Origin: Chitinophaga pinensis | Lineage (GTDB): Bacteria; Bacteroidota; Bacteroidia; Chitinophagales; LD1 | NCBI GenBank assembly: GCA_945867505.1 | Contig: CAMBIM010000005.1 | Location: 1-39,903 of the forward strand | Reading direction: 5' to 3' | Length of the DNA: 39,903 bases | Notes under the pieces: model-generated | What the model was told of the DNA's origin: nothing | What the model saw: the letters and a program-made list of their open reading frames with translations, nothing else | Databases searched by the model: none | Translations under genes and position numbers: made by a program | Shown here: positions 1 to 39,903 of the stretch, piece by piece | How the letters are laid out: each line of letters opens with the position of its first letter | How positions within the stretch are numbered: position 1 is the stretch's first letter

Positions 1-1
1 C

Positions 2-883
2 ATTCTTCCGCGGGTGGCCGGTTATATTAAAACGCTGCATGTAGAAGATTACTCTTTAGTAAAGAAAGATTCCCTCCTGGCAGAAATAGATGACAGTGAA
101 CTCGCACTTCAATTGGAAGAAATGGAGGCAGATTTAGCGCAGGCAGAAAAGGATATTCAAAATGCACGCGCTTCTATAATTAACACGAATGCTTCGGTTA
201 CCTCTGCCAAATCAAATTTGGACGTTGTATTAAGCAGAAAAGAAAAAGCGCAGCACGATTTTGAACGCGACCGGAATTTATTTAATGATGGCGCTATTAC
301 TCAAAAGCAGTTTGATGACAGCAAAGCGAATCTGGATATAGCTAACAAACAATATGAGGTAACTAAGAATGATGTAGCCGTTGCGCAATCAAGGATTGGA
401 GTAACTGATGCTACGCTTAAAAAGGCCGAAGCACAAATTGCAGTAAAGAAAGCCCGTATAGAACAGCAGAAATTAAAGTTGAGCTATACAAAAATCTATT
501 CTACCAGCGATGGTAAAATAGGCAAGCGCAATATTGATGCAGGGCAATTTGTTCAGGCAGGAACCCCGCTTTTTACGATTATAAATGATGAAGATTTTTG
601 GGTGGTGGCTAATTTTAAAGAAACCCAATTAAACCGGGTGAAACTAGGCGGTGAGGTGGAAATTAAAATGGATGCTTATAAAGATGCACCTATTAAGGGA
701 AAAATTGTCTCTATCAGCGATGCTACGGGAGCTAAGTTTTCTCTTCTGCCACCTGATAATGCTACCGGCAACTTTGTAAAAGTAACGCAACGCGTTCCGG
801 TTAAGATTGAAATTGAGAATGCTGAAAAGTATAAAGACTTATTACGTGCAGGCATGAGCGTAGAGGTTTCTGTAGCGTATTAA
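2..883 (+). CDS. HlyD/EmrA-family periplasmic adaptor subunit of an efflux pump (5' end outside window)
   Basis: This is the membrane-fusion adaptor that bridges an inner-membrane permease and a TolC-type channel. The frame is open to the left edge: ILPRVAGYI is the usual start of the HlyD biotinyl-lipoyl-like domain, so the GTG at 14 is internal and the N-terminal membrane anchor lies outside. Visible in order are the first lipoyl half, a long Ala/Lys/Gln-rich alpha-helical hairpin (about residues 35-155), the second lipoyl half (DGKIGKRNIDAGQFVQAGTPLF) and a beta-barrel region with DFWVVANFKETQL, typical of EmrA-like adaptors. The protein ends AGMSVEVSVAY, the normal family C-terminus. The EmrB-like permease starts 38 nt downstream and a TolC-family gene follows, so the three genes probably form one operon. 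The substrate cannot be read from the sequence. Confidence 0.93.
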   Translation: MLPRVAGYIKTLHVEDYSLVKKDSLLAEIDDSELALQLEEMEADLAQAEKDIQNARASIINTNASVTSAKSNLDVVLSRKEKAQHDFERDRNLFNDGAITQKQFDDSKANLDIANKQYEVTKNDVAVAQSRIGVTDATLKKAEAQIAVKKARIEQQKLKLSYTKIYSTSDGKIGKRNIDAGQFVQAGTPLFTIINDEDFWVVANFKETQLNRVKLGGEVEIKMDAYKDAPIKGKIVSISDATGAKFSLLPPDNATGNFVKVTQRVPVKIEIENAEKYKDLLRAGMSVEVSVAY

Positions 884-921
884 GTGCGTGAAGTTGTTTA
901 TGTGTTTAAGTTGAAATATAA

Positions 922-2481
922 ATGAAGTCGTTCGCGAAAATAATTATCGTATTCACCACTATCTCGGCTGCCATTATGGAGTTGATAGACACATCCATTG
1001 TGAATGTGGCGTTGACGAATGTGGCAGGAAACCTTGGTGCAACTATTGAAGATGTTAGTTGGGTGATTACTGCCTATGCTATTGCGAATGTGATTATCAT
1101 TCCCATGACAGGTTTCCTGGCGCAATACTTCGGACGCAAAAATTATTACCTCTATTCAATTATCCTTTTCACGCTTGCATCTATCATGTGCGGCAACTCT
1201 TCCTCATTGTGGGAGTTAGTGTTTTGGAGATTCATTCAGGGAATTGGCGGAGGAGCTTTGCTATCTACTTCGCAAAGTATTCTGTTCGATACGTTTGAGC
1301 CTTCTCAACGAGGAATTGCATCTGCTATGTTTGGTGTGGGTATAGTAATGGGGCCGACAATGGGTCCGGCTTTAGGAGGATTAATTATTGACCATTATGC
1401 TTGGCCGCTAATCTTCAATATCAATATTCCGTTCGGTATTCTTGCAGGTATTCTTACGTACTTCTTTATTGAGGATTCTGCACATCATACCTCCAAGCCA
1501 AGTATTGACTGGCTTGGAATTATGCTGCTGGCAGTAGGTATTGGTTCGCTCCAATATGTGTTGGAAAGGGGTGAAGCCAATGATTGGTTTGCCGATAGAA
1601 GTATTCAGATTTTTGCAGTGCTTACCGTTATTTCCGTTATCGGTTTTATCATATGGGAGTTACGGGTAAATGAGCCGGTAGTAAACATTCGATTATTTAA
1701 AGATCCTAATCTTACGCTCACCACGTTACTCACTTTTGTTTCCGGCTTTGCGCTTTTTACTTCGGTGTTTGTATATCCTCTTTTGTTACAACGAGTGTTG
1801 GGCTTTACACCAACTATGGTAGGCGAATCGCTCATGCCAAGCGCGTTGGCGTCAATTGTAGTAATGCCTATTGTGGGCAAACGATTGCAGGCCGGAGACT
1901 CACCAAAAATTTTCGTAACGCTTGGGTTTATCGTAATTATGATTTATGGATGGATGCTTTACAGCCGTACAAACATAAATGTAGGCATGAGCGATTTTTT
2001 TGTGCCATTAATGGTTCGCACTATAGGGATTTCGATGATGGCGGTCACGCTCACTAATCAAGCGGTGGTTGGTTTAAAACCGAAAGATATTCCACAGGGC
2101 GTTGCTCTGAATAATATGATGCGTCAATTGGGTGGAGCTTTCGGAATTGCTATTATGAATACCTACATAGCTCAGCGATTTGCCATCCACAAAAATGATT
2201 TGATTACGAATGTTACGGTTGGTTCGCAGCTATTTATAGAACGTAACAATGCGCTGATTCAGGGCGTGGGATCAAAACTTGCTGTAACAGCTAATGCACA
2301 ACAGCAGGCTTATCAGATATTAGATATGACGGTGAGCAAGCAGGCGTACTTACTTACGTATGCTGATGCATTCTTGTTTTCAACGGTCGCAGTACTGGCA
2401 GTATTTCCAATAATTTTTGCCTTGAGAAATAAAAAACTTTCAGCTGAAGAAATGAAAATGGCGAGTGAATCGAGTCATTAA
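922..2481 (+). CDS. DHA2-family (EmrB/QacA-like) MFS drug:H+ antiporter
   Basis: A 519-aa inner-membrane permease with the size and hydrophobic pattern of 14-TM DHA2 transporters. It begins MKSFAKIIIVFTTISAAIMELIDTSIVNVAL; MELIDTSIVNVAL matches the TM1 motif (LDxTxVNVAL) of this family. Motif A is GFLAQYFGRKNYY in the loop after TM2, and the antiporter motif C is GVGIVMGPTMGPALGG in TM5. It is the energised part of the tripartite pump formed with the upstream HlyD-type adaptor and the downstream TolC-type channel. The start ATG at 922 fits the start of TM1, and no better upstream start exists before the adaptor's stop at 883. The drug or metabolite exported is unknown. Confidence 0.95.
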   Translation: MKSFAKIIIVFTTISAAIMELIDTSIVNVALTNVAGNLGATIEDVSWVITAYAIANVIIIPMTGFLAQYFGRKNYYLYSIILFTLASIMCGNSSSLWELVFWRFIQGIGGGALLSTSQSILFDTFEPSQRGIASAMFGVGIVMGPTMGPALGGLIIDHYAWPLIFNINIPFGILAGILTYFFIEDSAHHTSKPSIDWLGIMLLAVGIGSLQYVLERGEANDWFADRSIQIFAVLTVISVIGFIIWELRVNEPVVNIRLFKDPNLTLTTLLTFVSGFALFTSVFVYPLLLQRVLGFTPTMVGESLMPSALASIVVMPIVGKRLQAGDSPKIFVTLGFIVIMIYGWMLYSRTNINVGMSDFFVPLMVRTIGISMMAVTLTNQAVVGLKPKDIPQGVALNNMMRQLGGAFGIAIMNTYIAQRFAIHKNDLITNVTVGSQLFIERNNALIQGVGSKLAVTANAQQQAYQILDMTVSKQAYLLTYADAFLFSTVAVLAVFPIIFALRNKKLSAEEMKMASESSH

Positions 2482-2496
2482 ACCAACTCTCCCAAA

Positions 2497-2515
2497 CCCT
2501 CTCCGAAGGAGAGGG
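2497..2515. repeat. Perfect 8-bp GC-rich hairpin between permease and TolC genes
   Basis: CCCTCTCC and GGAGAGGG flank a GAA loop in the 68-nt gap between the permease stop and the tolC-like start. There is no T-tract, so it is not a standard terminator. Its flanks (CCAACTCTCCCAAA, then CTTAATAC) resemble the dispersed pyrimidine-rich palindromes of Bacteroidota genomes; this family link is from memory. It might act as an RNA processing or partial attenuation hairpin within the operon. Confidence 0.6.
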
Positions 2516-2549
2516 CTTAATACAAATGCAAGAACATAAAGTATAGAAT

Positions 2550-3839
2550 ATGAAGACAAAATTTTTCCTGCTCCTACTATTAGTAACGCAAGTAGTGAGT
2601 GCTCAAACAACTCCGGCTCCTGCGCAGCTTACCGAGCTTATTAATAAGGCAATGGATAATTATCCGAAGTTGAAAGAAGCCAGCGAGTATGTGAATTTGA
2701 GCGAAGCCAGAAAAGATTTAGCGTATGGCGCATACATGCCGGTGATAAGTGGTGATGCAAGTTATCGTTATGGAAAGCCAACTCCCAGCATTAAGTTTCC
2801 TGTTGGCGGGGGAGTGTTTCAGGAAGTAAATTTTCTTCCAGCCAACAATTTTGACGTGGGTTTGAAGGTTCAACAACCTATTTGGGATTTTGGAAGAACC
2901 GGTGCAGGAGTCCAAAAAGCAAAGAGCGACATTGCTACTTCTAAAGATAATTTAGAAAGCGCGAAGAACACATTGGCTTATCAGGTGGCCCAGGTTTATT
3001 TTGGAATCGTTTTTTTGAACAAAAGTGTGGATGTTCAGAACGAGCAAATAAAATTGCTGGAAGCCAACGAAAGGCTAATCAGTGATAAGATTAAGAATGG
3101 CGATGCGCTAAAGTTCGATTTGCTTTCTACGCAGGTAAAAAAGAATAGCGCGCAAAATCGGTTGATTGATTTGCAGACTCAATTGCGCAAACAATACGAT
3201 ATGCTGAATATGGTAACCGCAAACACGGGCTACGATTATATTGCCTCAAAAGATGCTGATGGAAGTTTATTTAATGCGGATGCGGTGAGTGCAGACAATA
3301 ACTTAGATATAAAAGTATTGAACGATAAACTCACAACTTCTAACTGGGATGTAAAAATTGCCAAGCGCGGATGGTTGCCGCAACTGGTGGCAAATGCAAG
3401 TGCCGGTTATAAAAACGGTTTTGTGCCTGATATTAATAAACTGATGTTTAATTATAATGTTGGTGTTGGACTGAACATACCAATTTTTTCTTCGGCTCGC
3501 CCAAACTATCAAACCAAGATTGCGAAGATAAATTTACAGGCAAGCACATACGCAATAGAGGCTCAGAAACTTTCCTTGAACAAAGATATTGCGCAGTCAA
3601 AGAATGATGTAGAGGCAACAAAGAATAAATTAAAAAACTACCAGTTGCAAATAGAGCAGGCTAATGAAGCTGTTTCGTTAGCTAACTCACGTTACAAAGG
3701 CGGTGTAATTACTAATCTTGAATTGCTGACCGCGCAAACTAATTTGCAAGATGCGCAACTTGGTAAAATTCAGTTGGAATACAATCTGCTTTTATCAAAA
3801 CTCGATTTAAATCGCATTGGAGGAACAAAATTTTGGTAG
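2550..3839 (+). CDS. TolC-family outer-membrane efflux protein
   Basis: A 429-aa outer-membrane factor. It has a clear signal peptide (MKTKFFLLLLLVTQVVSAQ, cleaved near residue 19) followed by two outer efflux protein repeats. Each has long amphipathic coiled-coil helices (for example KAKSDIATSKDNLESAKNTLAYQVAQVYFG and, near the C-terminus, LQIEQANEAVSLANSRYKGG followed by an LLTAQTNLQDAQ stretch) that build the periplasmic tunnel. The motif NSRYKGGVITNLELLTAQ is the classic second-repeat signature of the family. As third gene of the adaptor-permease-channel set it should give the pump a path through the outer membrane. No lipoprotein Cys is present at the cleavage site, unlike NodT-type channels. 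Confidence 0.95.
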   Translation: MKTKFFLLLLLVTQVVSAQTTPAPAQLTELINKAMDNYPKLKEASEYVNLSEARKDLAYGAYMPVISGDASYRYGKPTPSIKFPVGGGVFQEVNFLPANNFDVGLKVQQPIWDFGRTGAGVQKAKSDIATSKDNLESAKNTLAYQVAQVYFGIVFLNKSVDVQNEQIKLLEANERLISDKIKNGDALKFDLLSTQVKKNSAQNRLIDLQTQLRKQYDMLNMVTANTGYDYIASKDADGSLFNADAVSADNNLDIKVLNDKLTTSNWDVKIAKRGWLPQLVANASAGYKNGFVPDINKLMFNYNVGVGLNIPIFSSARPNYQTKIAKINLQASTYAIEAQKLSLNKDIAQSKNDVEATKNKLKNYQLQIEQANEAVSLANSRYKGGVITNLELLTAQTNLQDAQLGKIQLEYNLLLSKLDLNRIGGTKFW

Positions 3840-3873
3840 ACCATAATTTTTTAAATCTCTTTTCGTTTTCAAT

Positions 3874-3963
3874 ATGAAACTAAAACGGAACGCCATGAGA
3901 AATTTCATAATTGCCATCGGTCTGATAGCGGTTGTATCGCTTATTATTACTAAGCTGGTTTAA
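3874..3963 (+). CDS. Possible 29-aa single-span membrane peptide
   Basis: A short frame beginning ATG at 3874 encodes a basic N-terminus (MKLKRNAMRN), an uninterrupted hydrophobic segment of about 15 residues (FIIAIGLIAVVSLII) and a basic tail (TKLV), ending TAA. It lies alone in the 175-nt gap between the TolC-type gene and the CPBP protease gene, in the same direction. A positive-inside single TM helix is unlikely but not impossible by chance in AT-rich DNA. Function is not recognised. Only comparison with related genomes would show whether it is a gene. Confidence 0.35.
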   Translation: MKLKRNAMRNFIIAIGLIAVVSLIITKLV

Positions 3964-4014
3964 TCTATCTTAGTCAGACATCGCTTTAATAAATAATTCT
4001 ATGTTTGGTTTAAG

Positions 4015-4956
4015 ATGAGACCACCATTTCAGCGTTATCCGCTAGTGCTTCGTATTTTCTTAATGTTCAGCATGTTTTTGTTCAACATGAGCATCATGCA
4101 GTTTATTGCGCTTTTTGTTGCTCAAAAAATGTTTAACCTCGAAAACGTAGAGCAGGTCCTCACCGGTGTCTTCACGGAAGCACGCGCAGTCGATGCATTT
4201 CTTCTTATGCAAGGTATAAGTTCTTTAGGCGGCTTTGTGCTTACAGCTATGATGTTTGCTGTGCTCGAATCTGGCGAGTTTAAAAATCATTTGCGCATCT
4301 CTACATTTCCATCTGCAAAATTTGTTTTGCTGGCGGTGCTTTCTATTGTAGTTGCGCAATTTTTTATAGAATTTTTAGTGCAGATAAACCAACAGATTCC
4401 ATTGCCTTCCGCTTTGCAGTTTCTACACGATTACCAAAAGAAAATGGAAGAAGTAGCAAACGCAATGATGAACTTTAAAGACATCGGTCATCTAATTGCA
4501 GTTTCAATTGTAGTTGCACTTATACCTGCCATAGGCGAAGAGTTTTTCTTTCGTGGCTTGTTACTGGGCGATTTGCTGAAAGGCAAAGTTCATCCTGCAA
4601 TTGCAATTGTATCTACAGGTGTAATATTTGCCATGTCGCATGTTCAATATGAAAACCTTCTTGCAATGATTGTGCTCGGCAGTTTCCTTGGCTACTTATA
4701 TTATGTGAGCGGAAGTTTGTGGTTGCCTATTGCTGCGCATTTCACCAATAATTTTTTGGCGGTTCTCATGAAATACTTTTACAACATTGGTATGATAAGC
4801 GAAGATATGGCAAATGCCAAAACATCTTTATACCTAACGGTTATTTCTTTGGCAATATTTGCGGTGTTTATATTCTTATTTAATAAATGGAAGAATCCTG
4901 CGAAATTTGTTGAAATAGAAGAATCGGAATCGCTCAACGAAAACCTACTAACATGA
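4015..4956 (+). CDS. CPBP-family intramembrane glutamic endopeptidase (CAAX-protease-like)
   Basis: A 313-aa polytopic membrane protein of the ABI/CPBP (Rce1-like) family. The three core motifs are visible: EEFFFRG at residues 175-181 (the catalytic EExxxR), FAMSHVQYEN about 30 residues later (His), and HFTNN near residue 244 (H-x3-N). The first ~170 residues hold four hydrophobic segments. The last codons overlap the cdsA start by 4 nt (ATGA), so the two genes are translationally coupled and followed by psd. CPBP proteins cleave or process membrane proteins or peptides; the substrate here is unknown. A TATGTTTG sequence (4000-4007) matches the Bacteroidota -7 consensus but lies only 7 nt before the ATG with no -33 partner, so I do not call it. 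Confidence 0.9.
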   Translation: MRPPFQRYPLVLRIFLMFSMFLFNMSIMQFIALFVAQKMFNLENVEQVLTGVFTEARAVDAFLLMQGISSLGGFVLTAMMFAVLESGEFKNHLRISTFPSAKFVLLAVLSIVVAQFFIEFLVQINQQIPLPSALQFLHDYQKKMEEVANAMMNFKDIGHLIAVSIVVALIPAIGEEFFFRGLLLGDLLKGKVHPAIAIVSTGVIFAMSHVQYENLLAMIVLGSFLGYLYYVSGSLWLPIAAHFTNNFLAVLMKYFYNIGMISEDMANAKTSLYLTVISLAIFAVFIFLFNKWKNPAKFVEIEESESLNENLLT

Positions 4957-5885
4957 AAATATTTTTGATTCGCCTTTCGTCAGGACTTGTGGTAGCTTCT
5001 TTGGCTATTACTGCAATGCTCTACAATCAGTATACTTTTGGGGTGCTGATGAGCATTATTCTTATCGGCAGTTTGAACGAGTATTTCAATTTAACCGAAG
5101 CTAAACATGATAAGCCAACTTCATTTTTTCAAGGTAAATGGTTTGTTATTCTTTTAAGTTTTATCGCTTTTATCGAAGCCTTTATTTTAGCTTCTCCACC
5201 AGCGCAAGGGCTTCCTAATTTCGATAATTACTTTGTGCTTGCCATTGATGTGCTTACTCGTTTTCGCGATTCGGCACTTACACTTAATGCTACTATTCCT
5301 ATTTTGGTGTTTACTCTTTTTATTGTGGAGTTATATTCAAAATCTGAAAAGCCATTTGAGAATTTAGGCTCAAAAGCGGTCGCCATTTTTTGGATTTTGG
5401 TTCCGGTTATTCTTGCCCTAAATATTTATTTCGAAAAAGGGGGACCTTTTATCTTGGCTATGTTTTTTATTATTTGGGTGTACGATTCGTTCTGTTATAT
5501 CTTCGGTTCGTTGATTGGAAAACACAAATTGTTCGAGCGCATTTCTCCTAAAAAAACATGGGAAGGTTCAATTGGAGGAGCCATAGTAACTTTAGTTGTT
5601 TTCTATTTCGCCAATAAAATTCCCCAACTGCAAATCCTTTCATCTGTAGAATGGGTGATACTTGCCTTGGTGGTTATTGTTGCTGCTACGTATGGCGACT
5701 TGGTAGAATCTCTGTTAAAGAGAAATTTAGGAATAAAGGACTCCGGAAATATTATGCCTGGTCACGGTGGTTTTTTAGACCGATTAGATTCGTTCTACCT
5801 GGCTGTACCGTTTGTTGCTGTAATGCTTTGGCTATTTGCACAGGTAAGTAATCTGATTCTTGTTTTTGAATATTTAAGCCAATAA
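4953..5885 (+). CDS. cdsA: Phosphatidate cytidylyltransferase (CDP-diglyceride synthase)
   Basis: A 310-aa integral membrane enzyme that makes CDP-diacylglycerol from phosphatidic acid and CTP, the entry point to phospholipid synthesis. The CDS family signature occupies residues 253-279: SLLKRNLGIKDSG followed by PGHGGFLDRLD, with the metal-binding Asp residues. Upstream, ISPKKTWEGSIGG is the other conserved cytidylyltransferase motif. Multiple TM helices fill the N-terminal half. It overlaps the CPBP protease by 4 nt, and psd follows 84 nt downstream, so CDP-DAG made here feeds PE synthesis by Psd after the serine transferase step (pssA, not in the window). Confidence 0.97.
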   Translation: MKIFLIRLSSGLVVASLAITAMLYNQYTFGVLMSIILIGSLNEYFNLTEAKHDKPTSFFQGKWFVILLSFIAFIEAFILASPPAQGLPNFDNYFVLAIDVLTRFRDSALTLNATIPILVFTLFIVELYSKSEKPFENLGSKAVAIFWILVPVILALNIYFEKGGPFILAMFFIIWVYDSFCYIFGSLIGKHKLFERISPKKTWEGSIGGAIVTLVVFYFANKIPQLQILSSVEWVILALVVIVAATYGDLVESLLKRNLGIKDSGNIMPGHGGFLDRLDSFYLAVPFVAVMLWLFAQVSNLILVFEYLSQ

Positions 5886-5969
5886 TCTTATTGCCTGTTA
5901 TTGATGAAAGCCATCTGGTAAGTGGATTGGAGATTTTTCGTATACATTTGCCCCGCTTAAAAAACGTTG

Positions 5970-6641
5970 ATGAAAAAGAAGATTAAGATTCATAAAGAAG
6001 GACACAAAATTCTTCTCGTATCGGGTATCGTTCTGTTGCTTATAAATGTTGCCGTTGCTTATACTTTCAGAAGCAACTTGGCTTACTACATTGCAGGCGG
6101 TGTTTCTTTGATTATTATTTTGGCTTTCGCCTCTTTTTTCCGTATCCCCACCCGTAATTTTTTAACCAGCGATAATCAAATTATTGCACCGGCAGATGGT
6201 CGAGTGGTAGTAATAGAAGAAGTTCACGAAGGGGAGTATTTTAAGGATAAGCGTATTCAGGTTTCTATTTTTATGAGTCCAGCTAATGTGCACGTAAACC
6301 GCAACCCGATAGGTGGACTGGTAAAATATCAGAAGTATCATCCCGGAAAATACTTGGTAGCATGGCATCCAAAATCGAGCGAGAAAAATGAACGCAATAC
6401 AATTGTATTAGAGCACGATGAATTAGATGCTGAAATTTTGATTCGTCAAATTGCTGGTAAACTGGCGCGCAAAATTCGTTGGTATTTGAATGAAGGCGAT
6501 GAGGTTGAACAGAACGGAGAACTTGGTTTTATAAAATTCGGCTCTCGTGTAGATTTGTTTTTACCTATAGGAACAAAGATTGATGTGAACCTAAAGCAGA
6601 AAGTAAAAGGCGGTATTACTGTAATTGGAACCCTTTCGTAA
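5970..6641 (+). CDS. psd: Phosphatidylserine decarboxylase, short (archaeal-type/PSD-B-like) form
   Basis: A 223-aa proenzyme that decarboxylates phosphatidylserine to phosphatidylethanolamine. I chose the ATG at 5970 over the in-frame TTG one codon earlier. N-terminal hydrophobic segments (about residues 14-50) anchor it. The Psd core is clear: APADGRVVVIEE, then SIFMSPANVHVNRNPIGG (conserved HxxR/N region). Near the C-terminus FGSRVDLFLP has the self-cleavage Gly191-Ser192, whose Ser becomes the pyruvoyl cofactor of the alpha chain. The length matches the short family common in Bacteroidota, not the ~320-aa E. coli enzyme. A TACATTTG at 5943-5950 resembles a -7 box, but a good -33 box is missing. 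Confidence 0.95.
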   Translation: MKKKIKIHKEGHKILLVSGIVLLLINVAVAYTFRSNLAYYIAGGVSLIIILAFASFFRIPTRNFLTSDNQIIAPADGRVVVIEEVHEGEYFKDKRIQVSIFMSPANVHVNRNPIGGLVKYQKYHPGKYLVAWHPKSSEKNERNTIVLEHDELDAEILIRQIAGKLARKIRWYLNEGDEVEQNGELGFIKFGSRVDLFLPIGTKIDVNLKQKVKGGITVIGTLS

Positions 6642-6664
6642 AAAGTAAATTAAAAACCAGAAAT

Positions 6665-6961
6665 ATGAAAACAACTATTGCAACCATTGTCATTCTTTTT
6701 TTTGCCGTGTTATCAATTAACGCGCAACAGGCAACTACAAATGCCGCCAAAGCAACAGTTGTATCAGATGCTAAAGTATCTGCAACTAAAACTTCTGTAG
6801 TTGTTAATGCTGAACCCAAAGCAGCTTGTTGTGCCGGGAAAACATCTGCGAATTGTGGCGCTAGCGATTCAAAAGCCTGTAAGAAAGATGAGCCCAAAGA
6901 AGCATGTACCAAAAGCGGAACTGCGCAAACTTGCAATCATGCATCAACGCCCAAAAAATAA
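6665..6961 (+). CDS. Small secreted Cys-rich protein of unknown function
   Basis: A 98-aa protein with a good signal peptide (MKTTIATIVILFFAVLSINAQQ, cleavage near residue 20). An Ala/Thr/Val/Lys-rich stretch follows, then a compact tail with six cysteines (AACCAG, NCGA, ACKK, EACTK, QTCNH) and many lysines. I recognise no family. It starts 24 nt after psd and is closed by the strong hairpin at 6984-7016, so it is probably the last gene of that transcription unit. Six Cys in about 40 residues suggest disulfides or metal binding in the periplasm; that is inference. An antisense frame over the same bases (6616-6936) was rejected because the plus frame has the signal peptide, spacing and terminator. 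Confidence 0.72.
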   Translation: MKTTIATIVILFFAVLSINAQQATTNAAKATVVSDAKVSATKTSVVVNAEPKAACCAGKTSANCGASDSKACKKDEPKEACTKSGTAQTCNHASTPKK

Positions 6962-6983
6962 TTAGAATGTAATAATAGCGTAT

Positions 6984-7016
6984 AAAAACCTCTCTATTAT
7001 GATGGAGAGGTTTTTT
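6984..7016 (+). terminator. Rho-independent terminator
   Basis: AAAAACCTCTC and GAGAGGTTTTTT form a stem of at least 6 GC-rich bp extended by A/T pairs, followed by a 6-T run. It sits 23 nt after the Cys-rich gene and separates it from the secreted hydrolase gene. Confidence 0.88.
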
Positions 7017-7077
7017 GCTTTAAAGTGGGACCGAAATGTTTTTTAACTTTCAACTGCGTTCAACAAAACACTTCTAG

Positions 7078-10000
7078 ATGAAAAAAATATACTCGATTCT
7101 TTTTTCATTCCTATTACTTCATTCTGCTTTCTCTCAAACTAAATGCGATTCGTTTCTTGTTAATGGAAATTTGTATTTGCAGCGAGATGTAAGTAAAGAG
7201 TTAAACATAGTTGCTTCGCATATAGATAAAGATGTGCAGCCACATCACCACGAGCAATGGGCTTATTATTTAAGCAAGCCGCATCCGTCCGTTTTTACAG
7301 TCAATATGTATTTTAACGATGCTGCCGCAGAGTTTGGTGTGCCGGTTGAAATTTTAAAGACTATTGGGCAGATCGAAAATAACTGGACACAAATGGGGCC
7401 TTCTATTGACGAAGGTTGGGGGATTATGCACTTAGTGCATAATAATTATTGCAACACATTACACGAAGCTGCTTTGTTACTTGGTGTAAGCGATACCGTA
7501 TTGAAAGATGATGCGCATCAAAACATTCGCGGTGCTGCTGCTTTACTTCGAAAATATTTTGATGATGAGAATTTGCAACTAAGCGAACCTCGAACAGAAG
7601 ACTGGTATAACGCAGTAAGGAAATTTTCAGGTTTAATTTCTGCTGAATTGCAAACCATTCAAGCCGATAGATATTTTGGAGTTATAAAAGATGGCATCCA
7701 TAGCACTACACTTTGGAATGAAGAAATTGTTTTGCCGCGAAATAGTGCTATTGATATTTCTTACATCACCGCTAATTATAATTCTGGTACCCAGCCACAA
7801 AGTGTTGACCGCAGTTCAGAATATGGTCCTGCTATTGCAACTATTACTACTTGTAATTACTCTTCAGGCAGAAACCACTCAATTGATACATGGGTGAACC
7901 ATTGGATAGGAACCGGCACAGCTGCCGGTGCAGTTTCGTGGTTCCAAAATAGTTCGGCAAATGCCAGCGCACATTTTATTACAGCAAATAATGGAACAAT
8001 TTATCAAGTGGTTTCGGTAGCCAACACAGCTTGGCATTGTGGGGCTTCGGGATATCCTTATAACAACGGTAGAAGCATTGGGGAAGAACATGAAGCTACC
8101 AACGCTAATCCGGGGCTGTGGAACAGTACGGCTATGTTGCAGGCTTCGGCAAACATGGCTTGTTATTTCTGTGGCTTGTATGGAATAGCTACTAATCAAA
8201 ATCATGTTTCTCCGGGTATTTGTGGTCATCAAAATATGCCCGGTACAAATACCGATTGTCCAGGAACTATTCCCTGGACAACTTGGTTTGGCTATTTCAA
8301 TAACGGCACTTGTAGTGCAGTGGCGGTTACTGCGCCAAACGATTATTGCGGAAATGCTGTTGCCTTGAATGTTTACGGACAAACTTGCACTTCTTCCACC
8401 ACCGGAGATGTAAACGGTGCTACACAATCTACCGCGCCAATTGCCTGCGGTGGTTATACTTCTACAACTGCCAAAGATGTGTGGTTTACTTTTGTTGCTA
8501 CAGCTACTACACACAATATTACCGTAGTGCCTAGCAGTGGTTTTGATGCTGTAATTGATTTGCGAACAGCTTGCCCAGGCACAAGTATAAATTGTGCTGA
8601 CGTTGGTGGTGGAGAAGGCACCACAGAAATTTTGCAAGCTACCGGTTTAACTATTGGCAGTACTTATTATGTGCGCGTTTACGACTACACCGGTGCAAGC
8701 AATCCACCTACTACAACTTCGTTTACTATTTGTATAACTACTCCTTGTTCGCAACCGGTTAAGCCGACAATTACCGGAAGCCATAGTATTTGCGCTGGTC
8801 AGTCAACTGTCCTTTCAATTTCCAATCCTTGTAGTGGTTGTAGTTTTAGCTGGAGTAACGGAAGCAGTGGCAGTCAAATAACAGGAACCACTGCTGGGAA
8901 TTATTTAGTAACTGCTTCTAATGCTTGCGGAACCGTTGTATCAGACCCGTTTGCCTTTGTGGTGAACCAAACTCCGCAGCCGGTTATTGGTAACTTATCG
9001 AACGCTTATTGTTTAGCAAGTGCAAATGCTACTTTGTCTGCCACGCCAAGCGGAGGAACTTTCTTCGGGAACGGAATTTCGGGAAATATTTTTTCTCCTT
9101 CTAATGCAGGAACAGGTACACATACAATTACTTACACAGTTACTCAAAACGGATGTGCCGGTAGCGTATCTCAAATTGTTTCTGTTTCTGCTAATCCTAC
9201 TGTTCATATTTCGGCTAATGGTCCAACATCGGTTTGCAATGGGAATGACGTAGTGCTAATTGCTACCCAAGGAGCAAGTTATTTATGGAGCAATGGTGCT
9301 AACTCACAAACTATTACTGTATCACAAGATGGAGTATTTGATGTAACGGTTACTAACCCCGGTGGATGCAATGCGAATGTCAGTGCTGATAATCCAACTA
9401 CAGTAATCGTGTTTCCTAATCCGGTGGCGTATGCAGGTGCTGACCAAACTTTAATTAACGTGGCTAACAACAGTATAACTATTGGAAGTTCGCCCTCTGC
9501 AAATGGAGGAATTGCGCCATACACTTATTTGTGGTCTCCAGCAGCAGGGTTAAGTTCTTCTGTAAATGCAAACCCGGTGGTTTCTAATATTTCTTCTTCT
9601 ACCAATTACTTTTTGACCGTAACAGATGCTAATGGATGCTCTGCAACCGATGAAGTAAGTATAGCTTTAACTCCAGCATGTAGTTATCATCTTTCTTCAA
9701 ACTACGCGCTTGTTGGTGCTGCTGGTGGTATTGATTCTTTTTATGTTGATGTATCTGATAGCAGTTGCACTGCTTGGGATATTAGCGGTTGTAATGGTGT
9801 AACAATTATTTCTCCATCGCTTCCGCATAGTGGAGATACTATGGTTGTGTTTGCAGTTTCATCTAATACCAACACTTCACAGCGCGTATGTTCTATGAGT
9901 ATAACAGGGGGAGAAAATTTTGTAATAGTGCAAGATGGTGCTACTGTAATTGACCCTTGTAATCCGCCACCGCAAACGCCAACGGTGCAGTTGAACAGTT

Positions 10001-10452
10001 GCGAGTTAGCGGCTTCTTATATTCCTAATCTATCTTATCAATGGTACATGGATATCGCGGTGATTAGTTCAGCTAATTCGCGGTTTTATACGGTTGATCA
10101 AAGCGGTTATTATTATGTAGTCGTTGCCGATTCAAATTTCTGCACAGCACAATCGCAAGATGTGTTTGTAAACTATCCTGCTTGTATGCCTACTGGTGTG
10201 AAAGAACTTGATAACGCTTTCCGTTTCGAAATTTACGAATCAGCTGGTGACCAATGGCACTTGATAGTTGGCAACGAAAGTATAGGTAGCCAGTTAGAAA
10301 TATTTAATGCCGTTGGGCAATTGGTTATGAAGGCTGAAATAAAAAATCAACAGGATGAAATAGATGCCCGTTCATTTACAACCGGCATTTACTTTGCGCG
10401 TCTTTCAGATGCGAGAGCACATTTTTTAGTTAAAAAGATTTCGAAGTTTTGA
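7078..10452 (+). CDS. Secreted bifunctional peptidoglycan hydrolase: lysozyme-like domain + N-acetylmuramoyl-L-alanine amidase (Amidase_2), Ig/PKD modules, T9SS type A sorting domain
   Basis: A 1124-aa modular exoprotein. The signal peptide is residues 1-20 (MKKIYSILFSFLLLHSAFSQ). Residues ~85-200 resemble an SLT/lysozyme-like domain: EILKTIGQIENNW (candidate catalytic Glu100), GWGIMHLV, and NIRGAAALLRKYF. Residues ~240-400 are a zinc amidase (peptidoglycan-recognition fold) with candidate ligands His275 (VNHWIGTG), His384 and Cys394 (GHQNMPGTNTDCPG), plus SAHFIT and GEEHEAT motifs. This order matches known Gram-positive lysozyme-like/amidase proteins. Next come a PPC-like beta domain (~418-555), four Ig/PKD-like Cys-containing modules, a BACON-like segment (~870-960) and one more Ig-like unit. 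The C-terminus (LEIFNAVGQLVMKAEI, then GIYFARL) is a T9SS type A sorting domain, implying export across the outer membrane. Likely roles are lysis of other bacteria or wall scavenging (inference). Monocistronic between two terminators. Confidence 0.9.
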   Translation: MKKIYSILFSFLLLHSAFSQTKCDSFLVNGNLYLQRDVSKELNIVASHIDKDVQPHHHEQWAYYLSKPHPSVFTVNMYFNDAAAEFGVPVEILKTIGQIENNWTQMGPSIDEGWGIMHLVHNNYCNTLHEAALLLGVSDTVLKDDAHQNIRGAAALLRKYFDDENLQLSEPRTEDWYNAVRKFSGLISAELQTIQADRYFGVIKDGIHSTTLWNEEIVLPRNSAIDISYITANYNSGTQPQSVDRSSEYGPAIATITTCNYSSGRNHSIDTWVNHWIGTGTAAGAVSWFQNSSANASAHFITANNGTIYQVVSVANTAWHCGASGYPYNNGRSIGEEHEATNANPGLWNSTAMLQASANMACYFCGLYGIATNQNHVSPGICGHQNMPGTNTDCPGTIPWTTWFGYFNNGTCSAVAVTAPNDYCGNAVALNVYGQTCTSSTTGDVNGATQSTAPIACGGYTSTTAKDVWFTFVATATTHNITVVPSSGFDAVIDLRTACPGTSINCADVGGGEGTTEILQATGLTIGSTYYVRVYDYTGASNPPTTTSFTICITTPCSQPVKPTITGSHSICAGQSTVLSISNPCSGCSFSWSNGSSGSQITGTTAGNYLVTASNACGTVVSDPFAFVVNQTPQPVIGNLSNAYCLASANATLSATPSGGTFFGNGISGNIFSPSNAGTGTHTITYTVTQNGCAGSVSQIVSVSANPTVHISANGPTSVCNGNDVVLIATQGASYLWSNGANSQTITVSQDGVFDVTVTNPGGCNANVSADNPTTVIVFPNPVAYAGADQTLINVANNSITIGSSPSANGGIAPYTYLWSPAAGLSSSVNANPVVSNISSSTNYFLTVTDANGCSATDEVSIALTPACSYHLSSNYALVGAAGGIDSFYVDVSDSSCTAWDISGCNGVTIISPSLPHSGDTMVVFAVSSNTNTSQRVCSMSITGGENFVIVQDGATVIDPCNPPPQTPTVQLNSCELAASYIPNLSYQWYMDIAVISSANSRFYTVDQSGYYYVVVADSNFCTAQSQDVFVNYPACMPTGVKELDNAFRFEIYESAGDQWHLIVGNESIGSQLEIFNAVGQLVMKAEIKNQQDEIDARSFTTGIYFARLSDARAHFLVKKISKF

Positions 10453-10458
10453 AAAGTA

Positions 10459-10494
10459 AAAGGGACGGGCTTGCGCAAGCAAGTCCGTCCCTTT
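10459..10494. terminator. Bidirectional terminator between convergent hydrolase and E2 genes
   Basis: A 14-bp stem (one G-T pair) with an 8-nt loop: AAAGGGACGGGCTT at 10459-10472 pairs with AAGTCCGTCCCTTT at 10481-10494. T-rich sequence follows on the minus strand (TTTTACTTTT) and a weaker one on the plus strand. It serves the genes ending at 10452 (+) and 10528 (-). Confidence 0.88.
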
Positions 10495-10527
10495 GTTGTA
10501 TTTTAAGCTGGAAGAAAAAATTTGTGT

Positions 10528-11769
10528 TTACAGTAATAGGCCCACCGGATTTTCTAACCCTTGTTTAAGCGATTGTAAAAACTTAGCACCGGTAGAACCA
10601 TCTACTACACGGTGGTCGCTGCTTAAGGTTACTTTCATTTTATTAGCAACCCTTATTTCGCCATTTATTACAGATGGCTCTTGACGGATTGCTCCTACTG
10701 CTAAAATACACGCATCAGGCGGGTTGATGATGGCGGTAAATTCTTCAATGCCAAACATGCCGAGGTTAGAAATGGTGAAGGTGTTGCCTTCCATTTCCTG
10801 CGGTAAAAGTTTTTTGCTCGTTGCTTTTTCTGCCAATGCTTTTACTTCGGTAGAAATTTGGCTTATGGTTTTGCCATCGGCAAATTTTACTACCGGCACT
10901 AACAATCCATCTTCTACTGCTACGGCTACACCAATGTGAATATGGTCGTAGTAACGGATGGTATCGCCCAACCAAGAGCAATTTACGTTCGGGTTTTGGC
11001 GCAGGGCGAGGGCCACTGCTTTAATTACAATATCGTTAAACGAAACTTTTGACGGAAGAATAGTATTGAGCTGGGTACGAATTGAAACAGCATTATCCAT
11101 GTTTATATCCATCGTCAGATAAAAATGCGGTGCACCGTTTTTGCTTTCGCTTAGTCGCTTGGCAATGGTCTTGCGCATTTGGCTTACGCGCACATCTCGG
11201 CTGTTTTCTTTACCTACAAAAGCAGGAGTTGATGTTTTGTTTGAAGAAGTAGAAACGTTTTCTAAATCGCGCTTGGTTATTCTGCCGTCTTCACCGCTGC
11301 CATGAACTTTGGTTAAATCAATTCCTTTTTCTTTAGCAATGGTGCGGGCAAGAGGCGATGCTTTGATTCTATCGCTCGAAGCCGGTTCAGTAATCGTAAT
11401 TTCTGATTTCTGATTTCTGATTTCTGATTTCACTTCTTCCTGCTTACTGCCACTGTCTACTGCCGCTGTATTTACTGTTGTATGTTGCCCGCTGTCTGCC
11501 GTCTGTTTAAGCAAAGCAGAAAAATCTTCTCCTTCTTTTCCTACTACGGCAATCAGGTCGCCAATTTTTAAGGTGTCGCCTTTTTTAGCAGCCAAGTGCA
11601 AAACTGTTCCGGTATAGTATGATTCGAGAGGGAGGGTGGCTTTGTCGGTTTCTACTTCGGCAAGCGTATCACCGGCTTTTATTTTGTCGCCAACTTTAAT
11701 GGTAAGGTCTGCTAAAAAACCTTCTTCCATAGTATCGGTCATTCGTCCCAATCGTATCGCGTCTGCCAT
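10528..11769 (-). CDS. pdhC: Dihydrolipoyllysine-residue acetyltransferase, E2 of the pyruvate dehydrogenase complex
   Basis: A 413-aa E2 component that moves the acetyl group from lipoamide to CoA. In order: one lipoyl domain (residues 1-80, lipoylated Lys43 in EVETDKATL), a linker (about 81-132), a peripheral subunit-binding domain (about 133-170; ASPLARTIAKEKGIDL, GSGEDGRITKRDL), and a catalytic domain whose active-site motif is SSDHRVVDG (His386, Asp390). One lipoyl domain and AxLARxxAxExGIDL are typical of bacterial PDH E2; a branched-chain E2 is less likely but not excluded. E1 and E3 genes are not in the window. Residues 113-124 of the linker (KSEIRNQKSEI) are encoded by a 7-nt tandem repeat, see the separate entry. 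It follows the truncated sigma gene by 46 nt. Confidence 0.93.
   Translation of the reverse strand: MADAIRLGRMTDTMEEGFLADLTIKVGDKIKAGDTLAEVETDKATLPLESYYTGTVLHLAAKKGDTLKIGDLIAVVGKEGEDFSALLKQTADSGQHTTVNTAAVDSGSKQEEVKSEIRNQKSEITITEPASSDRIKASPLARTIAKEKGIDLTKVHGSGEDGRITKRDLENVSTSSNKTSTPAFVGKENSRDVRVSQMRKTIAKRLSESKNGAPHFYLTMDINMDNAVSIRTQLNTILPSKVSFNDIVIKAVALALRQNPNVNCSWLGDTIRYYDHIHIGVAVAVEDGLLVPVVKFADGKTISQISTEVKALAEKATSKKLLPQEMEGNTFTISNLGMFGIEEFTAIINPPDACILAVGAIRQEPSVINGEIRVANKMKVTLSSDHRVVDGSTGAKFLQSLKQGLENPVGLLL
11401..11431. repeat. Heptanucleotide microsatellite (TTCTGAT x 4.4) inside the E2 gene
   Basis: Four perfect TTCTGAT units plus TTC (minus strand ATCAGAA). The array lies in the flexible linker between the lipoyl and subunit-binding domains and encodes KSEIRNQKSEI. 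Three units (21 nt) make 7 codons, so gain or loss of a single unit would shift the frame. Confidence 0.93.
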
Positions 11770-11815
11770 AATTAAATTTTTGTTGAAGCGAATGTAGAAA
11801 ATGAGTTTAGAAGTT

Positions 11816-12169
11816 TTACTTCTTCATTTCATCTATCAAGGCGCGCTGCATTTTTTCTTTATCGAAGAAGTGATTCATAAAATCATCTTTCGAATTCTTA
11901 TCAAAAATGTTTAGCTCGTTTTGCGTTGACTTTTTTCGGTAGTGGTCAATTATCTTTCGTTTTAAAATAGAAATGAGCCATGTTTTTTCAGACGCATTGC
12001 CCAAAAAAGAATCTTTGCCTTTTAATGCACTAAAGAAAGTTTCCTGCACCAAATCTTCTGCCACCTCGCGCTTGGTGATGCGCGAAATAGTATAACTGAA
12101 CAGCACATCGCTGTAGCGTTCAATCCATTTTTCGGGCTCTAACTTTGGTTCGGTATTTTCTAGGCTCAT
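11816..12169 (-). CDS. Truncated sigma-70 family (ECF-like) RNA polymerase sigma factor, region 2 only
   Basis: A 117-aa protein holding a complete sigma region 2: RYSDVLFSYTISRITKRE, DLVQETFFSALKG (core-binding helix), TWLISILKRKIIDHYRKK (-10 recognition). The usual ECF factor continues 60-80 residues into region 4, which binds the -35 element. Here the frame ends at RALIDEMKK and TAA, and the 46 nt before the E2 start cannot encode region 4 in any frame. The gene thus lost its 3' end or encodes a region-2-only protein. It starts 15 nt after the beta-glucosidase gene and probably shares its transcript. No anti-sigma gene is adjacent. Confidence 0.82.
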   Translation of the reverse strand: MSLENTEPKLEPEKWIERYSDVLFSYTISRITKREVAEDLVQETFFSALKGKDSFLGNASEKTWLISILKRKIIDHYRKKSTQNELNIFDKNSKDDFMNHFFDKEKMQRALIDEMKK

Positions 12170-12184
12170 GGGTAATTCTAATAA

Positions 12185-13615
12185 CTACCTCGCCAAAAAC
12201 TCACTAAACCATTTGCCGCTGGTCTTAATGGTTCGTTGTTGGGTTTTAATATCAACACCAACCAAACCAAAACGCGTACGATACCCTTCTGCCCATTCAA
12301 AATTGTCCATAAAGCTCCAGACGAAATAGCCGCCAACGTTTACGCCTTCGTTCTTTGCTTTTAAAACTTGCTTTAGATAGTCCTTAATAAACTGCAACCG
12401 TTTAGTGTCGTTAATTTCTCCGCCAATATTTTCATCGGGAAAAGCCGCACCGTTTTCGGTAATAATAATTTTAGGAACGTTTTTATACGCGCTAAATTTT
12501 TTAATCAAGTTGTAAATTCCTTCCGGATAAACTTCCCATCCCATATCGGTAATTTCGTGTCCTAATTTCTTTGCCGGTATGTTGGCGAAATGAATTATGG
12601 GAATCAGCCCAAGCTGATACACTACCATGCGCGAATAATTCTGTAAGCCAATAAAATCAAAGTCGAATTTCATTTTTTCGGCATCGCCTTCTTGCATGTG
12701 TTTTTCAATATGCTTGCAAGCAGGTAAATCTGCTTTAGGATAACCCAAGCCCATAATAGGGTCAATGAATAAACGGTTGATGAAAGCATCGGCTCTACGC
12801 GCTGCTTTTAGGTTGGCTGGTTTATCGTTCTTTGCATCTATATGGCTGCACGAAAACGTAGTGCCTATGATTGCCCCTTTTACATTAGCGCGTATTATTC
12901 TTCCGCCTGCACCGTGGCTCATAGTTACATGATGTACCGCTTTGTAAAACTTACCAAAGTTGACATAACCGGGTGCGTGCAATCCAATTAAATATCCAAG
13001 CGGAACAAACGCCATTGGCTCGTTAAACACCATCCAGTTTTTTACTTTATCGCCATACTCTTTCGAAATGATGGTTACATATTCCTCAAACCATTTTATG
13101 GAATCACGATTCGCCCAGCCGCCTTTTTCTTCCAGTGCTTGCGGTAAATCCCAATGGTAACAAGTAACCCAAGGCTCTACACCTTCTTTCAAACATTTAT
13201 CAATAACACGGTGGTAATAATCAATTCCTTTTTGGTTTGCCGCACCGGTACCTTGTGGCAAAATACGCGACCACGAAATAGAGAAGCGCGAAGCCGGAAT
13301 ATGCATTTTGTGCATCAACTCAATATCACTTTCATACCGATGGTAGAAGTCGCAGGCAACATCTCCATTTTCGTGTGTTTTTATCTTGTCTTTATGATTG
13401 TGAGTAAAATTATCCCATATACTTTCGCCTTTGCCATCTTCATTCCAACCGCCTTCTATTTGGTAAGCTGCGGTTGCAGTTCCCCAAACAAAGTCTTTCC
13501 CAAAATCTTTTCGGCTTAATTCATTATCCGAAAAAACTTCAGCTAATAGATTTTTAGGAAGCAAACTTCCTGCGCCTAAAATGGCAGTAAGTTTTAGGTA
13601 TTGTTCTCTGGTCAT
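12185..13615 (-). CDS. Beta-glucosidase, glycoside hydrolase family 1
   Basis: A 476-aa retaining beta-glycosidase. Family signatures are complete: FVWGTATAAYQIEGGWNEDG near residue 42, the acid/base Glu199 in FNEP, the nucleophile Glu387 in IITENG, and the C-terminal WSFMDNFEWAEGY with the substrate-binding Trp residues. The first ~30 residues (MTREQYLKLTAILGAGSLLPKNLLAEV) are not part of the barrel. They look like the Tat-style leader often left on Bacteroidota enzymes but lack twin Arg, so export is uncertain. It is downstream of rnz in the same direction, with a 121-nt gap that carries an 11-bp inverted repeat. It probably acts on cellobiose or aryl-glucoside-type sugars; specificity cannot be read. 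Confidence 0.95.
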   Translation of the reverse strand: MTREQYLKLTAILGAGSLLPKNLLAEVFSDNELSRKDFGKDFVWGTATAAYQIEGGWNEDGKGESIWDNFTHNHKDKIKTHENGDVACDFYHRYESDIELMHKMHIPASRFSISWSRILPQGTGAANQKGIDYYHRVIDKCLKEGVEPWVTCYHWDLPQALEEKGGWANRDSIKWFEEYVTIISKEYGDKVKNWMVFNEPMAFVPLGYLIGLHAPGYVNFGKFYKAVHHVTMSHGAGGRIIRANVKGAIIGTTFSCSHIDAKNDKPANLKAARRADAFINRLFIDPIMGLGYPKADLPACKHIEKHMQEGDAEKMKFDFDFIGLQNYSRMVVYQLGLIPIIHFANIPAKKLGHEITDMGWEVYPEGIYNLIKKFSAYKNVPKIIITENGAAFPDENIGGEINDTKRLQFIKDYLKQVLKAKNEGVNVGGYFVWSFMDNFEWAEGYRTRFGLVGVDIKTQQRTIKTSGKWFSEFLAR

Positions 13616-13659
13616 GGTAGAGTGAGTTTATTAGCTATTAGAAAACATTAAACTATCGC

Positions 13660-13698
13660 ACAGAGTAATTGAGTCAAAATCCGAGATAATTACTCTGT
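13660..13698. promoter_or_regulatory. 11-bp perfect inverted repeat upstream of the beta-glucosidase gene
   Basis: ACAGAGTAATT (13660-13670) and AATTACTCTGT (13688-13698) are exact inverted copies with a 17-nt spacer. The site is 45-83 nt upstream of the GH1 start. No T-run follows on the minus strand, so it is a poor terminator for rnz. A regulator-binding operator or an mRNA hairpin is possible. Confidence 0.5.
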
Positions 13699-13736
13699 AT
13701 TTTCCCTCCACTACTTTGTGCGCTAAAATTAAAATT

Positions 13737-14657
13737 TCAATCGTTTCCTATGGCGAATGTTTTTCCTTCTTCTGCCAAAAGAGTATTGGGGAATACTTCT
13801 TTGCTTTCGTTCAGCAGTAAATTCAAGTCTTCGTATCTGGCAGAAAAATGACCAATCAATAATTTCCCTGCATTGGCAAGCAGCGCAACTGTTGCCGCTT
13901 GTTTAGTAGTGGTATGAAAAGTTTCTGTGGCTCTCCCTTCGTGCTCATGAATAAAAGTGGCTTCGTGGTAAATCGTGCTGACACCTTTTATTTGTTCAAT
14001 AAAACTTTCTATGTAAACGGTATCACTACAATAGGCGTAGCTTCGTGGAGATGCTGGGTCAAGTGTCAGTCCAGTATTTGAAATTTCATTTCCTGTTTCA
14101 GTAATAAAATCTCCCCCTCGTTTTATGTCGTTTATTTTATGGTGTGGAATGTTATGCTCAGTAATTTTATCAGCAATTATCTTCCGTAAATTCTTCTTTT
14201 CCTTAAATAAGAATCCTGTAGTAGGTAACCGGTGCGTGAGAATAATTGTTTCTACAGTAAGTGCGTGGTCTTCATATATCACCTTTGGTTCGTCAATGAA
14301 CACCGGCATAAAGTGAATTTTGTAACTCAACTTTGTAAGCGAATGTTTAAAATGAACTTGAACAATTTCTTCTAAACCCAACGGCCCGTAAATAAAAAGC
14401 GGATGCTCGCGTCTGTTTAAATTGAAAGAGGTAAGCAATGCCACCAAGCCAAAATAATGGTCGCCATGCAAGTGCGAAATAAAAATGTTATTGAGGTTGC
14501 CGCGCTTAATGCCAAACTCATTCATGCGAAACTGAGTGCCTTCGCCACAGTCAATTAAAAAAAGGTTTCCGTTGTAATTTAAAACTTGCGAAGTAGGGTG
14601 ACGATTGTATGCAGGAATAGCAGCGTTGCTTCCCAAAATAGTAACATCAAATTGCAT
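13737..14657 (-). CDS. rnz: Ribonuclease Z (tRNA 3' endonuclease)
   Basis: A 306-aa metallo-beta-lactamase-fold nuclease that trims the 3' end of tRNA precursors. The start MQFDVTILGSNAAIPAYNRHPTSQ is typical of RNase Z. The Zn motif HLHGDH is at residues 62-67, with IDCGEGTQFRM just before it. The later ligands are in ILTHRLPTTGFLF, YCSDT and LLIGHFSARY. Length is the normal short RNase Z form. It starts 9 nt after the STAS gene, so the two are cotranscribed, a pairing I recall as common in Bacteroidota. Confidence 0.96.
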   Translation of the reverse strand: MQFDVTILGSNAAIPAYNRHPTSQVLNYNGNLFLIDCGEGTQFRMNEFGIKRGNLNNIFISHLHGDHYFGLVALLTSFNLNRREHPLFIYGPLGLEEIVQVHFKHSLTKLSYKIHFMPVFIDEPKVIYEDHALTVETIILTHRLPTTGFLFKEKKNLRKIIADKITEHNIPHHKINDIKRGGDFITETGNEISNTGLTLDPASPRSYAYCSDTVYIESFIEQIKGVSTIYHEATFIHEHEGRATETFHTTTKQAATVALLANAGKLLIGHFSARYEDLNLLLNESKEVFPNTLLAEEGKTFAIGND

Positions 14658-14666
14658 TGACTGCTA

Positions 14667-15035
14667 TTAGCTAGTTAAATCGCGGTCAAGTTCTTCCATC
14701 ATTACATAATCAACCGATTCGTTGATAGATGGAACAATGTTCAGAATTGGTTCAAGCTGCGAAATTTTAATCAGCTTTTGTATGTGGGCATTTAAGCCGG
14801 TAAGCACAAATGTTCCGCTGGCTTCTTTGCAAAGGCGGTTGCCTACTAAAAGGGCACTTAAACCCGAAGAATCTACGTATTGCACATCTGCCAAATCAAG
14901 AACAATATTCTTGAAGCCTTCGTTGTTCAAAATAACCATTTCTGATTTTAACTGCGGGGCAAGGTTGCTCAACAATTTGTCTTCGTTAAGTTTTACTATA
15001 ACAAGACGGTCTCTTTTGTCAACTTGAAATTTCAT
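14667..15035 (-). CDS. STAS-domain anti-anti-sigma factor-like protein
   Basis: A 122-aa single-domain STAS protein of the SpoIIAA/RsbV type, which in partner-switching systems frees a sigma factor or other target by binding a kinase/anti-sigma factor when unphosphorylated. The core is NIVLDLADVQYVDSSGLSAL; DSSGL (residues 55-59) contains the phosphorylatable Ser. I use the ATG at 15035; a TTG two codons upstream also opens the frame. It leads the minus-strand run STAS, rnz, GH1, sigma, E2. No cognate kinase or phosphatase is in the window. The truncated sigma factor 2.5 kb downstream is not an obvious partner, because partner switching normally governs sigma-B-type factors. Confidence 0.9.
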   Translation of the reverse strand: MKFQVDKRDRLVIVKLNEDKLLSNLAPQLKSEMVILNNEGFKNIVLDLADVQYVDSSGLSALLVGNRLCKEASGTFVLTGLNAHIQKLIKISQLEPILNIVPSINESVDYVMMEELDRDLTS

Positions 15036-15158
15036 ACGCAAATTTTTTTATAGTGGTGCGATAATACGATTCTAATTTATATTTTTTATGCCAAACCGCA
15101 AATTTTGTGGCAATGTATGCAAAACGATTCTATTGTAGAAACATTGTTAGCATCGTGC

Positions 15159-15203
15159 AACCAATTTGCCTGTCAGTTCTTTGTTGGTTACAAAGAATTG
15201 GTT
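15159..15203. promoter_or_regulatory. Possible hairpin in the STAS-clpC intergenic region
   Basis: The 273-nt gap between the divergent STAS and clpC genes holds no further gene that I can see. Within it TTCTTTG (15177-15183) pairs with CAAAGAA (15191-15197), and flanking AACCAA pairs with TTGGTT, giving an interrupted 13-bp stem. It could be a 5'-leader structure of clpC. No CIRCE element and no convincing TTTG/TAnnTTTG promoter was found here. Confidence 0.3.
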
Positions 15204-15308
15204 TAGGTTTGAAAACAAACAACCAAGGTATCTGTTTTAAATATTGATTGCGAAAACGACAATATGACCGCAGAAAATTATTGGACTGAAATTTGAAAAC
15301 AGCAACAC

Positions 15309-17879
15309 ATGGAAGCAAAATTCTCACCTAAAGTTAAAGAGGTAATCTCTTACAGCCGCGAAGAAGCCCTTCGCTTAAATCACGATTACATTGGTATTGA
15401 ACATTTGTTGCTGGGCTTAATTCGAGAAGGCGAAGGCTTGGCAATTAAGACATTGAAGAGCTTGGAGATTGATGCGGTAATGCTTCGCAAGACCATCGAA
15501 GATTCTATACGCGACAAAGTTGCAAAAGGAAATTTCAATCCGAACAATTTGCCACTTACCAAACAAGCTGAAAAAGTTTTGAAAATTACCGTGCTTGAAG
15601 CTAAAGTTTTAAAGAGCGATGTAATTGGCACAGAACATTTGTTGCTTTCTATTTTAAAGAATAAAGACAATTTGGCAACACAACTATTAGCGCAATTTGA
15701 TATTGATTACGAAGTTTTCAAAAAAGAATTGGAAGTGGTGCAAAACGAATTGAAAGATATTAAAACTACTCGTGCCGAACTACCTAACGACCCGCAAGAT
15801 GATGAGCCGTTTGAAGATGATAAAAGCAGAGGCGGAAGCGGAGGTGGAAATTTTGGGCAAACACAGCAACCTAAAAAGCCGGGAGCAACTAAGTCTAAAA
15901 CTCCTGTGTTGGATAATTTCGGGCGCGATGTAACGCACTTGGCAGAAGAAGGCGCGCTTGACCCAATCGTTGGTCGCGAAAACGAAATTGAAAGAGTTTC
16001 ACAAATTCTTTCAAGAAGAAAAAAGAACAATCCAATTTTAATTGGTGAACCCGGAGTTGGTAAAACGGCAATTGTAGAAGGGTTGGCTTTGCGTATCGTG
16101 CAGAAAAAAGTTTCGCGTGTTCTCTTCAATAAACGAATTGTGATGTTGGATTTAGCAGCCTTGGTTGCCGGAACAAAGTATCGCGGACAGTTTGAAGAGC
16201 GTATGAAAGCTATAATGAATGAACTGGAAAAGAACCGTGATGTAATTTTGTTTATAGATGAAATTCACACTATTGTTGGTGCAGGAGGGGCTACAGGTTC
16301 GTTGGATGCTTCAAATATTTTTAAACCTGCTTTAGCCAGAGGCGAACTGCAATGTATCGGTGCTTCTACTTTAGATGAGTACCGCCAGTATATTGAAAAG
16401 GACGGTGCTCTTGCCCGCAGATTTCAGCAGGTAATTGTTGATCCGCCTTCTCCTGAAGAAACGGTTCAGATTCTAACTAACATTAAATCGAAATACGAAG
16501 AATATCACAGTGTTGATTATTCAGAAGCAGCAATTACTGCTTGCGTAAAACTTTCTACCCGCTATATCACCGATAGATTCTTGCCCGATAAAGCCATTGA
16601 TGTAATGGATGAAGTTGGCGCGCGCGTTCACTTAAAGAATATTCATGTTCCGAAAAATATCATCGAACTTGAAAAGCAAGTGGAAGAAATAAAGACCCAG
16701 AAGAATCAAGTAGTGAAGAGCCAAAAGTATGAAGAAGCGGCAAGATTACGCGATTCTGAAAAACGTTTGCTGGAAGATTTGGATAAAGCAAAAGCGCAAT
16801 GGGATGAAGAATCACGCGTAAAACATTTTCCTGTTAGCGAAGTAGATATTGCAGAAGTTGTTGCAATGATGACCGGCATACCGGTGAATAAAATTGCGCA
16901 AACAGAAAGCAATAAACTCATTAACATGAGTGCGGAAATTAGCGGTGCTGTAATTGGTCAGAACGAAGCGGTGAAGAAAGTAACCAAAGCAATTCAGCGA
17001 AACAGAGTTGGATTGAAAGACCCGAAAAAACCAATCGGAACTTTTATCTTCCTTGGCCCGACCGGTGTTGGTAAAACAGAATTAGCCAAATCAATTGCCC
17101 GTTATTTATTCGATAGTGAAGATGCGTTGATTCGTATTGATATGAGCGAATACATGGAGAAGTTTTCTGTGTCTCGTTTGGTGGGTGCGCCCCCGGGTTA
17201 TGTGGGTTACGAAGAAGGCGGACAGTTGACCGAGAAGGTTCGCAGAAAGCCATACAGTGTGGTGCTGTTAGATGAAATTGAAAAAGCGCATCCGGATGTT
17301 TTCAATATTCTATTGCAGGTTTTTGATGATGGAATTTTGACTGACAGTTTAGGTAGAAGAGTAGATTTTAAAAACGCTCTTATTATCATGACATCAAACA
17401 TTGGTGCGCGCGATTTGAAAGATTTTGGAGCAGGGGTTGGCTTTGCTACAAAATCTAAAACAGACCAAAGCGATGAGTTCGCCAGCAACGTAATTACAAA
17501 AGCGTTAAAGCGCACATTCTCACCAGAGTTCTTGAATCGTATAGATGATGTTATCATCTTCAACTCGTTGAATAAGGGTGACATTCATAGCATTATTGAT
17601 ATTGCGCTACGCGATGTAACTAAGAGAATTGTTGAGCTCGGTTTTGAAATTAAGATGACTACAGAAGCAAAAGATTTCTTAGCCGATAAGGGTTACGACC
17701 CTCAATTCGGAGCTCGCCCATTGCACCGCGCTATACAGAAATATGTGGAAGACCCGCTGGCAGAAGAAATTCTTCGCGCCAACGCAAAAGCCGGTGACAG
17801 TTTTAATATTGAATTAGATAAAGAAGCTGATGAACTCAAGATTACTCATCAACCTGCTTTGAAAGAAGAAAAGGCATAA
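15309..17879 (+). CDS. clpC: ClpC-type Hsp100 ATPase/unfoldase
   Basis: An 856-aa AAA+ unfoldase that feeds proteins to ClpP. Two Clp-N repeats fill residues 1-145 ([37 protein letters not shown]). A disordered Gly/Pro/Lys linker follows (about 150-195). AAA-1 has Walker A GEPGVGKT at 246-253 and Walker [10 protein letters not shown]. The middle contains a UVR-like coiled coil ([21 protein letters not shown]), which distinguishes ClpC from ClpB. AAA-2 has GPTGVGKT at 583-590 and [15 protein letters not shown], then the D2-small domain with [21 protein letters not shown]. The M-domain is short, as in ClpC rather than ClpB. It is transcribed alone and closed by a strong terminator. McsA/McsB partners are not nearby. 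Confidence 0.95.
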
Positions 17880-17895
17880 GGCTGATGATTCATTA

Positions 17896-17935
17896 AAACA
17901 AAAAAGCTCGACAAACTTGTCGAGCTTTTTTGTTT
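17896..17935. terminator. Strong bidirectional terminator between clpC and fabI
   Basis: A nearly perfect palindrome (AAACAAAAAAGCTCGACAA pairs with TTGTCGAGCTTTTTTGTTT) with a 2-4 nt loop. T-runs are present on both strands. It serves clpC (+) and fabI (-). Confidence 0.95.
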
Positions 17936-17947
17936 ATGGTTGAGCTA

Positions 17948-18760
17948 TCATTTCTTACTAAACTCTTCTATTACCAATTCGTTTATTCCCATTTTAGAGA
18001 AACCGCCATCATGATAGAGATTTTGCATAGTTACATACTTGGTTAAATCGCTGAATAGCGTAACGCAATAATTGGCACAATCTTCTGCCGGTGCATTGCC
18101 AAGCGGACTTGTTTTATCTGCAAAGCCAAAGAAAGAATCAAATCCCTTTATACCGGAACCTGCAGTAGTTACAGTTGGTGATTGCGAAACTGAATTAACA
18201 CGAACCTTCTTTGCATTGCCGTAATAGTAACCAAAGGAACGAACAATAGATTCCAAAGTAGCTTTCGCATCCGCCATATCTCCATAACCGGGGAAAGCGC
18301 GCTGCGCTGCAATGTAAGTTAGTGACACTACACTTCCCCATTCGCTTATCGCATCCTGTTTCATACAGGTTTGAAGAGTTTTGTGCAATGAAAGAGCTGA
18401 AATGTCAAGTGTTTTCTGAAACCATTCGTAATTAATATCGGTGTATGTTTTTCCCTTTCTAACATTCGGACTCATACCGATGGAGTGAAGAATGAAATCC
18501 AGCTTTCCTCCCAAATGCTGAACAGATTGCGCAATTAATTTCTCTAAATCTTCAATTGAAGTAGCATCGGCAGGAACTACAAGTGCTCCGCAGGTTTCTG
18601 CCAGTTTATTTATTTCTCCAAGGCGAAGTGCCACAGGTGCATTGCTCAAAACGAATTTTGCTCCCTGCTCATGAGCTTTTAACGCTACTTTCCAGGCTAT
18701 AGAATGTTCATCTAATGCTCCGAAGATGATGCCGTGTTTTCCTGCTAATAAATTGTTCAT
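17948..18760 (-). CDS. fabI: Enoyl-[acyl-carrier-protein] reductase (NADH), FabI
   Basis: A 270-aa short-chain dehydrogenase-fold enzyme catalysing the last reductive step of fatty acid elongation; the target of triclosan-type inhibitors. The N-terminal cofactor site is GIIFGALDEHSIAWKVA, the altered glycine motif of FabI. The active site is Tyr149, Tyr159 and Lys166 (YGDMADAK fits Y-x6-K, offset by 3 from E. coli FabI). NSVSQSPTVTTAGSGIKGF is the substrate-loop region. It lies 38 nt downstream of recN in the same direction and ends at the shared terminator with clpC. Confidence 0.96.
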   Translation of the reverse strand: MNNLLAGKHGIIFGALDEHSIAWKVALKAHEQGAKFVLSNAPVALRLGEINKLAETCGALVVPADATSIEDLEKLIAQSVQHLGGKLDFILHSIGMSPNVRKGKTYTDINYEWFQKTLDISALSLHKTLQTCMKQDAISEWGSVVSLTYIAAQRAFPGYGDMADAKATLESIVRSFGYYYGNAKKVRVNSVSQSPTVTTAGSGIKGFDSFFGFADKTSPLGNAPAEDCANYCVTLFSDLTKYVTMQNLYHDGGFSKMGINELVIEEFSKK

Positions 18761-18798
18761 TGATTAGTTGTTTGCAAATGCAAAATAGAAATTCTGTT

Positions 18799-20460
18799 TT
18801 ACGATGCAATCAATTCTCTTGCATTGGCAAGTGAGGCATCGCTTACCTTATCGCCACTGAGCATTTTGGCGATTTCTATTACACGTTCTTCGCCTTTAAG
18901 TTCTTTAATACGTGTATGGGTACGATTGTCTTTAGTTTCTTTATAAATGTAAAGATGCGCATCACCGGTTCGTGCAATTTGCGGAAGGTGGGTAATTGAA
19001 ATAAGTTGATGGTTGCGTGAAAGCTTCTTCATTATCTCTCCAACCTTCAAGGCTACTTCACCGGAAATACCCGCATCAATTTCATCGAAAATCAAAGTTG
19101 GTAATGCTCCTGCATCTGCAATTAGTGATTTAATACAAAGCATCAATCGAGAAAGCTCCCCACCACTAGCAACATCTTTTATCTCGTGTGGGGCAAAACC
19201 TTTATTAGCAGAAAAGAGAAATTTGATTTCGCTTAAACCATTTTCATTCAACTGATGGGGTTCTAACTTTTTGATTTCAACTTTGAAAACAGAATTTGGC
19301 ATTCCAACTTTTTCAAGCAGCGCAACTATACTGTTTTGAAATTCGACCAACACTTTTTCGCGCGATTGATGTAATTGCTCCGATAGTGAAAGTAATTCAC
19401 GAAACTGCTTTTCCAATTGCGCTTTTAGTTGTTCAATTTCGGAAGAGTTGTTGTCAACCGATGCAATTTTCACTTGTAAGTCATTCTGAATTTTCAGCAA
19501 TTCTTCAATGGTAGAAACGTTGTGCTTTTTCTGCAAGCGATAAATAGTATTCAGTCCCGCGTTTACTTCTTCTAATCGCTCCGGGTCAAGCGAAGCGTTT
19601 TCTTGTAATGTTTCAAATTCTTTATTGATGTCTTTTAATTCTTCAAAAGAACTATGCAAACGTTCGGTGAGCGCAAGAATATCTTTGCTATAAGTCTTTA
19701 CGGTTTTTAATTGACTTTGAACTTCTATCATTTGGTCAAGCGTAGAAACTTCGCCTTCGCTTAAAATTTGAATAGAGGTTTGAAGTGCGCGTTTAATTTC
19801 TTCTACATTACTTAAAGTATTCTGCTCGGTTTCAAGTGAAGCTTGTTCATCGGCTTCCAACTTTGCTTCTGCCAATTCGTTGAATTGAAATTGGATGAAA
19901 TCAAGTTCTGCAGAATTGGTTTTATTCTTTTCTATAAGTTGTTCATACAAACGGAACTGTTTTTTATAGTCGGCAAATTGTAATTTGTAATTCGCAATTT
20001 GTAATTGATTCTTTGCTAAAGTATCTACCACATCTAACTGAAATCCACCTTTTGTCAACTCCAACGTTTCGTGCTGGTTATGCAAATTCACCAATCGTTC
20101 GCCTAATTCTTTCAATACCGTTAAGGTAACTGGCGTATCATTAATAAACGCGCGGGATTTTCCGCTTTGGTTTATTTCTCTTCTTACAATGGTATGCGTA
20201 TCAAAGTCCAGTTCGTTTTTTGAGAAGAAAGATTTCAGGTCTTTGTTTTCAATTTCAAAGTCAGCTTCTACTACGCATTTTTCTTCGGTATTGTAGAGGG
20301 CTTTGGTATCGGCACGCTCACCAAGAATTAAACTCAAGGCTCCAAGCAAAATAGATTTTCCTGCTCCGGTTTCGCCCGTAATAATATTCATGCGGTCGCA
20401 AAACTCAATTTCGAGTTTTTCTATAATGGCATAATTACGTATGGAAAGGCGGTGAAGCAT
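18799..20460 (-). CDS. recN: DNA repair protein RecN (SMC-like ATPase)
   Basis: A 553-aa SMC-like protein for double-strand break repair. I chose the ATG at 20460 because MLHRLSIRNYAIIEKLEIEF is the canonical RecN start; the frame continues 25 codons upstream to 20535 with an unrelated sequence. Walker A is GETGAGKS (residues 29-36). The middle (about 145-370) is antiparallel coiled coil. The C-terminal half has SGGELSRLMLCIKSL (ABC signature) and LIFDEIDAGISG (Walker B), then ITHLPQIA. Residues 152-163 (NYKLQFADYK area) are encoded by degenerate 7-nt repeats, see the separate entry. It leads a two-gene unit with fabI. Confidence 0.95.
   Translation of the reverse strand: MLHRLSIRNYAIIEKLEIEFCDRMNIITGETGAGKSILLGALSLILGERADTKALYNTEEKCVVEADFEIENKDLKSFFSKNELDFDTHTIVRREINQSGKSRAFINDTPVTLTVLKELGERLVNLHNQHETLELTKGGFQLDVVDTLAKNQLQIANYKLQFADYKKQFRLYEQLIEKNKTNSAELDFIQFQFNELAEAKLEADEQASLETEQNTLSNVEEIKRALQTSIQILSEGEVSTLDQMIEVQSQLKTVKTYSKDILALTERLHSSFEELKDINKEFETLQENASLDPERLEEVNAGLNTIYRLQKKHNVSTIEELLKIQNDLQVKIASVDNNSSEIEQLKAQLEKQFRELLSLSEQLHQSREKVLVEFQNSIVALLEKVGMPNSVFKVEIKKLEPHQLNENGLSEIKFLFSANKGFAPHEIKDVASGGELSRLMLCIKSLIADAGALPTLIFDEIDAGISGEVALKVGEIMKKLSRNHQLISITHLPQIARTGDAHLYIYKETKDNRTHTRIKELKGEERVIEIAKMLSGDKVSDASLANARELIAS
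19973..20007. repeat. Degenerate heptanucleotide array inside recN
   Basis: Five consecutive 7-nt units on the plus strand: GCAAATT, GTAATTT, GTAATTC, GCAATTT, GTAATTG. They encode the QLQIANYKLQFADYK part of the RecN coiled coil on the minus strand. The degeneracy suggests an older array than the one in the E2 gene. Confidence 0.8.
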
Positions 20461-20552
20461 AAGGCGAATATATACAAGAGATAATGGATTTTGAGCCGTC
20501 CAAAAATTTTCTTTCATTAACACGCAATAACTCAAAACTCGTTTGCGTTAAG

Positions 20553-20583
20553 TTGTGGCAAGTCGTCCGATGACTTATGTTTG
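20553..20583 (+). promoter_or_regulatory. Candidate Bacteroidota-type promoter for the SGNH/MBOAT cluster
   Basis: TTG at 20553-20555, a 20-nt spacer, then TATGTTTG at 20576-20583, an exact match to the TAnnTTTG -7 box. Transcription would start near 20590, about 43 nt before the GTG start. Its spacer is filled by the palindrome at 20560-20576. Confidence 0.5.
20560..20576. repeat. Palindrome copy 1 (AAGTCGTCCGATGACTT)
   Basis: A 17-nt near-palindrome occupying the spacer between the -33-like and -7-like boxes. A second, inverted copy with one difference lies at 20610-20624. It could be an operator or a small dispersed extragenic palindrome. Confidence 0.7.
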
Positions 20584-20609
20584 AGTGGACTTAAATTTAT
20601 CACTCCAAT

Positions 20610-20624
20610 AGTCATCGGATGACT
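20610..20624. repeat. Palindrome copy 2 (AGTCATCGGATGACT), inverted relative to copy 1
   Basis: It ends 8 nt before the GTG start at 20633. Its reverse complement AGTCATCCGATGACT differs from the core of copy 1 by one base. The centres of the two copies are 49 nt apart and bracket the presumed transcription start. Confidence 0.7.
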
Positions 20625-20632
20625 AACCTAAA

Positions 20633-21949
20633 GTGAACCCGCAAAATTATCTTAAACAAACCCTTACTGGAACTGCCTTGGTTATAGCTTCGCTATTGGC
20701 GCTATCGGTAATTCCAGCTTTTGATATTGGCGATTTTCATTTTAAGCGCATCAATACTCTATCTGATATTTTGAAGAAAGAGGTTGTTGTGGTTAATGAT
20801 ACGGTCAAAGCGATGAAGCCTGTGTATGTTGACACCTGCAAAACAGGTATTACCTGCATTGAAGACTACAGCCGCGATACTTCGGGGATGAATGCGTTTC
20901 TTGCTGCCCTCGACTCATCGAAAAGTAAAATCTTGCGAATTGCTTGGTTTGGTGATTCGTATGTGGAAGGTGACATTCTGCTCGACCCTTTGCGCGATAC
21001 TTTACAGGCAATTTTTGGTGGGAGCGGAGTGGGCTTTGTTCCTATTACTTCGGAGGTGTCTGGCTTCCGGCAAACCATTATTCATTCGTTCAGCAACTGG
21101 AAAACGAATGCCATTGTGGGCGAAAGAGACAAAGAACATCCGCTTGGTCCTGCCGGTTTTTCCACGTTGCCGAATGAAGGCAACTATGTTTCATATACTG
21201 CCGAAAAGCGCAATCGTTTAAATTCTTTCCCAACAGCAAAGTTGTTCTACGGTTATTCGGATAGCACAACGGTTATAGTTAACGGAAAGGAAATGTTTAT
21301 TGGCACAGCAGGCTCTATACGGCAAAAGAATTTGGGAGAGAATCTTTCTTCATTAAAACTTTCTGTAAACGGTAAAGCCGATTTGTATGGAGTTGCACTT
21401 GAAAGCAAAACCGGTATCTGCCTCGATAATTTTTCTATGCGCGGCAATTCCGGTATTGGTTTGAATTACGTAAACGAAAAAATGTATCGCGCTTTCGATT
21501 CTATTCATCCTTACGATTTAGTGGTATTGAGTTACGGCTTGAATGTAGCCAACGAAAAGTCGAAGAATTACGATTGGTATGTGCGAAGTATGAAGCCGAC
21601 TATTGCTATGATGAAGCGCGCGTTTCCGAACAGTTCTATTGTGTTAGTTGGTTGCAGCGACCGTGCCGATAATATTGATGGCGAATTGCAAACCATGCCT
21701 TCGGTAAAACGGTTGGTAGAGGTGCAGCGCAAAATGGCTGCAGATAATCAGGTTTGTTTCTGGAATTTATTTGAAGCGATGGGCGGAGATTCTACTATGG
21801 TGAATTGGGCTAACATGCCTAGGCACGCACTGGCAAATAAAGATTATACGCACCTCACTTTTTATGGAGGAAAGAAAGTAGCAGAGATTTTTTTGAGAAC
21901 GATTTTATACGAGAAGGAGAAATATGAAAGAAGGAAGAAGAGTAAATAG
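20633..21949 (+). CDS. Membrane-anchored SGNH/GDSL-like hydrolase, probable O-acetyl(transfer)esterase
   Basis: A 438-aa protein with one N-terminal TM segment (about residues 9-28), so the catalytic part is periplasmic. The start is GTG; an in-frame stop at 20624-20626 rules out an upstream start. Block I is IAWFGDSYVEGD (Ser109 nucleophile). VLSYGLNVANE is at the block III position, with Asn. The C-terminal dyad is DYTHLT (Asp404, His407). GFVPITSEVSGFRQ and NSGIGLNY are further conserved-looking segments. It overlaps the next SGNH gene by 26 nt and an MBOAT gene follows. This arrangement is known from alginate/peptidoglycan/exopolysaccharide O-acetylation systems, where the MBOAT moves acetyl across the membrane and SGNH proteins attach it. 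Substrate unknown. Confidence 0.8.
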   Translation: MNPQNYLKQTLTGTALVIASLLALSVIPAFDIGDFHFKRINTLSDILKKEVVVVNDTVKAMKPVYVDTCKTGITCIEDYSRDTSGMNAFLAALDSSKSKILRIAWFGDSYVEGDILLDPLRDTLQAIFGGSGVGFVPITSEVSGFRQTIIHSFSNWKTNAIVGERDKEHPLGPAGFSTLPNEGNYVSYTAEKRNRLNSFPTAKLFYGYSDSTTVIVNGKEMFIGTAGSIRQKNLGENLSSLKLSVNGKADLYGVALESKTGICLDNFSMRGNSGIGLNYVNEKMYRAFDSIHPYDLVVLSYGLNVANEKSKNYDWYVRSMKPTIAMMKRAFPNSSIVLVGCSDRADNIDGELQTMPSVKRLVEVQRKMAADNQVCFWNLFEAMGGDSTMVNWANMPRHALANKDYTHLTFYGGKKVAEIFLRTILYEKEKYERRKKSK

Positions 21950-23216
21950 TCAACGGCTGACGGCTGGCGGACAACGGATAAAGGTAGGGCGTATGTTAAC
22001 TGTTGTCTGTTGTCTGTTAGCTGTTGTCTGCACTGCACAGAACGCACAAGTAAACTTTACAGCCAAGAGTTACCCGTTTGTTCATAATGAGCGAAACGAA
22101 ATAGTTAACGATAAGGTGCTGGATTCTTTCTTCAGCAAATTGTATATGCAACGCACGCAAAAAAATCAGCGCATTAGTGTTTTACAAATTGGCGATTCGC
22201 ATATTCAGGCAGATTATATCAGTGCAAAAATTCGCACCAATTTCCAGAACGATTTTGGCAATGCCGGCAGAGGTTTGATTGTGCCTATAAAGGTGGCAGG
22301 CAGCAACGAGCCTTTTAATTATCGAATTACAAGCAATGTAAAATGCTACGGTAAGCGTTGCGTTTATGTAAACGATTCATTGGATTATGGCATTGGTGGG
22401 TTTGCTGTAAAGACAAGCGATGATACCGCGCAGTTTCGCATCCGCACGTTTGATTATGCTCCGCTGAATTATGCGTTTAATAAAATGACTTTGTTTTATC
22501 AGCAGGATTCTTCTTACACTTTTTCGTTACAGGATTCGCTGGGTAATATTCTGGGTTCGGTAAAAAAAGATTCTACGCAGTTGCGCAATGTTTCGGTTAT
22601 TCAGTTGCCTACCACTACTAATGAAGTTTATTTGAAAGCGCATCGCAACGATTCATCGGAGAGCTACAGTATTCTTTATGGAATGAATTTAGAGAACGAC
22701 AGCAGTGGCGTGCTTTATCATTCTATAGGAGTAAATGGTGCAGAGGCGTATCAATACGCGCACGCAAAATATTTTGCCGAGCAAACGGCTGTGCTTAAAC
22801 CGGAGGTCATTATTATTTCTTTAGGAACGAATGAAGCGCAGCGCAGACCATTTGATAAAGCACTCACCGAAGCGCGGCTGGATTCTTTAGTAAAGCAATT
22901 GCAGCAGTACAATCCAGGCAAGCCAATCATACTTACCACTCCACCCGATTCGTATTACCGCAGAAAGTATTACAACAGTTCAATTTCTTCTTATCACGTA
23001 ATTGTAGTGGACTACGCCAAAGCCAACAATCTTGCCGTGTGGGATTTATTTTCTGCCACCGGTGGTTACAAAAGCTGTTACCAATGGAAGAAATACGGTT
23101 TAATGCAACGCGATGGCGTGCATTTTACTCGCGGAGGTTACGAGTTGCAGGGGAATCTTTTATACCAAGCTATTATCAAGTCATATAACGAATATGCCGA
23201 GCATAGACATCCATAA
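21924..23216 (+). CDS. Secreted SGNH/GDSL-like hydrolase, second of the O-acetylation cluster
   Basis: A 430-aa protein. Block I is VLQIGDSHIQADYIS (Ser92), block III is ISLGTNEAQ, and the dyad is DGVHFTRGGYEL (Asp397, His400), so the SGNH catalytic set is complete. I use ATG 21924, preceded by AAGGAG at good spacing; ATG 21993 is an alternative that would begin at MLTVVCCLLAVVCTAQ. With the longer start, a basic n-region precedes the hydrophobic core of a signal peptide ending near CTAQ. The signal-peptide region is built of 7-nt repeats (21950-22033). It overlaps both neighbours (26 nt upstream, 23 nt downstream), showing tight translational coupling with the first SGNH gene and the MBOAT gene. 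Confidence 0.82.
   Translation: MKEGRRVNSQRLTAGGQRIKVGRMLTVVCCLLAVVCTAQNAQVNFTAKSYPFVHNERNEIVNDKVLDSFFSKLYMQRTQKNQRISVLQIGDSHIQADYISAKIRTNFQNDFGNAGRGLIVPIKVAGSNEPFNYRITSNVKCYGKRCVYVNDSLDYGIGGFAVKTSDDTAQFRIRTFDYAPLNYAFNKMTLFYQQDSSYTFSLQDSLGNILGSVKKDSTQLRNVSVIQLPTTTNEVYLKAHRNDSSESYSILYGMNLENDSSGVLYHSIGVNGAEAYQYAHAKYFAEQTAVLKPEVIIISLGTNEAQRRPFDKALTEARLDSLVKQLQQYNPGKPIILTTPPDSYYRRKYYNSSISSYHVIVVDYAKANNLAVWDLFSATGGYKSCYQWKKYGLMQRDGVHFTRGGYELQGNLLYQAIIKSYNEYAEHRHP
21950..22033. repeat. Twelve-unit heptanucleotide array with inverted halves at the SGNH gene start
   Basis: Exactly 84 nt in 7-nt register, beginning right after the preceding gene's stop. The first units are TCAACGG, CTGACGG, CTGGCGG, ACAACGG. 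The last are ACTGTTG, TCTGTTG, TCTGTTA, GCTGTTG, close to the reverse complement of the first (CAACAGA-like). The array encodes NSQRLTAGGQR and the hydrophobic signal-peptide core. Confidence 0.85.
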
Positions 23217-24750
23217 ACTGCTGGAGCAGTTTGTTTACCACCCAAAAGAACCGCTGATATTCAGCACCGGTTTTTTTCTGTGGCTGTTTCTGCTTTTTAT
23301 GTGTGGCTTCTATTTGTTGCGAAACAAAAGAGACCCCAAGAAGGTTTACGTTATTCTCTTCTCGCTTTTCTTCTATTACAAAAGCAGCGGCATTTATTTT
23401 CTGCTGCTGATAATGTCAACGGTGGTTGATTACAGCCTTGCTAATTTTATTTACCATGCCGATACACAATGGAAGAAAAAGAGTTGGCTCATTTTTAGTT
23501 TGGTGCTTAACCTCGGGTTGCTTGGCTATTTTAAATACACCAATTTCCTGTACGAAATTTTCTGCAATCTCTCCAATCATCCTTTCGACCCATTCAGTAT
23601 TTTCTTGCCGGTAGGCGTTTCGTTCTTCACGTTTCAATCGTTGAGTTATACTATAGAAATTTATCGGGGCGAATTAAAACCCGTTGACCGCATTATTGAT
23701 TATGCCTTCTTCGTTTCCTTCTTCCCGCAATTGGTTGCCGGGCCTATTGTTCGCGCTAAAGACTTTTTACCGCAGGTAGACCAACCGGTATTAGTTACCC
23801 GACAAATGTTAGGTCAGGCCGTATTCCTGATTGTATCGGGGCTGTTTAAAAAAGTAATTATATCCGATTACATCAGCACCAATTTTGTAGATAGAATATT
23901 TGATAACCCTACGCTCTACACCGGTCTCGAAAATCTGTTCAGCGTGTATGGCTATGCGTTGCAAATTTATTGCGACTTCAGCGGTTACAGCGATATGGCT
24001 ATTGGTATTGCTCTATTGTTTGGTTACAAACTCACTTTGAATTTCGATTCGCCTTATCAATCAAGCAGCATTACCGAATTTTGGAGACGCTGGCATATTT
24101 CGCTTTCTACCTGGCTGCGCGATTACCTGTATATCTCATTAGGCGGCAACCGCAAAGGCAGGGCGCGCACTTACTTCAATCAGTTTATGACCATGTTGCT
24201 GGGTGGCTTGTGGCATGGTGCTGCGTTCCGGTTTATTTTGTGGGGAGCCTTGCACGGTGTGGCGTTGGGGATAGATAAATTTTTAAAGGAATTTGTTTTC
24301 AAAAAACCACCTCCGTCCCGCCCAGAGCTGCGGGACACCTCCGCCAGCGGAGGACAAAGCGTGTCCCCCGCTGGCGGGGGTAGGGGGTGGATAGAAGGTA
24401 AGCTGTTTAAAATAGCCGGTGTAATGCTCACCTTTCACTTTGTTTGTTTCTGCTGGATATTTTTCCGGGCTGATGATATGCAACAAGCGGGCAGTGTAAT
24501 TTCGCAAATTGCTTTTCACTTTACGCCCTCTATCTTTTTCGATTTCATAACCGGTTATCGAAATATACTACTGGTAATGGCTATAGGTTACATGCTTCAC
24601 TTCGTTCCTAAAAATATAGAACTGAAAGCGCAGAACTTGGTGACCAATATGCCGCTTGCCGGCAAAGTAGCTTTGGTGGTTTGCATGATTGTCGTCCTTA
24701 TACAGGTAAAGAGCAGTAACGTGCAGCCGTTTATTTATTTTCAATTTTAA
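23194..24750 (+). CDS. MBOAT-family O-acyltransferase (AlgI/DltB-like)
   Basis: A 518-aa polytopic membrane acyltransferase. I start it at ATG 23194 (MPSIDIHKLLEQF), 23 nt inside the previous gene, because upstream codons only read through that gene. Family motifs: FLPVGVSFFTFQSLSYTIEIYRGE, FFPQLVAGPIVRAKDFLPQ, YCDFSGYSDMAIGIALLFGY, FWRRWHISLSTWLRDYLYI and LGGLWHGAAF with the catalytic His341. These match the AlgI branch, which passes acetyl groups across the inner membrane to SGNH partners. The two upstream SGNH genes would complete the O-acetylation system. Odd feature: codons about 373-399 (RPELRDTSASGGQSVSPAGGG) come from a GC-rich palindromic element placed in a loop between conserved helices, in frame. 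Confidence 0.93.
   Translation: MPSIDIHKLLEQFVYHPKEPLIFSTGFFLWLFLLFMCGFYLLRNKRDPKKVYVILFSLFFYYKSSGIYFLLLIMSTVVDYSLANFIYHADTQWKKKSWLIFSLVLNLGLLGYFKYTNFLYEIFCNLSNHPFDPFSIFLPVGVSFFTFQSLSYTIEIYRGELKPVDRIIDYAFFVSFFPQLVAGPIVRAKDFLPQVDQPVLVTRQMLGQAVFLIVSGLFKKVIISDYISTNFVDRIFDNPTLYTGLENLFSVYGYALQIYCDFSGYSDMAIGIALLFGYKLTLNFDSPYQSSSITEFWRRWHISLSTWLRDYLYISLGGNRKGRARTYFNQFMTMLLGGLWHGAAFRFILWGALHGVALGIDKFLKEFVFKKPPPSRPELRDTSASGGQSVSPAGGGRGWIEGKLFKIAGVMLTFHFVCFCWIFFRADDMQQAGSVISQIAFHFTPSIFFDFITGYRNILLVMAIGYMLHFVPKNIELKAQNLVTNMPLAGKVALVVCMIVVLIQVKSSNVQPFIYFQF
24315..24380. repeat. GC-rich triple-palindrome element inserted in the MBOAT gene
   Basis: Three adjacent palindromes: GTCCCGC...GCGGGAC (24315-24336), CCTCCGC-CA-GCGGAGG (24338-24353) and CCCCCGC-TG-GCGGGGG (24365-24380). 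The G+C richness stands out sharply from the AT-rich gene around it. The whole is read in frame as a Pro/Ser/Gly/Arg-rich loop. It resembles dispersed CCGCCAGCGG palindromes I associate with Bacteroidota intergenic regions. Confidence 0.88.
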
Positions 24751-24834
24751 ATTTCCATTTATCCTTTATTCGCCTTGCGCAAACTAAACTACGCTTCGCG
24801 CTGTTTTACATTCATTCAACTAAAAACGATATAC

Positions 24835-25884
24835 ATGCTACCAACTAATGCTTATGCTGCCCAATCGGCAACCACTCCTTTAGCTCCTTTTAAAATAGAC
24901 CGCAGAACACCCAATGCACACGATGTGCAGATAGAAATTTTATACTGCGGTGTTTGCCATAGCGATATTCACCAGGCGCGCAACGAATGGGGCGGCTCTA
25001 CTTTCCCTATGGTACCGGGTCACGAAATTGTTGGTAGAGTAACCAGCGTGGGTAATAAAGTAACCAAGTTTAAAGCAGGCGATTTAGCCGGTGTAGGTTG
25101 CTTTGTAGATTCGTGCCGCGAGTGCGAAAACTGCAAACAAGGTGCAGAGCAATATTGCGATGGCGGTATGACCGGCACTTACAACGGTAAAGAGCGCGGC
25201 ACCGGTGCGCCAACTTATGGCGGCTATAGCACACAAATAGTGGTTGATGAAAATTATGTGTTGAGCATATCTGATAAACTTACGTTGGCTGGTGTAGCAC
25301 CGCTGCTTTGCGCGGGCATTACTACTTACAGTCCGCTTAAATATTTGGGTGTAGGCAAAGGGCATAAAGTGGCGGTGTTGGGTCTTGGCGGGCTCGGACA
25401 CATGGCAGTAAAATTTGCTGTGGCGTTTGGTGCCGAGGTGACCATGCTTAGTTCTTCGCCCTCTAAAAAAGCCGATGCCGAAAAATTAGGCGCGCATCAT
25501 TTTGCTTTAACCAGCGATGCCGCTACCATGAAGAACCTTGCCAATACTTTCGATTTTATATTGAACACTGTTTCGGCACAGCACGATTACAGCGTGTATC
25601 TGAATTTACTGCGTACTAACGGAACTATGATTGTAGTAGGCGTGCCACCTACACCGGCAACCGTTCCGGCTATTCAGCTTATCATGAAACGCAAAAGCAT
25701 TATCGGTTCACTTATTGGCGGCATTAAAGAAACACAGGAAATGCTCGACTACTGTGCCGAGCATAACATAGTAAGCGAAGTAGAAGTAATAAATGCCGAC
25801 CAGATTAACGAAGCTTATGAGCGTATGCTTAAAGGCGATGTGCGTTACCGGTTTGTAATTGATACGGCCTCGTTGAAGAATTAA
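24835..25884 (+). CDS. Zinc-dependent NAD(P)+ alcohol dehydrogenase, CAD/YahK-like
   Basis: A 349-aa medium-chain dehydrogenase oxidising alcohols or reducing aldehydes. I start at ATG 24835 (MLPTNAYAAQSATTPLAPF), the usual family start; the longer frame from 24775 has no family sequence. The catalytic zinc site is CGVCHSDIH (Cys41) and GHEIVG. The structural zinc site is CRECENCKQGAEQYC with four Cys. The Rossmann motif is GLGGLGHMAVKFA, and the Ser-rich end of the second strand (TMLSSSPSKK) favours NADPH. These match the YahK/cinnamyl alcohol dehydrogenase group, which has broad aldehyde reductase activity. The 84 nt upstream hold no strong promoter match that I can defend. Confidence 0.94.
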   Translation: MLPTNAYAAQSATTPLAPFKIDRRTPNAHDVQIEILYCGVCHSDIHQARNEWGGSTFPMVPGHEIVGRVTSVGNKVTKFKAGDLAGVGCFVDSCRECENCKQGAEQYCDGGMTGTYNGKERGTGAPTYGGYSTQIVVDENYVLSISDKLTLAGVAPLLCAGITTYSPLKYLGVGKGHKVAVLGLGGLGHMAVKFAVAFGAEVTMLSSSPSKKADAEKLGAHHFALTSDAATMKNLANTFDFILNTVSAQHDYSVYLNLLRTNGTMIVVGVPPTPATVPAIQLIMKRKSIIGSLIGGIKETQEMLDYCAEHNIVSEVEVINADQINEAYERMLKGDVRYRFVIDTASLKN

Positions 25885-25892
25885 ACAAATGC

Positions 25893-26387
25893 ATGAATCT
25901 TTCATTCCGAAAAGCTACCGGTGATGATGTTGAACTCATTAATGAGTTGGCGCAAAAAATTTGGCACGAACATTATCCGGCTATTATAGCTATGGAGCAG
26001 ATTGAGTTTATGTTGCTCAATCGCTATTCTTTAAAAGTTATTGCTGAAGGAATGCAAAACGCAGAAGAGTATTTTCTTGTTTACGATAATGATGTTCCGG
26101 TAGGCTATTCTTCTATTGAATGGAAAGACGGCTTTTATTACCTGAACAAATTTTATTTAGATGTAGCTAAACACCGCAGCGGAATAGGGAAGGAGTTGTT
26201 CGATTATGTGCTCTCGCAAATAGATTCAACAAAGCCAATCAAGCTGCAAGTAAACCGCACTAACTGCAAAGCCATTAATTTTTATTTCAAACTCGGTTTC
26301 GTAATACAAACTGTTGGCGACTTTGATATTGGAGGAGGATATTTTATGAATGATTTTGTGATGGTGAGGAACCCTTTAGGGGTTTAG
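25893..26387 (+). CDS. GNAT-family N-acetyltransferase
   Basis: A 164-aa acetyl-CoA-dependent acetyltransferase. It has the GNAT opening (LSFRKATGDDVELINELAQKIW), the acetyl-CoA pyrophosphate-binding motif A as FYLDVAKHRSGIGKELFDYVL (R95-x-x-G-x-G-K100), and motif B with INFYFKLGFV. The substrate amine is unknown. It starts 8 nt after the alcohol dehydrogenase gene and probably shares its transcript. Its last 12 nt overlap the convergent gene on the other strand, and the coding end passes through a small AACCC...GGGTT hairpin. Confidence 0.9.
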   Translation: MNLSFRKATGDDVELINELAQKIWHEHYPAIIAMEQIEFMLLNRYSLKVIAEGMQNAEEYFLVYDNDVPVGYSSIEWKDGFYYLNKFYLDVAKHRSGIGKELFDYVLSQIDSTKPIKLQVNRTNCKAINFYFKLGFVIQTVGDFDIGGGYFMNDFVMVRNPLGV

Positions 26388-27278
26388 AAGTTTAAAGCGA
26401 ATAGAATCAATCTTATACTTCAATCTTCTTCCCAAACTTTTTCCTTCCATTTCTAAAACCTGATGCGTTCTAAAAGAAGGGTTCAGCATCCATTTCAATA
26501 ATCGTTTATAAAGCGGCAACTCTGAATAAGGGAACTTACGAATATCGAGCAGGTGTTTTATCTGCGGGTAAATCTTTTGCTCATATTCATTCCGGTTGTG
26601 CAAATAATACTCTTGAGTTAATGGAGGCATTACTTCCGTTCCAATATGGAAAGTAAGATGCAGGTCGTCTACTAACTTAAGTCTTTCAGCAAACGCAATC
26701 ATGTTGTGTAGTAACGCTACTTCGCTGAATGAAACGCCCACACAAATATTTTCAAGAATAAATTTGTTCAGCAACTCACGTTTAAAAACAAAACAATCAA
26801 AGCCCGGATGTGGCTTGCCGAAATCGGCATACATAAGCGGCAATTCTTCAACCGATTTATATTTTGTTGAAATTCCTCTGCGGTTAATCAGTAAAGCGTC
26901 AAACCCTTCTTTCAATAGTTCTGCTACAGTTGTATAGAACTGCGGCATCAACGAAATATCCATGTTGGTGAAAACTAAATACTCTGCATCGCTCGCGTTG
27001 TATAAGGCTGTAAGAACATCTGTTAGTACCGGATACTTTTTTGTGCCTGCAAATTTTTTTATATCCTGAACGGAACGTAAAAGATTAGGCAGTTGAGTAA
27101 AGTGGTTGGGGACAATTTCTCTATCCTCTTCATAGCACACGGTATAAAGTTCTACATCAACTTTATCGGTTGAAAATTCTTTCGCCACTCTTATACTTTC
27201 AAAAGTTATGGGCTGCGCAATACCTAATTCAGATGCAGCAGGAACTTTTACGGGATTAATGATGTGAGCGAGTTTCAT
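26376..27278 (-). CDS. Glycosyltransferase-like protein of uncertain specificity
   Basis: A 300-aa soluble-looking protein without a signal peptide. It begins MKLAHIINPVKVPAASELGIAQPITFESI. It then has features of a GT-A nucleotide-sugar transferase fold: a strand-helix start, EYLVFTNMDISLMPQFY (NMD in the place of a DxD metal motif) and LLINRRGIS; HPGFDCFVFKRELL resembles the acceptor-loop part of capsule or surface glycan enzymes. I cannot assign a family with certainty. It is convergent with the GNAT gene (12-nt overlap) and divergent from glutathione peroxidase (98-nt gap). Surface glycan synthesis is plausible but unproven. Confidence 0.6.
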   Translation of the reverse strand: MKLAHIINPVKVPAASELGIAQPITFESIRVAKEFSTDKVDVELYTVCYEEDREIVPNHFTQLPNLLRSVQDIKKFAGTKKYPVLTDVLTALYNASDAEYLVFTNMDISLMPQFYTTVAELLKEGFDALLINRRGISTKYKSVEELPLMYADFGKPHPGFDCFVFKRELLNKFILENICVGVSFSEVALLHNMIAFAERLKLVDDLHLTFHIGTEVMPPLTQEYYLHNRNEYEQKIYPQIKHLLDIRKFPYSELPLYKRLLKWMLNPSFRTHQVLEMEGKSLGRRLKYKIDSIRFKLLNP

Positions 27279-27322
27279 TTCGACAAAACTAAAAATTAAG
27301 ATGTGTTCACCGGCTGTTCAAG

Positions 27323-27345
27323 TCCTTCTGCTTTTGGGAGAAGGA
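27323..27345. repeat. Hairpin in the promoter gap between the glycosyltransferase-like gene and gpx
   Basis: TCCTTCT (27323-27329) and AGAAGGA (27339-27345) with a 9-nt loop, followed by TTTAGGATGAGGTTTTTT. The wording AGTCCTTCTGCTTTTGGGAGAAGGA again looks like a dispersed Bacteroidota palindrome. It sits in the divergent intergenic region, where both promoters must lie. Confidence 0.5.
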
Positions 27346-27376
27346 TTTAGGATGAGGTTTTTTCTATTTTCACGCC

Positions 27377-27856
27377 ATGAGTAAAACCGCGTATGATTAT
27401 CCGCTGAAAGATATTAAGGGTAACGACCTTCTTCTTTCGAAATTTAAAGGCAAAAAAATTTTATTAGTAAACACTGCTTCTGCCTGTGGCTTAACACCGC
27501 AATACAAACAGTTACAAGAACTGTATGAGAACTATAAAGAGAAAGTAGAGGTGATAGGATTGCCCTGTAATGATTTTGGTGCGCAAGAGCCGGGTAGCGA
27601 AGAAGAAATTACAAAATTCTGCGAAGTAAATTTTGGAGTAACATTTCCGTTGACAGAAAAAGTGAAAATACTTGGCGAGCATCCGCATCCACTTTACCAA
27701 TTTTTAATGAAAAAAGAATTGAACGGCTATAGCGATAGCGAGGTGAAGTGGAATTTTCAGAAATATTTGATTGATGAAAATGGAGATTTGATTAGTGTAA
27801 TTCATCCTCAAACCGAACCGATTTCCGAAGAAGTTCTAAATCTGATTGAAAAGTAA
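27377..27856 (+). CDS. Glutathione peroxidase-family thiol peroxidase (Cys type)
   Basis: A 159-aa peroxidase that reduces H2O2 or lipid hydroperoxides. The active-site block is VNTASACGLTPQY with peroxidatic Cys37 (not selenocysteine). The second block is LPCNDFGAQEPG with catalytic Gln70; VKWNFQKYLI supplies the Trp/Asn of the tetrad. The size and monomer-type sequence fit bacterial BtuE-like enzymes, which usually take electrons from thioredoxin rather than glutathione. No signal peptide. Its stop overlaps the holB start (TAATG), so the two genes are co-translated. Confidence 0.95.
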   Translation: MSKTAYDYPLKDIKGNDLLLSKFKGKKILLVNTASACGLTPQYKQLQELYENYKEKVEVIGLPCNDFGAQEPGSEEEITKFCEVNFGVTFPLTEKVKILGEHPHPLYQFLMKKELNGYSDSEVKWNFQKYLIDENGDLISVIHPQTEPISEEVLNLIEK

Positions 27857-29004
27857 TGCAGTTTAAAGAAGTAGTAGGGCAGCCGGAAATTAAAACCAAA
27901 CTAATCGGCATGGTAAGTTCCGGTAAAATTCCTCATGCCATGATGTTGTTGGGTCCGGAAGGCAATGGCAACCTTCCGCTTGCCTTGGCGCTTGCACAAT
28001 ATGTGCAATGCGAGGATAAGCAAGAAAACGATTCGTGCGGAGCTTGTTCTTCATGTATAAAGAACCAAAAGTTCATTCACCCAGATGTGCATTTCACTTT
28101 TCCGGTGGTCTCGAAAAAATCAACAGAGCCGCCTATTAGTGCTGATTATATTACGGAATGGAGGAGTGAACTTGCTTCTAACCCATACATGAACTCAAAT
28201 GATTGGCTGCAAAGTATTGGAGCAGAAAATCGTCAGGGCAATATAACAGTGCGCGAGTGCCACGAAATTATTCGCGGTATGAGTATGAAAACTTACGAGT
28301 CTGCCTATAAGATTCAAATTATATGGCTGGCAGAATTTTTAAAAGAGGCAGGTAATACACTTTTGAAAGTAATCGAAGAACCGCCTGCTAACACTATTTT
28401 CATTTTGGTTGTAGAGAATGTAGAAATGATTTTAAACACCATTATTTCCCGAACGCAACTAATTAAAGTAAACGCTATAGACGATGTTGATGTGAAAGAA
28501 GCATTGCTTAAGCGTTTTGAAATGGCTGAAGATGCTGGCAGACGAATCGCACGTATTAGTGACGGGAATTTTAATGCTGCCTTGAGTTATGCGGAAGGAG
28601 AGGAGAATGCAAACGATAAATTACTACACCGTTGGTTGGTGTGCTGCTTTAACCTTAAGATGAAGAATACAACCACTAATTCTGCCAACCTAATGGAATG
28701 GGTAGAAGAAATTTCGAAAATAGGGAGGGAGAATCAAAAGATATTCTTGAAATACGCGCTTTTCTTTTTGCGCGAATGCAGTCTTATTTCGATACACGGA
28801 GCAAGCGAGAAATTAGAAGGAGAGGAGTTAAGAGTTGCCTCAGGTCTATCTTCTAAACTTGATCCAAACCAGTTAGCGTCAGCTTCAAAGATTCTGAATC
28901 TACTTTACTACCATGTTGAGCGGAATGGCAACCCTAAAATTTTGTTTATTAGCAATTCTTTTAAATTAGCTTCGGTTTTTAAAAACGAAGAGGTTTTTGT
29001 GTAA
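27856..29004 (+). CDS. holB: DNA polymerase III subunit delta-prime
   Basis: A 382-aa AAA+-fold clamp-loader subunit. The N-terminus MQFKEVVGQPEIKTKLIGMV and the degenerate P-loop GPEGNGNLPLA (no Lys-Ser/Thr) are normal for delta-prime, which does not bind ATP. A four-Cys zinc module C-x8-C-x2-C-x2-C lies at about residues 51-66 (CEDKQENDSCGACSSC), followed by HPDVHFTFPVV. LKEAGNTLLKVIEEPPANTIFIL and TIISRTQLIKV are the conserved sensor/SRC-like region (SRC reads SRT here). The C-terminal collar domain is Bacteroidota-like. It overlaps gpx by 1 nt. Confidence 0.93.
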   Translation: MQFKEVVGQPEIKTKLIGMVSSGKIPHAMMLLGPEGNGNLPLALALAQYVQCEDKQENDSCGACSSCIKNQKFIHPDVHFTFPVVSKKSTEPPISADYITEWRSELASNPYMNSNDWLQSIGAENRQGNITVRECHEIIRGMSMKTYESAYKIQIIWLAEFLKEAGNTLLKVIEEPPANTIFILVVENVEMILNTIISRTQLIKVNAIDDVDVKEALLKRFEMAEDAGRRIARISDGNFNAALSYAEGEENANDKLLHRWLVCCFNLKMKNTTTNSANLMEWVEEISKIGRENQKIFLKYALFFLRECSLISIHGASEKLEGEELRVASGLSSKLDPNQLASASKILNLLYYHVERNGNPKILFISNSFKLASVFKNEEVFV

Positions 29005-29182
29005 TAATTCAATTGAATGTAGCCAGCTTTGCCTCACTTTTTAAAAAATCTTCGCATTTTTTTTGGCATTTTCCTTTTACGTCTTATTTTGCCGCAAGTT
29101 TCAGTTGCACGCAATTAAATTTTGTGCCTCTTTTACGTAATTTTAAATTAAACACATTATTTAAACACTAAACTCATAGCGA

Positions 29183-32100
29183 ATGAGAAAACGTTTATTC
29201 TCCCAAACCACCACATTAAGAGTTTTATTTTTCACAACTATTTTGTTTTGCTTAAGCAAAATAGCCATAGCGCAGTGTGGACTTAGCGCATTTAACGAAG
29301 GCGGTACACTCACCCCTACAGCCGCATGGACAAACGTGAGTGTGGGTAGCGGTACCTATACTAATTTCAACGCACAGCCCGGAAGGATTTACTCCTTTAA
29401 CTACGTTACAAACTCTGCGGTTTTACCGTACGTTTGGGATTTAACTTTGTCTACTTCATCGGGTGTTTTGAATTATAACAACTCTTTAACTCCAATTCGC
29501 GACCCTTGGACAGGTGGAGCATGCCCTCCTATTATCAGACCACAATCATCAGAATGGTGGTCAGGTACATTTAATGGATTAGTTACCGCAAATACAAATG
29601 CTTATAACACGAGTAATAGCACTTGTAATGCGTGGGTTCCAGGTCAAGGCTCTGCAATTTTATCATATAAAGAATGTATACCAACACCCGACCTTGGTTC
29701 TGGAAATAACTCATGGAATGTAGAAGCCTTTGCCACTGCTGATATTAACATACCGATACCCGATGCACGATACGGATTGTATACAGACAACAATTTGAAT
29801 TTTGTAACTACAGCTTTTTGGGCAGCTAACAGCAACCCCTCTACTGCTGCCAGTTGGTTAGGATGCGAAGTTCCTAACGATAATTTTGCTATTCGCGCAA
29901 GAAGAACAGGTTTTCCTTGCGGTTTGTACACTATTTCTGACAATAATCATGACGACAATCTACGCATTTACGTAAATGGAGCATTGATATATGATGTATC
30001 TGGCGGTGCTCCGGCTGGCGTGGTTGGAAACCCAGCAGGGTATGTTTTAAGCTCTACAGATAATGTTGAAGTTCGTTTAGTAGATGTTTGTGCACCTGGA
30101 GTTGCAGATGTTGGAATAAATTTACAACCCCTTCCAATTTTAAGTGGAGGAACCATTGGTGGAGTTATTGATAATTCATCAGTATGTGAAGGTATCGCAA
30201 TAGGTAATTTCACTAATGCTGCCGCTGCAAGCGGTGGTACTGTAGGTTTTCCAAATGGAGGCAACTTTACTTATGATTGGGAACTTTCAACTGATGGAGG
30301 AGGTTCATTTAGTTCTGTAGGTGTTTCTACTGACACATGGAATAGTTCTACCATTGTACCTGTAGGTTCAACCTATGTAATAAGGAGAAAAGTAACTGAC
30401 CATTGTGGTTCGGTTGCTTACTCAAATACCATAACCGTTATAGGCAGACCGACACCTAATGCAAGTATGTCTCCAATCAGTCAGACTATTTGCCCGGGAA
30501 CTTCTGCATCTCTTACTATTGATTTGAATCCAGGAAATGGACCTTTTAATATTGGTTACACAGATGGGGTTAGTAATTTTTCTGGATCCGGTTTAAACAC
30601 TGGCGATGCTATTACAGTAAGTCCAACCCTTAGCCCAACTATTTACTCATTTACCACGCTTACTGATGTTTATGGTTGTACAAGAACTTCTGGTTTTACA
30701 GGAGGTGCGTCTGTAAGTGTTGTGCCGAATATTACTTATAATTCGGTTACATCTACCGATGTTTTATGCAACGGAGGAAATACCGGAACAATTACCGTAA
30801 ATGCACAAGGTGGAAACGGGGGACTTGAATATTCAGTAGATGGAGGAGTAAACTATCAGCCGTCAAATATTTTTACTGGGTTAATAGCAGGAACATATAA
30901 TGTATATGTGAAAGATAATTTTGGTTGCATTCAACCATACGGAACACCAGTGATAGTTGCAGAACCAACTGATGTTACCCAAACCCTCATTGGCGTTGAT
31001 GCCAGTTGTGCTAACGTATTCGATGGAACTATTACTATTACCCCAAATGGTGGAATTGGGCCATATAACTACTCATTAAATGGTGGGCCTCTTCAACCGG
31101 GTAATGTTTTTAATGGCATTGCAGCGGGAAACTATTTAGTTAGTGTTTACGACTCCAATAATTGTTTAGATACTGCGAGTATTGCCATTGGCAATACTTA
31201 TATTATATCTGTTACTATAGATACGCAAGCCAATGTTTCTTGTATTGGTGCCGCAGATGGTTCATTTACAGTTCAAGTAAATGGTGGTATTCCGGCTTAT
31301 TCGTACTCTATTAACGGGGTTACCTATCAGTCATCGGGAACTTTTACTGGTTTAAGTGCAGGAACTTACATTGTAATTGGTCGAGATTCTAAAGGTTGCA
31401 CAGAAACAGTTAACGTAACTATTGCACCGCCAGCTCCAATTATTGTAGCTGTAGATTCTTTTAATAATGTTTTGTGTAATGGCACTGCAACTGGAAATGT
31501 ATTTATTTCTGTTAGCGGAGGAACCCCGGGTTATACGTTTAATTGGAACACAGGACCAACAACAGAAGATTTAATTGGCATACCAGCAGGAGTATACACT
31601 GTTACAGTTGCCGATTCAAGAGGATGTTTATCTACTGCATCTGCTACTATTACAGAGCCGCTTCCTTTATTCTTAAATATAGCTTCTTACAACGATTTAT
31701 TGTGTTCTGGAGATTCTTCAGGTGCTATTGATGTTACCGCTAATGGTGGCGTTCCGGCATATACGTATTTGTGGAGCAATGGTGAAGTTTCAGAAGATAT
31801 TGACGAACTTAAACTTGGTACATACACTGTTACGGTTACAGATAATAACGGATGCACAACAACTATTTCACAAGTTATTAATGAGCCTACACCTTTGATT
31901 ATCACAGCTACAAGCGTAGATGTAACTTGTTATGGTGGTTCTAACGGTTCTATTAACGTCAGTGTAACAGGTGGCACACCCTCATATTCTTTCCTTTGGT
32001 CAACTTTTGAAACTTCAGAAGATATTGCAAACTTGCAAGCAGGTACTTATAACGTAATAGTTTCTGACAATAACGGGTGCCAGCAAAACCAATCAGTAAC

Positions 32101-34267
32101 TATAAATCAACCAACAGAGTTAGTTCTTTCTACAGTAGTAACTCAAATTTCTTGTTTTAATACCTGTGATGGATCAATTGATTTAACCGTAACTGGCGGC
32201 ACTCCTAACTATACTTACAATTGGAGCAACGGTGAAACAACAGAAGACATAGCCTCTTTATGTGGAGCCATATACGTTGTTACAATTACTGATGATGATG
32301 GATGTACAGCCTCTACTTCAGCAACTATTGTAGCTACGGCACCAATCAATACCAGCTTTATTATTAAAAACCCTTTATGCTTTGGTGAGGCCAATGGTTC
32401 AATTGATTTAATCCCCTCTGGAGGAACATTCCCTTATACATTCAACTGGAGTAATGGATTTACCACGGAAGATTTAGCAAACATTGGAGACGGTGTTTAC
32501 ATCATAACAATAACCGATTCTAGGAATTGCGTTAAGGTAGATTCTACAGAATTGGTAGAGCCAAGTGCTATTTATACTTCTGGATTTATTAAGAATGTAT
32601 CTTGTAATGGAAACAACGATGGATTTATAGACATTACTGCATACGGAGGCACTTTGCCTTATGGCTTTAACTGGTCATGGGGGCCCTCTACCGAAGATTT
32701 AGGTAACTTACCGGGAGGCAATTATACTGTAACTGTAACTGACGTTAACGGTTGTCAGGCAGCTTCACTTTATGTAGTTACGGAACCTACGGTTCTTAAT
32801 GTGCAAGCTGTAGGAACTGATATTTCATGTTTTGGAGGATGTAATGGTTCTGTTGCTGCTATTCCAACGGGCGGAACAACTCCATACGAGTATCTATGGA
32901 ATAACTTTATTCCAGATTCTACTCAATCAGGCTTATGTGCAGGGAAGTATATTGTGTTACTGACCGATTCGAATGGTTGCCACACTTACGACAGTATTAA
33001 TATTGTTGAACCATCTGAAATTAGTATTACAGGTGTTGTTACTAATGTTTTCTGTAACGGATTTAATACAGGTTCAATTATTGTAACCGTTGGTGGTGGA
33101 ACTCCTGGCTATACTTTCTCATGGTCTAACGGAGAAACTACTCAAAGCATTACTGGTCTTGTAGCTGGAACTTATAGCGTTACTGTTACAGATAACAGAG
33201 GATGTATTAAAACAGCCACTTTTGTTGTTGCAGAATCAAATGGTATGTATACCAACGTATCTATTAATGCTCCAAAATGTTTCGGAGGAAACGATGCGTT
33301 TGTTTCTGTAGAAATTACTGGAGGCACACCTCCTTACGTTTATACATGGAATACAACTCCATCGCAACCTGGTGCTACAGCTACTAATTTGCAAGCTGGT
33401 GTTTATGAATTGACAATTACAGACGTGAATAGCTGTTCTGCAACTGTTTCTGCAACTGTAGCAAGTCCAAACCCGATAACTATTTCTACAAATCCTACTA
33501 ACTCGAAATGTTACAATACTTCTACTGGAGTAGTAGTAGCAACAGCAACAGGTGGTCAGCCTCCATACATTTATGAATTAAATGGAATAATTCAAAGTTC
33601 TAATACGTTCGTTAATTTGGGAGTGGGAACATACATTATAGCTGTGCGCGATGCTAATGGCTGTGAAGCAACTAAGAACTTTGATATACTATCTCCTGTG
33701 CCGGTAACAGTTGATTTAGTGGCACCACAAATAGTTATATTGCAAGGAATGACAGTTCCGTTGATAGCAACAGCTAATTCTCCTAACTCTCCAATTGTTA
33801 ATTATATATGGGAGCCAGGTGCAGACTCAATTTTCAATTTTAGTAATTGCGCAGATGCAACTAATTGCTTTAATCCAAACGTAACACCGCAATATACTAC
33901 TGTATTTACGGTTACAGTTATGAACGCAGATTCATGCTATGCTTCTGATACGGCAACTATTATAGTTGAAGCTAAACCATCAGCGTTTATACCGTCAGCA
34001 TTTACACCAAACGGTGACAATTTGAACGACCGATTTGAATTTGATATTCTTGGTGCAACAAACATTAATATCCAAATTTTTGACCGTTGGGGACATAAAA
34101 TATATGATAATCCTACTCAACTAAATGGTACAAATAGCGGTAGTGGATGGGATGGTAAAAATGAAGGTAAGGCATTGCCTTTCGATACGTATGTTTGGCA
34201 AATGAAGGTAACCTACTTTGATGGTCTTGTAAAAGACCAAAGCGGTACGGTTACAATTATGAAATAG
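29183..34267 (+). CDS. SprB-repeat giant surface adhesin with T9SS type B (gliding motility-associated) C-terminal domain
   Basis: A 1694-aa cell-surface protein. Signal peptide: residues 1-30 (CLSKIAIA, cut before QC). Residues 31-320 form a Cys-containing head domain (AWTNVSVGSGTYTNFNAQPG, WNVEAFATADI, IRARRTGFPCGLY). Two Ig-like units follow (about 321-520). Residues 523-1508 hold 13 SprB repeats. Each repeat starts with C-x-G-x3-G-x-I/V, has a GG-xP-Y-x-Y/F-x-W core and ends with an NGC-like Cys. A PKD-like spacer precedes the C-terminal domain at 1600-1694 (PSAFTPNGDNLNDRF, IFDRWGHKIY, GWDGKNEGK), which directs export by T9SS and surface attachment. SprB-type proteins serve as gliding adhesins in Flavobacterium; the role here is inferred. 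Closed by a terminator; its paralogue follows 83 nt later. Confidence 0.93.
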   Translation: MRKRLFSQTTTLRVLFFTTILFCLSKIAIAQCGLSAFNEGGTLTPTAAWTNVSVGSGTYTNFNAQPGRIYSFNYVTNSAVLPYVWDLTLSTSSGVLNYNNSLTPIRDPWTGGACPPIIRPQSSEWWSGTFNGLVTANTNAYNTSNSTCNAWVPGQGSAILSYKECIPTPDLGSGNNSWNVEAFATADINIPIPDARYGLYTDNNLNFVTTAFWAANSNPSTAASWLGCEVPNDNFAIRARRTGFPCGLYTISDNNHDDNLRIYVNGALIYDVSGGAPAGVVGNPAGYVLSSTDNVEVRLVDVCAPGVADVGINLQPLPILSGGTIGGVIDNSSVCEGIAIGNFTNAAAASGGTVGFPNGGNFTYDWELSTDGGGSFSSVGVSTDTWNSSTIVPVGSTYVIRRKVTDHCGSVAYSNTITVIGRPTPNASMSPISQTICPGTSASLTIDLNPGNGPFNIGYTDGVSNFSGSGLNTGDAITVSPTLSPTIYSFTTLTDVYGCTRTSGFTGGASVSVVPNITYNSVTSTDVLCNGGNTGTITVNAQGGNGGLEYSVDGGVNYQPSNIFTGLIAGTYNVYVKDNFGCIQPYGTPVIVAEPTDVTQTLIGVDASCANVFDGTITITPNGGIGPYNYSLNGGPLQPGNVFNGIAAGNYLVSVYDSNNCLDTASIAIGNTYIISVTIDTQANVSCIGAADGSFTVQVNGGIPAYSYSINGVTYQSSGTFTGLSAGTYIVIGRDSKGCTETVNVTIAPPAPIIVAVDSFNNVLCNGTATGNVFISVSGGTPGYTFNWNTGPTTEDLIGIPAGVYTVTVADSRGCLSTASATITEPLPLFLNIASYNDLLCSGDSSGAIDVTANGGVPAYTYLWSNGEVSEDIDELKLGTYTVTVTDNNGCTTTISQVINEPTPLIITATSVDVTCYGGSNGSINVSVTGGTPSYSFLWSTFETSEDIANLQAGTYNVIVSDNNGCQQNQSVTINQPTELVLSTVVTQISCFNTCDGSIDLTVTGGTPNYTYNWSNGETTEDIASLCGAIYVVTITDDDGCTASTSATIVATAPINTSFIIKNPLCFGEANGSIDLIPSGGTFPYTFNWSNGFTTEDLANIGDGVYIITITDSRNCVKVDSTELVEPSAIYTSGFIKNVSCNGNNDGFIDITAYGGTLPYGFNWSWGPSTEDLGNLPGGNYTVTVTDVNGCQAASLYVVTEPTVLNVQAVGTDISCFGGCNGSVAAIPTGGTTPYEYLWNNFIPDSTQSGLCAGKYIVLLTDSNGCHTYDSINIVEPSEISITGVVTNVFCNGFNTGSIIVTVGGGTPGYTFSWSNGETTQSITGLVAGTYSVTVTDNRGCIKTATFVVAESNGMYTNVSINAPKCFGGNDAFVSVEITGGTPPYVYTWNTTPSQPGATATNLQAGVYELTITDVNSCSATVSATVASPNPITISTNPTNSKCYNTSTGVVVATATGGQPPYIYELNGIIQSSNTFVNLGVGTYIIAVRDANGCEATKNFDILSPVPVTVDLVAPQIVILQGMTVPLIATANSPNSPIVNYIWEPGADSIFNFSNCADATNCFNPNVTPQYTTVFTVTVMNADSCYASDTATIIVEAKPSAFIPSAFTPNGDNLNDRFEFDILGATNINIQIFDRWGHKIYDNPTQLNGTNSGSGWDGKNEGKALPFDTYVWQMKVTYFDGLVKDQSGTVTIMK
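30749..33706 (+). repeat. Array of 13 SprB-type repeats (protein-level, ~75 aa period)
   Basis: The first Cys codon of successive repeats is at 30767, 31007, 31241, 31475, 31703, 31928, 32153, 32378, 32603, 32828, 33053, 33278 and 33509. The intervals are 240, 234, 234, 228, then 225 seven times, then 231 nt. Repeats share the C-x-G, GG-xP-Y, TED(I/L)-x-x-L-x-G-Y-x-V-T-V-x-D-x-x-GC pattern; nucleotide identity is modest, so these are old units. Confidence 0.93.
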
Positions 34268-34279
34268 ATTTCAATACAT

Positions 34280-34311
34280 CTCCCTTGCTTTTTATTAAGC
34301 AAGGGAGTTTT
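34280..34311 (+). terminator. Rho-independent terminator after the first adhesin gene
   Basis: CTCCCTTGCTT (34280-34290) pairs perfectly with AAGCAAGGGAG (34297-34307), with a 6-nt loop and a T-run after it. It lies 12 nt after the stop, so the second adhesin gene at 34351 probably needs its own promoter or read-through. Confidence 0.92.
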
Positions 34312-34350
34312 GATTTATAGACACACAAGTATTATTTAAAATTCTGTATT

Positions 34351-37300
34351 ATGAATAAGCACATGCTCTCTGGCACAAATGCTTCTTTTAAGAGATTTAC
34401 ACTTACCCTTGCTGTTTTTTTCTCCTTTATTTTTTCTTTTGAACTTTATGCCCAATGCGGGCTAAGTCCGTTTGTGCAAGGGGCTACCTTGACTCCAACA
34501 ACAGCTTGGACGAATGTAAGCGTTGGTAGCGGCACGTATATTAATTTTAACGTTACTAATGGTAATTTCTATTCGTTTAGGTATACCACAGCGAACTCTA
34601 ACCTAGGAGGGGCGAATTTGTGGGATATGACACTTTCCAATAGCTCAACGGCTCTCGCTTATAATAATTCTTCTACCCCCATTAATGACTCTTGGACTAA
34701 TGGAGCTGGTTGTCCTCAATCTACCAGCCCAACTTCGGCAGAGTGGTATTCTACATTCACTGGTCTACTACGCGTAAATACAAAAACAGATGTTAGTGGA
34801 ACATGCACAAACTGGATATCGGGACAAAATTCAGCTGTATTGCAATATAAAACTTGTGCACCTGCTGCTGATCCGGGTTCAGGAAGTAATGTCTGGAATG
34901 TAGAAGCTTTTGCAACAACAGATATATCTATTCCCAATACAAATGCACGCTACGGATATTATGTAGATAATAGCTTAAATTTCGTTACTACATCAAGTTG
35001 GGCGGTTGGATCAAATCCTTCAACAGCTTCTGGGTGGACAGGCTGTGGATCTGGAGGTGGAGGGCTCTTGATGCCAAACGACAACTTCACAATTCGTGCT
35101 CGCAGAACTGGTTTCCCATGTGGTCTATATAGAATTTTCGTAAATAATTCAGATGATAACATTCGTGTTTTAGTGAACGGAAATCAAATCTTTAATGCTA
35201 CTTGTTGTATCAGTACATCTACCCAAATTGGGAACGTAGCAGGATATGTTCTATCTTCCACTGATATAGTAGAAATTAGATTAATGGACGAATGTGGTGG
35301 TGGCCAAGCCAATGTAAGTTTTGTAGCACAAACACCACCTACTCTTACAGAGGCAACTATTGGATCTAACCAAAGTTTTTGTGGAACGGCAACACCAGCA
35401 GCATTGTCAGGTGTTGCAGCAACAGGTGGTTACGGAACCGCTTACATTGGTGGGTCTTATACTTACGACTGGAAATATTTAGATGGATGTGTGCCACCTG
35501 TAGTAGCAGTTGGTTTAAACAGCACATCAATAGCTCCTCCATCATTAACAGCAACACGTTGCTATGTAAGGACAGTGGAAGATAAATGCGGAAATGTTGA
35601 AAATTCTAATTTAGTAACAATTACCATAAACACGCCTTCAGTAGCACCGAGTTCTATTACCGGTACAAGTCTGATATGTAACGGACAAAGCACCACACTT
35701 AACGTTAGTGGCGGCTCTCTAGGCACTGGTGCAACTTGGCAATGGTATACGGGAAGTTGTGGAGGTACACCAGCAGGAACAGGCGCTTCTCTTCCTGTTA
35801 GCCCAATAACTACAACCACATATTATGTAAGAGCGGAAGGAACTTGTAACAATACAGCGTGCGCTCAAGTAACAGTTACAGTTAATAACCCTTCTGTAGC
35901 ACCTACAGGGGTTACAGGAATTACTACTATATGCAATGGAGGTACTACCACGCTTAACGTTGCTGGCGGTTCGTTAGGTACTGGTGCAGATTGGGCATGG
36001 TATAGCGGAAGTTGTGGAGGTAGTTTTGTTGCGAATGGACCATCAATTACTATTTCACCTTCCATCACCACTACTTACTTTGTAAGAGCTGTGGGTTCTG
36101 CCCCATGTACTTACCCTAGTGCCTGCGCTTCTGCAACTGTAACTGTCAACACACTTTCAGTTGCTCCCACTTCAATTTCAGGAACAACTACAATTTGTCA
36201 AGGAAGTTCAACAAATCTTACTGTGGTTGGCGGTTCCCTTGGCACTGGTGCAACTTGGCAATGGTATACGGGAAGTTGCGGAGGTACCCCAGCAGGAACA
36301 GGTGCTTCTCTTCCTGTTAATCCCCTAACAACAACTACTTACTATGTGCGCGCGGAAGGAACTTGTAACAATACAACGTGCGCTCAAGTAACGGTGATAG
36401 TTAATGACCCTTCTGTAGCACCTACAGGAGTTACAGGAATTACTACTATATGCAATGGAGGAGCTACCATACTGACCGTTGCGGGAGGTTCTTTAGGTAA
36501 TGGTGCTAACTGGCAATGGTATAGTGGAAGTTGCGGTGGAACATTTGTAGGTAGCGGAACTTCTGTTACTATATCACCTACAACAAGTACAACCTATTAT
36601 GTAAGAGCTGAGGGGCCATCCCCTTGTAATACTACTACAGCTTGTGCATCTCAATTGGTAACTGTTAATACACTTTCTACCGACCCTGTTTCTATTTCAG
36701 GAACAATCACTATTTGTGGGGGATTGTCAACTAATCTTACTGTGGTAGGCGGCTCCTTAGGTACAGGTGGTGTATGGACTTGGTATGCCGGAGGTTGCGG
36801 CACAGGCTCTTCCGTAGGTACGGGTGCTACTATAACAGTTACCCCAACCGCATCTACCAGTTACTATGTTCGTGCGGAAGGAACTTGTAATACAACCAAT
36901 TGTACATTTACTCCAGTTACAGTTAACGATTCATCAATAGTTGCTTCTTCTATTACAGGTTCGCCAGCAATATGCATAGGTGGTTCAACTAACCTTGCGG
37001 CAGTTGGTGGTTATTTGGGAGTAGGAGCTAACTGGCGTTGGTATAGCGCAAGTTGCGGAGGTACGTTGGTTGGAACAGGCACTCCAATATCAGTGTCACC
37101 TACAACAACTACTACCTATTATTTACGAGCAGAAGGTTTGTGTAATACCACAGTATGTATTCCATTTACAGTAACAGTAAATCCTCTACCCAACGGAAGT
37201 ATTGCCGGTTCTGCAACAGTTTGTTACGGAGTAGATACCACTGTTACCTTTAACTTTGCTGTAGGAACTGCCCCATTTGATGTGGTTTACACGGACGGAA

Positions 37301-39903
37301 CAAATACCTTTACAAAAACTAGTGTAAGCAATGGAGATACTATTCAGGTATTTCCACTTACTACTACTACTTATACTATTCAACAAATTACCGATAACAA
37401 TGGTTGCGTGAGAAGCACTGGATTCCTAGGAGCTGCAACAGTTACTATTGCGCCACTTCCGGTGGTTAATAGTGTAGTTGAAAACGATGTACTTTGTAAC
37501 GGTGGAAATACTGGTTCAATTAGTGTTACCGCTACAAACGGTACACCTACTTATACTTACTCTAACGACAATGGAGTTACTTACCAAGGCAGTAACGTTT
37601 TTAATGGACTTATAGCTGCAACCTATCAAATATTTATTCAAGATGTATTGGCTTGTAGATCTGCTTTGGCATATCCTGTTGTAGTAGGCGAGCCAACTGC
37701 TCTTACTCATATTGCAACTCCGCAAAATGCAAGTTGCGATAATGTATTTGATGGAAGTATAACGGTGAGTGCCTCTGGCGGTATTTTGCCATATAACTAC
37801 TCATTGAATGGCGGCCCAACGCAACCAGGTAATTTTTTCAATGGCTTATCTGCAGGAACCTATACCGTTTTAGTAACCGATGACAATGCTTGTACCAATT
37901 CCTCTACCGTAATTATTGATACAGCTTATGCTGTTTACGGAAGTTTAGTTTCGCAAACAGCTGTATCATGCTTTGGTGGAGTAGATGGAACTGTAACCGT
38001 TCAATTAACTGGTGGCGTTCCTCCTTATGCATACTCAATCAATGGTGTTCAATTCGTAGCTTCTCCAACCTTTACTGGTTTAGCTTCGGGTAATTATGTA
38101 GTTACGCTTCGCGATTCTAAAGGTTGTACTGATTTTGTTAATGTAACCATTGCACAGCCAAATCAATTGCAGGCGCAAATTGATTCAGTGATTAACATAG
38201 GATGTAGCGGAGCTAGCTCTGGTGCTATCTATATTACTGTAAGCGGAGGCAATCCAACTTATAACTTCTTGTGGAGTAACAGTGCTGTATCGGAAGACGT
38301 AACCGGATTGACTGCCGGAACTTACAATGTGGCTATTACTGATTCTAAAGGTTGCACTTCTTCTGTAGGAGCTACTATTTCTCAGCCACTTCCATTATTT
38401 GTAAACGTAGCTTCTTATAACGATTTAAGATGTTTCAACGATTCAACAGGTTCTATTGATGTTACTGTAAATGGAGGTGTGCCACCTTACAATTTTGCAT
38501 GGAGTAGCGGAGATATAACCGAAGATTTGACAAACTTAGATGCTGGTACATATTCGCTTACTGTTACTGACGCTAACGGATGCCAACAATTTATTTCAAG
38601 AACACTTACAGAGCCGGCTATGCTTGCATCGGGCACGGTGGTTACCAACTTAACTTGTAATGGTTCAAATGACGGAGATATTAACCTAACTGTAACTGGA
38701 GGAACTTTACCTTTTTCTTACTTATGGAGTAATGGACTTGTAACTGAAGACTTAACCGCTATTGCAGCAGGATCATATACTGTTGTTATAACTGATGCTA
38801 ATGGATGTGGTACATCGAATACTTCAGTGGTTACTCAACCGGATGCTTTGGTTCTTTCTACTACTATAACTAATGCAGGATGTAACGGAGCAGCAACTGG
38901 AGCTATTGACTTAGAAGTAACAGGCGGCACAGGCGCATATACTTACGAATGGACGGGTGGCGGAGCGACTCAAGACACCAGTAACTTGTTGGCAGGAACT
39001 TATGTAGTAACAGTTACCGATGCTAATAATTGTACGGCTACTGCATCTGCTACCATTTCACAACCAGCACAAGCATTAAATTCAACTATATCCGCTACAG
39101 ATGTTACTTGCTACGGTGCGAGTGATGGAACAGTAAACTTAACGGTAACAGGGGGAACACAACCTTATTCTTACTCTTGGAGCAATAACGCAAATACCGA
39201 AGACCTTACCAGTTTAGGACCTGATACTTATTCAGTAACTATTACGGATGCCAATTTATGCACCACGGTTACAAGTATTGTGGTGAACGAGCCGGATACT
39301 CTTGTAGCAACTATTGCAGGAACTGACGTTTCTTGTTTTGGAGGAAACGATGGTGCGGCTAACCTTACCGTAACAGGAGGAAATGGAGGATACGTTTACT
39401 TATGGAGTAACTTCGCAGGGACAGAAGATTTATCATCGCTTACTGCGGCCAACTATGTAGTTATTGTAAACGATGCTAAAGGATGCCAGGCAATTACAAG
39501 TGTTGTTATTGCGCAACCTGCACAATTAGTTATTTCAGGAGTTGTTACCAACGTATTGTGTAATGGTGCTGCTACTGGAGAAATAAACTTAACTATAAGC
39601 GGTGGTATCGGTTCATACACTTATGCTTGGACAGGCGGTGGTGCTACAGAAGATACCAGCGGTTTGGTTGTAGGAACTTATTCAGTTACTGTAACAGACG
39701 GAAATAACTGTACTGCTACAGCAACTTATACAATCACCCAACCTACTGCACTTTTATTGAATGCTACGACCACGGATGTAGGTTGTGCAGGCGGAGCGAA
39801 TGGTTCAATAGACATTACAGTTCAGGGCGGAGTATTCCCATACAGTTTTGCCTGGAGCAACGGTTCGGTTACAGAAGATGTGAACGGATTGAGCGGAGGC
39901 AGC
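34351..39903 (+). CDS. Second SprB-repeat giant adhesin, paralogue of the upstream gene (3' end outside window)
   Basis: The frame is open from ATG 34351 to the last base (1851 codons, no stop), so the C-terminus is outside. Signal peptide: residues 1-34 (ELYA, cut before QC). Residues 35-330 are the same head domain as in the upstream adhesin (AWTNVSVGSGTYINFN, WNVEAFATTDI, IRARRTGFPCGLY). One Ig-like unit follows, then six extra Ig-like units (about 430-943; TWQWYTGSCGG, TTTYYVRAEGTC), one Ig-like unit equivalent to the second of the upstream gene, and at least 11 SprB repeats from residue ~1043. A type B T9SS domain is expected off the edge but not seen. Codon 5 (ATG 34363) is an alternative start. 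The pair probably arose by tandem duplication. Confidence 0.92.
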   Translation, partial: MNKHMLSGTNASFKRFTLTLAVFFSFIFSFELYAQCGLSPFVQGATLTPTTAWTNVSVGSGTYINFNVTNGNFYSFRYTTANSNLGGANLWDMTLSNSSTALAYNNSSTPINDSWTNGAGCPQSTSPTSAEWYSTFTGLLRVNTKTDVSGTCTNWISGQNSAVLQYKTCAPAADPGSGSNVWNVEAFATTDISIPNTNARYGYYVDNSLNFVTTSSWAVGSNPSTASGWTGCGSGGGGLLMPNDNFTIRARRTGFPCGLYRIFVNNSDDNIRVLVNGNQIFNATCCISTSTQIGNVAGYVLSSTDIVEIRLMDECGGGQANVSFVAQTPPTLTEATIGSNQSFCGTATPAALSGVAATGGYGTAYIGGSYTYDWKYLDGCVPPVVAVGLNSTSIAPPSLTATRCYVRTVEDKCGNVENSNLVTITINTPSVAPSSITGTSLICNGQSTTLNVSGGSLGTGATWQWYTGSCGGTPAGTGASLPVSPITTTTYYVRAEGTCNNTACAQVTVTVNNPSVAPTGVTGITTICNGGTTTLNVAGGSLGTGADWAWYSGSCGGSFVANGPSITISPSITTTYFVRAVGSAPCTYPSACASATVTVNTLSVAPTSISGTTTICQGSSTNLTVVGGSLGTGATWQWYTGSCGGTPAGTGASLPVNPLTTTTYYVRAEGTCNNTTCAQVTVIVNDPSVAPTGVTGITTICNGGATILTVAGGSLGNGANWQWYSGSCGGTFVGSGTSVTISPTTSTTYYVRAEGPSPCNTTTACASQLVTVNTLSTDPVSISGTITICGGLSTNLTVVGGSLGTGGVWTWYAGGCGTGSSVGTGATITVTPTASTSYYVRAEGTCNTTNCTFTPVTVNDSSIVASSITGSPAICIGGSTNLAAVGGYLGVGANWRWYSASCGGTLVGTGTPISVSPTTTTTYYLRAEGLCNTTVCIPFTVTVNPLPNGSIAGSATVCYGVDTTVTFNFAVGTAPFDVVYTDGTNTFTKTSVSNGDTIQVFPLTTTTYTIQQITDNNGCVRSTGFLGAATVTIAPLPVVNSVVENDVLCNGGNTGSISVTATNGTPTYTYSNDNGVTYQGSNVFNGLIAATYQIFIQDVLACRSALAYPVVVGEPTALTHIATPQNASCDNVFDGSITVSASGGILPYNYSLNGGPTQPGNFFNGLSAGTYTVLVTDDNACTNSSTVIIDTAYAVYGSLVSQTAVSCFGGVDGTVTVQLTGGVPPYAYSINGVQFVASPTFTGLASGNYVVTLRDSKGCTDFVNVTIAQPNQLQAQIDSVINIGCSGASSGAIYITVSGGNPTYNFLWSNSAVSEDVTGLTAGTYNVAITDSKGCTSSVGATISQPLPLFVNVASYNDLRCFNDSTGSIDVTVNGGVPPYNFAWSSGDITEDLTNLDAGTYSLTVTDANGCQQFISRTLTEPAMLASGTVVTNLTCNGSNDGDINLTVTGGTLPFSYLWSNGLVTEDLTAIAAGSYTVVITDANGCGTSNTSVVTQPDALVLSTTITNAGCNGAATGAIDLEVTGGTGAYTYEWTGGGATQDTSNLLAGTYVVTVTDANNCTATASATISQPAQALNSTISATDVTCYGASDGTVNLTVTGGTQPYSYSWSNNANTEDLTSLGPDTYSVTITDANLCTTVTSIVVNEPDTLVATIAGTDVSCFGGNDGAANLTVTGGNGGYVYLWSNFAGTEDLSSLTAANYVVIVNDAKGCQAITSVVIAQPAQLVISGVVTNVLCNGAATGEINLTISGGIGSYTYAWTGGGATEDTSGLVVGTYSVTVTDGNNCTATATYTITQPTALLLNATTTDVGCAGGANGSIDITVQGGVFPYSFAWSNGSVTEDVNGLSGGS
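35641..37185 (+). repeat. Six Ig-like domains arranged as three ~519-nt two-domain units
   Basis: The key Cys codon of the six domains is at 35677, 35932, 36196, 36451, 36715 and 36973 (intervals 255, 264, 255, 264, 258). Domains 1, 3 and 5 are 519 nt apart; domains 2 and 4 are 519 nt apart and 4 and 6 are 522. Domains 1 and 3 are nearly identical in DNA around GGCACTGGTGCAACTTGGCA (35722 and 36241). Domains 2 and 4 share CCTTCTGTAGCACCTACAGG-like sequence (35890 and 36409). The third unit is more diverged. Confidence 0.92.
37480..39903 (+). repeat. SprB-type repeat array of the second adhesin (at least 11 repeats, cut by window edge)
   Basis: The first Cys codons are at 37495, 37735, 37969, 38203, 38431, 38656, 38881, 39109, 39334, 39559 and 39784. 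The intervals are 240, 234, 234, 228, 225, 225, 228, 225, 225 and 225 nt. The first six intervals equal those of the upstream adhesin. Repeats 7 and 10 (678 nt apart) are unusually alike (CNGAATG, then WTGGGAT-x-DTS), hinting at a three-repeat internal duplication. Confidence 0.92.

What the first reader, a model, noticed from the sequence alone, without database searches (positions are those of the whole stretch)
7078..10452. T9SS-exported dual peptidoglycan hydrolase
A lysozyme/SLT-like domain with a candidate catalytic Glu and a zinc amidase with all expected ligands are fused to Bacteroidota adhesive modules (PPC-like, Ig/PKD-like, BACON-like) and a T9SS tail. The catalytic half has the same layout as Gram-positive lysozyme-like/amidase proteins, suggesting domain acquisition. 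Cleaving both glycan and peptide linkages outside the cell fits bacteriolysis or feeding on wall debris.
Basis: partly seen in the sequence, partly recalled or inferred. Interest (0 to 1): 0.6.

Follow-up and report, generated by a model that had tools for sequence, protein, structure and literature searches.

The report
Exported bacterial cell-wall cutting enzyme
A gene in a Bacteroidota genome encodes an exported protein that probably cuts other bacteria's cell walls in two places, and it belongs to a wide family in which one of the two cutting domains has often lost its key residue and may now only hold the wall.

Summary
The ORF at 7078-10452 (+) encodes 1124 aa: a lysozyme-like domain, an Amidase_2 zinc amidase, surface modules and a type A T9SS tail. 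The lysozyme-like domain is a divergent family-1 lytic transglycosylase (SLT) domain; Glu100 falls on the catalytic Glu of MltC.

The two-domain unit is not special to this protein. It occurs colinearly in Actinomycetota, Bacillota, Myxococcota and Bacteroidota, and SLT1 with an amidase is a published pairing. The trees give no support for a recent Gram-positive origin.

Across 147 relatives that position is Glu in 64, with at least 15 changes on the tree. The amidase residues His275, Glu337 and His384 are kept in every readable row. The window protein lies in an 11-row branch that keeps Glu throughout.

Most likely it is an exported amidase whose SLT domain binds glycan and, in this branch, still cuts it (about 0.6). 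A purely glycan-binding SLT domain is the main rival. No activity was measured.

The parts
7078..10452 (+). whole gene, 1124 aa, stand-alone
   Evidence: flanking genes kept only in the nearest relative examined, G017
7078..7137 (+). N-terminal Sec-type signal peptide (residues 1-20)
   Evidence: read by eye from the translation; no predictor was run
7303..7695 (+). SLT-like (family-1 lytic transglycosylase fold) domain, residues 76-206
   Evidence: family profile against PDB lytic transglycosylases, best E 1.8e-7; Pfam SLT in 42 of 54 members; model matches MltF Z 13.8
7375..7377 (+). Glu100, candidate catalytic Glu
   Evidence: aligned with the MltC Glu; Glu in all 11 rows of the window clade but in only 64 of 147 relatives
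7402..7404 (+). Ser109, at Glu + 9 as Ser73 is to Glu64 in MltE
   Evidence: alignment to MltC; MltE residues from PMC5841429 passages
7876..8265 (+). Amidase_2 zinc amidase domain, residues 267-396
   Evidence: PF01510 70 bits; PlyL Z 18.1, AmpD Z 17.6
7900..7902 (+). His275, zinc ligand
   Evidence: 147 of 147 rows
8086..8088 (+). Glu337, likely general base (AmpD Glu116 equivalent; that number is recalled)
   Evidence: 147 of 147 rows; partly selected by the search pattern
8227..8229 (+). His384, zinc ligand
   Evidence: 146 of 147 rows, the other being cut off by its contig end
8257..8259 (+). Cys394, probable third ligand in place of Asp
   Evidence: Cys in all 15 rows of the window plus Pedobacter-like branch of the 85-row tree, and in one actinomycete; Asp in the other 69
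8338..8730 (+). galactose-binding-like T9SS-associated domain, residues 421-551
   Evidence: PF23759 41.2 bits against a cut-off of 27
8755..9666 (+). Ig/PKD-like repeats, residues 560-863
   Evidence: Ig_7 and K319L-like PKD, both below Pfam cut-offs; similar segments across the genome
10264..10440 (+). T9SS type A sorting tail, residues 1063-1121
   Evidence: TIGR04183 26.3 bits against a cut-off of 23
10459..10494 (+). intrinsic-terminator-like hairpin, 16 pairs
   Evidence: a consensus match only, 9 found in the region against 3.8 expected from shuffles

Best explanation
The protein is made with a Sec signal (inferred by eye), carried across the outer membrane by the T9SS and left on the surface or released. 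Its zinc amidase cuts the bond between MurNAc and L-Ala of foreign or loose peptidoglycan; its own sacculus lies behind the outer membrane. The SLT-like domain in front of it binds the glycan strand and, in this branch, probably also cleaves it by the lytic transglycosylase reaction with Glu100. The modules behind hold the enzyme to a surface or polymer. Shown here: domains, tail, T9SS genes in the same genome, Glu alignment, residue conservation. Inferred: secretion, both activities, target, benefit.
For: Amidase_2 over cut-off. Glu100 on the MltC Glu. Confident model with MltF-like and PlyL/AmpD-like halves. Glu kept in 11 of 11 rows of the window clade and one of 36 invariant columns among 135 SLT columns across the 10 clade rows then in hand. 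Ser109 sits at Glu + 9, as Ser73 does in MltE. T9SS tail in the window and over cut-off in 20 of 20 relatives' tails tested and 6 of 6 Bacteroidota tails tested; tails of L059, L062, L064, L065 and L067 of the same branch were not given to those calls. SprA, GldM and PorV families over cut-off in the window's genome. SLT part under purifying selection (window against L010: dN 0.174, dS 1.00).
Against: Glu is absent in 83 of 147 relatives, so the family does not need it. His118, Phe183 and Asp111 replace Gln, Tyr and Ser of MltC. The SLT half has higher dN than the amidase half in 15 of 15 pairs, which are not independent. The tendency of other SLT positions to be lost with the Glu is not significant on independent pairs. 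SprA's frame holds one in-frame TGA in this draft. No secretion or enzyme data.
Confidence: 0.6

Rival explanations
1. Single-activity enzyme: the amidase is the only catalyst, and the SLT-like domain is a glycan-binding module here too, with Glu100 kept by chance or for binding.
For: At least 15 changes of the Glu state on the tree while the amidase residues are invariant; faster SLT evolution; departures from family-1 motifs II and III.
Against: Glu is kept in every row of the window clade and in other E-bearing lineages; S109 and G113 accompany it in 52 and 53 of 57 E-bearing rows, though not significantly on independent pairs.
Confidence: 0.3
2. The catalytic half was acquired recently from a Gram-positive donor.
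For: Whole-unit homologues in Streptomyces and Nonomuraea, and in Bacillota; Golvesin_C follows the amidase in both a Nonomuraea protein and a Bacteroidota relative, L024.
Against: Window clade not nested in any Gram-positive group; the 49 Bacteroidota-side rows already on one side of a branch, support 53; identity to Gram-positive relatives only about 26-36 per cent.
Confidence: 0.08
3. A periplasmic or surface enzyme for the cell's own wall turnover, not aimed outward.
For: Most SLT and amidase enzymes known serve own-wall remodelling (general knowledge).
Against: T9SS tail over cut-off in the window and all 26 Bacteroidota relatives' tails tested; sporadic presence, 13 of 60 relatives; a relative in Myxococcota carries MYXO-CTERM over its cut-off (L096).
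Confidence: 0.05

Closest known systems
SLT1 plus Amidase_2 two-catalyst cell-wall enzymes (pairing listed in PMC6403190; passages seen), here as the Streptomyces/Nonomuraea/Bacillota relatives
   Same: Same order of domains, colinear over the catalytic half
   Different: T9SS tail and Bacteroidota surface modules in place of the C-termini seen there, such as Golvesin_C; Cys rather than Asp as probable third ligand
Family-1 lytic transglycosylases MltC, MltE, MltF, Slt (PF01464)
   Same: Fold, Glu of motif I, Ser at Glu + 9
   Different: Motif II G-x-M-H instead of G-L-M-Q, Phe183 instead of Tyr, Asp111 instead of Ser; below the Pfam cut-off alone
AmpD/PlyL/XlyA-type Amidase_2 enzymes
   Same: Fold (Z 17-18), two His ligands, Glu
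   Different: Third ligand apparently Cys; fused to SLT; exported by T9SS
Widespread Bacteroidota T9SS amidases with a divergent SLT-like N-domain (described here)
   Same: Same layout: N-terminal signal (by eye), SLT-like domain, Amidase_2, further modules, T9SS tail
   Different: Catalytic Glu replaced in all 50 rows of that clade; Asp at the third-ligand position

Membership tests
Family-1 lytic transglycosylase (SLT) | lysozyme-like SLT fold | tested here: met
   profile to PDB lytic transglycosylases, best E 1.8e-7; MltF Z 13.8
Family-1 lytic transglycosylase (SLT) | window protein alone over the Pfam PF01464 cut-off | tested here: not met
   12.4 bits against 21.3
Family-1 lytic transglycosylase (SLT) | catalytic Glu in motif I | tested here: met
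   Glu100 aligned with the MltC Glu
Family-1 lytic transglycosylase (SLT) | motif II Gln and motif III Tyr-Asn (motif definitions recalled; MltC letters) | tested here: not met
   His118; Phe183-Ser184
Family-1 lytic transglycosylase (SLT) | 1,6-anhydroMurNAc product | not testable with these tools
   needs enzyme assay
Amidase_2 zinc amidase | PF01510 over cut-off | tested here: met
   70 bits against 26
Amidase_2 zinc amidase | two His ligands and catalytic Glu | tested here: met
   His275, His384, Glu337
Amidase_2 zinc amidase | third ligand Asp or Cys | tested here: inconclusive
   Cys394 invariant in its clade; HMMER instead places Asp393 on the AmpDh2 Asp
T9SS type A cargo | TIGR04183 tail over cut-off at the C-terminus | tested here: met
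   26.3 bits against 23
T9SS type A cargo | T9SS core genes in the genome | tested here: met
   SprA 1623, GldM 368, PorV 382 bits
T9SS type A cargo | Sec signal peptide | not tested
   only read by eye
Gram-positive SLT-amidase proteins, as donor group | window nested within a Gram-positive clade | tested here: not met
   the root is not known

The most novel reading that the evidence does not exclude
Bacteroidota export a widespread family of amidases in which a lytic transglycosylase fold has been turned, many times over, from a catalyst into a glycan-gripping module that positions the amidase on peptidoglycan. The window protein is from a branch that kept the catalytic residue, so one family holds living and dead versions side by side. 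These may be the secreted factors by which Flavobacterium-like bacteria use Gram-positive walls.
Probability: 0.45. Interest if true: 0.58.

Novelty: new variant of a known kind. Interest (0 to 1): 0.42.

Why it matters
If right, it puts a domain with no Pfam or NCBIfam match into the lytic transglycosylase fold and explains it as a recurrently inactivated partner of an exported amidase. It also gives a natural series (Glu, Gln, Asn and others) to ask what a transglycosylase domain is for when it cannot cut, and names candidate enzymes for the reported ability of Cytophaga-Flavobacterium bacteria to degrade Bacillus cereus walls and of F. johnsoniae to grow better on its peptidoglycan (PMC11205867, passage seen; the original 2006 paper was not held).

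Tried and rejected
Gram-positive donor: tested by trees of 85, 117 and 147 rows and a one-clade test; no support. 'Amidase-only' Bacteroidota hits: my first reading; rejected when the upstream sequence was read and profile comparison gave 98.9 per cent probability, E 3e-17, against at most 0.5 per cent for ten column shuffles and 0.6 per cent for the reversed alignment. Profile A4 of that divergent domain found no transglycosylase in the PDB directly, so its membership rests on the link through A3. Statistical co-loss of other active-site positions with the Glu: apparent in counts, not significant on independent pairs (output partly cut). BACON and Ig layout by structure: the model of residues 406-1124 failed. 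Phage origin: 4 phage records matched, amidase part only; 13 IMG/VR loci, amidase part only. Operon partners: flanking genes were found beside the gene only in G017 among the loci examined. Literature searches with no listed paper describing this family: (listings only, open-licence papers only); one search was for MltE residues.

The earlier 90-row count still held duplicates and partial rows; it is not used.

Full report
What is there. The ORF at 7078-10452 on the + strand is intact and 1124 aa long. It has a Sec-like start (by eye), an SLT-like domain (about 76-206), an Amidase_2 domain (267-396), a galactose-binding-like T9SS-associated domain (421-551), Ig/PKD-like repeats and a T9SS type A tail. 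It is followed by a terminator-like hairpin at 10459-10494. Its neighbours (phosphatidylserine decarboxylase upstream, dihydrolipoamide acetyltransferase facing it) were found next to it only in G017, the nearest relative, among the loci examined, so it behaves as a stand-alone gene.

Is the lysozyme-like domain real? Alone it is under the Pfam SLT cut-off. A profile of 54 relatives finds MltC-type enzymes first (best E 1.8e-7), then MltF, EtgA and MltE, and 42 of 54 members hit Pfam SLT at E <= 0.01. The alignment puts the family's Glu, window Glu100, on the MltC Glu; the entry 4cfo carries Gln there. A confident model (pLDDT 90.6) matches MltF over residues 10-163 of the model and PlyL, XlyA and AmpD over 185-345. 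MltE calculations used E64, S73, S75 and Y192 (PMC5841429, passages). Window Glu100 and Ser109 have the same spacing as E64 and S73; the position of S75 holds Asp111. MltC's motif II Gln is His118 and its motif III Tyr is Phe183. So the fold and the Glu are there, but the site is not canonical.

Is the amidase real? Yes: 70 bits, with PlyL and AmpD folds. His275, Glu337 and His384 are in 147, 147 and 146 of 147 rows, the last being cut off by a contig end. Glu337 lies within one of the two search patterns, so its invariance is partly selected; His275 and His384 do not. The third ligand is Cys394 rather than Asp, by inference: C precedes P-G in 16 of 85 rows, that is all 15 of the window plus Pedobacter-like branch and one actinomycete; the other 69 have Asp. 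One HMMER alignment instead sets Asp393 on the AmpDh2 Asp, but position 393 varies in the clade.

Where else the unit occurs. A tblastn search covers at least 80 per cent of the catalytic half in one place in 3 of 23 matching plasmid-collection records. One genome-collection scan kept 80 loci out of 563 confirmed, from Actinomycetota, Bacillota, Myxococcota, Bacteroidota and single others. A published review already lists SLT1 with type-2 or type-3 amidases (PMC6403190, passages).

The unexpected part. 94 of 295 genomes of the window's class, and 13 of 60 relatives, matched the catalytic half, most only over the amidase. Reading upstream in 33 such loci showed a further domain, P-x-G-x-L-E-A-V-A-F-x-x-T-R-F ... 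Y-G-V-M-G-L, with N, Q, A, M, K or T where the Glu should be, in all 32 that reach that far. Its profile (28 rows) has no credible Pfam or NCBIfam family and no transglycosylase in the PDB directly. Against the SLT profile of the window family it aligns over 138 columns at 98.9 per cent, E 3e-17; ten column shuffles gave at most 0.5 per cent and the reversed alignment 0.6 per cent. Tails of 20 relatives fetched whole (17 of this divergent type, 2 of the window clade, 1 Pedobacter-like) all pass the T9SS type A cut-off.

Glu on the tree. With 30 more loci (35 fetched, 4 duplicates and 1 unalignable dropped) the 147-row tree gives Glu in 64, Gln in 36, Asn in 26, others in 21, and at least 15 changes of the Glu/not-Glu state. 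The Glu and third-ligand columns were left out of the tree. This tree is a 'quick' one without bootstraps, and 40 of 144 inner branches are unresolved; changes cannot tell gain from loss. The 50-row Bacteroidota clade has no Glu; the window clade has Glu in 11 of 11; its sister, 7 Pedobacter-like rows, has Gln in all 7, the letter that 4cfo bears at this place. A further loose set of Bacteroidota rows from across the phylum (L016, L215, L206-L213, L120) has Glu in 7 of 11. Actinomycetota split 34 to 11 and Bacillota 6 to 6 in the 117-row set.

What this means for the window protein. The Glu is kept where the window lies, and the SLT half is under purifying selection, though its dN is higher than that of the amidase half in all 15 ortholog pairs. 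I take dual action as more likely than not, and glycan binding as the role common to the family (inference). That other SLT positions fade with the Glu is visible in counts but not significant on independent pairs.

Origin. In the 85-row careful tree the 15 rows of the window plus Pedobacter-like branch form a fully supported group (100/100) apart from the Gram-positive rows. In the 117-row tree the 49 rows (48 Bacteroidota and one Wallbacteria bin) lie on one side of a branch, with support 53. No tree is rooted. Golvesin_C after the amidase in both L053 (Nonomuraea) and L024 (Bacteroidota) hints at shared or repeated architecture. Transfer is neither shown nor excluded.

Export. SprA, GldM and PorV families are in the genome over their cut-offs, the SprA frame with one in-frame TGA in this 74 per cent complete draft. 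In Myxococcota, 1 of the 4 tails tested passes the MYXO-CTERM cut-off (L096) and 3 do not, which would again put the enzyme at the cell surface.

Why interest is moderate. The given finding is a well-read new member of a known pairing. The repeated change of the catalytic Glu beside an invariant amidase, and a divergent SLT-like domain without a family model in exported Bacteroidota amidases, lift it to a new variant worth an assay.

Noticed in passing
window 11816-12169 (-): A 117-aa ECF sigma factor that ends after region 2; in G017 (L218) the orthologue is about 200 aa with the C-terminal part present, so the window copy looks truncated or misassembled.
   Followed up: partly
window 29183-34267 and 34351-39903 (+): Two giant ORFs; the first has a T9SS type B tail, and both share Ig/PKD-like segments with the amidase protein.
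   Followed up: no
G000:C196 (L149): The SprA frame (1623 bits) holds one in-frame TGA; sequencing error or real disruption not decided.
   Followed up: no
L076 (Phytoactinopolyspora limicola): An actinomycete member with Cys in place of the Asp ligand, apart from the Bacteroidota branch.
   Followed up: no
L097 (titled Bifidobacterium breve) and L112 (titled Pseudomonas): Their proteins group with Myxococcota and Bacillota rows respectively, so the contigs may be contaminated or mislabelled.
   Followed up: no
L062, L089 (Candidatus Wallbacteria bin): A window-clade member (L062) with SH3 domains and no visible T9SS tail, in a non-Bacteroidota bin.
   Followed up: no

Follow-up and report, generated by a model that had tools for sequence, protein, structure and literature searches.

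Introduction

SprB of Flavobacterium johnsoniae is a 669-kDa T9SS gliding adhesin, and PorP-like barrels serve as the surface anchor of proteins with type B C-terminal domains (CTDs) (PMC9143113). The locus described here shares with SprB the SprB repeats, a type B T9SS C-terminal domain and, in the family of its second gene, giant size, but it adds a PA14-like head and an Ig_7 neck and has no sprF-like gene on the window's side. RTX adhesins, namely MpPA14 of Marinomonas primoryensis and a Marinobacter adhesin, likewise combine a PA14-type domain with a long stalk of repeats (PMC8092209, PMC6650083); these rely on type I secretion and an RTX stalk, whereas our locus has T9SS proteins with an SprB/Ig stalk and a head without a direct PA14 profile match. 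Domain exchange among Bacteroidota surface proteins is represented by the gingipains and HagA of Porphyromonas gingivalis (PMC5266723), which involve other domains and one species, while here the heads and necks of giant adhesins are concerned, across species of a genus. Neighbouring giant surface-protein genes with intragenic recombination are likewise found in the Giant1-5 cluster of Apilactobacillus kunkeei, although the proteins are unrelated to ours and the authors found no recent gene conversion between neighbours (PMC12863079). Both PA14 and CHU_C, which we see here as well, appear in a survey of fibrillar adhesin-like domains, the former as an adhesive domain of promiscuous occurrence and the latter as an anchor of Bacteroidetes, but its main text is silent on SprB and, as far as consulted, on exchange between loci (PMC8286594).

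Exchange of adhesin domains is thus already known (PMC5266723, PMC10952558); what is new here is that it can be seen in the head, neck and stalk of giant T9SS adhesins that form a pair. Contig breaks often remove giant Bacteroidota adhesins from assemblies, and their evolution is poorly seen. At the present locus, stalk, neck and head each move as a unit of their own between T9SS adhesin genes, both adjacent and unlinked. Our best explanation of the whole, to which we assign a probability of about 70%, is that two adjacent genes encode T9SS type B adhesins with a short and a long stalk, and that gene 2, the long-stalk form, is an old giant paralog, nearest in kin to an unlinked giant family, from which it received a tract of ~3 kb (the neck of six Ig_7 domains, Ig2 and the first SprB repeats) by recombination.

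The adhesin pair

The window, which is the whole stretch of 39,903 nucleotides that was analysed, comprises the entire contig C5 of the draft genome G000, from an uncultured member of the Bacteroidota, so that base 39903 is the contig end. G000 is a draft metagenome assembly of 2.94 Mb in 309 contigs (74% complete). Sixty related genomes were searched with the head of the two proteins, which was found in 20 of them. A sequence-only reading of the window had proposed a tandem pair of paralogous SprB-type adhesins, and the two ORFs that it delimited are indeed present in tandem on the forward strand (Table 1), with heads that match at E 6.5e-87 and an identity of 57-62%, varying with the alignment. 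The domain order it described holds as well: in both proteins a signal peptide that ends before QCGLS is followed by the same head, an Ig-like unit (Ig1), a second Ig-like unit (Ig2) containing the quoted core (GPFNIGYTDG or APFDVVYTDG) and an SprB array. These shared modules go far beyond chance.

Table 1. Positions of the two adhesin genes, their modules and the intergenic hairpin in the window
Feature	Position	Strand	Description	Basis
Gene 1, T9SS adhesin	29183..34267	+	complete, 1694 aa	
Gene 1 modules in order	29183..34267	+	signal peptide, head, Ig1, Ig2, 13 full SprB repeats, pre-CTD, CHU_C type B sorting domain	
Gene 1 head	29273..30136	+	N-terminal half to ~29689, unknown fold; PA14-like half ~29690-30136	alignments, intermediate proteins, weak structural support
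Gene 1 Ig1	30164..30445	+	gene-1 type	alignment, Ig1 tree
Gene 1 Ig2	30455..30730	+	GPFNIGYTDG core	alignment
Gene 1 SprB array	30743..33712	+	13 repeats; nearly all best-match same position in other species' gene 1	
Gene 1 sorting domain	33989..34252	+	CHU_C / TIGR04131, type B T9SS	Pfam, NCBIfam
Hairpin	34280..34307	+	between the genes; 11 pairs, then T-rich tail; 43 nt before gene 2; z -6.3	
Gene 2, giant T9SS-type adhesin	34351..39903	+	cut by contig end, 1851 aa present	
Gene 2 head	34453..35340	+	gene 1 type; nearest G017 gene 2, next gene 1 heads of G008, G006	
Gene 2 Ig1	35359..35631	+	other type than gene 1 Ig1; groups with G006/G008 gene 2 and G024	
Gene 2 neck	35638..37188	+	six Ig_7 domains; two-domain internal period, offset ~520 nt, 73% DNA identity	
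Recombinant tract	35638..38631	+	neck, Ig2 and first SprB repeats; follows unlinked C3-type giant gene, not G017 ortholog	
Gene 2 Ig2	37189..37461	+	APFDVVYTDG core; inside recombinant tract	
Gene 2 SprB array	37471..39903	+	11 repeats seen, continues past contig end	

Gene 1 is constant in its build. In ten genomes, G000 counted, its product has 1687-1711 aa and 13 full SprB repeats, and the repeats of the G000 protein correspond position by position in their best matches to those of G017 and, with one exception, to those of G006. Its C-terminal sorting domain exceeds both cut-offs (CHU_C and TIGR04131, 49.8 and 47.2 bits). Judged by its repeats, gene 1 is a rigid, conserved short-stalk form with 13 fixed units. 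Longer copies of 1914-1971 aa occur as single copies in G001, G018 and G021 and as the upstream copy in G004. In G014, gene 1 is split (L054:4283-9323), its sorting domain being encoded in a second, overlapping ORF, which reflects a frameshift or an assembly error; the near-identical copy in G015 is intact.

Gene 2 is longer than gene 1, as the sequence-only reading had stated, with at least 1,851 aa here and 3,661-4,067 aa in those relatives where it is complete and the gene order agrees. Pfam detects 11 SprB stretches (PF13573, E 1.1e-99) in gene 2 and 13 in gene 1 (E 1.4e-111), as well as the six Ig_7 domains, which only gene 2 has. This block had been called the only large difference between the two proteins, a description that is too simple: their first Ig-like units are of differing types (100/100 split), their SprB arrays are in register over just about the first six units, and gene 2 breaks off where the contig stops, at 39903. 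The second C-terminal domain that had been expected further downstream would lie where the contig provides no sequence, and the last 400 bases of gene 2, used as a DNA query, matched no overlapping contig.

A candidate for the missing 3' tail of gene 2 is present elsewhere in the draft genome. Contig C47 (L152:3-3059) encodes 1018 aa that bear a C-terminal sorting domain and are 55-58% identical to the ends of the gene 2 proteins of G006, G008 and G004, against 51% to gene 1 of the same genome. In trees, C47 groups with these three tails (99/99; 96 SH-aLRT in a second tree). The tail tree with SH-aLRT values only separates a gene 1 group (98), the gene 2-type giants with C47 (96) and the C3 group of unlinked giants (99), and it places the gene 2-type giants as sister to the C3 group (97), not to gene 1. 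The complete downstream partners comprise 3661 aa in G006, 4067 aa (as joined) in G008 and 3701 aa in G004, each with at least 31 SprB units; in G017, gene 2 too is cut by a contig end, with 16 or more full units ahead of it, among which some recur as near-copies. A rigid short gene thus stands beside an expandable giant at one locus.

Mosaic structure of gene 2

Gene 2 is a mosaic. In windows of 80 residues, positions 31-430 match the G017 ortholog (G017_2) best, 431-1390 match the giant encoded on contig C3 or its relatives in G014, G015 and G016, and 1391-1851 return to G017_2. The C3 giant is an unlinked gene of the same draft genome (G000_C, L189:4309-12303, 2665 aa present). More precisely, residues 1-428 and 1428-1851 follow the ortholog, and 430-1427 follow the unlinked giant. 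Six windows across the neck score 306-356 with the C group and 118 or less with all other groups. Residues 418-1851 are 65% identical to the C3 protein over 1443 columns, whereas the best gene 1 alignment reaches 43%; at the DNA level, the tract shares 74% with the C3 gene over 2.7 kb. Of the informative sites within the SprB region, 93 are C-like and 18 ortholog-like to the left of residue 1428, against 41 and 133, respectively, to its right. A breakpoint near this residue yields a maximum chi-square of 98.7, a value that none of 2000 permutations reached. We infer that a C3-type gene was the donor and that the exchange ran from it into gene 2.

The neck at the same place in G017_2 is unrelated to that of gene 2 and of a kind common to G004_2, while the necks of G006_2 and G008_2 are of a third kind. 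Necks of differing kinds therefore occur across the giants and none in gene 1, which defines the neck as a variable slot that is empty in gene 1.

Age and origin of the pair

In G017, orthologs of both genes stand in tandem beside the same upstream gene, which we take to encode the DNA polymerase III delta prime subunit HolB and which directly precedes gene 1 in the window; the heads of these orthologs are 80% and 75% identical to those of G000. The pair thus predates the split between G000 and G017. In G016, gene 1 likewise adjoins HolB, but is not followed by a gene 2. The order of gene 1 followed by a giant gene, which the sequence-only reading had suggested looking for in related genomes, recurs not only in G017 but also in G006, G008 and G004, there at other chromosomal addresses; a 659-aa gene near the G006 and G008 loci is presumably gyrB. 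The gene 2 head is 66% identical to that of G008_1, 62% to that of G006_1 and 60% to that of its own neighbour. The two heads resemble each other far more than they resemble unrelated proteins, a comparison on which the earlier proposal of local duplication was to stand or fall, but they resemble those of gene 1 in other species no less. With the tandem orthologs in G017 and a gene 2 head that is not closest to its neighbour, the pair is no recent local copy. In the head tree, both the local gene 1 head (AU p 0.24) and those of G006_1 and G008_1 (p 0.37) are admissible as sisters of the gene 2 head; when type B heads are added, gene 2 heads can adjoin these (86/86). Recent gene conversion between genes 1 and 2 of G000 was considered and rejected, their longest common exact DNA being 18 bases and fourfold sites being saturated; the exchanges are not datable because of this saturation.

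Head and Ig1 of gene 2 point in different directions. Among gene 1 orthologs, mean identity is 52% in the head and 50% in Ig1. Gene 2 is 56% identical to gene 1 in the head and 31% in Ig1, whereas the corresponding values against the proteins with type B heads are 32-37% and 44-48%. The Ig1 tree splits into two types (100/100), and both G000_2 and G017_2 fall into the type of the giants. In gene 2, a head of the gene 1 type has most likely been joined to an Ig1 of the giants' type, as these identities and the tree suggest, although fast divergence of the type B heads could account for this apparent head capture instead.

Similar rearrangements are found in relatives. G004_2 starts with the head, Ig1 and Ig2 of G004_1 (82-86%), continues with its own neck and a second Ig2 resembling that of G000_2 (59%), and has SprB repeats that group with those of G006_2 and G008_2 (99/98). 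The stalk of G016_C is 78% identical to that of G000_C over 2145 columns, but its head is of the gene 0 type (55% to G006_0), while the head of G000_C matches those of G014_C and G015_C (56-57%). G024 combines a giant-type head and Ig1 with a tail that groups with G018 and G021 (100/99). Gene 0 is a further T9SS type B protein of ~1,030-1,670 aa with varied heads, which adjoins gene 1 upstream near gyrB in G006 (L049), G007 (L073), G008 (L072), G010 (L057) and G013 (L058); the G006/G007 version of its head is the one that recurs on the G016_C stalk.

How did the pair arise? The sequence-only reading had explained it by tandem copying of the whole of gene 1, after which the six-domain block was either acquired by the copy or lost from the original. 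Adjacency, common strand, colinear modules, the identity of the heads and the register of the first SprB repeats would all agree with this, and paralogy with a like tip stands. Local duplication followed by block gain finds no such support: G017 has orthologs of both genes, the gene 2 head is not closest to the local gene 1 and its Ig1 is of the other type, SprB repeats 1-4 and the giant tails lie apart from the gene 1 proteins, and the block sits inside a tract of ~1,000 residues common to the unlinked family, which the neck tracks together with its adjoining repeats. We therefore regard such a copy as improbable. An older whole-gene duplication, before the genus, would leave gene 2 orthologous throughout, its head included, with fast-evolving type B heads in G006, G008 and G024 and with the neck tract as the only exchanged part. 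The trees of tails and of SprB repeats 1-4, which part gene 1 from the giants, fit this view, as does the head tree in which the gene 1 group opposes gene 2 plus the type B heads; the branch to the type B heads is long, however, and the reversal of identities between head and Ig1 argues against a head inherited together with the rest of the protein, which makes this history rather unlikely.

An assembly or binning artefact that joined two genes of the same or another species would be conceivable in a draft metagenome of 309 contigs, which break within SprB repeats. We consider it very improbable, since the tract has diverged from the C3 gene in both protein and DNA and is hence no collapsed copy, the frame is kept over both junctions, and like exchanges occur in other genomes; with edges at domain borders in addition, a metagenome chimera is an unlikely origin of the tract. 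Our preferred reading, an old giant paralog that was later recombined, accommodates the mosaic and the discordant head. Whether it extends to a general tip-exchange system, in which the downstream giants of this genus repeatedly take the head or whole 5' end of their short upstream neighbour and swap necks with unlinked giants, we suggest only tentatively. If it does, a cell could present the same binding tip on stalks of both kinds, short and very long, and tips would spread through a pool of interchangeable stalks. As a caution, whole-gene trees or calls of tandem duplication can mislead where giant adhesins are concerned.

Relatives of the pair were also searched for on viral contigs, where none was found; the sole strong match in a scan of genome contigs was a contig of G016.

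The head domain

Direct comparison did not relate the head to PA14: none of 11 heads matched the Pfam profile (PF07691) at E values up to 10, and the head had no useful match among PDB sequences. Intermediate proteins provide the connection. A profile of the second half of the head matches repeated domains in ORFs of G006:C19 and G008:C1 (best 1e-38); one domain in each of these ORFs is PA14 by Pfam over the cut-off, and the head profile matches the same domains (E 3.8e-7 and 5.1e-6). AlphaFold models of the whole head from three sequences had a pLDDT of 31, and a model of the PA14-like half a mean of 55, with 56 residues at 70-90. A structure comparison with this low-confidence model matched PA14 structures (E 5e-3 to 3e-2), including weakly the PA14 domains of RTX adhesins, but also other beta-sandwiches, and the best Z was 7.3; in VIA-align, PA14 structures did not stand out from the rest. 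Most heads retain the DD of the PA14-like motif, which is lost in those of G010 and G013. The profile links give good support to a distant relationship between the second half of the head and PA14. By analogy with known PA14 adhesins (PMC8092209, PMC6650083), the head might bind sugars.

Proposed function

Both adhesins would be exported via the Sec pathway and T9SS and held at the outer membrane by their C-terminal domain. The N-terminal head, with its distant PA14-type (sugar-binding-like) domain, would then bind a ligand from the end of a stalk of Ig-like and SprB units, with gene 1 holding it on a short stalk and gene 2 presenting a matched tip on a longer one. A difference in reach is plausible from length alone, and we infer that the two proteins act as short-reach and long-reach adhesins. 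In this lineage, gene 2 would have been rebuilt from a C3-type tract and a gene 1-type head on a giant-type Ig1. Such a defined system of paired short and long stalks with like tips could reveal whether stalk length or tip sets the target of adhesion.

The hairpin between the genes has counterparts in the same gap in G017, G006, G008 and G004; their sequences differ, and in four of the five loci the hairpin lies close before gene 2. It may tune the expression of gene 2, possibly by permitting read-through at a reduced level, which is only a guess because 43 bases separate it from gene 2.

With regard to anchoring, G000 contains 13 PorP-family matches. None of the window genes scanned was an sprF/PorP-like neighbour, the downstream side lying past the contig. 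A GldJ-like match in G000 reaches 369.5 bits, under the curated 458.2, and matches in the other 17 congeners are similar.

Genomic context

Across the genome, at least 150 SprB repeats over the cut-off are spread over ~20 large ORFs on many contigs, and several of these SprB-bearing ORFs are cut by contig ends. The 2.9-Mb draft genome encodes a large pool of giant adhesins.

Upstream of the pair lie ordinary cellular genes, among them those for a glutathione peroxidase and an acetyltransferase. An ORF of 300 aa on the reverse strand (26376-27278), without Pfam match, is 82% identical to its G017 counterpart. Further upstream, two ORFs for GDSL-type hydrolases are followed by an MBOAT acyltransferase gene with partial overlaps (20633-24750), an arrangement that looks like a polysaccharide O-acetylation cluster. 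The 1124-aa amidase encoded at 7078-10452 combines GBD_T9SS_assoc with a weak Ig_7 and a weak type A T9SS sorting domain, and is probably a secreted cell wall hydrolase.
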